50,178 nt of DNA, from the NCBI RefSeq assembly GCF_900115675.1, contig NZ_FOXI01000014.1, positions 1 to 50,178 on the forward strand. The letters run 5' to 3'. Numbering within the stretch: position 1 is the first letter of the stretch; every line of letters begins with the position of its first letter. Made by a program: the position numbers and the translations under genes. Under the pieces are notes generated by a model. The model ran no database searches and was not told where the DNA came from. It saw only the letters and a list, made by a program, of their open reading frames with translations. Shown here piece after piece: positions 1 through 50,178 of the stretch. The stretch is from Halolamina pelagica. GTDB taxonomy: Archaea; Halobacteriota; Halobacteria; Halobacteriales; Haloferacaceae.

Positions 1-816
1 GTCTGTGACGACTGTGGCCTCATCATCGACGACCAAGCGATCGATCACGGGCCAGAGTGGCACATCGACGACGGCGCCGACACGGCGAAACGAACCGGAG
101 CGACACTGACACCGGCACGGCACGATCGCGGCCTCTCGACAGAGATCGGGGCGAACCAAGACGCGAATGGCAACACCCTCGACAGCCAAAAGCGTCGACG
201 CCTGTCCCGACTCCGCCGTGAACACGCACGGAGTCGGTGGCGATCGAAACAGGAACGCAACCTCGGGCATGGCCTCACGGAGGTCCGACGGATCGCAAGC
301 GCACTCGGCCTGAGTGATTCGGTCCGCGATCAAGCCTGTCGGCTATTCCGAACGGCGCAGACCCAGCAGTTGCTTCCAGGCCGATCGATCGAGGCGATGG
401 CCGCCGCCAGCGTCTACGCCGCCTGTCGGTGCAACGGCCAATCGTGGCTCATTGCCCACGTGGCACCGATGGCGCAGGTCACACAGGATCGGGTCGAGAA
501 CGCCTATCGCGTGCTCAACGAAGAGCTGGGGTTGCCGACATCGCCTATCCAGCCGACACAGTTCGTGCCGCGGCTGGCGTCCGAGTTGGGGTGTACAGAT
601 GCCGTCCGACGACGGGCGGAGCAGCTTGCTGAGCAGGCCATCGACGCCGGCGTCACAACCGGGGTACATCCCGCAGGCTTCGCTGCTGGGTGTCTGTACC
701 TGGCGGCGTGTGCCCACGACGCCCCGTTGACGCAAGCCGATGCGGCAGCGGTGGCGGACGTGACGGTTGAGACCGTTCGAAGCCATCGCGATCGGCTGCT
801 CTCCGTTGTGGAGTAG
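1..816 (+). CDS. Transcription initiation factor IIB (TFB), 5' end outside the window
   Basis: Archaeal TFB bridges TBP/TATA-box DNA and RNA polymerase. The frame is open from base 1, so the N-terminus is missing. The visible part starts at the second zinc-ribbon knuckle (VCDDCGLIIDD), followed by the B-reader/linker (acidic, then RHDRGLSTEIG) and two cyclin folds. The first cyclin fold contains GRSIEAMAAASVYAACR and the second GVTTGVHPAGFAAGCLYLA, both hallmark TFB sequences. It is a diverged paralogue of the complete TFB at 19035-19961, with the same domain order and many identical blocks, so the replicon carries at least two TFBs. Haloarchaea commonly have several TFBs with different promoter preferences; which genes this one serves cannot be seen here. 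The family is certain. Confidence 0.95.
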   Translation, partial: VCDDCGLIIDDQAIDHGPEWHIDDGADTAKRTGATLTPARHDRGLSTEIGANQDANGNTLDSQKRRRLSRLRREHARSRWRSKQERNLGHGLTEVRRIASALGLSDSVRDQACRLFRTAQTQQLLPGRSIEAMAAASVYAACRCNGQSWLIAHVAPMAQVTQDRVENAYRVLNEELGLPTSPIQPTQFVPRLASELGCTDAVRRRAEQLAEQAIDAGVTTGVHPAGFAAGCLYLAACAHDAPLTQADAAAVADVTVETVRSHRDRLLSVVE

Positions 817-861
817 GCGAGATACGCTTTCGAACTTCAGGACCCCTGTTGACGGAAGGAG

Positions 862-1260
862 GCTGACATCCTCACACGACTGAAGTCGTGGGTTCCACGG
901 TCACAGACCGTGCCCCGACCTCGGGAGGTTCCACACTCGTGTAAACTACCCCACTCTACTCCCTTGGCGTGGTCCGAGGGAGCAAAGCTCTCTCGGCATC
1001 ACGAGACGGCTTTCGTGGTCTCGAACGACTCCACGCTTCGGTCATTGAGGATGTCGTCAGAACGCGTCGCGTTCTGATTGCTAACTAGAAATCGGAAATC
1101 TCTGGTGATGGGGCTTTGCTGTGGACTCCCGGCAATCAGTCTCCAGCAGTAGGCAGGTGCGTCTCCGCTCCCCGACGTGGGTGAGGAGTGAAGTTGTGGT
1201 GTTGCTTTCGAGCGTACTACGTCCCGGCGTTCTTCGCGACGGTGGAGGCCACATTCACCG
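862..1260 (-). mobile_element. Remnant of an IS200/IS605 (IS1341-type) element: decayed tnpB 3' end plus terminal hairpins
   Basis: Read on the minus strand, the stretch from about 1260 resembles the C-terminal tail of haloarchaeal TnpB (AKNAG, then in another frame LHSSPTSGSGDAPAYCW), broken by frameshifts and stops. The non-coding 3' region typical of these elements follows and ends in two tandem hairpins: CACGACT/AGTCGTG (875-881/884-890) and CACGGTC/GACCGTG (896-902/906-912). In this family that region yields the guide (omega) RNA. No transposase or intact TnpB remains, and the upstream part is replaced by the membrane-protein gene ending at 1262. The family call rests on remembered haloarchaeal element ends, so exact boundaries are uncertain. 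I see no intact gene in the rest of the 817-1261 gap. Confidence 0.5.
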
Positions 1261-1261
1261 G

Positions 1262-2548
1262 CTACCCGTCCATCTCGTCCTCAAGGAACGCGGCGAGGGT
1301 ATCGGAGAGACGGACGAGATACGTCGTCCCCCACGTCGCGACGAGTACGGCGCCCACCGCGTTGAACAGCATGTCCGTGATCGTGTCGTCGATGCCGCGC
1401 TGTGCGAGCACGGCCTCGACGCCGAGATGGCGGGCGCTCTGATCGGCGAAGAACTCCAGTATCTCCCAGGCGACGCCCATCGCTACGACGAACACGATCG
1501 TGAACGCGAACATCGCCCACGGCGGGAGATACACTGACGGGACGTGGAGGTGGATCACTCGGAGTGTCGTGTACCCTGCGGCGGCGATGACGGTCGCCGA
1601 GTAGAGGTGCGTGAGGGTATCCCACTGCGAAAGCACGTCGTACAGGCCGACGGTGCCTAGGGCGTGGAGGAACACGGCACTCGTGATCCACAACGCGAGT
1701 CCCGGTTCGATCGGGATGCCGTAGTCGCGCTCAAGCACAGCGGGCAGGAACGTGATTCCGAGCATCGTCCCGGCGTTGACCAGCAGCGGGAGCTGACGGG
1801 TCCAGAGCCCGTAGAGGAACACGAGACCGAGCATGGCCTGCATCACCGCCGCGATTCGTCGTTGGCGCGCCGTCGAGAGGCTGAGCCGATCACTGATGAG
1901 CGCAGCTTCGCTGGGGGTCTCAGTCGGCGGCGTGTCCTCCGCAGCGATCCGGGAGTCGGGCGATCCGGGTGTGCGCTGGAAGTACCGGTAGAAGGCGACG
2001 CCGGCAACGACGCCCGCGACGGCGACGGAGAGGAACTCGATCATCACCGCCCTGTTGATCGCCATTCCCGATCGACCGTCGAGCAGGAACGACGTCCCGA
2101 GCAGGACGTCAGCGCTCCAGCGGAGGATCTGGCGGACGCTGGCCACCGCCAGCGTGACTAGGACCGTCAGCACGACGCTCAGCCACGGAACCAGCCGGAG
2201 GTCCGTGAACAGGTGGAGTTCGACCACGAACAGCAGTCCCAGCGTGGCCGTCGAGAGGCTCGGAACGATCGCCGTCGCCGGACCGCTCGGGATGAACACC
2301 TGCCAGAGCAGGGGGAGACAGATCAGGCCGAGGAACTGCCACGGTGGCACGACGGTGGGGTCGCGAAACGCGACGGCAGGTGCCAGGACGATGGCGATAG
2401 CGATGATAGTCAGTAGTGTCGCCCCGTACTGACCGGTCGACACGTCACGGGCGAGAGCACCGATCAGTACTGCGACGAACAGCCATGACAGTACGGTATT
2501 GGCCGTCGAGTTCGTAAAGAGCGCCGCGAGCCTGTCGGTCTCCGCCAT
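1262..2548 (-). CDS. Polytopic membrane protein with a DUF2238-like C-terminal half
   Basis: This 428-aa, strongly hydrophobic protein has roughly ten predicted membrane segments. Two hydrophobic blocks (about residues 15-135 and 240-420) are separated by a soluble loop (about 195-235, rich in Pro, Ser and Thr). The C-terminal half carries WDTLTHLYSATV, AWEILEFFADQSA and DDTITDMLFNAVGAVL. The conserved Asp/His in the first and Glu in the second match the pattern of DUF2238/YjdF-type membrane proteins, whose function is unknown. The ATG at 2548 is the first good start. Its 3' end abuts the IS1341 remnant, so that element probably inserted just behind it. No operon partner is visible; the next upstream gene is a pseudogene. 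Membrane location is confident, the family assignment moderate. Confidence 0.6.
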   Translation of the reverse strand: MAETDRLAALFTNSTANTVLSWLFVAVLIGALARDVSTGQYGATLLTIIAIAIVLAPAVAFRDPTVVPPWQFLGLICLPLLWQVFIPSGPATAIVPSLSTATLGLLFVVELHLFTDLRLVPWLSVVLTVLVTLAVASVRQILRWSADVLLGTSFLLDGRSGMAINRAVMIEFLSVAVAGVVAGVAFYRYFQRTPGSPDSRIAAEDTPPTETPSEAALISDRLSLSTARQRRIAAVMQAMLGLVFLYGLWTRQLPLLVNAGTMLGITFLPAVLERDYGIPIEPGLALWITSAVFLHALGTVGLYDVLSQWDTLTHLYSATVIAAAGYTTLRVIHLHVPSVYLPPWAMFAFTIVFVVAMGVAWEILEFFADQSARHLGVEAVLAQRGIDDTITDMLFNAVGAVLVATWGTTYLVRLSDTLAAFLEDEMDG

Positions 2549-2749
2549 GGGCGACGGATCGTTCGGCTGAGTGCCGATTAAGTGTTCTGACGAAGACGAT
2601 ATCCCACATTAATTGGGAGTTGTATATGCCCTTCAGGAACACACACGTCCGGTACGATTCGGTTCCGTGCTGGGAAGCTACACACATGCGGTCCGGTGGG
2701 TACGTTCTTGCATCGGCGATTCGGAAGCCCGATCCTGTCCATAGATTTC

Positions 2750-3396
2750 AGCGCGCGGACGACGACGCGATCGTCCGCGATGGCTGCAGACCGACGCACT
2801 TCTCCGGGGAGGTCGACAGTCCACTGTTCGGCGCCCTCCACGAGATCGACGGCGTAAAAGGTGTGCTTCCGAGTCCCGACGTACACGCTGCCGTATCGAT
2901 AGTCGGCGCCGCGGTCGTTCCACCGTCAGTGTCGACCGTCCACAGCTGGTCACCGGTGTCGACGTCGTAGGCGACGATGCTGTCGGTGCCGCTCCCGTAC
3001 ACGGCAATCCCCTCGGCGCCGGCCGGCGTCGACGCACCGGAGAGCCGACATCCGTTTGCCACTGTTCTTCACCCGTCGAGAGTGCCAGTCGAACGAGGCC
3101 ACCCTCGAAGGAGACGTACACGCTGTCGTCGACGACGGCCGGCTGGGAGTGTTCGTAGGGATAGGGTGTCCGTCGCCAGTACGTGGTCACGCCATCGGTG
3201 GGAACCGTTCCGTCGAGTCGGCCTCTGTGTGCCGGTCCCCCCTGGAACTGCGGTATCGACGGCCCCGCGGTGCCATTGACTGAAACTTCCTCGTTTACCG
3301 TTGGTTCGGGTTCTGTGTTCGGACCACTATCGTCGAGACAACCTGCGACGCCGAGGAGAGCATTGCGAGGGTACCGAGTACAGTTCGGCGCTTCAC
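2750..3396 (-). pseudogene. Broken PQQ-type beta-propeller lipoprotein (three frameshifts, 3' truncation)
   Basis: The frames together read a secreted lipoprotein of the PQQ/WD40-like repeat family. It starts at GTG 3396 with VKRRTVLGTLAMLSS. After a frameshift near 3345-3360 comes the lipobox GVAGC followed by DDSGPNTEPEP. Propeller blades with typical signatures follow (SFEGGLVRLALSTGEEQWQT, IVAYDVDTGDQLWTVDT, KHTFYAVDLVEGAEQWTVDL) in three different frames, with shifts near 3040 and 2895. After about 2750 the similarity stops in unrelated sequence, so the last blades are lost. Intact homologues are usually 350-450 aa and anchored outside the membrane. Three independent disruptions argue for true decay rather than sequencing error. 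It lies between two active-looking genes and has no obvious role now. Confidence 0.8.
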
Positions 3397-3532
3397 ACTG
3401 TATCCCGTCTCGGTCTTTGTAAGTGTCTTCTGGGGAGGGAATTACTACCCTCTACGCACGCCGTTCTTACTGTGCTAGTCAATTCCGAGGCGTGTGGTAG
3501 TGGTAACGCTGGCGCAGTGACCCCAAACACTC

Positions 3533-3551
3533 TTTACTGTTTCGCTGTAAA
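3533..3551 (+). promoter_or_regulatory. Probable operator/TATA overlap in front of the HTH-PIN operon
   Basis: An imperfect dyad with arms TTTAC and GTAAA around TGTTTCGCT lies 20-37 nt before the GTG start at 3570, where the TATA box of a leaderless gene should be. A small HTH gene follows directly, so autorepression is plausible. This is inference from position and symmetry. Confidence 0.4.
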
Positions 3552-3569
3552 CTGTAATCAAGAACACCC

Positions 3570-4169
3570 GTGTCACGTACCTCAAACCGCGCCGACGGCG
3601 ACATCGTCCAAGACTTCCTGTCGGTCGCTGACCTCCTCGAGGAGTCACAGCTCGCCCAGCTGTACGCGTACCTCGCTCGGGAGGGGGAGGCGACCGTTCA
3701 GGATGTGATGGACGACCTCGAACTCGCCCAGGGGACCGCCTACAGCTACGTCAACCGGCTCGTCGACGCCGACGTCGTCGACGTCACCGACGACGAACAG
3801 CCACGCCGGTACGCCGCCCGGGAGATCAATCTGACCGTGACGACGACCGCGGGCGACCGCGAGTACACGATCACGCCGGCGCTCATCGACGCCGTCGGCC
3901 GCCGCGAGACGGACGCCGACATCGACACCTACATCGACCGGCACGGCGTCGCCGGCCTCGCGACCGCGCTCACCTACGCGGTTGCCCGCGAACGCGGCGA
4001 GGTGACCCACCGGCTGATGGCGGAGGATCTCGACATCTCGCCGCTGGCTGCGGAGATGATCCTCCAGGCACTCCGGCCCGTCGTCCACGAGCACTACGAC
4101 ATCGAGGAGGCTGGGGCGGGACTCGACGAGTTGGATATCGACGACGGCGACGCGGCTGACGACGCGTGA
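3570..4169 (+). CDS. Winged-helix regulator, probable antitoxin-like partner of the PIN protein
   Basis: The protein has 199 aa. The N-terminal part (about residues 15-70) is a winged helix (QLAQLYAYLAREGEATVQDVMDDL, then a recognition-helix-like GTAYSYVNRLVDADVV), as in haloarchaeal MarR/ArsR-type regulators. A beta-rich segment follows (LTVTTTAGDREYTITPALIDAVG), then a helical domain (about 110-180) and an acidic tail. I chose the GTG start at 3570 because the HTH begins soon after it and the dyad/TATA lies at the right distance. The stop overlaps the next start by 4 nt (GTGA), so the two genes are translationally coupled. This HTH-then-PIN order recurs in haloarchaea and resembles a toxin-antitoxin or regulator-nuclease module. 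DNA binding is likely; antitoxin action is inferred. Confidence 0.7.
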   Translation: MSRTSNRADGDIVQDFLSVADLLEESQLAQLYAYLAREGEATVQDVMDDLELAQGTAYSYVNRLVDADVVDVTDDEQPRRYAAREINLTVTTTAGDREYTITPALIDAVGRRETDADIDTYIDRHGVAGLATALTYAVARERGEVTHRLMAEDLDISPLAAEMILQALRPVVHEHYDIEEAGAGLDELDIDDGDAADDA

Positions 4170-4675
4170 GCCGGCTCCACATCGCCGACACCGGCCTGTT
4201 CGTCGCGATGGGGCAGCCCTCGAACAGCCGCTACCAGGCCGTTCGCCGATTCGCTCGACGGAACGACGTCACCTTCGTCCTGCCCGAACGAGTGTACGAG
4301 GAGCTGACCGTCGACGATCCGGATGTCGAAAACCCGCCCGTCGACACCGCAATCGACGAGGGATGGACGACGGTTGCGTCACCGCTCGAGTTCTCCGAGC
4401 CGGTCGTTTCCCGGGTGATGGACGGTGTCCAGCGGTACATCGCGAACGCTGACGACCGGCCTGCCGACGAGGTCGAGCGTGCGGACGCCGCCCTCGCCGC
4501 CCTCGCTGCCCAGCATCTCAACGCGGGGACGGTAACCGAGGTCTACATCTACACGACCGATATCGCGGCCGGCGAGGGGGCCGAAACCGTCCTCGCGAGC
4601 GCGGGCTACGGGGACTCGGTGACGTTCGTGAACGGGTTCCGGTTCATCGAGGACCTGGTCGCCGGTAACAGCTGA
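4166..4675 (+). CDS. PIN-domain-like protein, candidate VapC-type toxin
   Basis: This 169-aa protein looks like a PIN-fold ribonuclease. A first acidic residue follows a beta strand (LHIADTGLFVAMG, with D and T as in IDTNVFL). An early conserved Glu lies in LPERVYEELTVDD, and later acidic residues in ERADAALAALAAQHL and IYTTDIAAGEGAETVL occupy the places of the third and fourth PIN metal ligands. PIN proteins cleave RNA with Mg2+ or Mn2+. The gene overlaps the upstream winged-helix gene by 4 nt and probably depends on it for control. The first motif differs from the textbook form, so the protein could be a diverged or inactive PIN. The pair is followed by 300 bp of non-coding sequence, which ends the operon. 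Confidence 0.65.
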   Translation: MSRLHIADTGLFVAMGQPSNSRYQAVRRFARRNDVTFVLPERVYEELTVDDPDVENPPVDTAIDEGWTTVASPLEFSEPVVSRVMDGVQRYIANADDRPADEVERADAALAALAAQHLNAGTVTEVYIYTTDIAAGEGAETVLASAGYGDSVTFVNGFRFIEDLVAGNS

Positions 4676-4983
4676 CTGATTGCTAGTCTGATTCGGGTGG
4701 AGAGGACCATCGAAAAGCCCTCGGCCGCTCGACGTCCCGCGACCGCGCGAGACGGAGTCTCGCTGGCCCTCGTTCGCTCCGCTCACGAGGACGCCGCTGC
4801 GCGCCTCGGGGCTGCGGTGCTTGCGGGGTCGGGGGACGGCCGAGGCGGCCTCGCCCTTTCTGAGTCCACCAGGACTGTAGATGCCTCACCGAGCGGCGTA
4901 GCCGGCTGGACAGGTGTGTACGTAGCGGCCCGCCCCGCTCGCCGCTGCCGCCCTCCGCGTCGCTCGCGACCGACCATTCCGTG
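4676..4983. other. GC-rich non-coding stretch between convergent units
   Basis: I see no gene here. The stretch is GC-rich, contains short palindromes, and ends in a copy (4936-4981) of a repeat also found at 11151-11198. Sequence beyond it becomes AT-rich abruptly, so it marks an island boundary. Confidence 0.6.
4936..4981 (+). repeat. Dispersed boundary repeat, copy 1
   Basis: Positions 4950-4981 are identical over 32 nt to 11167-11198, and about 14 further bases to the left are near-identical (CGCTCGCCGC). Both copies sit at edges of AT-rich islands. The two copies bracket the M50/TnpB/halocin block (4984-11150) in direct orientation. Confidence 0.8.
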
Positions 4984-6072
4984 TCACGCTATAAACAGCT
5001 GGTACCCGAACGAACCGACAAATCCGGCAATAAAGAGATATGCGCCCCAACTCCACCGGATTACTTTCGAGCCGTCAAGTGGAGGAATCGGGAGCATATT
5101 GAAGCCTGCAAGAATCGTGTTCAGTAGCACACCAATCCTGGATATTTCTGGGTATTGGCCAGCTAAGGCGAGAAAAATCAGCGCTAATACAATATTTGAG
5201 ACGGGGCCGGCAGCAGCTACTATGCCATGAACGCGCTCTGTAACAGCTCTGAATTTGACCGCACCTGGGAGCAAGAATAGGAGACCGGTGAGATATGCCA
5301 CTCCCACGGACACCAGATTAAGTACGTGAAATGCTGAAAAGCGAGCCGGCTTCCCGAATCCGAGTCCAATTGCCTTGTGCGATAGCTCATGGATGACGAG
5401 ACTCAAAATCAGCATACTCCCGATAAGAATGGTATTATCGAAGTTTTGAGAACCCAAGACGAGCCAGACGGCGATGGACATCGCTACAGTCGCATATCCC
5501 AAATCAACCAGTTCTCGGGGCTCGAAAATTTTGCTGGCCTCCGCTCCTACTAAGAGGAGTACAGCAGTCGACAGGAAGAACATCCACCAAACCAAATCGA
5601 AAGCCCCCACAACGTAGGCTGCAACGCCTAACGAGAATACCAAGTAGACCGCCATTCCAAGTAGATACCCGACCCCAGAAACTACTGCATCAAGAATTCC
5701 TGTTTGAGACTCTCGAATAACGTTCTCAGCTGTAGGGGCGCAGTCCTGACAGACCGGCTCACCGGGGGCCTCCCTGTATTCAATTAGATTCTGCTTCTGC
5801 TTGCCACAGATTGTACATTGACCGGCTCTACCACTGTTACTACTCTTGGATTGTTGCCTCTTCTGCGTGCAATCACGACAGGTAAGAGAAGACGTTTCTG
5901 AGATGTTCTCCGGTATAGTGTACTTCCTTTCCCCACAGATATCGCACTGGAAAGGTACTAAACACTCGTCACAGTAGACTTGTCCTCCTTCCCTCTGATA
6001 CTCCTGTTTAGTAGTGACGAGTGAGTTCCCGCATCGGGTACACTGAGCCCGAACGGGTTCCCTACCAGACAT
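4984..6072 (-). CDS. Membrane-embedded M50 (site-2 protease-like) metalloprotease with N-terminal zinc ribbons
   Basis: The protein has 362 aa. Residues 1-115 carry a series of CxxC pairs (CTRC, CDEC, CDIC, CRDC, CTIC, CQDC), enough for three zinc-binding modules. About six membrane segments follow. The active-site motif HELSH (HExxH) is in a membrane helix near residue 230. The partner motif NMLPIPPLDGSKVI (the LDG motif of M50 proteases) is near residue 330, preceded by AAGPVSNIVLAL. Site-2 proteases cut membrane-spanning substrates, often releasing transcription regulators; the substrate here is unknown. The ribbons may bind substrate or nucleic acid (inferred). A TATA box at 6094-6103 on this strand is centred about 27 nt before the ATG, so the mRNA is probably leaderless. 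Base composition is more AT-rich than its GC-rich neighbours. Confidence 0.85.
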   Translation of the reverse strand: MSGREPVRAQCTRCGNSLVTTKQEYQREGGQVYCDECLVPFQCDICGERKYTIPENISETSSLTCRDCTQKRQQSKSSNSGRAGQCTICGKQKQNLIEYREAPGEPVCQDCAPTAENVIRESQTGILDAVVSGVGYLLGMAVYLVFSLGVAAYVVGAFDLVWWMFFLSTAVLLLVGAEASKIFEPRELVDLGYATVAMSIAVWLVLGSQNFDNTILIGSMLILSLVIHELSHKAIGLGFGKPARFSAFHVLNLVSVGVAYLTGLLFLLPGAVKFRAVTERVHGIVAAAGPVSNIVLALIFLALAGQYPEISRIGVLLNTILAGFNMLPIPPLDGSKVIRWSWGAYLFIAGFVGSFGYQLFIA

Positions 6073-6093
6073 ATGCCTCGATAAATAGCCCGT

Positions 6094-6103
6094 TTTTATA
6101 AAT
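6094..6103 (-). promoter_or_regulatory. TATA box of the M50 protease gene
   Basis: TTTATAAAAA on the minus strand lies about 27 nt before the ATG at 6072. That spacing fits a leaderless haloarchaeal transcript. Confidence 0.6.
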
Positions 6104-6212
6104 TAGAGTGGTCGCTCTTGTCAAGAACCGGCTCTACCATCGTCGCAGAATCTGTGAACAAGACACCTTCTAAATTATTTAATGCTTCAGCACTGACTTG
6201 CGGGAAGACAAT

Positions 6213-6596
6213 ATGGTCCAGATTCCTAACCCGTTCAGCCAGGATCTCGATACCCTTTCAGAAGATGATCTCTTGGATTGGTATGCCAGCGAGGTTTTCC
6301 CACCGCTACAGGACGACCGGAAGGGCTCCGTGTACCGGCGTATGATTCTCCGCCGTTTCTGGGAACGGAGGGGCAATAACCAACCCCGTGAATTGGATGA
6401 TGGAACTCCATACCGGTCAGAAGATTTGAGCCGCCTAGATCGGGCGATAAACGACGTTGCTGAAGCCCACGACCGCTACGAGAACACCGTTCAGAGTCAA
6501 TCTATTTGGGCGGTATACCACGGTGAAAACCAGAAAGAACAGTTCCTTGAGGATCTGCTGAAAATAGAAGAATTAGTTCTGGATCACCTGCAGTGA
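6213..6596 (+). CDS. Uncharacterised 127-aa soluble protein
   Basis: I do not recognise this protein. It is hydrophilic and helical, rich in Asp, Glu and Arg, with YRRMILRRFWERRG near residue 45 and a long helix at the C-terminus (EQFLEDLLKIEELVLDHLQ). No membrane segment, Cys pair or catalytic motif is visible. An upstream TTG at 6198 is in frame, but ATG 6213 is preferred because an AT-rich TATA-like run (TAAATTATTTAA, about 6171-6182) lies roughly 30-40 nt before it. It sits head-to-head with the M50 protease and shares its AT-rich composition, so the two may have arrived together. The gene is followed by a T-run at 6649-6654 that may end its transcript. Confidence 0.6.
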   Translation: MVQIPNPFSQDLDTLSEDDLLDWYASEVFPPLQDDRKGSVYRRMILRRFWERRGNNQPRELDDGTPYRSEDLSRLDRAINDVAEAHDRYENTVQSQSIWAVYHGENQKEQFLEDLLKIEELVLDHLQ

Positions 6597-6648
6597 TACA
6601 GTATCAAGAATAGCACACTCTAAGATCAGTAAAGGACTCGTCTCTGTC

Positions 6649-6677
6649 TTTTTTGCGCCTGCAAAGGGTGCAGGCGC
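6649..6677 (+). promoter_or_regulatory. Leader element 1 (T-run + GC hairpin), upstream of the TnpB operon
   Basis: TTTTTT is followed directly by the perfect 8-bp hairpin GCGCCTGC-AAAGGGT-GCAGGCGC (6655-6677). It lies 90 nt before the ATG at 6768. It belongs to the 17-member family described in the findings. Confidence 0.7.
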
Positions 6678-6767
6678 AGTCAGTCGTGCCTGTATTCGGG
6701 GAGATGATTCGAGATGTGCTACTACCGTCAGCGACAGGTGTACCGCCAGTCGGAGGCGCGATGACCG

Positions 6768-6944
6768 ATGTCGGTTGACCCTACCGAGATCGAGGAGGCT
6801 GAAGTCGAACTAGAGGAGTGGTTGGTCGAACAGGCCGAGAACGGTGTTCCGGAAATCGTCCTGATCGGGCTCCTCCGGGATTACGCGGACGACATCGAAC
6901 AGCTCGGCTACGTGCCGCGAATGTGGGGTGAGTCAGAGCGGTGA
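6768..6944 (+). CDS. 58-aa acidic protein translationally coupled to TnpB
   Basis: This short ORF encodes [18 protein letters not shown]... and ends ...[12 protein letters not shown]. It overlaps the TnpB-family start by 4 nt (GTGA), so the two proteins should be made together. The sequence is almost entirely helical and strongly acidic, with a hydrophobic centre ([19 protein letters not shown]). No known domain is recognisable. Coupling to tnpB suggests a role in controlling or stabilising the TnpB protein, or in regulating the element; both are inference. It stands downstream of leader element 1 and an untranslated stretch of about 90 nt. I rate it a real gene because of frame continuity, codon use with GC-rich third positions, and the overlap. 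Confidence 0.7.
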
Positions 6945-8182
6945 GACGGACCAACACCTTCGAAGTCGTTCCACAATCGGAACAAGACGAGGCCGTCCTT
7001 CGACGCCTTCTCGATGCGTCAGCGAGCCTCTGGAACCAGCTGACGTATGCGCGCCGGCAGCAGTTCTTCGCCGGCGAGAGCGTCTGGGACTGTGAGAACT
7101 ACTACGACGAGTACGTCGACGTGTTGGGGTCGGCGACGACCCAGCAGGTCACCCGCGTCAACGACGCCGCTTGGCGGTCGTTCTTCGAGACGGTTGAGGA
7201 GGCCGACCAGGAGGTCAGTCCCCCCGGCTACTGGGGCAATCAAGCCGACGGGCGCGACCTGCGGACCTACATCCGCAACGACGCCTACACGATCAGTTGG
7301 GGCAAGCGCTCCCGGCTCGAAGTGCCCATCGGCAGCCAGCTCAAAGACGAGTACGGGTTCGGTCGGTTCGAGCGGCTCCGTGTTGCCGTCCGCGGTGAAC
7401 CACACTGGGAGGGCGAGCAGGGTCGCCTTCACCTCACCTACGACGACGTCGACGAGACGTATCGCGCCCACCAGCCGGTAACAGTCTCCGAAGCGGAACA
7501 GGCGACGCCGACGGGGACGGACGTCGCCGCCCTCGATATCGGCGCGAACGTCCTCGTGGCGTGTACGACGACGATCGGCGACCAGTACTGGTACAGCGGC
7601 CAGGAGCCGTTCCGACAGTTCCGTGAGACGACCGAGCACATCGCCGACGCCAAAGCGAAGCTGCCGGATGGACAGCAGACCAGCAATCGAATCCAGCGGC
7701 TCTATCGGAAGCGGTCCCGCCGGCGCGATCACGCCGTGAACGCGCTCCTTCGTGATCTGGTCGAGCGGCTCCACGACGACGGCGTCGAAACCATGTACCA
7801 CGGCGATCTCACCGGCGTTCTCGGCGAGTACTGGTCCGTCGAGGCGAACCTCAAAGCCTGCACTTTCTGGGCGCATCGACGATGTCTCGACCAGCTCGCG
7901 AACGTCTGCGAGGAGTACGGCATCGAGGTGGCCTCACTCTCCGAGGCCTGGACCTCCCAGACGTGTCCGGAGTGCGGGGAGCGCGAGCGGACGCGCCGGC
8001 ATCGCGAGACGCTGCGGTGTCCGTGTGGCTTCGAGGGGCACGCCGATCTCGTTGCGTCGCGGACGCTGCTCGAACAGGCGACGAACACCGAGGTCAGGCC
8101 GACGGCACGGCCCGTGCGGTTCCAGTGGGACGACCACCAGTGGGCCCCCGTCGAGGGGGCCGCGGTGGGGCCCAACGAATAG
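6941..8182 (+). CDS. TnpB-family RNA-guided nuclease homologue, one RuvC acidic residue apparently missing
   Basis: The protein has 413 aa. The RuvC-like core begins with [15 protein letters not shown] (first Asp, about residue 198). The zinc ribbon is present ([21 protein letters not shown]), and the last RuvC block is [14 protein letters not shown], with the third Asp. Where active TnpBs have the catalytic Glu (the EDL motif), this protein has YHGDLTGVL, so Glu is replaced by Gly with an Asp beside it. As I recall, related haloarchaeal proteins share GDL, so this may be a subfamily trait. TnpB uses a guide RNA from the element's 3' end to cut DNA; a dead RuvC would give an RNA-guided DNA-binding protein instead. 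No TnpA is nearby. The GTG start at 6941 overlaps the upstream small ORF. Confidence 0.85.
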
Positions 8183-8274
8183 CGCACAGACCCGCAAGGT
8201 GCCGCCGTGGTGTCGCCGCGACACCAGCGAGCGGACGCTCCCGTGTGGGGAGTGGATGTCGATCCGCTGGTCGC
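8183..8274 (+). ncRNA. Candidate guide (omega) RNA region and right end behind tnpB
   Basis: The region directly behind the tnpB stop contains a strong hairpin, GGTGTCG-CCG-CGACACC (8209-8225). A second GCGAGCG/CGCTCGC pairing encloses the segment 8249-8274, which is repeated exactly at 10724-10749. In TnpB systems the guide RNA scaffold occupies this position. Transcription and processing are inferred. Confidence 0.35.
8249..8274 (+). repeat. 26-nt exact repeat, copy 1 (behind tnpB)
   Basis: It is identical over 26 nt to 10724-10749, 2.5 kb away. It starts GGAGTGGATG and ends GCTGGTCGC. Confidence 0.85.
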
Positions 8275-8378
8275 TCGCAGTTATCAGACGTTTCAGTAAG
8301 TGTTGTAAAAAACGCAACTTCCTGCTCACAATAGCCGGTTGGACATTCTCATTTAATAGGTTCTTGTCGTTATTGGGG

Positions 8379-9170
8379 TTAGACGGTGTTTCGACCGCCT
8401 CGAAATAGAATCGGTTCAGCAGTGTCTTTCACCGACTCGAACTGTTCGACCGCCCAGTCGACAGCGGTCTCAGTATCGTTCAGTATACAGCCCTGAATTC
8501 CTTTTTCTGTGTAGACGACGATACCCACATCCGTGTCATCGACGATCCACAGCCCATACGCGTAAGGGATTGGCCCACGGAGCAACGTGACGTCTGGGTC
8601 CTCTACAGCTTCTCTCGTCTCTTGGGGTTGCAACTCGTATAACTGGTCAAACACGTCTCCATCGACCACTAACTCCAATTCGTATGCATCACCTGTAACG
8701 GCAGCGTCGTAGAAGTCCATCGCTGAGCCCACAAGAGCCTTTGGCGCGAATCCACGAACGAGAGAGGCCTCGCGGATTGACTGAAGCATTGGGTCAAGAA
8801 CCGCGTCCGGGACGTTCTCCTCCGCAATATGCGCAGTTGACCCCGCGAGAAACGCTTCATGGATAGAAGTTTCGGTGGGGAGCGCAGCGAGAATCGGTGC
8901 TGCGTCGGCGAGATCGTTGAGAAACGATGCGTACTCGTCGTGTTTACGATATGCACACACCCCGGCCGCAGTTGCGTGCCATTCACCGTCCCGATACTCA
9001 ACGAGGTGTGCGTCAGCGAGCGAGCGCAGCACTCGATCAATCGTCGACCGCGAAGAGTCGAATAGTTCGGTAAGCTCACGTTTTGAACGTGGGGCCGCGG
9101 TGAGGACACGAAGAAATCCCGACCGGTCTGCGATGAGCGATTCAAAATCGGCGGGATCAGGTTGTTCCAT
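8379..9170 (-). CDS. HTH regulator with a FilR1-like sensor domain, divergent from the halocin gene
   Basis: The protein has 263 aa. The N-terminus is a winged helix (about residues 15-75: FLRVLTAAPRSKRELTELF, then SSRSTIDRVLRSLADAHLVEY). The C-terminal domain (about 120-255) has the layout of the FilR1/DUF1724 middle domain found in haloarchaeal and methanogen regulators, including LELVVDGDVFDQLYEL and LPYAYG-like PIPYAYGLWIVDD. Such proteins are DNA-binding regulators with an unknown ligand. It is transcribed away from the halocin C8-like gene, and the 190-bp spacer holds two inverted repeats and a hairpin, so control of that gene is likely (inferred). ATG 9170 gives the full HTH. It shares the moderately AT-rich composition of the halocin block. 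Confidence 0.8.
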   Translation of the reverse strand: MEQPDPADFESLIADRSGFLRVLTAAPRSKRELTELFDSSRSTIDRVLRSLADAHLVEYRDGEWHATAAGVCAYRKHDEYASFLNDLADAAPILAALPTETSIHEAFLAGSTAHIAEENVPDAVLDPMLQSIREASLVRGFAPKALVGSAMDFYDAAVTGDAYELELVVDGDVFDQLYELQPQETREAVEDPDVTLLRGPIPYAYGLWIVDDTDVGIVVYTEKGIQGCILNDTETAVDWAVEQFESVKDTAEPILFRGGRNTV

Positions 9171-9221
9171 TAACGAGTTCTAGTAGCGTGGGCGTATTCA
9201 GTTCTGTGGAGGTCAATTGGT

Positions 9222-9275
9222 TGTACACGAACCATGTTAGCAGAATGTGTACAGCTTGAGGGGGGCCCTCAAAGC
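9222..9275. promoter_or_regulatory. Inverted repeat and hairpin in the halocin-regulator spacer
   Basis: TGTACAC (9222-9228) pairs with GTGTACA (9247-9253). A hairpin of GCTTGAGGG with CCCTCAAAGC (one bulge) at 9254-9275 follows directly. Position between divergent genes suggests a regulator site. Confidence 0.45.
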
Positions 9276-9304
9276 TTGCGGGGGGTACTCTTGTCCTACC
9301 AGTC

Positions 9305-9328
9305 GTATTCATCAATTAACGTGAATAC
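9305..9328. promoter_or_regulatory. Candidate operator for the halocin C8-like gene
   Basis: GTATTCA (9305-9311) and TGAATAC (9322-9328) form a perfect 7-bp inverted repeat with a 10-bp AT-rich centre (TCAATTAACG). It lies 33 nt before the ATG at 9362, at the expected TATA position. A further half site, GTATTCA, is at about 9193-9199. Confidence 0.5.
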
Positions 9329-9361
9329 AAGCCGCGAAAGAGTGCTAAGTGGTGTGTTACC

Positions 9362-10486
9362 ATGGAGGAATCAGACTCCGACCCCGACTTTGACGAGGAA
9401 CAGTATCAGAACGAACTGAACGACGCTGTTGACGATGGCGGTGGCTGTATGGAGACTCTCCAAGCAGCTAATCAGGTTTCCAACTCGAATGAGGCTAATT
9501 TTGGCAACTTTAACACTGATGAGAACCGGCGGTCTGTACTACAAAAAACAGTTGCCTCATTGGCTGGTGTTGCTGGGTTCGGTGGACTGTCCGGAATGGC
9601 TGCCGGCAGTAAAGGATCGACCGAGCCGAAATCCCGGGCATCTGACGACCCCGACTTCGAAGCAACTGATGTCGAAGTCCGTGCGGGTGACGAGGTTCCC
9701 CGAGCGACCGCTATGGCGCTGAATAATTCGGAAATCAACAAGCTCAAAGCTGTGATGCGATCCGAAGGGAAGATGCAGCCCTCTGGCATAGTTTCTGTCG
9801 ATGTTGAGACAACCGATCCTGATCTGAACGATGTAGATCCTCGGGTGGTGATCGTTCCTTTTGAACCCGTTGGCAACCGTCCGGTCGATCCTCGGGACAC
9901 AACTGGACAGACCGATCCAGCGAACGTCGGTGCATTGTTTGCCGTCACCGTCGTACAAGAAGGCGAGCGTCAAGCGGCAACCGCATTCGGGGTTGCTTCT
10001 CACCCAACACAGTCAGGAGCAAAAACCATCGAAAGAGTTGACAACGGTGCTTCAGACGCTGGGCAGTTCCAGGCCAAGCTGATGACGTTCGGCCAAGATC
10101 AGGCCGGCGAAGAGCCAGCAATGGTCGGATCCCAGACGACCAAACTTCCCATCCGAAATGCTCGTCGCCCGAACCAGGACCAGAACAGTTCCAGTTCGTT
10201 GAACTCGGTAGGGACAGGCTCCGGGGCCCTCTCCACGGCGCAGGTGTCCGAAGGCTCGATACTCTCCTGTTTCCAATGTACTACGCTGGTCGGTATCCTG
10301 TGTAAACTTGGAGGGGGTCGCCTTAGCCAAAGTACCTGTCTAGTGCGGTGTCTGCCTCTAATTACTACTATCGGGGGTTATCTGATCTGTTCCGGGGGCT
10401 GTCTGTTGGTCGTCGAGGCGATTTCACGTGTCGGCTGTGGACTTGGTTCAGGGTACGTCTGTATTGTCGCAGGGTACTGTAACTGA
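9362..10486 (+). CDS. Halocin C8-like precursor (Tat signal, immunity-type propeptide, 10-Cys microhalocin)
   Basis: The protein has 374 aa. A twin-arginine signal (NRRSVLQKTVASLAGVAGFGG, about residues 55-75) is preceded by an unusually long acidic leader. A hydrophilic propeptide of about 220 residues follows, then a hydrophobic Gly/Cys-rich C-terminus of about 76 residues starting near SEGSILSC. I count ten cysteines there (SC, FQC, LC, TC, RC, IC, GC, GC, VC, YC). Halocin C8 is a 76-aa, ten-cysteine peptide cut from the C-terminus of a Tat-exported pro-protein whose N-terminal part (HalI) gives immunity. The layout here matches, although the mature sequence looks diverged. The role is therefore an antimicrobial peptide against other haloarchaea plus self-protection (family knowledge). 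The ATG at 9362 follows a candidate operator. Small membrane-protein genes follow. Confidence 0.85.
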   Translation: MEESDSDPDFDEEQYQNELNDAVDDGGGCMETLQAANQVSNSNEANFGNFNTDENRRSVLQKTVASLAGVAGFGGLSGMAAGSKGSTEPKSRASDDPDFEATDVEVRAGDEVPRATAMALNNSEINKLKAVMRSEGKMQPSGIVSVDVETTDPDLNDVDPRVVIVPFEPVGNRPVDPRDTTGQTDPANVGALFAVTVVQEGERQAATAFGVASHPTQSGAKTIERVDNGASDAGQFQAKLMTFGQDQAGEEPAMVGSQTTKLPIRNARRPNQDQNSSSSLNSVGTGSGALSTAQVSEGSILSCFQCTTLVGILCKLGGGRLSQSTCLVRCLPLITTIGGYLICSGGCLLVVEAISRVGCGLGSGYVCIVAGYCN

Positions 10487-10518
10487 ACTCTTATCCTTCT
10501 CCTTGCGTACTATAAATT

Positions 10519-10704
10519 ATGACTCAAACAAACACGGATTCCGCTCGACTTCGTACTCGAATCGCCCTTTCTGTCGTCGGTGTGGTGGGTGCTGCCGCCC
10601 TCGGTTACCTCCTCCGAGGGCCAGAAGTCGCGTTAGCTATCGGCGCCGGCGTTGCTGTCGTGGAACTCTTTGTTGCGCTGTATCAACGCGTTAGGACAAC
10701 GTGA
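10519..10704 (+). CDS. Small membrane protein next to the halocin gene
   Basis: This 61-aa protein begins MTQTNTDSARLRTR and has two hydrophobic stretches (IALSVVGVVGAAALGYLL and VALAIGAGVAVVELFVALY) joined by RGPE, giving a helical hairpin in the membrane. I do not recognise a family. It lies 32 nt behind the halocin C8-like precursor on the same strand, so co-transcription is likely, and a role in immunity, export or maturation is possible but unproven. A TATA-like ACTATAAATT (about 10508-10517) just before the start may also allow its own transcript, though it is closer to the ATG than usual. Confidence 0.6.
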   Translation: MTQTNTDSARLRTRIALSVVGVVGAAALGYLLRGPEVALAIGAGVAVVELFVALYQRVRTT

Positions 10705-10723
10705 CTCCAGTGCCCCGGGCTCC

Positions 10724-10749
10724 GGAGTGGATGTCGATCCGCTGGTCGC
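10724..10749 (+). repeat. 26-nt exact repeat, copy 2 (downstream of the halocin locus)
   Basis: It is identical to 8249-8274 behind tnpB. Here no tnpB precedes it and a T-rich run (CCCCTTTTTCG) follows. It could be a solo right end of the same element family, or a site matched by the element's RNA. Confidence 0.85.
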
Positions 10750-10832
10750 CCCTTTTTCGTATCACTACGCGGTTGACCGACCTCGAAGACCTCACCTCAA
10801 AACATTTTGTCACCCCGTGATTCAGACAGACT

Positions 10833-11062
10833 ATGAGCAGTAAAACCGTCGAGAAAGCTCGCTGGCTTGTCTATTTCGATAGGGTTGCTCGAGGAGTACT
10901 GCTACTTGGTGGTGCGTTTATTTTTCTACGGAAGATTGTCGCAAGCTTCCAGGTCTGTACTGCTGGTGAAGCATGCCCCCAACCATCACTTCTGAAGCCG
11001 TCGTTACAGCACTGTTCGGTGTGATAGTAATTTACGCGGGATATCGATTTCAACCTGAGTAA
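10833..11062 (+). pseudogene. Small two-helix membrane protein split by a frameshift in a C5 run
   Basis: The first frame (10833-11024) gives MSSKTVEKARWLVYFDRVARG followed by one membrane helix (VLLLGGAFIFLRKIVASF) and EACPQPS, ending in an unlikely tail. A second frame from ATG 10973 (MPPTITSEAVVTALFGVIVIYAGYRFQPE, stop 11062) holds a second helix. Adding one C in the homopolymer at 10976-10980 joins them into a 76-aa two-helix protein reading ...TAGEACPPTITSEAVV.... The break may be a real mutation, programmed slippage or a sequencing error. Size, topology and place behind the halocin gene resemble the 61-aa protein before it, so both are candidate accessory or immunity proteins (inferred). 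Confidence 0.5.
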
Positions 11063-11150
11063 CGGAAGTCGGGATCGGGGTTTGCTGAACAGACTTTGAT
11101 CAGGCGCTAACGTCTCAATCTTCTCCAGTATCAAGCGTTTACGGCTCGCA

Positions 11151-11198
11151 CCGCTCGCCGCATTCCGCCCTCCGCGTCGCTCGCGACCGACCATTCCG
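11151..11198 (+). repeat. Dispersed boundary repeat, copy 2
   Basis: It is the second copy of the 4936-4981 repeat in the same orientation. Positions 11167-11198 are identical to 4950-4981. It marks the right edge of the AT-rich 5-11 kb island. Confidence 0.8.
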
Positions 11199-11405
11199 GG
11201 CATGCGGGCGCTCTCCGCACCGCCCGCGCCCGTTCCGGGCTAAAGTGTATGTGCCCTCGACGCCAGCGCTTCACCCGTTTGGGTCCTGCGGACCTCGGCA
11301 GAGCCGACCGCGACGGACGTAGTTGCGTCGCGGCGAACGGGGAATGCGCTGGCCGCTCGCTCCGGGCGGGTCGGCGCGCGGTGCTGGTTGGGTGACCCTC
11401 CTAAG

Positions 11406-11461
11406 GCGCGCTCTCGCTCGCGCCCGGGAGGGCGCTCGCGAAGGCGCGAGCGAGAGCGCGC
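11406..11461. repeat. Perfect 19-bp inverted repeat, 18-nt spacer
   Basis: The arm GCGCGCTCTCGCTCGCGCC (11406-11424) pairs perfectly with 11443-11461. It lies about 100 nt before the ssDNA-binding protein gene. It could be a very stable RNA hairpin or a cruciform-forming DNA site. Confidence 0.75.
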
Positions 11462-11493
11462 AGATGGTTCTGTCGGTCGTTGTCGTCGGAAAA

Positions 11494-11561
11494 CCGCGAT
11501 GTAAGGGCATCGCGGTGTCGGCGCGTGAGCGCCTTCGTCGGAAATCACCTTGTGAGTGATT
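11494..11561 (+). promoter_or_regulatory. Three tandem stem-loops in the leader of the OB-fold protein gene
   Basis: The stem-loops are CCGCGATG-TAAGGG-CATCGCGG (11494-11515), GGCGC-GTGA-GCGCC (11520-11533) and AATCAC-CTTGTGA-GTGATT (11543-11561). The last ends 3 nt before the ATG. TCGTCGGAAA occurs on both sides of the first two hairpins. This looks like a folded 5' UTR. Confidence 0.55.
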
Positions 11562-11564
11562 CCA

Positions 11565-12431
11565 ATGTCTAGTAACAACGCTAGCGGAAAGATCGTTTCG
11601 GTCGATGAACAGGCATTCGAGAAAGCGGACGAGCAGGCGGTCGATGAAGATGGCTTCCCGGTCGTCGACGAGACGCCGGAGTTCGAGGCGGCAGTCGAGC
11701 AGGAGACGCAGGCGAAGGTGGATGCGAACCACCCGGACGGGATCGCGGACACGAGCGAGGACCGGATTCACGGTGTCACCCTCGAACAGGAAGAGCGCAT
11801 TCAGGCGCGGGAAGCCGAACTGGAGCGCATCAGTGCCCAGGCCGAGCTGGGAACGCAGGAGGGCCGGGAGCAGCGCACGCGGGAGGTCGTCAGCGAGCTG
11901 TGTGGTCGTGACGAGCCGGCGCCGACGGAGCGCACGGATCCCCGTGAGAAGCTGACGCAAGACGAACTCGCGAAGGTGAACAAGCAGGCGATGCGCATCA
12001 GCGACGAAGTGAAAGGCGGCTGGTCGAGAGCGGTCGTCGCGAAGCAGCTGGCCGAGAAGGTGCAGCGCGGACGGGACGTCACGAAGGCGGTGCTGGAGAC
12101 CCTCGAGGAGTTGAAGGCGGCGCCGGGGGCGATCGTGCCCATCGCGGACGTGCCGGACGTCCCGGTCGGTGAGGTGACGGTCGAAGGCACAGTGAGCGAG
12201 CTCTGGGAGCCTTCCTCCACGAGCATCCAGCAGGTCGGGCTGATAGCGGATGACAGCGGGAAAATCAAGTTCACCGTTTGGAACAAGAGCAACCAGACAG
12301 TGGTGCAGAAAGGCGAAACGGTCCGGTTTCGGGCAGCAGCCAAGAACTGGTACGAAGGCCGGTGCTCAATTGCGCTAACCGGGTGGTCGGATATCCACTT
12401 TCCGGAGCGCGGTCGGTGGTGGGAAGAATAG
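11565..12431 (+). CDS. OB-fold single-stranded DNA-binding (RPA-like) protein
   Basis: The protein has 288 aa. Residues 1-190 are acidic and helical, with a coiled-coil-like segment (EQEERIQAREAELERISAQAELG). The C-terminal 100 residues form an OB fold: VPVGEVTVEGTVSELWEPSSTSIQQVGLIADDSGKIKFTVWNKSN, then VQKGETVRFRAAAKNWYEGRCSIALT. This matches haloarchaeal plasmid and viral RPA-like proteins, which coat ssDNA in replication and repair. An in-frame GTG at 11556 lies inside the last leader hairpin; ATG 11565 is preferred. The heavily structured leader suggests post-transcriptional control, perhaps by the protein itself (inferred). A T-rich run at 12444-12457 probably ends the transcript. No partner gene is adjacent, so it is likely monocistronic. 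Confidence 0.8.
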   Translation: MSSNNASGKIVSVDEQAFEKADEQAVDEDGFPVVDETPEFEAAVEQETQAKVDANHPDGIADTSEDRIHGVTLEQEERIQAREAELERISAQAELGTQEGREQRTREVVSELCGRDEPAPTERTDPREKLTQDELAKVNKQAMRISDEVKGGWSRAVVAKQLAEKVQRGRDVTKAVLETLEELKAAPGAIVPIADVPDVPVGEVTVEGTVSELWEPSSTSIQQVGLIADDSGKIKFTVWNKSNQTVVQKGETVRFRAAAKNWYEGRCSIALTGWSDIHFPERGRWWEE

Positions 12432-12443
12432 CGAGGATGCGGT

Positions 12444-12457
12444 CTCTTTCTTTTTTA
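12444..12457 (+). terminator. T-rich terminator behind the OB-fold gene
   Basis: TCTCTTTCTTTTTT lies 13-26 nt after the stop codon. Runs of T are typical archaeal terminators. Confidence 0.5.
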
Positions 12458-12476
12458 TGTGCCAGACCAGACCCAA

Positions 12477-12501
12477 GCCCCACCGCCCCACCCTCCGCTC
12501 C
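12477..12501 (+). repeat. 25-nt direct repeat, left copy, flanking the LAGLIDADG gene
   Basis: It is identical to 13335-13359, and about 15 bases to the left are also similar (GCCAGACCAG versus GCCGGACCAG). It can also pair with GGAGGGTGGGGTGGTG near 12547-12562 as a long hairpin. Confidence 0.8.
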
Positions 12502-12599
12502 GTGCTCGCTCCCTGCGGTCGCTGCGCGCGCAGCCACGACCGTTGTGGAGGGTGGGGTGGTGAGTTGATCTCTTCTCGTCCAATATGTAGCAGGGAGAG

Positions 12600-12628
12600 T
12601 TTATCCGCGCCGCCGATGGGTGCAGCGC
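12600..12628 (+). promoter_or_regulatory. Leader element 2, in front of the LAGLIDADG gene
   Basis: TTTATCC is followed by GCGC...GATGGGTGCA...GCGC (stem ends 12607-12610/12625-12628). The next base but one starts the ATG at 12630. The loop carries the family's GATGGGTGC. Confidence 0.6.
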
Positions 12629-12629
12629 G

Positions 12630-13259
12630 ATGTCAAATAGTTCACCCGAGACCCACGATTTCGATGCGTGGTTCACTGGCTTCTTCGACGGCGAAGGCTG
12701 TATCCGCATCGCAATTGCCGACCGTGAGCGGTACAGTACCGGCTTTGAACTTGCACCAATGCTCCGAATCACCCACGAACAGTTGACCGGAACTCTCGAC
12801 GCAGAAGGCTGGATTGGCGTGAAAGTAAACCAGAATAGTGAGTATCGAGTCGACCACCGACTTCAGCCGCAAATCGAGGTCACCGAAACATATCGTGACC
12901 ACCTGATGGAGGCGCTCTGTGCGTACTGTGATGCTCACGATGTGAACTGTCATGTGTCCAGTCTCGAAGCCAATGAGAACCGGAGCGATCAGTACATTTG
13001 GGGCGTGCAGGGTATCAGCAATACCCGGACGCTCCTCACCCCGCTCCGCGATCAGTTCATTGTCAAGCGCGAGCAGGTCGATCTCCTCCTTGACGAGATT
13101 CTGCCCCGGATGGACCAGGGCGTCCATCACGAGAAAGAAGGCTTTCTTGAGGTGATGTACTACGTCGACCGGTTCAACTCGTACAAAGGTGGCAGTCGAG
13201 GGAAATACACACTCGAGTATTTCGAGGAACTCTGGGGGATGGAATACACTCCCGAGTAG
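12630..13259 (+). CDS. Free-standing LAGLIDADG homing endonuclease-like protein
   Basis: This 209-aa protein has two LAGLIDADG-type helices, WFTGFFDGEGCI (about residues 14-25) and LTGTLDAEGWIGV (about 51-63), each ending in the acidic residue that binds the metal. The second is followed by the usual beta-sheet (YRVDHRLQPQIEV) and the helical arrangement HLMEALCAYCDAHDV. The two motifs are only about 37 residues apart, whereas a normal two-domain enzyme has about 100, so the first half looks internally shortened. Such enzymes cut long, rare DNA sites and promote their own copying. No intron or intein host surrounds it. It is flanked by 25-nt direct repeats, consistent with a mobile cassette (inferred). 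It could now serve as a regulator rather than a nuclease. Confidence 0.75.
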   Translation: MSNSSPETHDFDAWFTGFFDGEGCIRIAIADRERYSTGFELAPMLRITHEQLTGTLDAEGWIGVKVNQNSEYRVDHRLQPQIEVTETYRDHLMEALCAYCDAHDVNCHVSSLEANENRSDQYIWGVQGISNTRTLLTPLRDQFIVKREQVDLLLDEILPRMDQGVHHEKEGFLEVMYYVDRFNSYKGGSRGKYTLEYFEELWGMEYTPE

Positions 13260-13334
13260 TTGTATCGCGCGGTTGCCCCACGAGAGAGCCAGATGACGAC
13301 ACCTCTTGTTTTAGTGAGCGCCGGACCAGCCCGA

Positions 13335-13359
13335 GCCCCACCGCCCCACCCTCCGCTCC
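13335..13359 (+). repeat. 25-nt direct repeat, right copy, flanking the LAGLIDADG gene
   Basis: It is identical to 12477-12501. It lies 75 nt after the endonuclease stop, behind a T-rich run (CTCTTGTTTTAG) that resembles the run before the left copy. Confidence 0.8.
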
Positions 13360-13451
13360 CGGCCTCCCTCCGGTCGGCCGGCAGCCACAACCGGAGTCAC
13401 AGTTTTCGGGAGTGATTTAGCGCGGGGCAAGACCACTGTCGCGACGGAGTC

Positions 13452-13484
13452 TGTTTATTTGCCCCCTGGAGGGGCGGAGGGCAC
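13452..13484 (+). promoter_or_regulatory. Leader element 3, in front of the 67-aa zinc-finger gene
   Basis: TGTTTATTT is followed by GCCCC-CTGGA-GGGGC (13461-13475), or alternatively GCCC...GGGC closing at 13482. It ends 24 nt before the ATG at 13508. Confidence 0.6.
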
Positions 13485-13507
13485 ATCAGACCGTGTCCCC
13501 GACACCA

Positions 13508-13711
13508 ATGTCCGAAGAACACACCCTCACGGCCCGAGAGCGGCTTCGCATTCACCTCCGCGAAGCCCGTCGCACGACCGACTCGCCGATCGTGGAAGCA
13601 CAGCTTGACGCCGCGCTGGACGCCTGGAAGGACCTGCCGCCGACACCCCTGCGGGAGTGTCCCGTCTGTGGGAAAGTCGGATTGCCAGAGCGAATCAAGC
13701 AACATAACTGA
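13508..13711 (+). CDS. Small putative zinc-finger protein
   Basis: This 67-aa protein has a charged helical N-terminus (EEHTLTARERLRIHLREARRTT) and a C-terminal CPVCGKVGLPERIKQHN. The CxxC pair plus a terminal His gives three zinc ligands of a finger, and the fourth is not obvious. An upstream in-frame GTG at 13493 exists, but ATG 13508 is preferred because the leader element ends 24 nt before it, as for related genes. Single small zinc fingers of this kind are frequent on haloarchaeal plasmids and may bind nucleic acid or proteins. The role is unknown. The gene is isolated between the LAGLIDADG cassette and the KAP NTPase, both on the same strand. Confidence 0.65.
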   Translation: MSEEHTLTARERLRIHLREARRTTDSPIVEAQLDAALDAWKDLPPTPLRECPVCGKVGLPERIKQHN

Positions 13712-13810
13712 GAATCGAAGGCCAGTGAGAACCTGAAGCGGGGGCTGAGGAGCTGTAACTTCTAGTCGGTTCGTCTGATTTTCAAACTCCAATTTCAGTA
13801 CATGGTTATC

Positions 13811-13818
13811 TTTTATTT
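13811..13818 (+). promoter_or_regulatory. TATA box of the KAP NTPase gene
   Basis: TTTTATTT is centred about 26 nt before ATG 13841. It decides the start against the upstream in-frame ATG at 13802. Confidence 0.6.
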
Positions 13819-13840
13819 GGGTGCTGGCAGATTCGAAGCC

Positions 13841-16800
13841 ATGACCGGTGACGATGGACGTGTCTTTCTCTCTGATGAGCCAATAGAGTCGACAAATCAA
13901 GATCGGTTCGAGCATCAAGAGTACGTCGACGCACTTGAGCAGATACTGGAGAACGCAGAGCCACGATGGAATATCGGTGTATTCGGGAAGTGGGGGACGG
14001 GCAAGAGCTCGATAATCAACCTCTTGTTCGACCGTCTGAGTGACAATCCCAAGTTTGAGAACACGGTCTGTGTAGAATTCGATGCATGGACACACGCGGA
14101 AGACTCGATTCGGACAGACCTGCTTCTCGGTATCGACCACGAACTCGGTCAGAAGACAGACACGAAGATTGATAGTGAGTACGGTATCCTCGGAGAGGAC
14201 CACATAACAGAGGAGCTCTACGACATTACGGAAGACAACAGTAGCGATAACCCAGATCTCCGTGAGTATGCACAGCAACTCCTCACCCAATCGAAGTTCG
14301 TCACGGCGACTGTCGCGATAACTGCGGTAATCCTGATAGCAGGAGTAGTCATCAACGCCCTGAACGCCTTCGGTATCTTCACTCCGGGTCAGGATCTAAT
14401 GGGGACAGCGAATAGCATCCTCCAGATTGCCATTTTGCCTCTATTTCTCAGTCTCTTCATTTTCATGGCGAAGCAGGTCGAGGACGCGACATCGACGCTT
14501 CGTCAGCGGTATCCGCGTAATGATTGGTCCGGTGCGTATGAGCAGCTGTTCGAAGAAATGCTCGACGAACTGATGGAAAAGACGGAGTACGAACAGGTTA
14601 TCATCTCCGTCGACAATCTGGACCGGTGTGAAAGCGACACCGTCTACGATGTCCTGGTCTCCCTCAAGACGTTCATGGGCAACGACCGCTGCCTCTACAT
14701 TATTCCCTGCGACGACGAGGCGCTTCTCAGCCACATCCAGTCTATCGACCGGGGGGAATACTTCGAAGAGAACGAAAATGAGCAGGAATTCCTACGGAAA
14801 CTCTTCCAAGCCCACGTCCGTATTCCGCCGTTCACCAGTGACGCTATCTCCGATTATGCTGCTGAACTAAACGGCCAACTCAAGCACGGTTACGATGAGG
14901 AGGTTCTCTCGGTCATCACGAAAGCATACGTCCGAAACCCGCGCCGTATAAAACAGGCACTCAACCGTCTGACGACGCTACGGATGTTGGCCGAGGAAAT
15001 AGAGGACACTCAACGAATGCGTGAAGGAGTGATTACCGGCAACCTCCCGTTCTTGGCGAAGATGTCGATATTGCAGGAGGACTTCCCAGAGTTCTATCGG
15101 TCCCTACAAACGAACCCACGTCTACTTGAGGAGTTCAATGACTACTTCGCTGGTCGTGTGATGGACCCGGAACGAAAGGAAGAACTGGCATCACACTTCG
15201 AGCCGACAGAAGACGGGAACGGAAAGTCCGTGGAAGGCCTTCGAGAGTTTCTGTCTTCCACACGGTACATCACTGACAATAACCCACGCCGATTCATCTA
15301 TCTGAGCGAGCCACCGTACACGCTCACACTTGAAGACGGTGACCGCTTCGTCGAAGATCTACGTGCGCGACAGGTCGATAAGGTTCGCGACGAACTGGAT
15401 GCCCTATTTGAAGACGAGGGGGACTTCGGGCCATACCGCGAGGCAATTGACGATACGCTTGACGAGTGGAGTCATCTTGATTCAGAGCTCTTCAACATCA
15501 TCGAGGGGTTGATGGAGGTATTCGATGCTCTGGATGACGACGCCCAGACTCAGGTATCCCGAATGGTAAGTGAGTACCTGGTCTCCGTAGACAGGCGGCA
15601 CTTCTTGGAAGATTTGGATCCCAGCATCTCGTTCCCGATGATACTCAAAATGCAACCACGTGACTCACGTCTGCTCTTTGGGGCTTATGGTGAACTGGCC
15701 GCTGATTCAGAAACCCTTCAGGAGAATATCCTTGATGCGTTCGTTAAACACGCGGAAGGAATTCCGGAGTCTGCGAACCGATCCCTGACCGAGAGTCTTG
15801 TTCAGCTACGTGAGAATCAGCAGGAAGACGTGTTCAAAACGGCGCTCGACAAAATTCACAGTTCGGCAGCCGCACGGGACAAATTCGCCACCACGAAGCT
15901 GCTGACGGAGGCCATCAAGCTGATTGAGTTGGGTAATAACGAACGTCAGTTTGAGAACGAGGACTACTACCAGAAGTTCGACTCGGATGCATCTACCGAG
16001 GCCCGAGGTACGTTCATCGAAAAATTGCTTGATCTCCGGAACGAAGTTGAAGATAACAATATCAACCATATCAACGACAGTATTTCGAATATCCTCCTCA
16101 AGATCGAATCTGACCTACCACGTCAAACTGCGAGTCATCTCTACAACGAATTCCACGGGATGGTAAATGCCCCGAGTAATAATGAAAAGAATCTGGTTGA
16201 GACGCTCTTCTATCACTATGACACGCTCTCGTCGAGTGACCAGAACCGATTCCGTCAGGAATGTATGAAACAGATTCAGAACTGGGGTGGAACCGGACAG
16301 CAGTATCTGAAGTGGGCTCAACAGTATGATGTGCCCCTGCTTGATTCAGAAGACGCAGTGACGACAGCACTGGACCCGTTCCCGGACCAGAATACGAACA
16401 CGGGGCTCCTCACCAACACAGTCTTATCGCTGATACCTAAGGAGTTCGACGAAGAACTGACCTCGCCGAAGTTGATTGAGATCTTGGACAACAACGATGA
16501 CTCTCGTGCACAGCTTGGTGCAGAGATGTTTTCCACCGCACCAAAGCGATTCGAGAGTGTTCAAGACAAGGTAGTCAGTACGTGTCTTAAAAAAGTAAAC
16601 AAGACAAACGACACGAGCAGTAAACAGATCTATCTGACTGCTGTTGCCGAAGTGTTTACTGACCTTTCTGACAGTGATCAGGAACTGTTCCTCAGTCGGC
16701 TAACCGACCTTGCGCGTGGGAACAATAAGGACAAGCAAGCGTTCTACCGTGTGTGGAATGAAGTCAAATCAAACCTAACTTCTAATCACCGTCGCAAGGT

Positions 16801-17191
16801 GGGTCAAAACGTACTCTCCATTCTGGAAGACGAAGTGAGTGACCAGAATCAACAGGTTCCGACTGATGACTTGGTCAAAGTTCTCCAATCGGTGACCGAC
16901 AACCTCGCTACAAACGCGCACGAAGAGTTCATTCAACGGCTGAGTGATGAACTGACAGATGGAAACGTCGGATGGCAACAGAAACAGGACATCGTGGGCC
17001 AACTCGCCGCATTCGACGATCTCGCCGGGCAGGAGGATCTAGTCCTAACTCGTATCGAAGGAATGTTGAAACAGAACTCTCAGAACCAGCTCCACCAGAC
17101 CACCAAAAAGAAGCTTGCTACCCTTGAGGGGCACGACGGAATAGATGAAACTAAAATTGAAGAAATCCGGGAGCACCATCTGAAATTATAA
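13841..17191 (+). CDS. KAP-family P-loop NTPase with inserted membrane helices
   Basis: The protein has 1116 aa. Residues 1-400 form a KAP domain. FLSDEPIE is at the very start, Walker A is GKWGTGKSS (about 49-57), and VEFDAWTHAEDS is the KAP-typical block after it. Two membrane helices are inserted in the NTPase (about 160-185, VTATVAITAVILIAGVVINAL; about 197-217, LQIAILPLFLSLFIFMAK). Walker B is VIISVDNLDRCESD (about 255-268), and YVRNPRRIKQALNRL is the sensor region. The remaining 700 residues are a helical repeat-like extension without recognised motifs. KAP NTPases are membrane-anchored and some act in phage exclusion (PifA type). A sensor/effector arrangement is therefore plausible (inferred). 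The TATA at 13811 supports a leaderless start. GC content is lower than in the flanks. Confidence 0.85.
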   Translation: MTGDDGRVFLSDEPIESTNQDRFEHQEYVDALEQILENAEPRWNIGVFGKWGTGKSSIINLLFDRLSDNPKFENTVCVEFDAWTHAEDSIRTDLLLGIDHELGQKTDTKIDSEYGILGEDHITEELYDITEDNSSDNPDLREYAQQLLTQSKFVTATVAITAVILIAGVVINALNAFGIFTPGQDLMGTANSILQIAILPLFLSLFIFMAKQVEDATSTLRQRYPRNDWSGAYEQLFEEMLDELMEKTEYEQVIISVDNLDRCESDTVYDVLVSLKTFMGNDRCLYIIPCDDEALLSHIQSIDRGEYFEENENEQEFLRKLFQAHVRIPPFTSDAISDYAAELNGQLKHGYDEEVLSVITKAYVRNPRRIKQALNRLTTLRMLAEEIEDTQRMREGVITGNLPFLAKMSILQEDFPEFYRSLQTNPRLLEEFNDYFAGRVMDPERKEELASHFEPTEDGNGKSVEGLREFLSSTRYITDNNPRRFIYLSEPPYTLTLEDGDRFVEDLRARQVDKVRDELDALFEDEGDFGPYREAIDDTLDEWSHLDSELFNIIEGLMEVFDALDDDAQTQVSRMVSEYLVSVDRRHFLEDLDPSISFPMILKMQPRDSRLLFGAYGELAADSETLQENILDAFVKHAEGIPESANRSLTESLVQLRENQQEDVFKTALDKIHSSAAARDKFATTKLLTEAIKLIELGNNERQFENEDYYQKFDSDASTEARGTFIEKLLDLRNEVEDNNINHINDSISNILLKIESDLPRQTASHLYNEFHGMVNAPSNNEKNLVETLFYHYDTLSSSDQNRFRQECMKQIQNWGGTGQQYLKWAQQYDVPLLDSEDAVTTALDPFPDQNTNTGLLTNTVLSLIPKEFDEELTSPKLIEILDNNDDSRAQLGAEMFSTAPKRFESVQDKVVSTCLKKVNKTNDTSSKQIYLTAVAEVFTDLSDSDQELFLSRLTDLARGNNKDKQAFYRVWNEVKSNLTSNHRRKVGQNVLSILEDEVSDQNQQVPTDDLVKVLQSVTDNLATNAHEEFIQRLSDELTDGNVGWQQKQDIVGQLAAFDDLAGQEDLVLTRIEGMLKQNSQNQLHQTTKKKLATLEGHDGIDETKIEEIREHHLKL

Positions 17192-17211
17192 TCTAGTAAG
17201 GGAATAACGGC

Positions 17212-18048
17212 TCATCCACCAAAACCAAACAGTACACCTAAGAGGACAAGAACTACCTGACCAAATCCAGTTATTGCCAAGTATACAGCAAAGCGATTCG
17301 GACGCCACCACTCTGCTCTTCCATAGACATATCCAATATTCTCGAAAATATAGGATAGGTTGCGTATGGCTACAGTGAAGAATAGTGCAGCACCGTTAAT
17401 GAGGAATTTTTGGAGCGGTCCATCTCCGGGTAGCATTCCGAGGAATATAGACAAGTCCCCGACGAAGGGGAGCATCTTGATTGTTTTTGCGATATATTCC
17501 ATCAACTCCGGTGGGACGAGGTTCCCTTCGATTGATGAGTTAATTGCGCCGGTGAAACCGAAATACTCCACAGTCAGTACGAAGCTAATTAGGAGAATCA
17601 CAGTACCGAAGTAGAAGAAGAATCCACGTGTTAGCCACCGCGCTGTCCTCCTTTCAGCCTTTGGAAGAAGATCAGATGGTGGTTTCTCTATGGAATCTTT
17701 CTCCTTCTCAGCGCTTTCAAACGGAGGCGTATGTTCTCTCCACGATGTCTGCATCACATGGCGTAGCCAAAAGAGCAAACGAAGGAAGTAGACAGCCGCA
17801 ACTGCCACGAAAAGGGCGATAGAGAGCCACATAAGCAGATCGCCAATATCGTCTCGCCAGAAAGAATAATATCCGAATTCATCACCTGTTCCGTGTATCT
17901 TGTCGTACAGCGTGATGTAAAGTAAACCACTCAGTGCTGGGAGAGCGACTACTACTGTCAGGCCAGAGATTCCTACAAATAAGCGATAGAACTGATAGAG
18001 TCGATCTTGGATATCAGAATTAGATATTATTCCATAGTATTCCACCAT
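17212..18048 (-). CDS. Membrane protein, function unknown, convergent with the KAP gene
   Basis: This 278-aa protein has about five or six membrane segments (around residues 22-48, 70-95, 140-165, 185-205 as an amphipathic stretch, 215-235 and 255-278). A charged soluble loop lies between about 100 and 135 (EHTPPFESAEKEKDSIEKPP). I do not recognise the family. Its stop lies 20 nt from the KAP stop on the other strand. It is 10 nt downstream of another membrane-protein gene on the same strand, so the two form an operon. The shared AT-rich composition with the KAP gene suggests the three came as one block. Association with the KAP NTPase in the membrane is only an idea. Confidence 0.6.
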   Translation of the reverse strand: MVEYYGIISNSDIQDRLYQFYRLFVGISGLTVVVALPALSGLLYITLYDKIHGTGDEFGYYSFWRDDIGDLLMWLSIALFVAVAAVYFLRLLFWLRHVMQTSWREHTPPFESAEKEKDSIEKPPSDLLPKAERRTARWLTRGFFFYFGTVILLISFVLTVEYFGFTGAINSSIEGNLVPPELMEYIAKTIKMLPFVGDLSIFLGMLPGDGPLQKFLINGAALFFTVAIRNLSYIFENIGYVYGRAEWWRPNRFAVYLAITGFGQVVLVLLGVLFGFGG

Positions 18049-18058
18049 ACTAGAATGA

Positions 18059-18880
18059 TCAGTTCTGAAGCGACCAGTTCGTTTCTTCTATTTCTAGATT
18101 ATCACAGTGTTCGCAACAGAGGATGCGGTGGCCGTTCACTTCTCGCCCATTATCTGTCGCTTGTACGTCCTTATTTGGACGATAGTACCGCCCCTTACTT
18201 GCCAGACCGAATGGGTGCCCACAATCTGGACATGTGTAGTCTGACTTGAATTGCAGGTACGCCAGTGGAGTGAATAGAAGTATCACTGCAGGGAAAATTG
18301 AGATGATTGCGGTTCCCATATCGATCGAAAGTGGTGACAATTGCGCAATCGTAGTCATATAGTTCTGGTTTGGCCAAGAGGTCCCAATCACCTCAGCGAA
18401 TATGAGAAAGAGCCACATCCCACCGATAGTTGAGATAGCAAAAAGAAGGAGCATAATTCTCTGTCTGGTGACGTACTGAGACTTGAGGGCAATCGAGGAC
18501 AACCAATTGAACCCCCTCAAAACTGAGCGATAATTCTTGAAAGTGTTGTCCTGATAACTCCGCCAATCCGGACTACTTCGCATTTCTTCTGCTATCTCTT
18601 TATTAGTCAACTCTGACCACTTCCGTCCACCATCCGATTTTTCGGGCATAGTCTGTGTCGTTACGTTCTTGTGTTGGATAACTTGGAATTTCGTCCCTTC
18701 CGCTGGTTTCTCTAAGTACTGTTGAACAGTGAGCATCGTCCCGACGAAAGACAGAGGGAATGAAATGAGCGACGTGACTCCAAGATCGAAGACAGTGTGG
18801 AGTATGAACGTAAGGAAAACAGCAAATACGACAGCGATTACGATTGCTGACGACAGAGCAGCTGTCCGTCGGTCAATCAT
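18059..18880 (-). CDS. Membrane protein with a C-terminal zinc ribbon, function unknown
   Basis: The protein has 273 aa. Membrane helices lie at about residues 8-30, 35-52, 140-165 and 190-215. Between the pairs is a soluble helical region (RKWSELTNKEIAEEMRSSPDWRSY). After the last helix comes a cytosolic-looking zinc ribbon, CPDCGHPFGL...CCEHCDNLEIEE. I do not recognise the family. It is first in a two-gene minus-strand operon with the 278-aa membrane protein (10-nt gap). A weak TATA (CATATTTT on this strand) lies about 25 nt before the ATG. The ribbon could bind nucleic acid or a partner such as the neighbouring KAP NTPase (inferred). Confidence 0.6.
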   Translation of the reverse strand: MIDRRTAALSSAIVIAVVFAVFLTFILHTVFDLGVTSLISFPLSFVGTMLTVQQYLEKPAEGTKFQVIQHKNVTTQTMPEKSDGGRKWSELTNKEIAEEMRSSPDWRSYQDNTFKNYRSVLRGFNWLSSIALKSQYVTRQRIMLLLFAISTIGGMWLFLIFAEVIGTSWPNQNYMTTIAQLSPLSIDMGTAIISIFPAVILLFTPLAYLQFKSDYTCPDCGHPFGLASKGRYYRPNKDVQATDNGREVNGHRILCCEHCDNLEIEETNWSLQN

Positions 18881-18969
18881 CTGTTATAAAGAAAATATGA
18901 GCGGACAACCATTAATCAACCGCCCCAACCATACCGGATAGCAGAAGTAGCCGATCCTGTCGTGAATTC

Positions 18970-18995
18970 TATTTTACCCCTCAATGGGTGAGGGG
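18970..18995 (+). promoter_or_regulatory. Leader element 4, in front of the TFB gene
   Basis: TATTTTA is followed by the perfect hairpin CCCCTC-AATGGGT-GAGGGG (18977-18995). It ends 39 nt before ATG 19035. The loop has the family's GGGT. Confidence 0.65.
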
Positions 18996-19034
18996 CTCGC
19001 TGCACTGGCGGGTTCCCGAAACACGGTGAGAACG

Positions 19035-19961
19035 ATGGCAACCAGAGACATCTACGAGAACGGATTCGACGAAGACATCCGAACTGAATCGAGTGCGAAC
19101 CAATGCCCGGAATGCGACGGCCGGGTCACCACGAACGCGGTCGAAACAGTCTGCGAAGACTGTGGCCTGGTCATCGACGAACAGCGTATCGATCACGGGC
19201 CGGAGTGGCGGGCGTACGACGACGAGGAGCGCGAGCGAACGGGCGCCCCACTTACTGCGGCTCGCCACGATCGCGGCCTGTCGACGGAAATCGGTCGCGG
19301 CACCGACGCGAAGGGGAACCAGATCTCTGGGCAGAAGCGACGGCGACTCGCCCGGATGCGCCGTGAGCAGACACGTGGTCGCTGGCGGTCGAAATCGGAA
19401 CGGAATCTCGCCCACGGACTGGGCGAAGTGCGCCGGTTGGCGAGTGCCCTCGAGCTCTCCGATTCGGTCCGCGACCAGGCGTGCCAGCTCTTCCGGAGCG
19501 CCCAGAACGAGGATCTGCTTCGTGGAAGATCCATCGAGGCCATCGCCGCGGCCAGCGTCTACGGGGCCTGCCGGTGTAACGGTCTCTCGCGATTGGTAGA
19601 TGACGTCAGCGAGGTGGCCCGCGTCGCGGAGTCCCGGGTCACGAACGCGTACAAAACGCTGAACGAAGAGCTGGGCCTCCCCGCTGAGCCCGTCTCCCCC
19701 AGCATGTTCGTGCCGCGACTCGCCTCGGACCTCGAGTGTCCAGACGAGATCCGACAGCGGGCTCGAATGCTCGCGGAGCAAGCTGAAGAGCGCGGCATCA
19801 CGACCGGCGTCCATCCGGCCGGGTTCGCAGCGGCCTGTCTCTACAAGGCCGGTCGCGAGGAGGGGCGATGGCTGACGCAAAGTGACGTTGCCGAGTCCGG
19901 GGATGTCACGTCAACCACGGTTCGGACGCATCACGAGACGCTCAATGAGCTCGCTATCTAG
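19035..19961 (+). CDS. Transcription initiation factor IIB (TFB)
   Basis: The protein has 308 aa. The N-terminal zinc ribbon is CPECDG...CEDCGLVIDE (about residues 25-50), followed by the B-reader and linker (GPEWRAYDDEERERTGAP, RHDRGLSTEIG). Two cyclin folds follow, with GRSIEAIAAASVYGACR (about 165-181) and GITTGVHPAGFAAACLY (about 258-274). It recruits RNA polymerase to TBP-bound promoters. An in-frame ATG at 18984 lies inside the leader hairpin, so ATG 19035 is taken as the start. It is a paralogue of the partial TFB at 1-816. Its leader element is shared with 16 other genes here, raising the possibility that this TFB serves, or is controlled with, that set (inferred). The 3' end overlaps the convergent TumE-like gene by 4 nt. 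Confidence 0.95.
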   Translation: MATRDIYENGFDEDIRTESSANQCPECDGRVTTNAVETVCEDCGLVIDEQRIDHGPEWRAYDDEERERTGAPLTAARHDRGLSTEIGRGTDAKGNQISGQKRRRLARMRREQTRGRWRSKSERNLAHGLGEVRRLASALELSDSVRDQACQLFRSAQNEDLLRGRSIEAIAAASVYGACRCNGLSRLVDDVSEVARVAESRVTNAYKTLNEELGLPAEPVSPSMFVPRLASDLECPDEIRQRARMLAEQAEERGITTGVHPAGFAAACLYKAGREEGRWLTQSDVAESGDVTSTTVRTHHETLNELAI

Positions 19962-20446
19962 ACCGGCCATGGAGGAAGCGAGGGCGTCCCATTCTCCCAG
20001 CGAATTGCCTCTACCGCCGATGGGAACTGCTGTAGTCGATCATCGAGGACGGCGAGTGGATGCGCGTCTAGAAACGTCGCGCTATGCCGATCGACAGGCG
20101 TGTCTTCGTGATTGAGTTGGATGTGGCAGGGTCCAAGATCTGGATGGTCGGCATCTTGGTGAAAGCCGAGCATCAGGTTCCGCTCCGGTTCGACCCAGTT
20201 GATACGGTAGTATTCGTGGTCGACGCCGGCGGGGTACCAGAATCGAATCTCCAGTCGCGCGGTCTCTGCGTCGTAGGAGTTACCCAGGAACATCGTCGGG
20301 TCAACATCCGCGATGACGTACCGGGGTCGGCGTCGAGACGGGCGATACCGCACGTCCTCACACCCTGCCTGCCTCGTCAATCGGTCGTGAACGTCGCGGA
20401 GGAGGGTGCGCTGTGTATAGCGGTCGCGACCGGCAAGAAAGATCAT
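19958..20446 (-). CDS. TumE-like (DUF6516) putative toxin
   Basis: This 162-aa protein has a basic N-terminus (LLRDVHDRLTRQAG, RYRPSRRRPRYVIA) and the core ARLEIRFWYPAGVDHEYYRINWVEPERNLMLGFHQDADHPDLGPCHIQL. The last Asp/His-rich segment corresponds to the wDn.PHH-type ending of TumE/DUF6516 toxins. It starts 6 nt behind the winged-helix gene on the same strand, the usual order for haloarchaeal HTH/TumE pairs. TumE proteins are thought to act as toxins on translation or RNA, but I cannot see an active site for certain. The partner gene would be the antitoxin. The gene is convergent with TFB, with stops overlapping by 4 nt. Confidence 0.6.
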   Translation of the reverse strand: MIFLAGRDRYTQRTLLRDVHDRLTRQAGCEDVRYRPSRRRPRYVIADVDPTMFLGNSYDAETARLEIRFWYPAGVDHEYYRINWVEPERNLMLGFHQDADHPDLGPCHIQLNHEDTPVDRHSATFLDAHPLAVLDDRLQQFPSAVEAIRWENGTPSLPPWPV

Positions 20447-20452
20447 ACTGGA

Positions 20453-21004
20453 TTAGCTCGTGGCGCGGTCAGCCCCATCGGTCATCTGTTCGCGAGCGGC
20501 TTCGACGTCGGAGTATAGTTCTAGTGCGTGCTTGATGAGGCGGCGATCCTCCTCGTTCTCGCGCCAGAACGCAATCACGTCGCGGCGTTCGCGAAGCTCG
20601 CCACTTGAGAGATCCCCATCAGCAAGCGACTGTTCGAGGTCCTCCCACGTCTCGACATCGTAGGTCGCCTGCCATTCCTCGATCTCTCCTGTGATCGCCG
20701 CCAATTCGTTGCGAAGCTCCTCGCGCGTGTTCTCCTCGATGAGCGTGCGGATTTCCTCGAAGAGCAGCCGCGTGTAGTCCGGCTGGTAGCGCGTCGTCTC
20801 GCCGGCCTCGACGCGGCGCAGCTGGCCCTGGGCGACGAGATCCTGGAGCTCCTCGTTGGCCGTGCTCCAGGCGGCGTCGGCCTGCTCGCTGATCCAGTTA
20901 ACCGACCGGGGTTCACGAAGCGTCTCGGCGACGGCTCGAATACGGTCGCGGGCGCTCATCGACTCAGTCCACGACTGTACGCCATTCCGTGGGGATTCCG
21001 ACAT
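20453..21004 (-). CDS. Winged-helix protein (DUF7342-like), antitoxin partner of the TumE-like gene
   Basis: The protein has 183 aa. The start ATG 21004 gives MSESPRNGVQSWTESMSARD; longer in-frame extension to 21265 reads unlike a protein. The winged helix covers about residues 15-75 (RIRAVAETLREPRSVNWISEQ, then TANEELQDLVAQGQLRRVEAG). A long helical region follows (EEIRTLIEENTREELRNELAAITGEIEEWQATY), probably a coiled coil for dimerisation, and ends in DVIAFWRENEEDRRLIKHALELY. The arrangement matches haloarchaeal regulators paired with TumE-like toxins. It probably binds its own promoter: an AT-rich ACATATATGG lies about 45 nt upstream. It is divergent from the zinc protein gene at 21129, so both may respond to it (inferred). 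Confidence 0.65.
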   Translation of the reverse strand: MSESPRNGVQSWTESMSARDRIRAVAETLREPRSVNWISEQADAAWSTANEELQDLVAQGQLRRVEAGETTRYQPDYTRLLFEEIRTLIEENTREELRNELAAITGEIEEWQATYDVETWEDLEQSLADGDLSSGELRERRDVIAFWRENEEDRRLIKHALELYSDVEAAREQMTDGADRATS

Positions 21005-21128
21005 GCTTGGCACCTCTTGCAACAGGGTTCGTGCCTCACTCCCATATATGTTTGTACTCTCTCGCATAATCGAGAGTACGTTACGAGCATTGTCGTCCGG
21101 ACATTGAAATGCGAAACCGACAGAAGCT

Positions 21129-22022
21129 ATGAACCAACCGATGCACAACAGATATTCTGACTTTGAGGAACTGCGGCCGACCGGCGAAGCGTCCCACATT
21201 CCAGACCAGAGGCTGGACGACGGGTGTGAGGGTGACACCCGGCGGCAACGCGTCGCGACGACCACGGGTGGCTACCCTGACGAGCCGTCGACCACCGACG
21301 GCGAGTGCCGGTCCTGTGGGACGTCAGTCCCAGACGGGCAGACGAAATGCCGGTTCTGTCTTACCAACCATCTCGGTAGTGACGCCACTAACACGAACGA
21401 GGCAGCGTCGACGACGTTCCTCGGCATCGTCCATCTGGTCGTCGAGTCGACCACGTTCTACGGCGCCGTCGCGAAAGGCGGCGCCGCGGGGAACCTTCTC
21501 TCTGCCAACGAGGCGGAGCCGGCCGTCGACGACTACACGCTCATCTACGATCTCGACGAGGCGCCGGCGCGCCAGCTGGCCGAGCAATGGCCCTCACTTC
21601 CCGACGCGGTACAGGTGTCGTCAGAGGAGGGAGAGCCGCTTCTCAGTGCCGCCCGTGACCGGACTGGGTGGCACGGGCAGGAAGCGTCGGAGCGTCAGGA
21701 GCAGGCCCCGACGCGGCTCTACGACCAGCGTGGGGACCGCATCCGCGACGCGTCGCGTCTCGACGCGGTCCTCGACGACGCCGACAATGCGGTGTGGCTG
21801 GTTCCAGCGATGGTGCTGACCGAATCTACTGGCGAAGCTGCGGCTGATCGCCAGGCGTCGTCGGTACCGACGACGCAGGAACTCGACTGTCAAAACTGTG
21901 GACAGGCGACCGACCATCGGTTCAAGACCCACGAGTCGGTCCCGGATGCGGCGTGGACGGGGCAACCGATCTGGGAGTGCCGGGTGTGTGGCTCTGCCCG
22001 CTACGGACCTAGTCTCGAGTAG
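21129..22022 (+). CDS. Plasmid-type protein with N- and C-terminal zinc ribbons, function unknown
   Basis: This 297-aa, acidic protein has a first ribbon CRSCGTSVPDGQTKCRFC (about residues 59-76) and a second one at the C-terminus, CQNCGQATDHRF...WECRVCGSARYG (about 254-291). The central region (about 95-240) is a compact domain (TTFLGIVHLVVESTTFYGAVAKGGAAGNLLSA, VDDYTLIYDLDE, AVWLVPAMVLTE) of unknown fold. Similar proteins occur on haloarchaeal plasmids, but I know no reliable function. It has no membrane segment or signal. The gene is divergent from the HTH/TumE pair with a 124-bp spacer. An inverted repeat of the TTAACCAAC family stands 19 nt behind its stop. Confidence 0.65.
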   Translation: MNQPMHNRYSDFEELRPTGEASHIPDQRLDDGCEGDTRRQRVATTTGGYPDEPSTTDGECRSCGTSVPDGQTKCRFCLTNHLGSDATNTNEAASTTFLGIVHLVVESTTFYGAVAKGGAAGNLLSANEAEPAVDDYTLIYDLDEAPARQLAEQWPSLPDAVQVSSEEGEPLLSAARDRTGWHGQEASERQEQAPTRLYDQRGDRIRDASRLDAVLDDADNAVWLVPAMVLTESTGEAAADRQASSVPTTQELDCQNCGQATDHRFKTHESVPDAAWTGQPIWECRVCGSARYGPSLE

Positions 22023-22041
22023 GGCCAGTGTTGGGCCTCGA

Positions 22042-22084
22042 TTAACCAACATCTCTGCAGGTGGCCCCGGGTTTCGTTGGTTAA
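22042..22084. repeat. TTAACCAAC/GTTGGTTAA inverted repeat, copy 1
   Basis: Arms are at 22042-22050 and 22076-22084 with a 25-nt spacer. It lies 19 nt behind the stop at 22022. The rest of the 22023-22380 gap holds the nrdR promoter region. Confidence 0.8.
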
Positions 22085-22224
22085 CAGTAATAGGAAGTAC
22101 GATTTCCTTGTTCAGACTCGCAGCCGCTAACTGGTGTAAAATCGATAACTACAGATAGAATACTAATCGCTACGTGAGGGGATGGAGAGCAGTAGTTGAG
22201 GCTGGGTCACTCAATGCATATGAT

Positions 22225-22380
22225 CCCAATTTTCCGCGCCCACCAATCAAGTTTATTTGTACTACATCAATTTAATTGGGTAAGCTTTATGTGGCAGTCC
22301 TCACCAGCAGATATTGCGGTCGAAGTCGAGAGACCCCACATCTGGGGGTTAAGACCCTGGAGGATTAAGTAGTGACAACT
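22225..22380 (+). promoter_or_regulatory. Promoter region of the nrdR-RNR operon
   Basis: It contains TATA-like GTTTATTTG (about 22251-22259) and CTTTATGTG (about 22285). A long-range dyad has CCCAATT near 22225 and AATTGGG near 22274, and a CCCC/GGGG hairpin lies around ACATCTG near 22335. NrdR usually binds two tandem boxes in front of RNR genes; I cannot identify them with certainty. Confidence 0.35.
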
Positions 22381-22869
22381 ATGAACTGCCCGGACTGCGG
22401 GAACGAGCGAACACGCGTCATCGATACAGGGACCAGTGCCGACGGAACTTCCGTCCGACGGCGCCGCGAATGTCAACGCTGTTCGTTCCGCTTTACGACC
22501 TACGAACGTCCGGAGTGGGAGTCCCTCCAAGTGAAAAAACGCGACGGTACCATCGAATCGTTCGACCGACAGAAACTCCGCGCAGGGATCGAGCGAGCCG
22601 TTGAGAAGCGAGACGTGGCCGAGACAACAGTGACCGCTCTCGTCGACGATATCGAGAGCGAACTGCAAGATCGAGAGGCACGTATCGTCTCTTCGAGTCT
22701 TATCGGCGAACTCGTCTCTGAGAACCTCCGTACGCTCGATAAGGTAGCCTACATTCGATTTGTCTCCGTTTACAAAGCATTCTCTGAGCCACAGGAGTTC
22801 CTGAGAGAACTTGACGCAGTCTTGGATGCAGAACTCGATGACTTCGAAGCCTCGAACAGCGCACTATGA
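22381..22869 (+). CDS. nrdR: Transcriptional repressor NrdR
   Basis: The protein has 162 aa, close to the usual 150-160. The zinc ribbon is MNCPDCGNERTRVIDT...RRRRECQRCSFRFTTYE (residues 1-45). An ATP-cone domain follows (VKKRDGTIESFDRQKLRAGIERA...VAYIRFVSVYKAF). NrdR senses ATP/dATP through the ATP cone and represses ribonucleotide reductase genes. ATG 22381 is used because MNCPxCG is the invariant NrdR start; a GTG 9 nt upstream is in frame. It overlaps the next small ORF (ATGA) and heads an operon with both RNR subunits, so it most likely controls them. NrdR is mainly bacterial but also present in haloarchaea. The identification is strong. Confidence 0.95.
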   Translation: MNCPDCGNERTRVIDTGTSADGTSVRRRRECQRCSFRFTTYERPEWESLQVKKRDGTIESFDRQKLRAGIERAVEKRDVAETTVTALVDDIESELQDREARIVSSSLIGELVSENLRTLDKVAYIRFVSVYKAFSEPQEFLRELDAVLDAELDDFEASNSAL

Positions 22870-23006
22870 CACAAACATACGCAGCTCAAACGAATGTTCG
22901 GTCAATCCTTGACCGGGCGAGCATGACCCACGTCCAGACGTACAGAGAACGACGGAAACAGAAACCAACCGACAGAGAACGATTCCTCCGGGGTACGTGC
23001 CAATGA
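22866..23006 (+). CDS. 46-aa basic protein between nrdR and the RNR small subunit
   Basis: This small ORF encodes MTQTYAAQTNVRSILDRAS...RERFLRGTCQ. It overlaps nrdR by 4 nt (ATGA) and the RNR small-subunit start by 4 nt (ATGA), which tightly couples three genes and strongly suggests it is translated. It is basic (RERRKQKPTDRER), unlike the acidic average of the window, and ends with a single Cys. I recognise no family. It may simply carry ribosomes across the gap, or bind RNR or NrdR; a redox role for the terminal Cys is speculation. Confidence 0.65.
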   Translation: MTQTYAAQTNVRSILDRASMTHVQTYRERRKQKPTDRERFLRGTCQ

Positions 23007-24013
23007 CTGAAAACAAAACCAAAGGCGGAGATCCGGAGACCGACATCTTCTCCGAACGAACACACCTAAAGCCGTACGAGTACCCCGACGTCCTCGAGTA
23101 CAAAGACGCGATACGGAACAGCTACTGGGTTCACACAGAGTTCAACTTTTCAGGAGACGTTCAAGACTTCAAGGTCAACACGACTCCGGCCGAGAAAACC
23201 GTCATCAAGCGGACGATGCTGGCCATCGCGCAGATCGAGGTCCAGGTCAAGACCTTCTGGGCAGAAATCTACGACGAGATGCCCAAAGCGGAGATCGGGA
23301 ACGTCGGCATGACCTTTGCGGAGAGCGAGGTCAGACACATGGACGCGTACAGCCATCTCCTCGACATCTTGGGGATCACGGAGGACTTCGAGGAGGTGAC
23401 TGAGGTCCCCGCAATCGAGGAGCGGATCGACTACCTCGACGAGTACCTCGAGAAGAGCGAGAGCGACGACAAACAGGAGTACGTGATGAGTCTCCTGCTG
23501 TTCTCCACGTTCGTCGAGCACGTCTCGCTGTTCTCGCAGTTCCTCATCATGACGAGCTTCGACAAACACGAAAAGAAATTCAAGGGGATCGCGAACGCCG
23601 TCGAAGCGACCAGCAAGGAGGAGCAGATTCACGGACTGTTCGGTGTCGAACTCGTGGAGACGATTCGCGAGGAGAATCCGGACCTCTTCGACGAGGACTT
23701 CGATGAAGAGGTCCAAGCAGCCTGTCAGCAGGCGTTCGAGGCAGAGATGAAGATACTGGACTGGATCTTCAGTGAGGGCGAACTGGAGTTCCTTCCCCGG
23801 GCGCACGTCGACGCGTTCCTGCGGGACCGGTTCAACCAGAGCCTCAAGAACATCGGTGTCGAGCCGATCTTCGAGCCGGACGATGACCTGCTCGAGGAGA
23901 CACGGTGGTTCGATGAAGACATCATGATGACGAAAGATAACGACTTCTTCAGCAAGCGGTCGACCACGTACAACAAGCACGCACAGAGCGTTACCGCCGA
24001 GGACATATTCTAA
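23003..24013 (+). CDS. nrdB: Class I ribonucleotide reductase small (beta) subunit
   Basis: This 336-aa ferritin-like protein carries the di-metal ligands. Glu is in WVHTEFNF (about residue 41), and E and H are in FAESEVRHMDAYSHLL (about 108-123), where the Tyr of AYSH is at the radical-tyrosine position. Glu is in LFSTFVEHVSLF (about 170-180), and E and H are in ATSKEEQIHGLFGVEL (about 204-219). The subunit makes and stores the radical used by the large subunit to reduce ribonucleotides. ATG 23003 overlaps the 46-aa ORF; the GTG at 22997 would overlap it further. The large-subunit gene follows after 2 nt. The short pair resembles plasmid/virus-type RNR sets rather than chromosomal class II enzymes common in haloarchaea. 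Confidence 0.9.
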   Translation: MTENKTKGGDPETDIFSERTHLKPYEYPDVLEYKDAIRNSYWVHTEFNFSGDVQDFKVNTTPAEKTVIKRTMLAIAQIEVQVKTFWAEIYDEMPKAEIGNVGMTFAESEVRHMDAYSHLLDILGITEDFEEVTEVPAIEERIDYLDEYLEKSESDDKQEYVMSLLLFSTFVEHVSLFSQFLIMTSFDKHEKKFKGIANAVEATSKEEQIHGLFGVELVETIREENPDLFDEDFDEEVQAACQQAFEAEMKILDWIFSEGELEFLPRAHVDAFLRDRFNQSLKNIGVEPIFEPDDDLLEETRWFDEDIMMTKDNDFFSKRSTTYNKHAQSVTAEDIF

Positions 24014-24015
24014 CG

Positions 24016-25710
24016 ATGGCACAAACAGAACCAGCACTCGACGAGGTACAACAGCAGCACGAGGAACCATTCTACTGGCTGAACGAGGACAGCCGGGCGT
24101 TCCTCGACGAGGGGTACCTGATCGAGGGCGTCACGGCCGAGGAGCGGGTCAGGGAGATCGCAGAGCGGGCCGAGGAGATCCTGGACGACGACGGCTTCGC
24201 GGACAAGTTCTACGACTACATGAGTCGGGGCTTCTACAGCCTCGCGAGTCCGGTGTGGGCGAACTTCGGTCTGGACCGAGGCCTGCCCATCAGCTGCTTC
24301 GGGAGCTACATGGAGGACAACATGGAGAGCATCCTCTACACGCAGGCCGAAGTGGGCGAGATGACCAAGCTGGGCGGCGGGACCAGCGGGTACTTCGGCG
24401 AGATCCGGCCCCGAGGCAGCCCGATCACGAACAACGGCAAGAGCAACGGGAGCTACAGCTTCACCGAGCTGTTCGACACGATCATCAACGTCGTCAGCCA
24501 AGGCGAGACGCGACGCGGCCAGTTCGCGGGGTACATCGACGTCGAACACGACGACCTGGACGAGTGGCTCAACATCAAGACCGAGGGTGACCCCGTCCAA
24601 GACATCTACTACGGCGTTATCATCGGTGACGACTGGTTCCGGGCGATGGTCGACGGCGACGAGGAGAAGCGAGAGACGTGGGCGGAGATCATCGAGACTC
24701 GGATCAACATCGGTGTCCCGTACATCATCTTCCGGGACAACATGAACGACGGGAAGCCACAGGTCTACAAGGACAGGGGCTACGAGATCAACGGCTCCAA
24801 CCTGTGTACCGAGATCGCGCTGCCGGCCACGCCAGACGAGAGTTTCGTCTGTTGTCTCTCGTCGATGAACGCGCTTCACTACGATGAGTGGAAGGATACC
24901 GACGCAGTAGAGACGCTGACGCGGTTCCTCGACGCCGTCATGGAGGAGTTCATCCAAGAGGCGGAGGGGACGCAGTTCATGGAACGCCCAGTGCGGTTTG
25001 CGAAACGGCACAGGGCGATCGGCATCGGCGTTCTCGGCTGGCACAGCTACCTCCAGAGCGAGATGATTCCGTTCGACAGCATGGAGGCGATGGAGAAAAA
25101 CGAGGCAATCTTCCGCACCATCAAGGAGCGAAGTTACGAGGAGAGTCGTCGGCTCGCCGACGAGTTCGGCGAACCGGAGGTGCTCGAGGGCTACGGTCGC
25201 CGGAACGCGACGACGATGAGCGTGGCCCCGACGAAATCCAGCAGTGTCATCCTGGGGCAGGTCAGTCCGAGCATCGAACCGCTGAAATCGAACTACTTCG
25301 TCCGCGACGGTGCGAAGCTGAAATCGACGCAGAAGAACCAGTTCCTTGAGGCGATACTGAAAGAGCGAGGCAGAGACGAGCGCGAGGTCTGGGACAGCAT
25401 CGCACAGAACGACGGGAGCGTGCAACACCTCGACTGCCTGACCGACGAGGAGAAGGAAGTGTTCAAAACCTTCGCCGAGATCCCACAGATGGCGATCATC
25501 AACCAGGCGGCACAGCGGCAGAAACACATAGATCAGGCACAGAGTCTGAACGTCTCGATCGATCCGAGCGAAGTGAGCGTCAAGGAGATCAACCAGCTCT
25601 ACATCGAGGCTTGGAAGAAAGGGGTGAAGAGTCTCTACTACCAACATAGCGTGAACGCTGCACAGAAGTTCAGCCGAGACATCCTCGAATGCAAGGCCTG
25701 TGAGAGCTGA
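24016..25710 (+). CDS. nrdA: Class I ribonucleotide reductase large (alpha) subunit, short form without ATP cone
   Basis: This 564-aa protein is clearly shorter than the usual 700-800 because no N-terminal ATP cone is present; it begins directly with the catalytic helical region (FYDYMSRGFYSLASPVWANFG). Key features are the substrate-site Cys in PISCFGSYMEDN (about residue 94), GGGTSGYFGEIRPRGS, the active-site triad region NLCTEIALP (about 256-264, Asn, Cys and Glu), CCLSSMNAL, the loop MSVAPTKSSSVILGQVSPSIEP, and a C-terminal CKACES that can pass electrons from thioredoxin. Loss of the ATP cone implies no dATP feedback at that site, leaving NrdR as the visible control. It starts 2 nt behind the small subunit and ends the operon. 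Confidence 0.9.
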   Translation: MAQTEPALDEVQQQHEEPFYWLNEDSRAFLDEGYLIEGVTAEERVREIAERAEEILDDDGFADKFYDYMSRGFYSLASPVWANFGLDRGLPISCFGSYMEDNMESILYTQAEVGEMTKLGGGTSGYFGEIRPRGSPITNNGKSNGSYSFTELFDTIINVVSQGETRRGQFAGYIDVEHDDLDEWLNIKTEGDPVQDIYYGVIIGDDWFRAMVDGDEEKRETWAEIIETRINIGVPYIIFRDNMNDGKPQVYKDRGYEINGSNLCTEIALPATPDESFVCCLSSMNALHYDEWKDTDAVETLTRFLDAVMEEFIQEAEGTQFMERPVRFAKRHRAIGIGVLGWHSYLQSEMIPFDSMEAMEKNEAIFRTIKERSYEESRRLADEFGEPEVLEGYGRRNATTMSVAPTKSSSVILGQVSPSIEPLKSNYFVRDGAKLKSTQKNQFLEAILKERGRDEREVWDSIAQNDGSVQHLDCLTDEEKEVFKTFAEIPQMAIINQAAQRQKHIDQAQSLNVSIDPSEVSVKEINQLYIEAWKKGVKSLYYQHSVNAAQKFSRDILECKACES

Positions 25711-25864
25711 TCACCCATCGGCCGGTATGATAGAGTGCTCCATGTAAACTACGCACACCTATTTACCAGACGTTCCAGACCGGTTTTAGAATGAAGAAAG
25801 AGTGCTTTGACCTACTGTTAAGAGCGTGATCTCCTGCAAGCCCGACGCCAATCTCGATGGTGGG

Positions 25865-25893
25865 TCTTTCCGCGCCGGCGAGCGGTGAGGCGC
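25865..25893 (+). promoter_or_regulatory. Leader element 5, in front of a 62-aa gene
   Basis: GTCTTTCC is followed by GCGCC (25872-25876) pairing with GGCGC (25889-25893), with loop GGCGAGCGGTGA. The ATG at 25899 follows after 5 nt. This is one of the weaker family members (no T5 run). Confidence 0.45.
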
Positions 25894-25898
25894 TTCCG

Positions 25899-26087
25899 AT
25901 GGAGCAAGAGTTCAAACAGGGCTACCGGATGCATCGTGTACTCAGCAATCTCAACCGACTCGACGTCGACCGATTGGACGACGCGGATCGAGAGCGAGTC
26001 GAGACCGCGAGAGACCTCCTGGAAGAGGTGAGCCTTCTCACGCGGCCGGGCGACGGAGCCGGGGCGGACGCCCACGCAAACTCCTAA
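25899..26087 (+). CDS. Small acidic helical protein, function unknown
   Basis: This 62-aa protein begins MEQEFKQGYRMHRVLSNLNRLDVDRLDD and ends in a flexible acidic tail (PGDGAGADAHANS). It is fully helical by pattern, with no Cys or membrane segment. ATG 25857 is in frame but lies before the leader hairpin, so 25899 is preferred. It is followed by further short plus-strand genes, each with its own leader element, so each may be transcribed separately. I do not recognise the family. Confidence 0.5.
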   Translation: MEQEFKQGYRMHRVLSNLNRLDVDRLDDADRERVETARDLLEEVSLLTRPGDGAGADAHANS

Positions 26088-26129
26088 CTGGCGTCGCCGA
26101 CCACGCCCAGGGAGGCACCTCTCGCGTCG

Positions 26130-26160
26130 GTTTATCGCCCCCGACAGGGGTGCGGGGGCG
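26130..26160 (+). promoter_or_regulatory. Leader element 6, in front of the gene at 26179
   Basis: GTTTAT is followed by the perfect 7-bp hairpin CGCCCCC-GACAGGGGTGC-GGGGGCG (26136-26160). It ends 18 nt before the ATG. Confidence 0.65.
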
Positions 26161-26178
26161 ACCCCGTGAAGTCCAGAC

Positions 26179-26559
26179 ATGGCGACACTGCAAGCTGCGA
26201 CGACGTCGACTGACGCGATCGTATCGGATCCTCAGGCAGTCCGCGAGCTCTGTGAGAACTACTGCTTCGGGACGCTCGACTGGGAGGTGACCGAAGACGG
26301 AGAGCTCACCATCTGGGGGTACGATGACTTCGAGGTGTACGAGGCGCGGGAGAACGGCCTCCCAGACTACGAGGGCGGCATCGTGACTCACGCATTCCTG
26401 CGAGAACTCGCCAACCACCTCGAAGCCGACGAAGAACTCGATATCCAGACAGTGGGGTTCACCAAGTGCCGCTTCCCCGTGCTGGCGAAGCGGTACGTCG
26501 TTCGCGACGGCGAAGTCCTCCACGCGGACCTCAGTTCCCTCGACCCGATCGACGAGTAG
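26179..26559 (+). CDS. Uncharacterised 126-aa plasmid protein
   Basis: It begins MATLQAATTSTDAIVSDPQAV. The fold looks like alternating strands and helices: CFGTLDWEVTEDGELTIWGYDDFEVYEA (strands), IVTHAFLRELANHLEADEELDIQTVGFTKCRFPVLAKRYVVRDGEVLHADL. No catalytic or metal motif is apparent, and the single Cys residues are not paired. It is acidic and soluble. I do not recognise the family, though such proteins sit beside DUF6735 genes on haloarchaeal plasmids, as here. It has leader elements in front of and behind it, so it is probably a single-gene unit. Confidence 0.6.
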   Translation: MATLQAATTSTDAIVSDPQAVRELCENYCFGTLDWEVTEDGELTIWGYDDFEVYEARENGLPDYEGGIVTHAFLRELANHLEADEELDIQTVGFTKCRFPVLAKRYVVRDGEVLHADLSSLDPIDE

Positions 26560-26560
26560 C

Positions 26561-26591
26561 GTTGTTCGTCCCCCGGGAGGGGTGCGGGGCG
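26561..26591 (+). promoter_or_regulatory. Leader element 7, in front of the DUF6735 gene
   Basis: GTTGTTCGTCCCC is followed by GGGAGGGGTGC, then GGGGCG. CCCC pairs with GGGG and CG with CG. It ends 35 nt before ATG 26627. Confidence 0.55.
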
Positions 26592-26626
26592 ATCCAGTCG
26601 CGGTCGCCCTGTGAGGTGATTGCTCG

Positions 26627-27289
26627 ATGGGACATCGCGCACTCGTTGCGTACGAACGCACGGACGGACAGTACACGCTCCACTACAGCCATTGGGGCGC
26701 AGCGAACCTGAAGCTCAAGCACCGAATCTCGGCTGAGTCGCCGTTCGGTGGCGACGACACCGACTCCAAGTGGGCGAAACAGCTGCTGGCTGAACTGGCC
26801 GATGGCCTCGAGGCAGATGCGGTCGACGGCTACCTCACCGGCGAGGATCGTCCGTCGTCGGTCGTCGAGCCGAAGCCCCGCGCCACCGGGCTCACCCTCG
26901 ACGAGATCGTTGCTGATCACCTCGACTACCTCCACCACGAGGCGTTCTTCGTGGTGTCGCCGACGTTCGAGGTGACCGCCTATCGGACGCTGTGGTTCGG
27001 GCTCCAGTACGACTCGGAGACGGTCGAACAGGGAGAGACCGTCGGGAACGGCGCGCTCGCGACGGTGCGCTGGTACGACGGCGAGCCGGTCGGCGACGGC
27101 CACCTGCAGGGCCAGTTCGCGGCCCTCAAAGACGTCGTCGGCGACATGATCGACAAAGGCGTCTTCACGCCGTCGACGGCGAGGCAGTACCTGAAACGGA
27201 AGCTGGCCGAACGAGTCGGGGACCGACAGGAGCTGCTCATTCCGACTGGAGAATCACCCTTCGAGAAGGCGAGCCTGAACCACTTCTAG
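26627..27289 (+). CDS. DUF6735 family plasmid protein
   Basis: The protein has 220 aa. The N-terminus MGHRALVAYERTDGQYTLHYSHWGA is the signature start of DUF6735, a haloarchaeal family of unknown function common on plasmids. The middle part contains a Leu/Asp-rich region (ELADGLEADAVDGYLTGEDRPSS) and a beta-rich core (EAFFVVSPTFEVTAYRTLWFGLQYD). The C-terminus is helical and basic (FTPSTARQYLKRKLAERVGDRQELL). The ATG at 26627 begins the signature. The YER/HYSHWG start may form a small alpha/beta fold, but no active site can be named. It has its own leader element and no overlap with its neighbours. Confidence 0.65.
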   Translation: MGHRALVAYERTDGQYTLHYSHWGAANLKLKHRISAESPFGGDDTDSKWAKQLLAELADGLEADAVDGYLTGEDRPSSVVEPKPRATGLTLDEIVADHLDYLHHEAFFVVSPTFEVTAYRTLWFGLQYDSETVEQGETVGNGALATVRWYDGEPVGDGHLQGQFAALKDVVGDMIDKGVFTPSTARQYLKRKLAERVGDRQELLIPTGESPFEKASLNHF

Positions 27290-27313
27290 TTCGATCTGCT
27301 TCGTGGCAGGTCC

Positions 27314-27344
27314 TGTTTTTCAGGGGTCAGAATGGGTGAGCCCC
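27314..27344 (+). promoter_or_regulatory. Leader element 8, in front of the gene at 27364
   Basis: TGTTTTTCA is followed by GGGG-TCAGAATGGGTGAG-CCCC (27323-27344). The loop contains AATGGGTGAG, almost the same as in leader element 4. The ATG is 19 nt downstream. Confidence 0.65.
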
Positions 27345-27363
27345 GCCATAGGCTCGTGATTCG

Positions 27364-27783
27364 ATGACCTCAGACGACGACCCGTTTCACGACTGCGAGT
27401 TGGATCCCGAGGCGATCCTCGGGACACACACCTTCGAAGACGTCCTGTTCACCGACGAGACGGAAACCCCGGTGAACGTGCTCACCGGCGAGACACCGGC
27501 ACATTCGCAAGCAACCGTCGAGGAAGCGAAGGAGTTCGCTGCGAGTATCGACACGGAGACGCCCCAAATCGCGCTCCCCGCATCCGTCGAGTCGCAGGTC
27601 GAAACCCAAAGCAAGCCCTACACGGCGGCCGCGTTCTTCCACTTCAAGGCGACTGGCTCGCTCGAACGGCACCGCGCCTACCACGCTGCCTACGAGTCAA
27701 ACGCGTTCACCGTCGACTTCGAGGCCGACTACGCGTCGGGCGATCTAACCATCACCGTTAAAGAAGCCGATGAAGCAAATTAG
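27364..27783 (+). CDS. Uncharacterised acidic 139-aa protein
   Basis: It begins MTSDDDPFHDCELDPEAILG. It is strongly acidic, Thr- and Glu-rich, with no paired Cys or membrane helix. The C-terminal half (YTAAAFFHFKATGSLERHRAYHAAYESNAFTVDFEADYASGDLTITVKEAD) looks like a helix followed by two or three strands. I do not recognise the family. It is monocistronic by context, with a leader element in front, and its stop overlaps by 4 nt the convergent end of the SMC-like ATPase gene, where the replicon changes from plasmid-type small genes to the large minus-strand operon. Confidence 0.55.
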   Translation: MTSDDDPFHDCELDPEAILGTHTFEDVLFTDETETPVNVLTGETPAHSQATVEEAKEFAASIDTETPQIALPASVESQVETQSKPYTAAAFFHFKATGSLERHRAYHAAYESNAFTVDFEADYASGDLTITVKEADEAN

Positions 27784-29849
27784 TCGAACCGCTCAAACCG
27801 GTAATTCTCCTCGAAAGGACTCGTGTCAATACCGATCTCCGCCATTGAAATGATGACCTGGTAATCCGACAAGATATTCGAAAGCTCGCTTAGGAAGTTC
27901 GCTATCGCCCTCGTATTGTACTTGTCCTGCTCCTTCCCGAAGGCAGAGTCAATAACGAACAGCCGAAGAGGCAGATTCCGATCTGACTGGCTCAGCTCTT
28001 TCAAAATTGCTGTGTGGAACAAGAGAGCGTGAAGCACAACCTCCGACGTACTTCCCTGAGGATCAGTTGAATCAAGAACAGTGCCGTCCTCCAGGTGGAC
28101 CTCGTAAGTGTACCTCCCCTTGTCCTGAAACACAACGTCGTCGACATCACTGAACGTTCCATCAGTGAAGTAGTCCGTCAACTCAAGCATTACATCGGAC
28201 AACTTGTTCTTCAGCCTCCGCTGCTCTTGGTCCCGTTTTCTCTGGACGATCGTATTGAAACTGGAAAGCATCTGCCGCTTCCGATTATTCTGCTCGTACT
28301 CCTCGTACAGCATTTCCAGCTCCTCGACCTCTTCCTCCAACTCCTCTATCCGATCTTCCTTCGTATCGATCTCGGCCTGGATCGTCGTCAGTTTCTCCTT
28401 CCGTTCTCTGACCTCTCGGTCAAGCTCCTCACGCTCATCAATAAGATCAGCAACCTCACCCTCCTCAAGCGTCTCCTCCAACTGTTCAATTTGCTCGTTC
28501 GTGGCCTCAATCCGTTCTTCCAGTGACTGGATCTCGAACTGGATATCCTCTTTTTGATCTTCCAGATCCTCTAATCGCTCCTGCTGCTTCTCCTGGATCG
28601 CCGTAATAGATTCTTCAGCTTGGTGCTCCTTCTCGACCCGCAACCGCTTATCGGGCACTTCCTTGCGACACAGAGGACAGTGATGGTCTTCCAGAAGACG
28701 GGCACGGTCCTCGCTCTCTACCTTGTTAGTACAGATAGGGCACTTCTCAGGGACGCTCATCAGATTCCGGACCTCGTCCCCGACAACGTCCATATCCTCC
28801 TTCAGATCTGTATCTTCGTACCGGTTGATGAGGCGGCGAACTTTCGCTAACTCATTGACCTTGTCCGTGAGCTGCCGCTGGAGATTAGCCTCTTTAGACT
28901 CCAAGGAACTCTTCTGGGATTGAAGCTCGTCGGTGTCAACACCTTCCTCAGTCTCTTCCCGGAGAGCATGGCGAACTGACTCTAACTGATCCTGCTTATC
29001 GGTCAGTTTCGCACTAATCCGATCTCGTTCATTCTCCAGGTCATCGAGTTCTCTCCTTTCCTGCTTGAGTTCTTTCCTACGGTCCTCAACGTACATCGAG
29101 GCCTGCCTGGCTTCCTCGGAGACACTGTACTGTTCCTCCATCCGGTTCTCGCTGGCGTTGATGACGTTCGTAAGATTCACCCGGAAGAGGATGTCCAGCA
29201 TGTCGGAGGCCTTGTTCCAGTCCATGAACAGCCGCCAGTCCTTGGAGGTGATGAAGAAGAGTCCCATGATACGATAGAGATCCCATCTGCGTTCACTGAG
29301 ACGCTCTTCTAACGGCAGAATCCCGAGAAGATCGGAAACCTTGGCCTGACTATCTCGCCGGTCTTCCTCCTCACCGCCCTCTTCAGGAGACTTCGTAACA
29401 CGAGGGTAGCCGGTAAGCGAATTGCCCTCCCACTTCAGTGTGCGGTAGATCTTGTACTTGTCTCCGTTGACGTTCCAGTACGTGTTGGTGTGAGCGGTGG
29501 ACTTCCCGTTGCTAATCAAGTTCGTTAGCTCGAACTCTGAACTCTTCGGATCGCTATCAGGGAGCCCGATCAGATTGTATTCTAAGGCCTCTATGAAACT
29601 GGTTTTCCCCGTCAGATTCTCCCCATACAACACCGTTCCCTGCTCCCCGAAGGGAATCTCCTTGTTCTCTACTGCCTCGAAATCCTGTACCGATGCCTTA
29701 TCAAGATGGAGCAGTTCCTCGTCGAGAGAAACGTCCTTATAGTGGTTTTCAAGGAGCTGGCGGCATTCCTCTTTGTCCTCTTCGGTGAACTTGGGCTTGT
29801 TCTCTACCTCGTTCAAGATGTCCTTGATGATCTGGTCTTCACTAGACAT
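27780..29849 (-). CDS. Rad50/SMC-like ATPase of a four-gene conflict-type system
   Basis: The protein has 689 aa. Walker A is YGENLTGKTSF (about residues 74-84). Two coiled-coil arms (about 235-340 and 395-540, runs of E/R/L such as EELEEEVEELEMLYEEYEQN) flank a zinc-hook-like CPICTNK...HHCPLCRKE (about 365-390). The C-terminal half has STSEVVLHALLFHTAI in place of the ABC signature, and Walker B LRLFVIDSAFGKEQD, where Ser replaces the usual catalytic Glu after the Asp. This is the pattern of SMC-like ATPases in prokaryotic conflict systems (Lamassu, ABC-three-component) rather than repair Rad50. It probably recognises foreign DNA or replication intermediates (inferred). It overlaps the upstream 302-aa gene by 8 nt and is last in the operon. 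Confidence 0.8.
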   Translation of the reverse strand: MSSEDQIIKDILNEVENKPKFTEEDKEECRQLLENHYKDVSLDEELLHLDKASVQDFEAVENKEIPFGEQGTVLYGENLTGKTSFIEALEYNLIGLPDSDPKSSEFELTNLISNGKSTAHTNTYWNVNGDKYKIYRTLKWEGNSLTGYPRVTKSPEEGGEEEDRRDSQAKVSDLLGILPLEERLSERRWDLYRIMGLFFITSKDWRLFMDWNKASDMLDILFRVNLTNVINASENRMEEQYSVSEEARQASMYVEDRRKELKQERRELDDLENERDRISAKLTDKQDQLESVRHALREETEEGVDTDELQSQKSSLESKEANLQRQLTDKVNELAKVRRLINRYEDTDLKEDMDVVGDEVRNLMSVPEKCPICTNKVESEDRARLLEDHHCPLCRKEVPDKRLRVEKEHQAEESITAIQEKQQERLEDLEDQKEDIQFEIQSLEERIEATNEQIEQLEETLEEGEVADLIDEREELDREVRERKEKLTTIQAEIDTKEDRIEELEEEVEELEMLYEEYEQNNRKRQMLSSFNTIVQRKRDQEQRRLKNKLSDVMLELTDYFTDGTFSDVDDVVFQDKGRYTYEVHLEDGTVLDSTDPQGSTSEVVLHALLFHTAILKELSQSDRNLPLRLFVIDSAFGKEQDKYNTRAIANFLSELSNILSDYQVIISMAEIGIDTSPFEENYRFERFD

Positions 29850-30750
29850 TCAGCATCAACTCCTGAATCGGATCCACGGGCTCATCGAAGTCCCGTTGAC
29901 GTGCCTTCAACAATTCCTCGTTCTTCGGGGTGGCCTGGAACTGGGGCATGGACCTGACCAGTTCCTTGAGCTCCTCCATCGATTTCGTACCGTACTCCCT
30001 AATCACGTCTCTCTGCTGGAGATCCCATTCTTTCAGTAAGACACTGTCAAGGTTATCCAGCTTCTTTCCGTACTTGGCTATCAACCGTTCACCGTTCTCT
30101 CCTAACGAGATCTCATAGGGTTCATCACCCTCCGAAACCCGCTCCTCCATCACCTCTTCATGAAGCAGAGACTGGGCGAAAAGCCGGTTCTTGTCCCGGT
30201 ACAGTTTCTGGGAATACGGGCCGCTTCCCTTCGAAAAGTTGTATCGGTAACCGGTGTGCTCCAGGTTGCCGAGAGTCGTCCGATTCGACCTGTTTGGAAG
30301 AGTATCCTCCTTTGACAGCTCGAGGTTCACCAAGTACAGCAGATACTGAAGCCGGTTCCGAGGCGCAACACTGTCCTCCCCGGTCAGCTTCATATAATCC
30401 CGGACGAACTTCAGCATCATCACGAAGTCCGCAACCTGATCCAAGCCGTAGTCAAGTTTGTACTGTTCCGAGTACATCTCCAGAATCGGCACTTGGCCGT
30501 CCCGGAATCTCTGCAGTTTCTCTTCGGAAAGACCTGCTAGCTCAAGCTCGTCGATAACACGCTCATCAGGTAGAACCTGTTCGTTCAGGAAATCGAAATA
30601 CTGCTCTCCAGAAAGCCGCTCCGAACCTTCCTGTTCGTCTAATTTCTCGCTTTGCACATCCGCAGCGATATCCAGGTAGAGATGGAACTCTTCGCCGGAC
30701 AAGTCCGCCCATTCTCCGATTCGTTTCAGGGCGAGTGTTTCGTTCACCAT
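29842..30750 (-). CDS. Middle component of the SMC-like system, Panacea/YwgA-like region
   Basis: This 302-aa soluble protein has a central part (about residues 128-230) that reads RNRLQYLLYLVNLELS, then TGYRYNFSKGSGPYSQKLYRDKNRL, then YEISLGENGERLIAKYGKKL. This resembles the YwgA/Panacea-type helical domain (LQKLLYL...YGPYS..L......G) found in antitoxin and defence proteins. Flanks are helical and charged. It overlaps the downstream ATPase gene by 8 nt and lies 6 nt behind the 184-aa gene, so the products are probably made in fixed ratio and may form a complex. In ABC-three-component systems a middle component links the ATPase to an effector. That role here is inferred; the fold assignment is moderate. 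Confidence 0.6.
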   Translation of the reverse strand: MVNETLALKRIGEWADLSGEEFHLYLDIAADVQSEKLDEQEGSERLSGEQYFDFLNEQVLPDERVIDELELAGLSEEKLQRFRDGQVPILEMYSEQYKLDYGLDQVADFVMMLKFVRDYMKLTGEDSVAPRNRLQYLLYLVNLELSKEDTLPNRSNRTTLGNLEHTGYRYNFSKGSGPYSQKLYRDKNRLFAQSLLHEEVMEERVSEGDEPYEISLGENGERLIAKYGKKLDNLDSVLLKEWDLQQRDVIREYGTKSMEELKELVRSMPQFQATPKNEELLKARQRDFDEPVDPIQELMLNV

Positions 30751-30756
30751 CCGGGG

Positions 30757-31311
30757 TCAGCTCCTTGCATCGATTAGATCACAGACGTTGTTGTTCCATT
30801 CAATGACCTCCTCTTTTCCTCTCTTCGGATTCGCGCTCATATCGAGGTACTGCCTGATACTGTTCCTGAGGACAGGCTTCGATTTGACCGTGAAGACATT
30901 CTGACTGTCCGTCACCTCATCGAGGTCTTCCTCGATCTCTTCATGCTCTGATTCCGGGGCATCGATCAGGATGCAGACATGGGTTCGAGGAGGTGTGGCG
31001 TTTATCGCACGTCTGAAGTCGTCCTTGAGACCGTCTTCTATGATGCATTCGTGGTGGACAAGCCAGAGACTGCTCTTGAGGATCGTTGTTTCTGCCTCTA
31101 CAGGGTCGTCCCGCATCAAGTCAAGGCCTTCTCCATGAGGATCTGCGACGATAGTCTCCTCGTAGCCTGATATCTTGGGAGTGATCTCGTTTAGGATAGA
31201 TTCTAGATCGTCTCCGTAGCAGCTTTTGGAGTCGCTGAATAGGCAGATTCCCTCGTTGTGAGGTTTCTTATCCGGAGGCCCAAATTCCCGGTCTTCAGCG
31301 TACTTTTCCAT
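30757..31311 (-). CDS. 184-aa accessory or effector protein of the SMC-like operon
   Basis: I do not recognise the family. The sequence reads as an alpha/beta domain: strand GICLFSDSKSCYGDD, helix LESILNEITPK, strand ETIVADPHG, strand/helix TTILKSSLWLVHHECIIEDGLKDDFRRAINA, strand HVCILIDAPESEHEEIEE, strand NVFTVKSKP. This flavodoxin- or TIR-like strand order, with acidic residues at strand ends, would suit a nucleotide- or NAD-binding effector or a nuclease-like domain, but no catalytic set is certain. It has five Cys without CxxC pairs. It lies 12 nt behind the membrane-protein gene and 6 nt before the 302-aa gene. Its place suggests the effector of the system (inferred). Confidence 0.55.
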   Translation of the reverse strand: MEKYAEDREFGPPDKKPHNEGICLFSDSKSCYGDDLESILNEITPKISGYEETIVADPHGEGLDLMRDDPVEAETTILKSSLWLVHHECIIEDGLKDDFRRAINATPPRTHVCILIDAPESEHEEIEEDLDEVTDSQNVFTVKSKPVLRNSIRQYLDMSANPKRGKEEVIEWNNNVCDLIDARS

Positions 31312-31323
31312 GTTATGCTACGA

Positions 31324-32169
31324 TTATTTACCCCTGACAGATAATACTACCCTACGTGAAGCCGAGTTATCCATTTCCCTAAGCTCTTCTTCGAGGTCTT
31401 GGAAAGCATTGTACCGGTCCTCCCATACGGAGAACTGGGCATCGCTGTTGGGGAGGTCGCCTACCATCTTTTTCTGCCCCTGCAGTTCCCGTTGCTTGAA
31501 CGTCTCCAGCCAGTCCTGTAGGTCTGAAGCGAGGTCTCCGGTTCCTTCCAGGTTGGATGTCTGGAGGCCTGTAAGAAGTGAGTCACCTGCCTGGATCAGC
31601 TGGCCGGGTTCGTCGACGATCTCTGGCTCCGGTTTTTCTTTGAGGTCTTCTGCTGCTGTGAGGAACTGGTCGATGTCTTCCGGTTTCGTGTTGGGGTTGT
31701 CGGAGAAATAATCCTCGCCGTAGATGATCCCAGCTATCGAGATGGCGTAACCGGTTGAGAATACGGCTCCGATACCGATGTCGACTGGCTGGAGGACAAT
31801 GCTTCCGGTGTACGGGTAGACGAGGAGCAGGTAGCCGATGTAGATGACGACGGTTGAGAAAGCGAGGTGTGCTGCCCAGCATTTGAGGATATGGACGGGG
31901 CTGTGGAACTTGGCTGAGTAGGTCTGGTATCCGAGGCCTGAAAGCAGGACATAGAGTGCAGCGGCGAGGACAACGGTGAGAAGCCCTGTTATAAGGAGTG
32001 CTGCACTGTCACTGAAGGGGATCGGTAGGAACGGAGGCTTGGCGACGAAGAAAGTGGCCCCCAAGAAGACTGTCTCGCTAGCTACGATGGCAAAAATCTT
32101 AGTCTCGGATCGACCAAAGATGAGGAATTCAGAAAATGGAATAGACCGAATAGAGGAGAAAGTACCCAT
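31324..32169 (-). CDS. Membrane protein heading the SMC-like operon
   Basis: The protein has 281 aa. The N-terminal half has about five hydrophobic helices (around residues 23-43, 52-78, 90-117, 124-150). A soluble, acidic C-terminal half follows (about 160-281, helical: LEEELREM, SDLQDWLETFKQRE). I do not recognise the family. It is first in the operon with 12 nt to the next gene. A membrane component with a cytosolic helical tail could be the killing or anchoring part of a defence system (inferred). GC content at third positions is slightly lower than in the plasmid accessory genes to the right. The 210-bp divergent spacer to the next plus-strand gene holds leader element 9. Confidence 0.55.
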   Translation of the reverse strand: MGTFSSIRSIPFSEFLIFGRSETKIFAIVASETVFLGATFFVAKPPFLPIPFSDSAALLITGLLTVVLAAALYVLLSGLGYQTYSAKFHSPVHILKCWAAHLAFSTVVIYIGYLLLVYPYTGSIVLQPVDIGIGAVFSTGYAISIAGIIYGEDYFSDNPNTKPEDIDQFLTAAEDLKEKPEPEIVDEPGQLIQAGDSLLTGLQTSNLEGTGDLASDLQDWLETFKQRELQGQKKMVGDLPNSDAQFSVWEDRYNAFQDLEEELREMDNSASRRVVLSVRGK

Positions 32170-32295
32170 AGTGAGCTGTTTATGAAGTAGATGTTGGTGG
32201 ACAAGTAATAGTTCCTGTCATAACTTGGGCCCACTGAGTTGCCCGTCCTCCTATCTGGTATTAGAACGATAGCCAGTGAGCACCTCTTTTGGAGA

Positions 32296-32328
32296 TGTTT
32301 TTCGAGCGCCGGCGATGGGTGCCGGCGC
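32296..32328 (+). promoter_or_regulatory. Leader element 9, in front of the gene at 32380
   Basis: TGTTTTTCGA is followed by the perfect hairpin GCGCCGGC-GATGGGT-GCCGGCGC (32306-32328). The whole 23-nt hairpin is identical to that at 33749-33771. The preceding gene is divergent, so here the T-run cannot be a terminator. Confidence 0.75.
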
Positions 32329-32379
32329 AGCTGGAGCGAGCAACCACATCCGGTGCGTCGGCGTTACGAGGTGTTCGAG

Positions 32380-32871
32380 ATGCACATGGTGATTTACGCA
32401 CTGGTAGAGGCATCGACGCACGACGACGCGCTGGCCACCGGAAAGACGGTGTTCGACCGCCTGGTCGGCGCGGACCCACACGCCGGCGCCGTCTTCGACT
32501 ACTACGTCACGTTCGATGAGGAGGACACGTCCGTTGCGGGGAAGGCACGATGGGGTGAGCTCCCGACTGCAGCCCCCGTCGATTCTGATGACGGCCAGGA
32601 TCTCCTCGAGCGTGGCTGGGAGGCGACGAAGGAAGAGTTCGAGCGTAATCTCGATCGGGTGAAGGAGGCCATCGACGAGCTCTCCGACGAGGAGATCATG
32701 CGCGACGAGGACCTCGCCCGGCACGCCTTCCACAAGGTCGGTGCGTACGACGGCCCGACGATCTTCCTGTACACCGAACACGGAACCGGCATTCGCCACC
32801 GTGGACAGTTGGACCGACTCCTCGAGGAGAGTGAGGAGCTCTGGATCGTACCCGCTGACGTCCACTTCTGA
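32380..32871 (+). CDS. Uncharacterised 163-aa plasmid protein
   Basis: The start ATG 32380 gives MHMVIYALVEASTHDDALATGKTVFDRLVG; longer in-frame starts run through the leader hairpin. The protein looks like alternating strands and helices (MVIYALV, AVFDYYVTF, TIFLYTEHGTG, LWIVPADVHF) with a helical middle (DLLERGWEATKEEFERNLDRVKEAIDELSDEE). It resembles a ferredoxin-like alpha/beta fold, with no Cys or known catalytic motif. Similar proteins are common on haloarchaeal plasmids; the function is unknown. The next gene starts 3 nt after its stop, so they share a transcript driven from leader element 9. Confidence 0.6.
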   Translation: MHMVIYALVEASTHDDALATGKTVFDRLVGADPHAGAVFDYYVTFDEEDTSVAGKARWGELPTAAPVDSDDGQDLLERGWEATKEEFERNLDRVKEAIDELSDEEIMRDEDLARHAFHKVGAYDGPTIFLYTEHGTGIRHRGQLDRLLEESEELWIVPADVHF

Positions 32872-32874
32872 ATA

Positions 32875-33240
32875 ATGCCCAGGATCACCAACTGGCGACG
32901 CGAGAGCCGCTCGCCGACACTCGCGTATCGGAACACCGAGACCGGTGCGCGAGCCGTCCTGCATCGAGCCCCGGACTCCTACCGGTACAAATGGCGTGGG
33001 GCAATCCTCGTCGACGGCTATCCGGTGTGGTCGCGGGGGTACGAGACGAAGGATGCGACATCGTTCCGTGACGAGCTCCGGGAGCGGCCCGCACCGGACC
33101 TCAGCTGCCCGGAGTGTCCGAACAACGACGTTCGCGTCGGCGAGAAGGCGGCAGACGGGGCGAAAGTCCAGCGGTGGTATGACTGCCCCGACTGTGGGTA
33201 CGAAGCCCCCTCACGCATCGTCTATGGCGCCGAACGGTGA
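32875..33240 (+). CDS. Small zinc-ribbon protein, function unknown
   Basis: This 121-aa protein has a basic N-terminal region (MPRITNWRRESRSPTLAYRNTETGARAVLHRAP), a beta-rich centre (YRYKWRGAILVDGYPVWSRGYETKD) and a C-terminal zinc ribbon CPECPNNDVRVGEKAADGAKVQRWYDCPDC. The ribbon has two clear CxxC knuckles 30 residues apart, as in TFIIS-type or transcript-binding ribbons. It is probably a nucleic-acid or protein-binding adaptor. It is transcribed with the 163-aa gene (3-nt gap). The family name is not known to me. Confidence 0.65.
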   Translation: MPRITNWRRESRSPTLAYRNTETGARAVLHRAPDSYRYKWRGAILVDGYPVWSRGYETKDATSFRDELRERPAPDLSCPECPNNDVRVGEKAADGAKVQRWYDCPDCGYEAPSRIVYGAER

Positions 33241-33259
33241 GTGAGTGAGCGGTGGGCGC

Positions 33260-33292
33260 TGTTTTTCGGCCGGGCACGAGGTGGTGGCCCGG
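33260..33292 (+). promoter_or_regulatory. Leader element 10, in front of the gene at 33314
   Basis: TGTTTTTCGG is followed by CCGGGC-ACGAGGTGGTG-GCCCGG (33270-33292). It lies between a stop at 33240 and ATG 33314. Confidence 0.6.
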
Positions 33293-33313
33293 TACGACCG
33301 GGTGAGTCAACCA

Positions 33314-33709
33314 ATGAGTCTCGAAGTACTTGACCGACACAGCGAGGCACTGTTCGAGTTCCTCTGGTGTCCCGTCTGCGGGAAGGAGGTCTTCACTCAC
33401 ATCCCCTTCGAGGGGGTGTTCTGCAAGAACTGCAACACCCAGGTCGAACTCCAGGAATCCCGAGAAACACGCGGCTACGAGGAAGCCGTGCTCGCCTGCT
33501 TCGATACAACCACGACCTGGAACCTCCACGTCGACGAGAAACTGCGCCGCGACCTGCCTGATGGGTCGGCCCGCGTGAAGACCCTCGGCGCACCGGGCGC
33601 CTACAAGGTCGACTGGTGGAGTCCAGAGCCGGGTGAGGACTGGGAACCTGTGGAGCGTGGCGAGTTCGACGACATCGAAGAACCATCAGAGGTGTCGCAC
33701 CTGGCGTAG
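33314..33709 (+). CDS. Zinc-ribbon plasmid protein (131 aa), function unknown
   Basis: It begins MSLEVLDRHSEALFEFLWCPVCGKEVFTHIPFEGVFCKNCNTQVEL, a zinc ribbon with CxxC at about residues 19-22 and 37-40. The remainder is a beta-rich segment (TTTTWNLHVDEKLRRDLPDGSARVKTLGAPGAYKVDWWSPEPG) and an acidic tail. A GTG at 33302 is in frame; ATG 33314 is preferred. Highly similar proteins occur widely on haloarchaeal plasmids, and the W/P-rich second half is typical for them. It probably binds nucleic acid or a partner protein; no enzyme motif is present. Confidence 0.65.
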   Translation: MSLEVLDRHSEALFEFLWCPVCGKEVFTHIPFEGVFCKNCNTQVELQESRETRGYEEAVLACFDTTTTWNLHVDEKLRRDLPDGSARVKTLGAPGAYKVDWWSPEPGEDWEPVERGEFDDIEEPSEVSHLA

Positions 33710-33740
33710 CGGAATGCAGCCCCGCAGCGACTGCGTGGTG

Positions 33741-33772
33741 TTGTTCCTGCGCCGGCGATGGGTGCCGGCGCA
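33741..33772 (+). promoter_or_regulatory. Leader element 11, in front of the gene at 33792
   Basis: TTGTTCC is followed by the perfect 9-bp hairpin TGCGCCGGC-GATGGGT-GCCGGCGCA (33748-33772). Its core is identical to leader element 9. The ATG is 19 nt downstream. Confidence 0.75.
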
Positions 33773-33791
33773 CACGCGTCGGCGAGTATCA

Positions 33792-34376
33792 ATGTCGACA
33801 CGGAGTCAACTCCGATTCGTACAACGAGTCGAACAGACCGGTGAGACAGATGGCAGTGCCGACCGCGTCGCGCAGGTGTACAGGCATTCAGATGGCTGCC
33901 CGGGGAGCGTCCTCCGGGATCTCACACAGCTGAAAGAGCTTCTCGATGCGACCCACGCTGAGCGAGGACCGGGCTACACGGCAGCGACGTTCGTATTCCT
34001 CGACAAGCTCTCGACGGTCAGCCTCTATCTGGATGGCGACCCAGAGCGAACGATCGACGCGGCTCAGCCAGCGGATCTCCTTGAGCCGTCCAACATGGAG
34101 CACCTCGATCAGCCACTGTTCCTGCTTGGCCACGGCGTCGAGGATCCAGCTGACGGCATTCATGGCGACGAGGAGTACCTCTACATTGTGGAACTCCCGA
34201 CGGAGACCAAATTTGACGAGCCGACCGAGTGGCGGATCAAGGTGAGCGACCACTCCGAGTTCCCCCGCTGGGACGGCCCGACCGACGAGGCTTTCGAGCG
34301 GGCGAACTGGCAATTCCAAGGATCGCTGGAGGACGCCCTTGCAGAGCTGGTTCGTGACGAAGCAGTCGTGAAGTAA
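33792..34376 (+). CDS. Uncharacterised 194-aa plasmid protein
   Basis: It begins MSTRSQLRFVQRVEQTGETDGSADRVAQVYRHSDGCPGSVLRDLTQLKELLDATHAERGPGYTAATFVFLDKLS. The combination of a QVYRHSDGYP-like motif with a helical segment is typical of a conserved haloarchaeal plasmid/virus protein of unknown function. The C-terminal part is beta-rich (EEYLYIVELPTETKFDEPTEWRIKVSDHSEFP) and ends in a helix. It has no zinc or catalytic motif. ATG 33792 is preferred because the upstream reading runs through the hairpin. It is the last gene before a 465-bp gap. Confidence 0.6.
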   Translation: MSTRSQLRFVQRVEQTGETDGSADRVAQVYRHSDGCPGSVLRDLTQLKELLDATHAERGPGYTAATFVFLDKLSTVSLYLDGDPERTIDAAQPADLLEPSNMEHLDQPLFLLGHGVEDPADGIHGDEEYLYIVELPTETKFDEPTEWRIKVSDHSEFPRWDGPTDEAFERANWQFQGSLEDALAELVRDEAVVK

Positions 34377-34841
34377 AATCATAATCGTAGTCGTACGAAT
34401 AGGGATTAGATCGACCCAGATTATTACGAAGACAGGATTCCCAATTCTTGACGAGCTGAGTGCCGGGCATCAGCCACACCGGAGAAACTCGCGGCTGAGA
34501 CCGAGTTTTCACGAAGGCATCTTAACGACGTACTCGATGAACGGCCCACAGGGAAAGTGCTCGTAGAACTTCGTGACTTCAGCAAATTTAACTCACAACT
34601 CCGATCCCACTATCTACGGAAAAATCCCCGACTCGCCACCCAGGAACGGAATAGCGGCTGTGGATCGTGGATACTCCATCGCACTTACCTCCGTCCTCGG
34701 ACCGACTCAGGCCATCTCTTATAACGGCACCAACGCAGTAACACGGAAAGATGAGGCTGTTGGACGATCGATTTGGATAACGATGGAGTAGTGTTTTATC
34801 CCCACCCTCTCGACTTAGAGGGGAACGGAGTACTCACTGAG
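34377..34841. other. Intergenic gap with a possible decayed coding fragment
   Basis: No intact gene is visible. From about 34496 to 34725 one plus frame reads a protein-like stretch (TEFSRRHLNDVLDERPTGKVLVELRD, then FSKFNSQLRSHYLRKNP) without a start and then turns into implausible sequence, suggesting a gene remnant. The histidine-kinase promoter (GTTTTATCC near 34792-34800) lies at the right end. Confidence 0.35.
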
Positions 34842-37130
34842 ATGGCCTGGCAACAAACCCCCTATACGCTCCCATTGGTGGCGTCGGGAGCCCTTCTCTC
34901 GGGGTTTGCCCTGTATTTGTGGTGGCTTGGTCGTGGCCAGCAATCTCGGGGAACTATCTTGGGCTCGCTATTGATGCTAACCGGCGCAGAATGGGTTTTC
35001 GCCTATGCGTTACAGCTCTCGTCGACCACTCTGTCACAGAAGATCTTCTGGGTTCAGTTCGAATTTATCGGCGTGGTCCTCTTACCGCTCATCTGGTTCG
35101 GATACGTCCTCTGGTACACTGGTCGAGACAGCTGGTTCACACCTCGTGTGTTTGGTCCCCTCGGAGCGTTTGCTGTAGGGTTCCTTCTTTTGCTGGTAAC
35201 GAATGAGAGCCACCATCTCGTCTATCAGAGTTTTCAGCTCACGATGATTGACTCACTTGCTATTTTCGACCCAACGTACGGGCCTGCGTTTTGGTTGTAC
35301 CTGGTCTACGCCGATGGACTCCTATTAGTAACGCTCGGGCTCCTCGCCAGTACATTCGTCCATACCCGAGGCGTGTTCAGATGGCAGATTAGCGTCCTCT
35401 TTATCTTCGCATTAGTTCCCGGAATCGCAGGCATTCTCTATGTCACCGGCAACAATCCGCTCCCCGGCCTCAATATCGCCGCGCTTTCGAACATCGTTAC
35501 TGCCTTCGCAGGCGGCATCAGTCTGGCGCGATTCAAATGGATGGACGTGACACCGGTCGCTCGCGACACCGCGTTCGATGCGATGAACGAGATCGTCCTC
35601 GTACTGGACTCCGATTGCCGGCTCGTCGATATGAATGCGAGTGCTGGCTTCCTGCTCGGCGAGCCACGAAAGACGGTTATCGGAACGCCAGTAACGGATC
35701 ACATTCCTGAACTTGAATCAATCGTAGCTGATCTCCCCGCCGCTTCTGCCCGTCGTGAACTCACGATTAGTACTGATGATGGAGACAGCGTATTCGAGGT
35801 GACGGTATCCCCCATCGAGGAGGTCCCGGGAAACGACAACGGCTACACAATTCTCCTCCACGATATCACTGCTCGGAAACGGGCCGAAGACCGACTCCGG
35901 ACCCAATCCACTCGCCTCGAACGGCTCCACTCAGTCGCCCAAGAGCTCGCAGCAGCTCACTCCACAGAGCGAGTCTACGAACTCGCGGTGTCTGGAGCTA
36001 TTGATGTCCTTGACTGTGACGAGGTTAGAATTTCGGCGGTCGAGAACGAGTATTTTGTTCCTCAAGCAAGTTCGGGCAACACAGCACTTGAGGAGTGTGG
36101 ACCGATGCCTGTCGATGCTGGCTATGCCGGGCATAGCTACTCGACGGGAACGATACTGGTCGTCGACGATCTGACCCACATCCGCGGGGTATCGACTGAC
36201 TCGTCCAACCAGTCTCAATCCCCCGACTTTTCGCCGCCGGCCCCGTCGATCCCTGACGAGCGTACACAAGAAAGCGAAGGGACGAACTCAGATGGTGACG
36301 AATATCGTTCGTTACTGAGTGCCCCTGTTGGAGAATACGGCGTCGTACAGGCATTTTCGGTCGCACCGGAGGCGTTCGACGACCGCGACCAGCAGATTAT
36401 CGATCTGTTGCTTTCTCACGTTGAGACCGCACTTGAACGGGTTGCAGTTGAAGACGAACTCCGTGCTGAACGGGACCGACTGGACGAGTTCGCGAGTGTG
36501 GTATCACACGACCTCCGGAATCCGCTGAACGTCGCTGATGGCCGTGTTCGTCTGGCTGCAGAGGAGCAAGACGGTGAAAATGAACATCTCGAGGCCGCGA
36601 TTCGGGCCCTCACCAAGATGACTGAACTCATCGACGATATGCTGACGCTGGCTCGCGAAGGGCGAACGATCGGGGAGACGGAGTCCGTCCGGCTGGAGAG
36701 ACTCGTGACGGAGGCGTGGGACTCGGTTGATACACATGACGCATCGCTCAGCGTCGACGACTCGCTCCCCACTCTCGAGGCCGACCGCTCGCGGCTGCGT
36801 GAACTCTTCGAGAACCTGTTTCGAAACGCTATCGAACACGGAGGGAGGGATGTGACGGTGACTGTTGGTGCCCTCGAAAGCGGATTCTATGTGGCGGATG
36901 ATGGACCGGGAATTCCCGAAGATGAGTGGTCAACCGTATTCGAGTCTGGCTATTCGACCGCTGCTGGTGGAACCGGATTCGGCCTCGCCATCGTCGAACG
37001 GATTGCGGACGCCCACGGTTGGGACGTCTCGATCCGAGAGAGCACCTCCGGTGGTGCTCGCTTCGAGTTCACCGACCAGGAGACGGTATATCAGCACACA
37101 CCACCGGACCATCCAACCGAGAAACGATGA
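34842..37130 (+). CDS. Membrane histidine kinase: 7TM sensor, PAS, GAF, HisKA, HATPase
   Basis: The protein has 762 aa. Residues 1-220 contain seven hydrophobic helices of the 7TM histidine-kinase sensor type (TLPLVASGALLSGFALYLWWL, QFEFIGVVLLPLIWFGYVLWYTG, and others). PAS follows (about 235-350, DAMNEIVLVLDSDCRLVDMN) and GAF (about 370-550, ERLHSVAQELAAAHSTERVYELAV...LLSAPVGEYGVVQAFS), which has an extended Ser/Pro-rich insert. HisKA has the phospho-His in FASVVSHDLRNPLNVA, and HATPase carries FRNAIEHGG, DDGPGIPEDEW and GTGFGLAIVERI. It senses a membrane or cytosolic signal and phosphorylates a response regulator not present nearby. The start at 34842 (MAWQQTPYTLPL) begins just before the first helix; the longer frame start at 34773 adds a non-membrane extension. 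Confidence 0.9.
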   Translation: MAWQQTPYTLPLVASGALLSGFALYLWWLGRGQQSRGTILGSLLMLTGAEWVFAYALQLSSTTLSQKIFWVQFEFIGVVLLPLIWFGYVLWYTGRDSWFTPRVFGPLGAFAVGFLLLLVTNESHHLVYQSFQLTMIDSLAIFDPTYGPAFWLYLVYADGLLLVTLGLLASTFVHTRGVFRWQISVLFIFALVPGIAGILYVTGNNPLPGLNIAALSNIVTAFAGGISLARFKWMDVTPVARDTAFDAMNEIVLVLDSDCRLVDMNASAGFLLGEPRKTVIGTPVTDHIPELESIVADLPAASARRELTISTDDGDSVFEVTVSPIEEVPGNDNGYTILLHDITARKRAEDRLRTQSTRLERLHSVAQELAAAHSTERVYELAVSGAIDVLDCDEVRISAVENEYFVPQASSGNTALEECGPMPVDAGYAGHSYSTGTILVVDDLTHIRGVSTDSSNQSQSPDFSPPAPSIPDERTQESEGTNSDGDEYRSLLSAPVGEYGVVQAFSVAPEAFDDRDQQIIDLLLSHVETALERVAVEDELRAERDRLDEFASVVSHDLRNPLNVADGRVRLAAEEQDGENEHLEAAIRALTKMTELIDDMLTLAREGRTIGETESVRLERLVTEAWDSVDTHDASLSVDDSLPTLEADRSRLRELFENLFRNAIEHGGRDVTVTVGALESGFYVADDGPGIPEDEWSTVFESGYSTAAGGTGFGLAIVERIADAHGWDVSIRESTSGGARFEFTDQETVYQHTPPDHPTEKR

Positions 37131-37175
37131 GCTATTCCCCTCCCTTGGACCTTCCCGGGGATTTCTCACACGAAT

Positions 37176-37823
37176 ATGGCAACACTCGAAACGTGGTCTC
37201 TCTGGCTGCACATCGTTGCGGGGACGGTTGCTGTCCTCGCTGGCGTCGGCGCGTTAGTGACGAGTAAAGGTGGGTGGCGACACCGACAAGCCGGGAAGGC
37301 GTTTCTTGTCTCGATGGGTGTCGTCGTTGTGACGGTGGTCGTCCGCGTCGGGATTCATCCAACTTCGTTCCGTGGTATTCTCACACTCGTCGCCATTTTT
37401 AGTGGCTATCTTGCGTTGTTGGGCTATCGGACACTCTCCCGAAAGCGCCCACCGGATACTGCTCACAGACTGGACTGGGTTGCTGCTGGGTGCGTCATTC
37501 TTGCGTGTTTCAGCCTCGGCCTGTGGGGAGCCATCTGGGTTCTCGGTGGGAGATCCTTTGGAATCGTGATGATGGTCTTCGGTGGTATCGGCGTGGCGTT
37601 TGGAATCTTGGATATTCGCATCTTCCAAGCCGACGAGTCGGGCGACTGGATGGTAAGCCATCTTCAGCGTATGATTGGCGCATTCATCGCGACGGTGAGT
37701 GCCGTATCAGCAGTCAATCTCACGCCGATGCTGGGAATCGCCGCGTGGTTGTGGCCGACCGCTCTTGGCGTTCCGCTCATCTACTACTGGTCGAACAAGT
37801 ATAGTACATCCTCAACCAGATGA
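37176..37823 (+). CDS. DUF2306-like membrane protein
   Basis: This 215-aa protein has about seven membrane helices. It starts WLHIVAGTVAVLAGVGALVTSKGGWRHRQAGKAFLVSM, the His-helix-Gly-Trp-RHR(x)GK pattern of DUF2306 proteins (LHi.aG..al..Gp.al...kg...HR..G). It ends with a second His (VSHLQRMIGAFIATVSAV). Paired His residues in helices suggest haem or metal binding in the membrane, but this is not established. It lies 45 nt behind the histidine-kinase stop and could be co-transcribed. It is not obviously related to the plasmid accessory genes that follow. Confidence 0.7.
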   Translation: MATLETWSLWLHIVAGTVAVLAGVGALVTSKGGWRHRQAGKAFLVSMGVVVVTVVVRVGIHPTSFRGILTLVAIFSGYLALLGYRTLSRKRPPDTAHRLDWVAAGCVILACFSLGLWGAIWVLGGRSFGIVMMVFGGIGVAFGILDIRIFQADESGDWMVSHLQRMIGAFIATVSAVSAVNLTPMLGIAAWLWPTALGVPLIYYWSNKYSTSSTR

Positions 37824-37858
37824 GTCCCTGTGGGTGCCGAGCAGTATGCGCTCACCTG

Positions 37859-37890
37859 TTTGTTGAACCCCTGATAGGGGTGCGGGGGTC
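37859..37890 (+). promoter_or_regulatory. Leader element 12, in front of the DUF6166 operon
   Basis: TGTTTGTTGAACCCC is followed by TGATAGGGGTGC and GGGGGTC. ACCCC pairs with GGGGT. It ends 22 nt before ATG 37913. The loop carries the family's AGGGGTGC. Confidence 0.6.
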
Positions 37891-37912
37891 ACCGAACCGC
37901 CCGCGAGCAACG

Positions 37913-38599
37913 ATGAACGGGAATGTACCTATGGCCAGTTCGGAATCGGTTCCAGTCGCATCGCCAGGTCAGGCTCACCGAGACGCAGTCGAATACGTCG
38001 GCTTCCGCGTCGACGGCCAAGCCGTCGTCCTGAACCTCTCGGAGCATCGGCGACTCTCCCTCGAGCGCAGTCTGGACCTCGTCAACCACAGTCCAAGCGG
38101 GTTCGAGTGGGGGTATAGTGGTAGCGGGCCCGCCCAGCTCGCGTGCGCGCTCCTCCTCGACTACTACGACGATGAGCAGTTCGCCCGTGAGCACTACATC
38201 GCGTTCCGGAATCAGGTGGTTTCGCAGCTGGAGTGCGACGGTGCCGCGGCGTGCTGGCACCTCCCCGGCGAGGAGATCGACGCCGCGATGGCGACCCTTA
38301 CCGAAGACGTCGTCGCGCTCGCCGACGGTGGACGGCCGTCACCGACGCTCCCCGAGAACTGGCGAGCCGTCTCTCGCCCGGACCGGCGGGTCTTCCAGCG
38401 CGCTGATCGCGACCACTACATCGTACTCGGGGATGGACGCGACGAGTGGCTGGTCGTGCTCTGCAGCCAGGGCGACCGTGCATATCCTGCCCCGCTCGCA
38501 CATCGGACGGTTGCCGAGGATGCTGACGTAGAACGGGTAATCCAGGAACTCGCCGAAGAGAGCAACGACCTCATCGAACCCCCGGAGGGGGAGCACTGA
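37913..38599 (+). CDS. DUF6166 domain protein
   Basis: The protein has 228 aa. After a short flexible start, GFRVDGQAVVLNLSEHRRL...SGFEWGYSGSGPAQLACALLLDYYDDEQFAREHYIAFRNQVV is the DUF6166 signature (FeWGY.GSGPaQLA), about residues 35-120. The second half (about 135-228: WRAVSRPDRRVFQRADRDHYIVLGDGRDEWLVVLCSQ) looks like an additional domain. DUF6166 is common on haloarchaeal plasmids and in phages; the function is unknown. ATG 37913 is chosen at the usual distance from the leader hairpin; ATG 37931 is an alternative. The stop overlaps the next small ORF by 1 nt (TGATG), and it is first of a four-gene overlapping operon. Confidence 0.7.
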   Translation: MNGNVPMASSESVPVASPGQAHRDAVEYVGFRVDGQAVVLNLSEHRRLSLERSLDLVNHSPSGFEWGYSGSGPAQLACALLLDYYDDEQFAREHYIAFRNQVVSQLECDGAAACWHLPGEEIDAAMATLTEDVVALADGGRPSPTLPENWRAVSRPDRRVFQRADRDHYIVLGDGRDEWLVVLCSQGDRAYPAPLAHRTVAEDADVERVIQELAEESNDLIEPPEGEH

Positions 38600-38730
38600 T
38601 GGAGACGCTTCGACTGGCGCGAGCCACCCACCAGCTCCTCGAACGTGGTGTCGAGGCGCTCGAGAAAATCGGGCGCGAACTGGAGCGATACAACGACCGA
38701 CAGGAGCGCACCGACGACACCGACTCGTGA
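38599..38730 (+). CDS. 43-aa helical protein in the DUF6166 operon
   Basis: This short ORF encodes METLRLARATHQLLERGVEALEK and ends ...RQERTDDTDS. It starts at the last base of the DUF6166 stop (TGATG) and overlaps the next gene start by 4 nt (GTGA). This double overlap, together with GC-rich third positions, supports translation. The product is a single charged amphipathic helix and could form a coiled coil or bind a partner protein. I recognise no family. Confidence 0.65.
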   Translation: METLRLARATHQLLERGVEALEKIGRELERYNDRQERTDDTDS

Positions 38731-39392
38731 CCGAAACTCACTCTCTAGACCAAATACGGAGTACCGGCTTCCAGTATACGCCTACCCCCGAGGGGTGCTC
38801 GTGTCCCATCCATCGGGAGGGGCAGCCGGTCACGGCGCCGCTCGGTTTGCGGTTCGCAGAGCGCGTCCATATCGAATCGATCCCGCGCCATGTCGCCGGC
38901 GCGATCTACGAAGCACATCACTCCTATATGGACGATGTCCCCCGGACGAATCTCGTCCATCACGGACTCTGTTACCAAGACCAGCTACTAGGTGCGATTA
39001 CGTGGCGCTATCCGCTGATTCGCTCACTGGAGTACGACGGGACGCGATTCGAGGGCGACGAAATCGTTGAGGCAGCACGGATTTGCATCGGCGTCGATTT
39101 CCCCAATCTCGCCTCTGCCGCCCTCGCCCGGTCGATGGAACGATTCGTGCGTCGGCACGGTCGGCGACGAGGCGTTCGGCTCCTGCTGACGTTCGTGCGA
39201 GCCGACTTCGACGGCTCGATGATCAAAGCGCTCAGAGACAAGGGCTGGCACTGTGCCGGTAAAACGGACCCCGGCCAAGCGGGAAATCGCCCCGATAAGC
39301 AGATCCGAGAGCAGCCAAAGTGGCGGTTTCTCTGCGAAGTTCCAGCTGAGTCCGACCGGGAACAGGCCTCACTCGGGAGGTGGTCCCCGTGA
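38727..39392 (+). CDS. GNAT-fold protein resembling Mom-type DNA-modification enzymes
   Basis: The protein has 221 aa. The central domain (about residues 45-180) reads ERVHIESIPRHVAGAIYEAHHSYMDDVPRTNLVHHGLCYQDQLLGAITWRYPL, then EAARICIGVDFPNLASAALARSMERFVRR, then RLLLTFVRADFDGSMIKALRDKGWHCAG. This matches the order of Mu Mom-like GNAT proteins: a probing strand, 'R.c.....p....S.....' helix, then a late strand and 'y...Gw...G'. Mom proteins hypermodify adenine to protect DNA from restriction. The catalytic residues cannot be confirmed by eye, so a different GNAT activity is possible. An N-terminal GCSCPIHREG motif may bind metal. GTG 38727 overlaps the 43-aa ORF. Confidence 0.5.
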   Translation: MTETHSLDQIRSTGFQYTPTPEGCSCPIHREGQPVTAPLGLRFAERVHIESIPRHVAGAIYEAHHSYMDDVPRTNLVHHGLCYQDQLLGAITWRYPLIRSLEYDGTRFEGDEIVEAARICIGVDFPNLASAALARSMERFVRRHGRRRGVRLLLTFVRADFDGSMIKALRDKGWHCAGKTDPGQAGNRPDKQIREQPKWRFLCEVPAESDREQASLGRWSP

Positions 39393-39931
39393 CCACGAAT
39401 GCCAGTCTCGATGAATTCGTAGCGGAGGCTGATTCGGACAGCCAGACAGATGACGGCCAATCAGTCGTCGACCAGCTTTTGAAACCGGTATCGCCGTCGC
39501 TCGGACTACGGCTCGTCCCGGGCAGGGGTGACCCAATATACCTCCAAAACAGGGGGACCGAACGCTACCTGTTCCGAGATGACCACGATCGATGGTTCAT
39601 CCTCCAGCCCTCAGCCAAGAAATCGGTCGACGACTTCGTTCGCTGGGTGTATCTCCCCGAGGACAAGCCAACCGAGATCGCCCGAACAGCGATGGGGCAA
39701 CAGACGGTTCTCGGCTACAGGTACGTTACGCGGAGCGAGGTCCCCGAGCCGGTGGCGACGACGGTGACAGCGATGTTCGTCAGCGAGCCTTGGCCCGATG
39801 CCACCTACGAGTGTGGATCCTGTAGTAGAGAGTTCGACTCACCGCATAGTCACGCTCGGCATTGCTGGGAAGCACACCCCTGGGTTCCAAATCCTGAGCA
39901 GGTCCGGGTACGGAGAGACGAATCTGAGTAG
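39389..39931 (+). CDS. Protein with a C-terminal C2H2-like zinc finger
   Basis: This 180-aa protein starts at GTG 39389, overlapping the Mom-like gene stop (GTGA). The N-terminal 35 residues are acidic and disordered. A central domain (about 35-140) reads LGLRLVPGRGDPIYLQNRGTERYLFRDDHDRWFILQPSAKKSVDDFVRWVYLPED...TVLGYRYVTRSEVPEPVATTVTAMF. The C-terminus YECGSCSREFDSPHSHARHCWEAHP forms a C2H2-type finger (CxxC plus HxxxH), suggesting DNA binding. I do not know the family. It completes the operon DUF6166/43-aa/Mom-like/finger. An inverted repeat of the TTAACCAAC family stands 37 nt behind its stop. Confidence 0.6.
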   Translation: MTTNASLDEFVAEADSDSQTDDGQSVVDQLLKPVSPSLGLRLVPGRGDPIYLQNRGTERYLFRDDHDRWFILQPSAKKSVDDFVRWVYLPEDKPTEIARTAMGQQTVLGYRYVTRSEVPEPVATTVTAMFVSEPWPDATYECGSCSREFDSPHSHARHCWEAHPWVPNPEQVRVRRDESE

Positions 39932-39968
39932 TTCCGACATCTGATCCGAGCCGCGGACTGGACCTGGA

Positions 39969-40010
39969 TTAACCAACACTCCTCGCCGTTCAGAGACGGG
40001 TGTTGGTTAA
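39969..40010. repeat. TTAACCAAC/GTTGGTTAA inverted repeat, copy 2
   Basis: Arms extend to 11 bp (TTAACCAACAC 39969-39979; GTGTTGGTTAA 40000-40010). An inner CCGT/ACGG pair lies in the spacer. It sits 37 nt behind the stop at 39931 and 10 nt before leader element 13. Confidence 0.8.
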
Positions 40011-40016
40011 CGTGGT

Positions 40017-40044
40017 GTTGTTTTTGCGCCCGGGAGAAGGGCGC
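40017..40044 (+). promoter_or_regulatory. Leader element 13, in front of the DUF932-like gene
   Basis: TGTTTTT is followed by the perfect hairpin GCGCCC-GGGAGAA-GGGCGC (40026-40044). An in-frame ATG at 40058 and ATG 40103 follow. Confidence 0.65.
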
Positions 40045-40102
40045 AGGGCGCGAGACGATGCAGTCGCACGTCGACGAGGATTCCTCAAGTGAGGTGACTG
40101 AG

Positions 40103-41263
40103 ATGAGAGATCCAAAGTCCAGAACCATCTTCGCTGGCGTCGATGGGCGTACCGACACCGAACTACCAGAGTGGTACCGAGAGCGACACGGGGATGCAGA
40201 CCCTGTGACCTTCGCCGAGGCGATTCGCGATCTTCCGCAGGCCGTCGAGACGACCGTGGCGTACCAGAATCCGTACACCGACGAGTGGGTCGAAACGGAG
40301 CGGTTCAACGCGCTCGTCGAGCCGAGTCGAGCTCGGGGGCAGGTTCGAGATGAGGACGCAGAGACGGACCCATTGTTCCATATCCCGACTGACTCGTACT
40401 CGATCATCAACCCTGTCGACGTGTACGGGCCGCTGGAGGAGGTCCTCCGCGAGGAGACCATCGACGGGGCGCCGCTGGGTGACGTGATGTTCGGCGAGAT
40501 CCGGCGCTACCGGGGCGGCGGCGAGGTCCATATGGACATCATGTTCGATGGCCTCGAGGTGCGTCTTCCCGGTCGGTCGGACCCGATCACGATGGGCGTC
40601 ACGTCGGGCTACGACTTCTTCGGCGAGCACGCCGTCTACGTGGAGGGGTTCGCCCAGGACGGCTACTGCTCGAACACGATGCGCTCGCTCACCGACAAGG
40701 AGGTCATCAAACACGTCGGCGACGTGCGGAACTTCCGGACCTGGTGGGAGGAACTCCTCGCACAGGTCGAACTCGTCGCCGACGACCTCTTCGGGTTCAT
40801 CCGAGATGCTCAGGACATCGACCTCGACTTCTCGGAGCTCCCGTTCACCGTCACGGAGTTCTACACCCTGCTGGGCTTCCCGGACTACCTGGCCGAGCGT
40901 GCCGCCGGCGATGCAGAAGCCAATACGGCGTCCCCCTTCGAGATCGATATGTGGACGCTGCATTCCGGCGCGACGTACGCCCTCACCCACTTCTTCCAAG
41001 GGAAAGAGGGGGCATCCCTCGATCAGTACGTCCGCATCGCCAACGACATTCTGTTCAACCCGGAAGGCACGATCGAGCGCGTCGAGCAGGCCTACGAGCA
41101 GCAGCTAGAGGCGGACGGGGACGATGGGTCACAGGCCTCGCTGGCCGGCGAACGAGCGCTGGCGAGCATCGAGCGCGTCAGCGACGACCTGCAGGAGAAA
41201 GTCGAGCAGTTCGAAGAACGCGAGGACGCGCTGCGTGAGCGGTTCCAAGAGGCGATGGGCTAA
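40103..41263 (+). CDS. DUF932-like plasmid protein
   Basis: This 386-aa protein begins MRDPKSRTIFAGVDGRT. The core (about residues 95-330) has the layout of phage/plasmid DUF932 proteins: SYSIINPVDVYGPLEEVLREE, FGEIRRYRGGGEVHMDIMFDGLEV, GVTSGYDFFGEHAVYVEGFAQDGYCSNTMRSLTDKEVIKHVGDV (the R..C.N and H region of the family) and TLHSGATYALTHFFQGKEG. The C-terminus is a coiled coil (ASIERVSDDLQEKVEQFEEREDALRERFQEA). DUF932 proteins are widespread on conjugative plasmids and phages; the function is unknown. ATG 40058 would add 15 residues, but it coincides with leader sequence; ATG 40103 is preferred with moderate certainty. It is one of the best-conserved plasmid genes of haloarchaea. Confidence 0.6.
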   Translation: MRDPKSRTIFAGVDGRTDTELPEWYRERHGDADPVTFAEAIRDLPQAVETTVAYQNPYTDEWVETERFNALVEPSRARGQVRDEDAETDPLFHIPTDSYSIINPVDVYGPLEEVLREETIDGAPLGDVMFGEIRRYRGGGEVHMDIMFDGLEVRLPGRSDPITMGVTSGYDFFGEHAVYVEGFAQDGYCSNTMRSLTDKEVIKHVGDVRNFRTWWEELLAQVELVADDLFGFIRDAQDIDLDFSELPFTVTEFYTLLGFPDYLAERAAGDAEANTASPFEIDMWTLHSGATYALTHFFQGKEGASLDQYVRIANDILFNPEGTIERVEQAYEQQLEADGDDGSQASLAGERALASIERVSDDLQEKVEQFEEREDALRERFQEAMG

Positions 41264-41360
41264 GAGCAGTCGGAGAGAAAATTCGCCAGGCGTGCTCCCG
41301 TTCTAGCGGCTGGAATCCACTGCTGACAGTATTAAGTGAGTAGGGGCGTACCCAGAGACC

Positions 41361-41672
41361 ATGTCTATTGAGCATAATCCGACTCTCGACGCGCGAGAGC
41401 CACAGCAGGGGGATATAGAGACTTTTGAAGAGTTGGAGTCTGGTGACTCGGTCAAATTCTTTGAATGGCCCGTCGAGCCGTTGACCGTGATCGGCTGGGA
41501 AGAAGACGATAATGTCGGGAAGCGAGTACGAGTTGAAGCAGAAGGCGGCGAGTCGTTTCTCTACCAGGTAGACGGCCACCTCTGGCATTACGTCCCTGAG
41601 GACGAGTTCGCCGGCGAGAATAACCCATACCCTGTTCAGAACCTCGTTTTGCTCGAATCCTCGGAAGCCTGA
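41361..41672 (+). CDS. Uncharacterised 103-aa beta-rich protein
   Basis: It begins MSIEHNPTLDAREPQQGDIETFEELESGDSVKFFEWPVEPLTVIGWEEDD. It reads as a small beta barrel (VKFFEWP, LTVIGWEE, KRVRVEAEGGESFLYQVDGHLWHYVPEDEF), with no catalytic or metal motif. It is acidic and soluble. It has an ordinary promoter: AGTATTAAGTGAG (about 41327-41340) puts an AT-rich box roughly 27-30 nt before the ATG, suiting a leaderless transcript. It has no leader hairpin, unlike both neighbours. The family is unknown. Confidence 0.6.
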   Translation: MSIEHNPTLDAREPQQGDIETFEELESGDSVKFFEWPVEPLTVIGWEEDDNVGKRVRVEAEGGESFLYQVDGHLWHYVPEDEFAGENNPYPVQNLVLLESSEA

Positions 41673-41710
41673 TTGGGCTTCGAGACAGCGCGAATCCTGT
41701 CGTGAAGGCC

Positions 41711-41745
41711 TCTATTTTGGTGGTCCCATTCGCAGTGGGTGCACC
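41711..41745 (+). promoter_or_regulatory. Leader element 14 (divergent form), upstream of the gene at 41812
   Basis: CTATTTT is followed by two nested pairs: GGTG/CACC (41719-41722/41742-41745) and CCCA/TGGG (41725-41728/41736-41739). GTGGGTGC is near the loop end. The ATG is 67 nt downstream. This is a weaker match. Confidence 0.4.
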
Positions 41746-41811
41746 TTCCCAAGATCTACTGCTTCAATTCTCTGCTGTTGCTCGTGCCCTCGAAAGGTGG
41801 AGGCATCCGTT

Positions 41812-42033
41812 ATGGGTACTTCTACAGACGACTCAGAGGCGTCAGACGAATTTCCGCCTGAAAAGCGGCTTGAAGCACCGAACACGCGCCTGATCAAGGC
41901 AGGGATCGCGACGATTCCGGATATGGAAACCCTCCAGGAGTGCGTTGCCTACGAGAACGCCCACCAGAATCGAACGCAGATTCTGCGCCGGCTCAAGTGG
42001 AAGGCCGAAGAGCTGCGTGAGGGCGAAGAGTAA
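41812..42033 (+). CDS. Small acidic helical protein, function unknown
   Basis: This 73-aa protein begins MGTSTDDSEASDEFPPEKRLEAPNTRLIKAGIATIPDMETLQECVAYENAHQNRTQILRRLKWKAEELR. The part after residue 20 looks like a compact three-helix domain (RLIKAGIATI, METLQECVAYENAHQ, RTQILRRLKWKAEEL). A single Cys is present. GTG 41797 is an in-frame alternative start. Similar short proteins appear on haloarchaeal plasmids, sometimes near regulators; I know no function. A copy of the TTAACCAAC inverted repeat lies 9 nt behind the stop. Confidence 0.55.
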   Translation: MGTSTDDSEASDEFPPEKRLEAPNTRLIKAGIATIPDMETLQECVAYENAHQNRTQILRRLKWKAEELREGEE

Positions 42034-42042
42034 GCTCTGTTC

Positions 42043-42084
42043 TTAACCAACATATTCCGCGTTATTTCTCCTCTCGTTGGTTAA
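42043..42084. repeat. TTAACCAAC/GTTGGTTAA inverted repeat, copy 3
   Basis: Arms are at 42043-42051 and 42076-42084 with a 24-nt spacer. It lies 9 nt behind the stop at 42033. Its right flank CGTTGGTTAACAG is identical to copy 1. Confidence 0.8.
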
Positions 42085-42142
42085 CAGACTGTGCCAGCAC
42101 CGGTGGTACCTTAGTAATTAGACGTCAATTCTGGGGAGCAAC

Positions 42143-42167
42143 CGGTAGGAGGAATGCCTCCTAGCCG
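42143..42167. promoter_or_regulatory. Hairpin upstream of the second histidine kinase
   Basis: CCGG and AGGAGG pair with CCTCCT and CCGG around AATG. It is a compact perfect-core hairpin about 80 nt before ATG 42249. An AT-rich GTTATTTGA (about 42211-42219) gives the likely TATA box. Confidence 0.45.
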
Positions 42168-42248
42168 GAACAAGGTCAGTCATTCCTCTGTTGGACCACT
42201 CTTCCAAACCGTTATTTGACATCCCGAGAACAACCCTGTATCTGGATA

Positions 42249-43919
42249 ATGGATCCTCTCCTTCTAGGTCACGTCATAATTTTCGCACTATCTGCGATTG
42301 CCTGCGTGGCGACTATTCCACAAGCACGGAAGATACAGCATCCGGAGACACGTGAAGGACTGATCGTCTTCCTCGGTTCCGTTGCTCTGTGGTCTGGAGG
42401 GTACATTGGCTATCTTCTCGCACCGACACGTGCGGGGAAACTCGCTTTCTATATATTTGGCTTCACCTTTGCGTTCGTCGCCGTTGGGGCCTGGCTCTAC
42501 TTCTGTGCTGCATATACCGGCCGGCCACCTCGACACGCCCCATTCCGAAACCTCATACTCGGAACGTTCCTCTTTTTCACTGCTCTCAAAGTCACGAATC
42601 CACTCCACAATCTCTACTTTACGACGGAATGGGTCACAGAACCATTCCCGCACCTCGTGATCCATCACGAACTGCTCTACTGGATCGTCTTGGGGCTATC
42701 ATATGCCGCCATCGCTGTCGGATTCTTTGTATTGATGGAGCGGTTCCATCATACTGGCAGTGACAGCCGTCCGCTCGTCGTGCTCGTTGGACTCTCAGGC
42801 CTCCCAGCTGTTGCAACGATTATTGGCGGTCAGGTCGACTGGCTGCTCCTATTAATGTATGAGCCACCTGGCGTCGCCCTCTTCGCCGTTGGAACGCTCT
42901 TCTTCTACAGACAGCGGTTTGAGGCAATCCGATTAACCGGAGAGTCAGATAAACCCGCAATCTTCCTCGACCAAGAAACCCGAATCCAGGATTATAATCA
43001 AGCGGCTCGCAAGCTCTTCCCAGCCCTTGAGGATTCGTTTGGCGAACCGCTTGAAGCTGTGAATACAGCACTCGCGGAGCATCTCACCAAGCAAGATATC
43101 CTGGCAATAACGCAGGATGGTGATACCCGGTATTACGATGTGTCGAGCACACCTTTCTTAGCAGGTGAGGTAACGACCGGGCAACTAGTGACGGTTACCG
43201 ACGTAACTGAACGCGAGTCATATCGACAGCGGCTCGAAGAGAAAACCGAACAACTCGAGGCTCTAAATCGCGTGGTTCGGCACGACATCCGGAACGATAT
43301 GACCGTGATTCTCGGATGGGCCGAGATCCTCAAAGACCATATCGATGAAGATGGGGAAGACGCTCTGGACCGAGTGTTACAGAAGTCCCAGCACGTAATT
43401 CAGTTCACAGAGGTCGCACGTGAGTTCGTTGAATCGCTCTCGGAAGAAGGAACAGCTGAATTAGAAGAAATCCACCTTCAGCCACTTCTTGACGCTGAGC
43501 TCGCTGCAGTACGTGATTCGTTCCCGAATGCGCAGTTTCACGTATCGGGTGAACTCTGCGACGTGTCGGTACAGGCAAACGAGATGCTCTCTTCGGTTTT
43601 CCGGAATATCCTCGAGAATGCGGTCCGACACAACGACAAAGAGACCCCTGAGATTACCGTCTCCTGTGAAGAGAACTCAGAGACTGTCCGGTACCGGATT
43701 GCAGATAATGGACCTGGCATTCCTGACCAACAGAAAGAACAAATCTTCGGTAAAGGGGAGAAAGGATTGGACAGTCCAGGATCGGGGATTGGTCTATATC
43801 TCGTCCATCTCCTGACGGACCAATTCGGTGGTGACGTGTGGGTCGAGGACAACGACCCAACTGGTTCAGTCTTCGTCGTCGAACTGCCTATCCATAAACC
43901 GTCGAACAAGACGTCTTAG
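42249..43919 (+). CDS. Membrane histidine kinase: 7TM sensor, PAS, HisKA, HATPase
   Basis: The protein has 556 aa. Seven hydrophobic helices lie in residues 1-215 (LLGHVIIFALSAIACVATI, GLIVFLGSVALWSGGYIGYLL, FYIFGFTFAFVAVGAWLYFCAAYTGR, and others), the 7TM histidine-kinase sensor. PAS follows (about 225-320: PAIFLDQETRIQDYNQAARKLFP), and HisKA with the phospho-His in LNRVVRHDIRNDMTVI (about 340). HATPase shows FRNILENAVRHN, ADNGPGIPDQQKEQIF and GSGIGLYLVHLLTDQFGG. No response regulator lies nearby. The start ATG 42249 is placed about 30 nt behind a TATA-like GTTATTTGA. It is related in plan to the kinase at 34842-37130 but lacks GAF. A palindrome TACTGAATTTCAGTA at 43919-43933 directly behind the stop may act in termination or regulation. 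Confidence 0.9.
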   Translation: MDPLLLGHVIIFALSAIACVATIPQARKIQHPETREGLIVFLGSVALWSGGYIGYLLAPTRAGKLAFYIFGFTFAFVAVGAWLYFCAAYTGRPPRHAPFRNLILGTFLFFTALKVTNPLHNLYFTTEWVTEPFPHLVIHHELLYWIVLGLSYAAIAVGFFVLMERFHHTGSDSRPLVVLVGLSGLPAVATIIGGQVDWLLLLMYEPPGVALFAVGTLFFYRQRFEAIRLTGESDKPAIFLDQETRIQDYNQAARKLFPALEDSFGEPLEAVNTALAEHLTKQDILAITQDGDTRYYDVSSTPFLAGEVTTGQLVTVTDVTERESYRQRLEEKTEQLEALNRVVRHDIRNDMTVILGWAEILKDHIDEDGEDALDRVLQKSQHVIQFTEVAREFVESLSEEGTAELEEIHLQPLLDAELAAVRDSFPNAQFHVSGELCDVSVQANEMLSSVFRNILENAVRHNDKETPEITVSCEENSETVRYRIADNGPGIPDQQKEQIFGKGEKGLDSPGSGIGLYLVHLLTDQFGGDVWVEDNDPTGSVFVVELPIHKPSNKTS

Positions 43920-43933
43920 TACTGAATTTCAGT
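43919..43933. promoter_or_regulatory. Palindrome behind the second histidine kinase gene
   Basis: TACTGAA and TTCAGTA flank one central base, immediately after the stop codon. The symmetry is near perfect; the role is unknown. Confidence 0.4.
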
Positions 43934-44101
43934 ATATCCTAGTCGGCGAGCCGTCGCTTCCAAAAAGTGGGGGTGGCTGCCATACGACTCGCGAGGATCG
44001 CCCCTTGAGTCGCCGTTCCGATCAATATCCGGAATGAGTGAGTGCGGACATTCAAATACCGAGTCGGGACCAAACTGAGTGACTCAATCCCCTCAGAAAT
44101 C

Positions 44102-45319
44102 ATGGGCAAGAAGCTGTACTCAGACGATGAACTCCTCAATCGGCTCCAGAAGTTCGCTGAGGAACTCGGTCGTCCCCCGTCGCAGAGTGAGATGGACGAT
44201 TCGGGGCCTCATGCTTCGAAGACGTACGGGAATCGGTTCGAGTCGTGGAATAACGCACTCGAGGCAGCCGGACTTCAAACCGGAACGAACGATCCAAACG
44301 GACGACCACTGACCCCCGAAGAGGATCTTCTCGCAGATCTCAAATCGGTTGCTGACATTGTAGGGGGAACTCCGTCAGAGCGCGAATACGGTGTTCATGG
44401 AGAGTATTCGGTGAAGACATACTGCAAGCGATTTGGAGGGTGGAATTCAGCACTACGAGCGACCGGTTTTGAACCGAACGTCGAAATGAACCTCTCCGAA
44501 GAGACACTCACTACTGCCTTACAGGGGTTCGCTGAAACTCTAGGTCGGCCGCCCACAACAGATGAGATGGACCGGAGTGGCCCCTACACCTCGGATTCGT
44601 ACAAGCGAGCGTTTGGAACCTGGAATCGTGCTCTTCGACAGGCTGGGTTGGAAGTCCACTCCGTGTGGAATGTGAGCGAAGAGGATCTAATATCCGAACT
44701 CAACAGTCTCGCCGAAGAGCTAGGCCATGTCCCTCGGAAGGATGAGATGCGGAACCAAGGGAAATGGAGTGGAGCAGTCTATCAGGAGCGATTCGGTTCA
44801 TGGAATGAAGCTCTCCGAGCTGCCGGCTTCGAGCCGAATGAGCGGTGGCGAATCTCACGGGAGGAGTTATTAGCCGAACTGCGGGCAGTCGCGGATGATC
44901 TGGGCCACCCACCGACAACGACGGAAATGAACGAACACGGAAAGTTCACCATCGATCCGTATCAGCGTGAATTCGGAACTTGGCGAACGGCCCTTCAAGC
45001 GGCCGACCCGGACTATCTAGAAAACTACCGTCAGTCAGATACTGAGACAGTTCCGTTTGGCTCGAACTGGCCACAGATTCGTGAGGAGATCATCACCCGT
45101 GACAACGAGTCCTGTCTGCGCTGCGGTATGGGCCGCGAAGCTCACCGCGAGAAGTTCGGACGTGATCTCCCTGTTCACCACCGAATTCCTCGACGCCGGT
45201 TCTACAACGACCCAGACCAGTCGGTCGATGATGCAGATGTACCGAGTAACCTGCTGACTCTCTGTATCCCGTGCCATCGCCGCCTCGAACGGCTGCCAGT
45301 CCAACCAGTAGTTGACTAA
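44102..45319 (+). CDS. HNH endonuclease with five homing-endonuclease-associated repeats
   Basis: The protein has 405 aa. Residues 1-320 hold five repeats of about 60 residues, each reading LxxLxxxAEELGRPPSxxEMDxxGxxSxxTYxxRFGSWNxALxAAGFEP with variations. These are the Trp-containing DNA-contact repeats associated with homing endonucleases. The C-terminal 90 residues are an HNH nuclease: DNESCLRCGMGREAHREKFG, then LPVHHRIPRRRFY (HH), then NLLTLCIPCHRRLE, with CxxC pairs for structural zinc. It should cut double-stranded DNA, the repeats giving a long recognition site. It may be a selfish element or a defence nuclease. ATG 44102 follows an AT-rich box (ATTCAAATACC, about 44051-44061). The gene is free-standing, with no host intron or intein. 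Confidence 0.85.
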   Translation: MGKKLYSDDELLNRLQKFAEELGRPPSQSEMDDSGPHASKTYGNRFESWNNALEAAGLQTGTNDPNGRPLTPEEDLLADLKSVADIVGGTPSEREYGVHGEYSVKTYCKRFGGWNSALRATGFEPNVEMNLSEETLTTALQGFAETLGRPPTTDEMDRSGPYTSDSYKRAFGTWNRALRQAGLEVHSVWNVSEEDLISELNSLAEELGHVPRKDEMRNQGKWSGAVYQERFGSWNEALRAAGFEPNERWRISREELLAELRAVADDLGHPPTTTEMNEHGKFTIDPYQREFGTWRTALQAADPDYLENYRQSDTETVPFGSNWPQIREEIITRDNESCLRCGMGREAHREKFGRDLPVHHRIPRRRFYNDPDQSVDDADVPSNLLTLCIPCHRRLERLPVQPVVD

Positions 45320-45399
45320 CAAGCGAAGTCCTACGTTCAGCACAAAGATATCTGCCGGCGAGCAGAGCGTCCACCTGCCGCCGGCGTGATTTCGCGACC

Positions 45400-45430
45400 T
45401 GTTTTTCGTGCCCCCCGAAAGGGCGAGGGC
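45400..45430 (+). promoter_or_regulatory. Leader element 15, in front of the gene at 45461
   Basis: TGTTTTTCGT is followed by GCCC-CCCGAAAGGGCGA-GGGC (45410-45430), or an inner CCC/GGG pair around CGAAA. It ends 30 nt before GTG 45461. Confidence 0.55.
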
Positions 45431-45460
45431 TCCTTCGAAAGCTCTTAGAGGTGACTTCCA

Positions 45461-45808
45461 GTGAGTCAACAACAGCGTCCTGACAACGTCTCGATCGACG
45501 AGATCCCGGTCGATATCGACAACACGCAATCAGCGGAGGTCGATTCCGCCGACGTCCCCGACGAAATCGAATACATCACCCGTGGGCTCGCCGGTGAGCA
45601 GCCGCCGACGAATCCGCTGGTCGTGCTGAAAGCGGCCCGGTGGTGGTACATTCACGGCAAGGGCGGCACGGATCCCGCCTTCCAGTGGGCCATCGAGTGG
45701 GCGCGTCACCTTGCGACCGACACGCCTAGCGATGTCGAGCGGTTCGAAGAGTTTCTCGAGTATCTCGTCACGGTCGGCTTCGCTGAGGAGCGATCAACGC
45801 TTCGCTAA
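45461..45808 (+). CDS. Uncharacterised acidic 115-aa plasmid protein
   Basis: It starts at GTG 45461 with VSQQQRPDNVSIDEIPVDID. The first 45 residues are acidic and probably disordered. A helical domain follows (NPLVVLKAARWWYIHGKGGTDPAFQWAIEWARHLATDTPSDVERFEEFLEYLVTVGFAEE), rich in Trp. There is no metal or catalytic motif. The W/Y-rich helix pair could be a protein-binding surface. It faces a small zinc-ribbon gene on the other strand, the stop codons touching. The family is not known to me. Confidence 0.55.
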   Translation: MSQQQRPDNVSIDEIPVDIDNTQSAEVDSADVPDEIEYITRGLAGEQPPTNPLVVLKAARWWYIHGKGGTDPAFQWAIEWARHLATDTPSDVERFEEFLEYLVTVGFAEERSTLR

Positions 45809-45988
45809 TCAGATTTCGTAGCACACGACATCTTCGGCACCGCAAGTTGGACACTCATCAGCATCCTCTGTGAGTGTCTCTCCACAGTGCCGGCACTCCC
45901 ACACCGTCGACGACTTCCCCTCGACGGCTTTGCGGAGTGTGTCAGTATCCCCATCCGAGCGAAATGTGGTTTCCTCGGTTGTTAACAC
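45809..45988 (-). CDS. 59-aa zinc-ribbon protein
   Basis: The minus strand encodes a short protein starting at GTG 45988 (VLTTEETTFRSDGDTDTLRKAVEG) and ending with a clear rubredoxin-like zinc ribbon, WECRHCGETLTEDADECPTCGAEDVVCYEI. Two CxxC knuckles are 14 residues apart. A TATA-like GTTTAAGTAG on the minus strand (about 46008-46017) is centred 25 nt before the start, giving a leaderless promoter and supporting the start. It is divergent from the ArdC-like gene and convergent with the 115-aa gene, the stops being adjacent. The function is unknown; such small ribbons often act as adaptors in haloarchaea. Confidence 0.7.
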   Translation of the reverse strand: MLTTEETTFRSDGDTDTLRKAVEGKSSTVWECRHCGETLTEDADECPTCGAEDVVCYEI

Positions 45989-46033
45989 TATCCTCTAACT
46001 CCCACCCCTACTTAAACAATATACACAGGGAGC

Positions 46034-46065
46034 TGTTTCTGCTGCGCCTCTGAGGGGTGCGGCGC
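46034..46065 (+). promoter_or_regulatory. Leader element 16, in front of the ArdC-like gene
   Basis: TGTTTCT is followed by GCGCC-TCTGAGGGGTGC-GGCGC (46044-46065). It lies in a divergent spacer, so it is not a terminator. The ATG is at 46111. Confidence 0.65.
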
Positions 46066-46110
46066 GGTCTGAACAGACGCAGTCGCCGTGAACTCGATTC
46101 GGTGAACACA

Positions 46111-47037
46111 ATGGCTACGACTAGTGACTCGTCGGTCTCCTTCGACCAGACCGACACGCGATCCGACGAGATGAACAGTACCATCGAACAGTGGATCGAC
46201 GACCTCGTCGCTGGCGTCGACGATGCGCAGGCCAGCGCGGAGTTCCAGGAGTGGCTCGATGTCCAGAGTCGTTTCCACGACTACTCCTACCGGAACACGC
46301 TCCTCATCAAGCGGCAGTGTCCCGAGGCGAGCCGGGTGGCGGGCTACCGGACGTGGCAGGAGGAGTTCGACCGCCACGTCACGGAGGGTGAGTCGGCCAT
46401 CTGGATCTGGGCGCCGATCATCTCCAAGCAGTGCCCGGAGTGCGAGAATTCGCCGAGTTATCACGAGGATAGCGACTGTGACTACGATGAGACGTCGCCC
46501 GAGGAGTGGTCCGAGGGCCTGGTCGGGTTCAAGCCCGCGCCGGTGTTCGACATCTCTCAGACCGAGGGCGAGGCGCTTCCCGACCTGGACACAGAAGCAA
46601 CCGGGGACGCCGGCGACCTCGTCGAACAGTTGACTGTCGCCGCTGACGACCTCGGCGTGACGGTGCGGCTCGTTCCAGCCGAGGAGTGGACCCACGGCGA
46701 GGCGAAGGGCATCTGCGAGCAGCTGAGCCTCGTCGACGTCCAGCCGCTCGTCGAGGTGCGTGATCGGGAGAACGAGGCCGACCTCGCGCGGACGCTGATT
46801 CACGAGTACGCCCACGCTCTGCTCCACTTCGACATCGACGACGACACCGAGCGGGCAAAACGCGAAGTCGAGGCCGAAGCCGTCGCGTACGTCGTCGGGC
46901 GCTACTGTGGGTTGGACACCAGCGGGTCGGCGTTCTACCTCGCCGCGTGGGAGTCGGACGATCCCGAGGTCGTTCGCGACCGACTCGGCCGGATCAGTTC
47001 CACAGCAGAAGAGGTCATCGACGTGCTCGAGGAATAA
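46111..47037 (+). CDS. ArdC-like antirestriction protein with metallopeptidase domain
   Basis: The protein has 308 aa. The N-terminal domain (about residues 20-150) resembles ArdC/LtrC-type ssDNA-binding domains: FQEWLDVQSRFHDYSYRNTLLIKRQCPEASRVAGYRTWQEEFDRHV...SAIWIWAPI, with a Cys/His insert (CPECENSPSYHEDSDC) that may hold zinc. The C-terminal zincin domain has RTLIHEYAHALLH (HExxH) and the downstream ligand E in EVEAEAVAYVVGRYCGLD. ArdC proteins protect incoming plasmid DNA from host restriction during conjugation (family knowledge). Their presence hints that this replicon is transferred. ATG 46111 is chosen; upstream codons run through the leader. An inverted repeat lies 15 nt behind the stop. 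Confidence 0.75.
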   Translation: MATTSDSSVSFDQTDTRSDEMNSTIEQWIDDLVAGVDDAQASAEFQEWLDVQSRFHDYSYRNTLLIKRQCPEASRVAGYRTWQEEFDRHVTEGESAIWIWAPIISKQCPECENSPSYHEDSDCDYDETSPEEWSEGLVGFKPAPVFDISQTEGEALPDLDTEATGDAGDLVEQLTVAADDLGVTVRLVPAEEWTHGEAKGICEQLSLVDVQPLVEVRDRENEADLARTLIHEYAHALLHFDIDDDTERAKREVEAEAVAYVVGRYCGLDTSGSAFYLAAWESDDPEVVRDRLGRISSTAEEVIDVLEE

Positions 47038-47052
47038 TTCTCTCGCCCATTC

Positions 47053-47097
47053 GATTAACCAACAGAGGGATGCGTAGTTTTGTATTGTTGGTTAATC
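47053..47097. repeat. TTAACCAAC/GTTGGTTAA inverted repeat, copy 4
   Basis: Arms GATTAACCAAC (47053-47063) and GTTGGTTAATC (47087-47097) match over 11 bp with a 23-nt spacer. It lies 15 nt behind the stop at 47037. Confidence 0.8.
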
Positions 47098-47171
47098 CAA
47101 ATGTGATGTCGCCACTCTTTCAATCAATTCTACGTCCTAATCAGGAGGTCAAATTCGGGGTGTGATTCCTA

Positions 47172-47930
47172 TTATTGTTCAATGAGCTGTTTTTGCTCTT
47201 CGAGCGTTTCCTCGTGGTCTTCAACAGCACCTTCCCGAGCCTCAGCATCACCACTGAGCCGGTCTGACAATTCTTTGAGACGGTCTTGTTTCCCATAGAG
47301 GACGAGCGTGTCGTCCGGTTTCGTCTCCGTATCTGGTTGTGGCGCACCAATATATGAATCATCACGACGGATGCCGAGTATCAACACCCCTTCGCGTGGT
47401 AAATCCAGCTCCGAAATCGACTCCCCTGCCAGCCAATCACCCGCGCTGATTTCCACCTCCACCACACGATATTCGCGTTGCAGTCCGAGTAACTGGGCGT
47501 AATCCGAGATCTCCAACTCTGTCGTCTCACTCAGCGCCCACTCAATTAGCGGCGTCACGAGGCGGTTGAACCACCGACTTCGTGCGAACAGAATGATCAC
47601 ACCGGCGCCACCGAGTATATACAGCAAGTTCAACAGGTCGTCGCCACCAGTTCGCGTGAACGAAAGGATAAGTGACGAAATCGCACCGAGCAGTCCAATA
47701 CTGCCGAGCCGAATGAGCGCCTTCACGGTTTTTCGGCGGCCGACGGTGGTGATAGCCTGTTCTGCCTCTTCGGTCGTATATCCGGCTCCAGAGAACGCAG
47801 ACGTGGCCTGGAAGGAGGCCACATCTGGTGAAAGGCCCGTCATTTCCAGCGCAATCGAGCCGGTACGCACAATCAACAACGACAGCGCAAAGATGATCAG
47901 TAGTGACAGTATTGAGTACGTGGCAGCCAT
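47172..47930 (-). CDS. Potassium-channel-like membrane protein with a TrkA-C (RCK_C) domain
   Basis: This 252-aa protein has membrane helices at about residues 5-22 and 75-105, plus a re-entrant-like segment TGLSPDVASFQATSAFSGAGYTT (about 30-52). That segment resembles the last pore repeat of TrkH-type K+ transporters (F..tSAfsg.Gyt). From about 140 there is a soluble TrkA-C domain (EYRVVEVEISAGDWLAGESISELDLPREGVLILGIRR...DTLVLYGKQDRLKELSDRL), which usually binds a regulatory ligand such as c-di-AMP or a nucleotide. It may be a small gated channel or a fragment-type Trk subunit. ATG 47930 is chosen over the long frame start at 48029; CTATTTACA upstream on this strand may be its TATA box. Potassium handling is central to haloarchaea. 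Confidence 0.7.
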   Translation of the reverse strand: MAATYSILSLLIIFALSLLIVRTGSIALEMTGLSPDVASFQATSAFSGAGYTTEEAEQAITTVGRRKTVKALIRLGSIGLLGAISSLILSFTRTGGDDLLNLLYILGGAGVIILFARSRWFNRLVTPLIEWALSETTELEISDYAQLLGLQREYRVVEVEISAGDWLAGESISELDLPREGVLILGIRRDDSYIGAPQPDTETKPDDTLVLYGKQDRLKELSDRLSGDAEAREGAVEDHEETLEEQKQLIEQ

Positions 47931-48041
47931 ACCTAGTGGAGCGTTCCCATATCTGTAAATAGCACCGCCTACGCGAACACTACACCCTTCATGTCTATAA
48001 GCAGTCATTCTGAGTGAAAACCAGTCCATCAGCTACACGGA

Positions 48042-48073
48042 ATTTTTTCTGCGCCCGCGGAGGGGCGGAGGCG
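48042..48073 (+). promoter_or_regulatory. Leader element 17, in front of the SWIM gene
   Basis: ATTTTTTCT is followed by GCGCC-CGCGGAGGGGCGGA-GGCGC (48051-48073). It lies in a divergent spacer 21 nt before ATG 48095. Confidence 0.6.
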
Positions 48074-48094
48074 CGTTCTGACCTCCGTCGAATA

Positions 48095-48910
48095 ATGACT
48101 GAACCCTATCTCACGACGGTCCTCGAGGAATCCGAGCACGTTGCCGAGCAGCACGACCAGGTCGCTCGTACGACAGACAACCAAGCCCACGAGTACCTCC
48201 GATACGCCGTTCTTCGGGTACTCGAAGGCGAGGCGGACCACCTCCCAGCAGACTGGACGCCGATCGACGGCGTGACCGTCGGCTACGGGAGCGACGAGGC
48301 GATGTTCAACAGCTGGGGCTCCAGCGAAGACTGGTGGGAGACCGTCCCGCCGCAGGAGGCGTGTACCCGCTTCCGGGTGTTCTTCCCGGACGACCACCAG
48401 ACGGTTCCCCGTGACATCGTCGACGTGATGGCCGCGCTTGGGGCCTGGCGCGTCTGGACTGGGTGCGCAGCGGCGTGCGGCTCCTACGACCATCGCGAGC
48501 GCCGCGAGGTCCACTACCTGTGGCCGGAAGGCCATCCAGTGGAGGAAGTGCTCCACGAGCGGCTCAGTGGCCCTGCGGAAGCCGTCGCGCCCGACGGTGG
48601 CCGAACGGGCGACGTTCGCGACCGACTGGTCGTCGACGAGAACGCACAGTCGAAGGACGATTTCGAGCCCCGCACGAAGCGTGCCGTCGCCGAAGCGATG
48701 GACGTCTCGCTCCTCTCGAAAGGTGGCCGCTACGAGGTGCAGTCCGCGTCCGGCAACAGGTATGAAGTCGACGTTATCGACGAATCGTGTACCTGCCCCG
48801 ACTGGCAGCAACGTTCACCCGAAGGCGGCTGCAAGCATCTGCGCCGCGTCGATCACGAGATCAAACGGGGCCGCGTTCCCCGCCCAGACGGCCGCCTCCC
48901 TTCCCCGTAG
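48095..48910 (+). CDS. SWIM zinc-finger protein
   Basis: This 271-aa, acidic protein carries a SWIM finger near its C-terminus: YEVDVIDESCTCPDWQQRSPEGGCKHLRRVDHEI, the CxCx(n)CxH zinc pattern (about residues 228-250). The first 150 residues form an unknown domain (HEYLRYAVLRVLEGEADHLPADWTPIDGVTVGYGSDEAMFNSWGSSEDWWETVPPQEACTRFRVFFPDD...) that is Trp-rich. SWIM domains bind DNA or proteins and occur with helicases and in plasmid genes. ATG 48095 follows the leader element at a normal distance; the longer frame start at 48014 passes through the hairpin. Its stop is close to the convergent nucleotidyltransferase gene. The role is unknown. Confidence 0.75.
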   Translation: MTEPYLTTVLEESEHVAEQHDQVARTTDNQAHEYLRYAVLRVLEGEADHLPADWTPIDGVTVGYGSDEAMFNSWGSSEDWWETVPPQEACTRFRVFFPDDHQTVPRDIVDVMAALGAWRVWTGCAAACGSYDHRERREVHYLWPEGHPVEEVLHERLSGPAEAVAPDGGRTGDVRDRLVVDENAQSKDDFEPRTKRAVAEAMDVSLLSKGGRYEVQSASGNRYEVDVIDESCTCPDWQQRSPEGGCKHLRRVDHEIKRGRVPRPDGRLPSP

Positions 48911-48921
48911 TCGTGACCAGA

Positions 48922-49725
48922 CTACTCCTCGGGACGGACTGTGTCGCCATCCCGACGGACCCGGTCGAACGTTGAGAGATACGCGAGCCGGTCGTGAACC
49001 TCGTCAGTATCCAACTCCAGTTCGGCGGCAAGTTCATCGACGGTCATCGGCTTGTCGAGTGCCTGGAGGACTTCGAGTCCCCAGTAGTACCTGTTCGTGA
49101 GCTCCTGGACGCGGCCCTCGATCGGCGTGGTCACCCCGTACCGCTCCTCGAGTTCGACCAGGGCCTCGTTCGCGAACGTGGCGAACTGATCGTCCCCCAG
49201 GCGTTCGATCTGGGCTTCGAGTTCATCTCGGACGACGTCGTAATCGAGGCCGGCCTGCACGAGCATATTCATGTCCTCGATGTCGTCGTCGCGGCCTGCG
49301 ATTGCCTTGAACAGGAAGATATCCTCGTTGCTGACCAGCCGAACCGTCAGTCGATCCGTGTCGAGGAACGGCTCGCTGCGCTCTTGCATCCCGTCGGTGA
49401 GCACGAGCTTGTTCGCGACCTGCTGGTTGAAGATGTCGAGACGACACCCGTCGTCGTTCTCGACGCAGCTCGTCGCGCCAAGCGCCCGGTAATCTGGATC
49501 CAGCGATTGGACCTCCGCATACCCGAGGTCCATCAGGACGGCCCACAGCTGACCGTACGCGTCGCCATCCGGGACGACCAGGTCGATGTCTTTCGTCGCC
49601 CCTTTGAGGTCGCGCAGCGACATCGCGCCACCACCGATCAGGTAGACCGTGAGCGGTTCAGATAGCCCGTCCCCGATCCGCTGGAATTCGTTCTCGATGT
49701 ACTCACGTCCGAATGTTGGTCTCAT
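48922..49725 (-). CDS. AbiEii-like nucleotidyltransferase (DUF6036 type), putative toxin
   Basis: The protein has 267 aa. The N-terminal nucleotidyltransferase fold has VYLIGGGAMSLRDLKGATKDIDLVV (GGGAxS and the DxD-type acidic pair), about residues 27-51, then LDIFNQQVANKLVL with a further Asp. This is the DUF6036/AbiEii pattern. A helical middle and a C-terminal winged-helix-like end (MTVDELAAELELDTDEVHDRLAYLSTFDRVRRDGD) follow. AbiEii-type toxins transfer nucleotides to RNA acceptors and act in abortive infection. The ATG overlaps the stop of the upstream gene (ATGA), so the two form a toxin-antitoxin-like pair. Target and activity are inferred from family knowledge. Confidence 0.7.
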   Translation of the reverse strand: MRPTFGREYIENEFQRIGDGLSEPLTVYLIGGGAMSLRDLKGATKDIDLVVPDGDAYGQLWAVLMDLGYAEVQSLDPDYRALGATSCVENDDGCRLDIFNQQVANKLVLTDGMQERSEPFLDTDRLTVRLVSNEDIFLFKAIAGRDDDIEDMNMLVQAGLDYDVVRDELEAQIERLGDDQFATFANEALVELEERYGVTTPIEGRVQELTNRYYWGLEVLQALDKPMTVDELAAELELDTDEVHDRLAYLSTFDRVRRDGDTVRPEE

Positions 49726-50178
49726 TGTGGTAGTGGCACCTCGTAGTCAGCCGCCAGCTCCTGGAACTCGTCCCACTCCGGGAGCCGGTCGTCGTCGACC
49801 TCGCCGTGCGTCTCGAGGTAACGGAGCAAGGCGTCGATTTCGTCTTCGAGGCCATACTTCGCCGCCTGCTCTCGGAGGTCCGCCTCGTCGACGTCGACGT
49901 GGCTGAGCAGGAGGAGACAGTACGAGCGGTGACGGCTGCCGTCGTCGATCAACAGCGTGTGACAGCAGAGCTCTGCCGGCGAGATTTCGTCAAGTTCCTC
50001 GGAGTAGACGTAGTAGCGGTGGCCGGTGAGCAGGAACTGGAGGTCGAAGGCCGCGAATCGAGCGAGGCCGGTTTCGTGGAACTCCTCGGCGTCGATCTCC
50101 GTCTCGGCCTGGGCGAGGAATTCGTCATAGTCCTCCCAGAGAATCGTGCCCTTCGGGGCGACGGCTTCGAGGCGTTGA
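49722..50178 (-). CDS. Partner of the AbiEii-like gene, N-terminus outside the window
   Basis: At least 151 codons are visible and the frame is open to the right edge of the window, so the start is missing. The visible part is acidic and mixed alpha/beta: KGTILWEDYDEFLAQAETEIDAEEFHETGLARFAAFDLQFLLTGHRYYVYSEELDEI, then AELCCHTLLIDDGSRHRSYCLLLLSHVDVDEADLREQ, ending YEVPLPQ. Its stop overlaps the nucleotidyltransferase ATG (ATGA), so they are one operon. As the first gene of such a pair it would be the antitoxin, but I do not recognise a family or an HTH in the visible part. The CC and further Cys are unpaired. Confidence 0.6.
   Translation of the reverse strand, partial: QRLEAVAPKGTILWEDYDEFLAQAETEIDAEEFHETGLARFAAFDLQFLLTGHRYYVYSEELDEISPAELCCHTLLIDDGSRHRSYCLLLLSHVDVDEADLREQAAKYGLEDEIDALLRYLETHGEVDDDRLPEWDEFQELAADYEVPLPQ

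Follow-up and report, generated by a model that had tools for sequence, protein, structure and literature searches.

The window analysed here, a stretch of 50,178 bases that is exactly the whole of its contig, encodes a membrane protease of Halolamina pelagica in which three four-cysteine modules are joined to a site-2 protease (S2P). The protein of 362 residues is read from an open frame spanning exactly 4984..6072 on the minus strand, as the preliminary description had it. What is new is the presence of three zinc modules on an S2P, the kind of protease itself being already known. We favour, giving it about an even chance of being right, the reading that this is an S2P carried as plasmid cargo, which uses cytosolic zinc modules to dock its substrate or to gate the substrate’s access. 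How the protein is built, that its catalytic motifs are intact, what its core is related to, how rare the fusion is and that it lies in a variable slot are read from the sequence itself; all steps from docking to cleavage are what we infer.

Protease core and zinc modules of the fusion

Six CxxC pairs in front of an M50 membrane protease with HELSH and PPLDG motifs had been recognised at the outset, and the 362-residue frame, its motifs and Pfam bear this out. All twelve cysteines of the protein (residues 11, 14, 34, 37, 43, 46, 65, 68, 86, 89, 108 and 111) lie within the six CxxC motifs, a number reached by none of 20,000 protein shuffles. The C-terminal half narrowly passes the Pfam threshold for PF02163 (Peptidase_M50; 28.1 bits against a cut-off of 27.2). 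Located from the sequence and an S2P alignment, the HELSH zinc-binding motif occupies residues 228–232 (5377..5391, minus strand), and PPLDG, residues 330–334, includes the LDG motif (residues 332–334; 5071..5079, minus strand), whose D333 we take from family knowledge to be the third zinc ligand. Across 49 aligned S2Ps, the fusion and 48 haloarchaeal relatives, H228, E229, H232 and D333 are invariant, so that the active site of the fusion looks intact.

Residues 182–362 (4987..5529, minus strand) correspond, by alignment, AlphaFold2 and Foldseek, to a minimal haloarchaeal-type S2P core. This core has HExxH/LDG motifs and 30–42% aligned identity in common with the minimal haloarchaeal S2Ps (HVO_1555/HVO_1862 type, M50B; available text of PMC9263693), which lack the 180-residue N-terminal extension of the fusion with its three zinc modules and two membrane helices. 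AlphaFold2 gave block-mean pLDDT values of 60–94 over residues 181–360, lowest at 251–270, and placed HELSH in a predicted helix (212–238) and LDG directly after another (308–325). The top PDB match in Foldseek was the M. jannaschii S2P MJ0392 (3b4r; prob 1.00, E 0.015), with TM-scores of only 0.24/0.38, and the same entry was the sole S2P matched by the fusion in a PDB sequence search (E 0.059); its core fold is like that of the fusion, but nothing in it matches the zinc modules. By its Pfam match, zinc ligands and fold, the protein is an M50 / site-2 protease and is predicted to be proteolytic.

The N-terminal extension begins with modules 1 and 2 (C11,C14/C34,C37 and C43,C46/C65,C68; residues 1–72, 5857..6072, minus strand), of which residues 7–72 align with a profile of small membrane proteins that we call ZnR2-TM (hhalign prob 95.1). 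Module 3 (C86,C89/C108,C111; residues 75–122, 5707..5850, minus strand) resembles both the ClpX N-terminal zinc domain and aMBF1-type ribbons. A 47-aa piece of it matched the ClpX zinc domain 2ds5 in phmmer (E 0.0029), in a gap-free alignment of 42 residues with matching cysteine spacing that ends ...IRE. In shuffle tests, whose figures are optimistic because their targets were chosen by search, the best score of modules 1–2 against ZnR2-TM was reached by none of 2000 cysteine-preserving and by 13 of 2000 cysteine- and glycine-preserving shuffles, and that of module 3 against ClpX by none of 2000 under either scheme; module 3 fitted an aMBF1-type ribbon about equally well (0/2000). Cross-controls were not clean (modules 1–2, 89/2000 against aMBF1 and 40/2000 against ClpX; module 3, 4/2000 against ZnR2-TM), and we regard the similarities as weak, treating that of module 3 to the ClpX zinc domain as a likeness rather than as proven homology.

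In Pfam, the best match of module 3 was the generic Zn_ribbon_8 (E 0.0063, below cut-off); PF24250 (HVO_2718-like, aMBF1-type) gave E 0.052 and 13.7 bits, below its cut-off of 30.3, and the 47-aa piece, searched with a limit of E 5, matched no ClpX zinc-finger model. On modules 1–2, Lar_restr_allev (E 0.0015) and Elf1 (E 0.0057) both fell below cut-off. AlphaFold2 assigned the ribbons block pLDDT values of 44–63 in the full protein and a mean of 55 when modelled alone. Of the three zinc ribbons of the preliminary description, the three N-terminal four-cysteine modules stand, but ribbon folds are not confidently predicted; the label ‘zinc ribbon’ is a loose one, and module 3 may be treble-clef-like.

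Between the modules and the core, hydropathy, AlphaFold2 and loop charges place two extra membrane helices (about residues 126–150 and 158–181, within 124–182; 5527..5703, minus strand), modelled by AlphaFold2 as helices 115–154 and 160–182 with pLDDT 50–69. Given an N-terminus inside and a re-entrant half-helix at 249–262, all loops with lysine or arginine fall on the ribbon side, while neither residue occurs in the three short loops predicted to be external. This charge bias, from the topology prediction proposed at the outset for finding the side that the ribbons face, makes it most likely that they are cytosolic. The re-entrant segment is our reading of the AlphaFold2 model; if residues 248–272 fully crossed the membrane, loop 273–281, with three lysines or arginines, would break the charge pattern.

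Distribution of the fusion and of its parts

Used as a query, the core found a match in all 391 sampled genomes of the class (own genome included), and the whole fusion, at E 1e-5, in 146 of 148 family and 140 of 246 phylum genomes. Among the matches listed, no whole-protein match other than the protein’s own starts before residue 173. Frames were taken from 84 S2P loci, one of which (L117) gave none; the remainder amount to 81 distinct proteins, including the chromosomal copy of the same genome (L008), and are judged to be of the minimal type from their length and absence of extra domains. No CxxC occurs in 79 of them, and a single one in each of the other two, in stretches that look untranslated. 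Twenty-four genomes gave multiple matches, and the two outlying extra S2P copies read from them (L125, L126) are both without ribbons.

No second copy of the fusion was found in the genomes, plasmids, phages and viral contigs searched. In plasmids and in phages alike, five records matched part of the protease core, and there was no close relative of the whole fusion. The N-terminal 185 residues had no match in plasmids and the S2P alignment none in viral contigs; a near-exact peptide-word search, blind to distant copies, found the fusion in no other viral or genome contig. A literature search likewise did not find zinc ribbons combined with a site-2 or intramembrane protease, domain-classification work aside. 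The fusion thus appears rare, a singleton in these data, and the housekeeping S2Ps of this sample do not show it. The preliminary description had called it unusual unless it proved common in the housekeeping S2Ps of haloarchaea, and with none of the 81 relatives sharing it, that assessment holds here.

The N-terminal 197 residues matched 41 of the 391 class genomes at E 0.01 (own genome included), the best E in any other genome being 2.6e-6. In 19 other loci read from these matches there was no S2P with ribbons. Seven (L040–L046) encode ZnR2-TM proteins, seven look like aMBF1-type regulators, among which L048 was confirmed by PF24250 at E 8e-53, and the other five are transporters or wrongly picked frames.

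The ZnR2-TM proteins (L040–L046, overlapping L171–L175), of about 147 aa, have two four-cysteine modules like ribbons 1–2 of the fusion, followed by a membrane segment, but no protease. They are rare (9 of 381 genomes; five named loci) and had no match in viral contigs, and none of 12 loci scanned has an S2P near them. Hydropathy gives one clear membrane helix in the three members tested, a second being seen by eye, and the similarity of their membrane segment to fusion residues 113–185 is not significant (36 of 2000 shuffles reach the score). At one locus (L040), the ZnR2-TM gene lies beside genes that resemble, by eye, those at 21129–22022 and 32239–32871 of the window.

Other departures from the minimal S2P were also seen in the same phylum. 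S2P-like proteins at L143–L151 have large N-terminal ectodomains (PKD-like or repeat-like, read by eye), six of which (L143–L148) show HDxxH in place of the expected HExxH, and in a 383-residue open frame at L152 an M50-like protease is apparently joined to a GNAT-like acetyltransferase, the domains again being read by eye.

A variable slot on a haloarchaeal plasmid

The gene had been described as plasmid-borne. Indeed, the 20 best-listed haloarchaeal plasmids match 16–33% of the first 25 kb of the window at 83–94% identity and with synteny, and a plasmid location is well supported for this contig, which is not shown to be closed. Two TFB-like regions (1–816 and 18984–19961) resemble each other at 71–80%, and the apparent start of the contig within the first of them may explain why the assembly stopped there.

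Two bases from the S2P stop codon ends the left copy of a GC-rich 57-bp direct repeat (4926..4981), whose right copy (11142..11198) is 93% identical to it. In plasmids of Halobaculum, Halobacterium and others, the same DNA runs uninterrupted at the repeat. Sixteen plasmid loci were fetched, 13 of which have the repeat element and an RPA-like gene and make 14 counted together with the window (L061, L167 and L168, without RPA-like gene, were left out). The slot is occupied, between two repeat copies, in five of the 14 (the window, L059, L136, L137 and L139), and empty, with a single copy, in nine (L060, L138, L140, L163–L166, L169 and L170). Its right neighbour in 13 of the 16 plasmid loci is an RPA/Ssb-like OB-fold gene, found here at 11556..12431 on the plus strand (PF21473, E 0.00019, 22.0 bits, below the cut-off of 24). 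Matches to parts of the repeat element and of the DNA around it occur in 150 plasmid records, and no annotation seen for the occupied slots names an integrase.

Besides the S2P, the slot of the window contains the TnpB of an IS200/IS605-type element (6941..8182, plus strand; PF01385, PF07282), a winged-helix regulator with a FilR1_middle domain by Pfam (8379..9170, minus strand) and a halocin C8-like precursor (9362..10486, plus strand; TIGR04449, 47.8 bits against a cut-off of 24). The halocin gene is 100% identical over 1125 nt on Halorubrum trapanicum pCBA1232-01, where the slot has the same TnpB and regulator, and where a 615-aa ORF, weakly DUF2254-like and below cut-off, replaces the S2P and its divergent neighbour. 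The Halapricum slot holds an LmuA/Avs2-like protein (PADLOC E 3.6e-10 and 1.1e-08), TnpB and an annotated HEPN protein, that of Natrinema halophilum three hypothetical ORFs, and that of Halorubrum salinarum TnpB only. The G+C content of the S2P gene is 50%, against 64–68% in the backbone genes wHTH, PIN-like and RPA. Judged by this repeat-bounded, variable setting and by its low G+C, the S2P gene is cargo of the plasmid and not part of its backbone. A TATA-like TTTATA (6097..6102, minus strand; a consensus match only) begins 30 nt before the start codon.

Further along the contig, a LAGLIDADG ORF (12630–13259) lies between the copies of a second, weaker repeat pair (12449–12542 / 13303–13393, with small gaps), which suggests a similar insertion. 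A KAP-family NTPase (13802–17191) resembles PifA/QatA, far below the QatA cut-off, and is followed by two membrane-bound-looking proteins (17212–18048 and 18059–18880) with no Pfam, PADLOC or NCBIfam match; the three are possibly a defence-type module.

The only gene closely linked to the S2P is a divergent one (6213..6596, plus strand), which has a 140-bp intergenic region in common with it and encodes a 127-aa acidic protein without a membrane-helix-like stretch. This product has no Pfam, PADLOC, PHROG or NCBIfam match, and 22 of 391 genomes match it at E 0.01 (own genome included). A profile scan of the loci of this gene detected an S2P only in the window’s own; with none in the loci of its 11 relatives (1.9–3.3 kb each), we reject it for now as a partner of the S2P. 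Neither the divergent gene product nor the regulators at 3570–4169 and 8379–9170 have a 19-residue hydropathy window above 1.6, so no membrane-anchored regulator is recognised nearby; the S2P aside, membrane-helix-like stretches in the slot occur only in the halocin precursor and a 61-aa ORF (10519–10704). These neighbours lend no support to the regulated release of a membrane-bound factor, which had been thought conceivable, and the suggested search for conserved neighbours yielded neither a conserved partner nor a substrate. The substrate is probably not encoded next to the fusion gene and may be encoded at a distance.

Possible functions of the fusion

Accessory modules are a known pattern among S2Ps, as a CBS or PDZ module is present in some of those of H. 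volcanii and absent from others, their role being listed as unknown in the available text of PMC9263693; S2Ps are likewise called unstudied in that of PMC4343526. The PDZ protein HVO_1870 and the CBS protein HVO_0285 combine a core protease with an accessory module as the fusion does, but the type of module differs, theirs being described in the same portion of PMC9263693 as binding the C-terminus of a target or a ligand. Module 3 has a four-cysteine spacing like that of the ClpX N-terminal zinc domain, although the latter sits on an AAA+ unfoldase and module 3 on a membrane protease; the excerpt of PMC9035409 consulted calls ClpX ZBDs essential both for recognising substrates and for interacting with adaptors. 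The role of the ClpX zinc domain, together with the accessory modules on H. volcanii S2Ps, makes docking or gating the simplest mechanism, and the earlier idea that the ribbons recognise a substrate is plausible in view of the resemblance of module 3 to ClpX.

In the docking mechanism, the three four-cysteine modules would be zinc-loaded and cytosolic, with a role comparable to that of the ClpX N-terminal zinc domain or of the PDZ and CBS modules on other S2Ps, and would dock either the cytosolic part of the substrate or an adaptor. Docking would gate the entry of the substrate’s membrane helix to the HELSH/LDG site, and intramembrane cleavage would then release or destroy the substrate. With no second copy of the fusion, there is no conservation in support of a function.

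Only the location of the fusion suggests a possible role in defence or antagonism, in which the modules would sense the nucleic acid or a protein of an invader, and a host membrane protein would be cut by the protease or a membrane-held toxin or regulator set free by it. The slot in the plasmid backbone is variable, and its other occupants include the LmuA/Avs2-like protein with the annotated HEPN protein as well as the halocin C8-like gene; other backbone intervals hold annotated DrmE, Piwi and dGTP hydrolase, and the window itself has the KAP NTPase resembling PifA/QatA. However, neither the fusion nor the divergent gene matches any PADLOC family at E up to 0.1. Among the four other occupied slots, there is a PADLOC match in L137 and a halocin gene in L059, while PADLOC reached no better than E 0.0098 with the ORFs tested from the slots of L059 and L136, and L139 has TnpB only; an enrichment test would need more than five occupied slots. 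The literature searched holds no joint mention of ‘site-2 protease’, ‘anti-phage’ and ‘defense system’. The work on protease-activated haloarchaeal antagonism in PMC12893001 concerns secreted serine proteases, with no mention of M50 or intramembrane proteases in its available text, and the part of PMC4158269 consulted, on archaeal dark-matter islands, mentions neither zinc ribbons nor intramembrane proteases. We consider a defence effector unlikely.

That the modules are a zinc or redox sensor, a metal- or thiol-responsive switch of the protease and not a docking platform, seems to us rather unlikely as well. All twelve cysteines are on the predicted cytosolic side, and four-cysteine sites can serve as redox switches, but the modules resemble zinc-binding domains (ClpX ZBD, aMBF1-type ribbons), and the family matches in the slot include no recognisable gene for metal transport or redox functions. 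Decidedly unlikely is a more far-reaching proposal, in which a defence or antagonism protease gated by cytosolic ClpX-like modules would be exchanged as cargo between 57-bp repeats, and the minimal S2P universal among haloarchaea would have the stand-alone ZnR2-TM proteins as its adaptors or substrates; the Rosetta-stone argument behind the latter is weakened by the single clear helix of ZnR2-TM.

We think it improbable that the protein is a chance fusion or a near-neutral paralogue of the housekeeping S2P drifting on the plasmid, as might be supposed of a singleton in all searches whose G+C content departs from that of the backbone genes, since its frame is open, its catalytic motifs and six CxxC pairs are intact, and a TATA-like box stands at −30. 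A role in maturing, or in conferring immunity to, the halocin C8-like peptide, whose gene lies 3.3 kb away in the same repeat-bounded slot, is disfavoured and very improbable, as the identical halocin gene of the Halorubrum trapanicum plasmid occurs without an S2P in the slot and the S2P here is divergently oriented, with the TnpB element in between.

If the fusion is, as we favour, a cargo S2P with docking modules of its own, it would offer a handle on the role of S2Ps in H. volcanii, and its zinc modules would be usable as bait. Should the cargo-slot reading prove true, intramembrane proteolysis would join the plasmid-borne conflict functions in archaea.

Follow-up and report, generated by a model that had tools for sequence, protein, structure and literature searches.

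A previously uncatalogued structured RNA leader upstream of OB-fold and TFB genes in haloarchaea

Autogenously acting structured leaders of ribosomal-protein mRNAs, for example L1 leaders, exist in bacteria and methanogens, while the omegaRNAs of IscB (HEARO) and TnpB elements represent structured RNAs located beside a nuclease ORF. Haloarchaeal mRNAs are mostly leaderless, and to our knowledge few structured cis-RNAs are known in haloarchaea. In Haloferax volcanii, 72% of protein-coding transcripts were reported as leaderless, in agreement with the remark of an earlier note on this DNA that a long leader is unusual in this group; because the survey counted 5'-UTRs of up to 250 nt only, it could not assign leaders of the kind described here (PMC4983044). 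Large ornate RNAs of several hundred nucleotides, multibranched and covarying, have been described in bacteria as GOLLD, ROOL and OLE (PMC12286853).

The window (a 50,178-nt stretch from Halolamina pelagica) contains a leader that is comparable to each of these systems in part. Like the ribosomal-protein leaders, it would be a structured leader acting in cis on a gene whose product is a nucleic-acid-binding protein, but it is much larger and is common to two unrelated gene families. It shares size, multibranched fold and covariation with GOLLD, ROOL and OLE, but is archaeal, directly adjoins an ORF at its start codon and has no Rfam match. With the omegaRNAs it has in common a structured RNA beside one ORF within a bounded, multi-copy module; however, the partner ORFs encode an OB-fold protein or a TFB and not an RNA-guided nuclease, no transposase is present and no empty site was found, and assignment to the IscB/TnpB omegaRNAs was rejected. 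The protein family downstream is that named in PMC5924565, comprising Rfa5/Rfa6 of Hbt. salinarum and HVO_A0019, HVO_A0374 and HVO_A0409 of Haloferax volcanii. According to the accessible part of that paper, Rfa5/Rfa6 are expressed at a low level and their deletion carries a ~15-fold survival cost under mitomycin C; a leader RNA is not described in that part, and no description of one was found in the literature.

Extent and parts of the leader

The earlier note had described a folded leader at 11406-11564. The perfect 19-bp inverted repeat (11406-11424 and 11443-11461, with an 18-nt gap) and three stem-loops (11494-11515, 11520-11533 and 11543-11561), all located 5' of the ATG at 11565, were recovered in full. 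The first stem-loop can be extended by one pair to 11493-11516, while the last, although present as described, is extended by an additional outer stem (GGAA/TTCC), which reduces its spacing to the ATG from 3 nt to 1 nt. The direct repeat TCGTCGGAAA does occur at 11483-11492 and 11535-11544, but was rejected as a conserved feature, its two copies being found together in only 13 of 214 leaders.

The leader itself proved real but had been drawn too short: conservation among homologues starts sharply at 11142, not near 11406, and continues to the start codon. The hairpins at 11406-11564 thus make up the 3' portion of a noncoding leader of ~420 nt (11142-11564). Folding z-scores relative to shuffled sequences were -3.9 (11462-11567), -5.6 (11390-11600) and -5.7 (11142-11564), and no shuffled sequence folded as well as any of these three intervals. 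A coding function for the leader was rejected, as most indels (1553 of 1805) have lengths that are not divisible by 3 and stop codons occur in all six frames.

Consensus folding yielded hairpin P0, a long-range stem P1, P2, P3, a branched P4, and P5, P6, P7 and P8. The last hairpin, P9, was too variable for alignment, and its arms were compared directly. The features of the window copy are as follows.

11142-11564, + strand: whole structured leader, delimited by homologues, a sharp conservation edge and a fold z of -5.7
11142-11160, + strand: P0 hairpin (CGGC..GCCG), the 5' edge of copies lacking D1
11168-11391, + strand: P1 long-range stem, in which 11168-11201 pairs with 11359-11391 and encloses a multibranched domain
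11202-11233, + strand: P2 hairpin, with several stem-forming alleles of unrelated appearance
11237-11256, + strand: P3 region with conserved unpaired TAAARTGNATGTG, from alignments
11259-11358, + strand: P4 branched variable arm, closed by GCCAGCG/CGCTGG, with compensatory pairs
11406-11461, + strand: P5, formed by the 19-bp inverted repeat; across 97 leaders, 96.6-98.2% of cells are paired
11493-11516, + strand: P7 stem-loop, two-sided changes in 5 of 9 pairs
11520-11533, + strand: P8 stem-loop, followed by near-invariant GTGAGCGCCTTC
11540-11563, + strand: P9 hairpin, variable in sequence, 1 nt short of the ATG, from the arm-swap test
11565-12431, + strand: gene for an OB-fold ssDNA-binding-type protein of 288 aa, rfa5/rfa6 family

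The window copy is without the 5' domain D1, which most other copies carry. D1 consists of one long hairpin, the first letters of which are exactly GAAAGCCC; it was recognised in about two-thirds of the copies, and leaders with D1 measure about 550-650 nt. The copy on pNRC200 (L252, minus strand) also has no D1 and contains an extra hairpin-rich insertion of ~100 nt in a P1 strand.

Compensatory changes and strand specificity

To avoid circularity, base pairs were defined on the window sequence alone and subsequently counted in the homologues. In the core, 79.4% of cells were paired, compared with 42-45% when the pairing was slid, and 157 two-sided cells were observed versus 83 in shuffles; in the 3' domain, 94.8% of cells were paired, with 41 two-sided cells versus 9.2 in shuffles. 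These covariation counts are weakened by the relatedness of the copies, which may share sequence through gene conversion, and part of the covariation could be mimicked in this way. P1, a stem taken from the window copy alone, was paired in 85% of cells and showed two-sided changes at eight pairs, while the clearest compensation was seen in P4, where single positions alternate between CG (12), GC (12) and UA (7), or between UA (17) and AU (15). The check proposed in the earlier note, i.e. covariation among leaders of homologous genes, therefore came out in favour of pairing maintained by compensatory changes.

For P9, the mean stem was 4.85 bp, compared with 3.42 bp (sd 0.15) when arms were swapped among sequences, and a stem of at least 4 bp was present in 35 of 48 newly seen sequences. 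P9 is poor in some copies, several TFB leaders in particular. At the level of sequence comparison, P9 is kept by pairing and not by its sequence.

An RNA made from one strand tolerates G-U pairs, whereas on the opposite strand such a pair reads as A-C. Single-site departures in the core were G-U:A-C=111:60 on the + strand and 68:108 on the - strand; in the 3' domain the same lean was weak (203:185 and 188:236, respectively). Strand-specific wobble was also observed in the consensus folds. Since G-U exceeds A-C on the + strand, with the reverse on the - strand, the element appears to act as mRNA-strand RNA. Neither the P5 pairs (GU 11, AC 19) nor D1 distinguish RNA from DNA. Taken together, the compensatory changes and the wobble are those of a conserved structured RNA, as judged from the alignments, the wobble signal being strong in the core and weak in the 3' domain. 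The long folded leader proposed earlier is therefore well borne out by homologues, compensatory changes and strand-specific wobble.

Distribution, downstream genes and possible control

With the interval 11406-11564 as query, a second leader copy, 83% identical, was found in the same genome ahead of a TFB gene, while the leader of an OB-gene paralogue, itself 69% identical to the OB gene, has diverged but shows the closing hairpins as well. Within the family of the window, the element is present in 91 of 170 genomes, often in several copies, and it was found on 157 plasmid records, including Halobacterium pNRC100 and pNRC200. In Halobacterium salinarum NRC-1, the OB genes concerned are located at 147098 on the + strand of pNRC100 (NC_001869.1) and at 315084 on the - strand of pNRC200 (NC_002608.1). 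A covariance model built from the 3' domain, with OB and TFB leaders as training set, matched 110 of 194 haloarchaeal genomes and 50 of 65 genera, with up to 12 copies per genome; outside the haloarchaeal class, no match was obtained in a phylum sample of 148. Rfam 15 gave no matches in the window at the gathering score, and only chance-level matches, belonging to no family, for five related loci at gathering and relaxed thresholds. The leader is a previously uncatalogued RNA structure of salt-loving archaea.

Sixty model matches, picked for their absence from the listed protein matches, were read out, and all 60 run at 0 nt, at the predicted ATG, into the start of an OB (52) or TFB (8) ORF. 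Leader copies occur ahead of these two unrelated ORF families only, i.e. OB (rfa5/rfa6) and TFB, although other target genes could escape a model trained on OB and TFB leaders. The element thus occupies a fixed place directly 5' of a restricted gene set, the position of a cis-regulatory leader. TFB genes with the same leader are found at loci L002, L022, L025, L130, L142 and L235, the last being a very diverged, chromosomal TFB gene.

This fixed position bears on the possibility that the element is a stable noncoding RNA acting in trans, with the ORF as a linked passenger and P9 marking the RNA 3' end. Such an RNA is suggested by the bounded multidomain fold and by solo copies in which D1 and core occur without an ORF; given that all 60 read-out matches lead directly into OB or TFB, and that the solo copies mostly resemble truncated remnants, this explanation is considered improbable.

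The reading favoured here, from comparative sequence evidence, is that the leader is probably a large multidomain cis-acting 5' mRNA leader of the Rfa5/Rfa6-type OB gene, which would control its ORF, likely at translation. The leader would be transcribed together with the ORF; as no conserved promoter-like A/T peak was present upstream of either 5' edge in the A/T profile, it may be read from upstream genes. It would then gate expression of the ORF, most likely at translation initiation, a step favoured because the P9 stem abuts the AUG and there is no consistent ribosome-binding sequence. A Shine-Dalgarno sequence in the P9 loop was considered and rejected, SD-like motifs near the ATG being present in just 43 of 214 leaders. 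Two outcomes, opening of P9 or removal of the leader to leave a leaderless mRNA, would then be selected by the large upstream fold.

The latter outcome could in itself account for the element, if cleavage beside P9, by the RNA itself or by a nuclease, frees a leaderless mRNA, the commonest haloarchaeal form given the 72% cited above for Hfx. volcanii (PMC4983044). P9 stops 1 nt before the AUG in most leaders, as such a cut would have it, but no match to a known ribozyme or Rfam family was found, and cleavage as the main function is regarded as unlikely.

A similarly low probability is assigned to autogenous control, as raised in the earlier note, in which the OB protein binds its own leader (and TFB leaders) and represses or activates translation. 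The protein has a C-terminal SSB-type OB domain, which would fit, as would the very large size and the conservation of the leader; in the AlphaFold model, high confidence is confined to the OB domain and portions of the helical region. However, SSB-type OB domains are usually sequence-tolerant, and autoregulation by the OB protein is weakened because TFB genes carry the same leader, which is hence not confined to the gene of its presumed ligand.

A cis-acting leader of this size, spread over 50 genera and two unrelated gene families, would be one of the largest cis-RNAs of archaea; it would also tie together the regulation of plasmid-borne genes for ssDNA-binding proteins and for basal transcription factors.

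Bounded module and its neighbourhood

Conservation extends beyond the OB gene, and a conserved right end past the T-run indicates that the unit is more than a leader. The corresponding features, together with a fragment of another copy, are listed below.

12451-12456, + strand: T-run past the stop codon, terminator-like, conserved in position among 133 downstream stretches
12473-12541, + strand: conserved right end of the module, type 1, finishing ...GCGCGCAGCCACGACC
4714-4981, + strand: fragment of another copy, consisting of D1 and the start of the core, with no ORF

The right ends of homologues are of two types, type 2 finishing GGGCTTTCGC, which matches the start of D1 in inverted orientation. 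From D1 to the right end, modules span 1.5-1.9 kb, and 2.0 kb at one locus. Both the left and the right edge abut unrelated sequence, and flanks were found separately, attached beside other copies, while no empty site, i.e. joined flanks without the element, was detected in three joined-flank searches. On sequence grounds, leader, ORF and right end read as a bounded module, the neighbours of which reassort by recombination through the repeated block. Classification as a transposable element was rejected, as the unit holds only OB or TFB, with no transposase and no empty site; the module may be mobilised in trans.

These edges are also what could be expected of a DNA-level element, in which the palindrome-rich sequence would terminate a 1.5-1.9-kb module that serves recombination, replication or partition, and the conserved right end, the reassorting flanks and the presence of up to 12 copies per genome are compatible with it. 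Yet the wobble excess is strand-specific, the register to start codons is fixed and P9 is compensatory, which are features pertinent to RNA; the unit, moreover, has neither a transposase nor an empty site in the searches described, and the phage collection contained no copies, with one distant protein match in viral contigs. A DNA-level function is accordingly held to be very unlikely. The suggestion in the earlier note of a replication-related DNA structure, such as an origin, is likewise not supported, in view of strand specificity, location exactly at start codons and a copy number of up to 12 per genome.

Extending the favoured reading of a cis-acting leader to the module as a whole, it is conceivable, though doubtful, that the element represents a new large archaeal RNA class (~550 nt when D1 is included) that either acts as a sensor of a signal or is cleaved at P9 to give a leaderless mRNA, and that forms the 5' part of a modular unit spreading and reassorting among haloarchaeal plasmids, thereby jointly controlling ssDNA-binding and TFB genes.

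The fragment at 4714-4981 is preceded by an HTH gene and by a PIN-like gene, and the OB copy lies 6.2 kb downstream of it; a comparable split of 6.2 kb was seen in another genome (G118, C2 30418 and 36660). Solo copies at L158, L159, L165 and L167 consist of D1 and half of the core, without an OB/TFB ORF and with a different 3' sequence, which is partly common to three of them (GAATCCGCTG..GTAGAT).

A TnpB-like ORF (6941-8182) lies in the window between the fragment at 4714-4981 and the OB module, and on pNRC200 (L252) a TnpB is located just upstream of the OB leader. Downstream of the module lie a LAGLIDADG-type-looking ORF (12630-13259) and a KAP-type P-loop NTPase-looking ORF (13802-17191), a KAP-like ORF also being present behind copy L227. 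The left flanks of L046, L053, L055 and L057 carry recurrent small genes with a HalOD1 domain (Pfam PF18545), a PIN-like gene and a gene of 109 aa that has no Pfam match, and the recurrent upstream neighbours at these four loci end 12-36 nt before D1.
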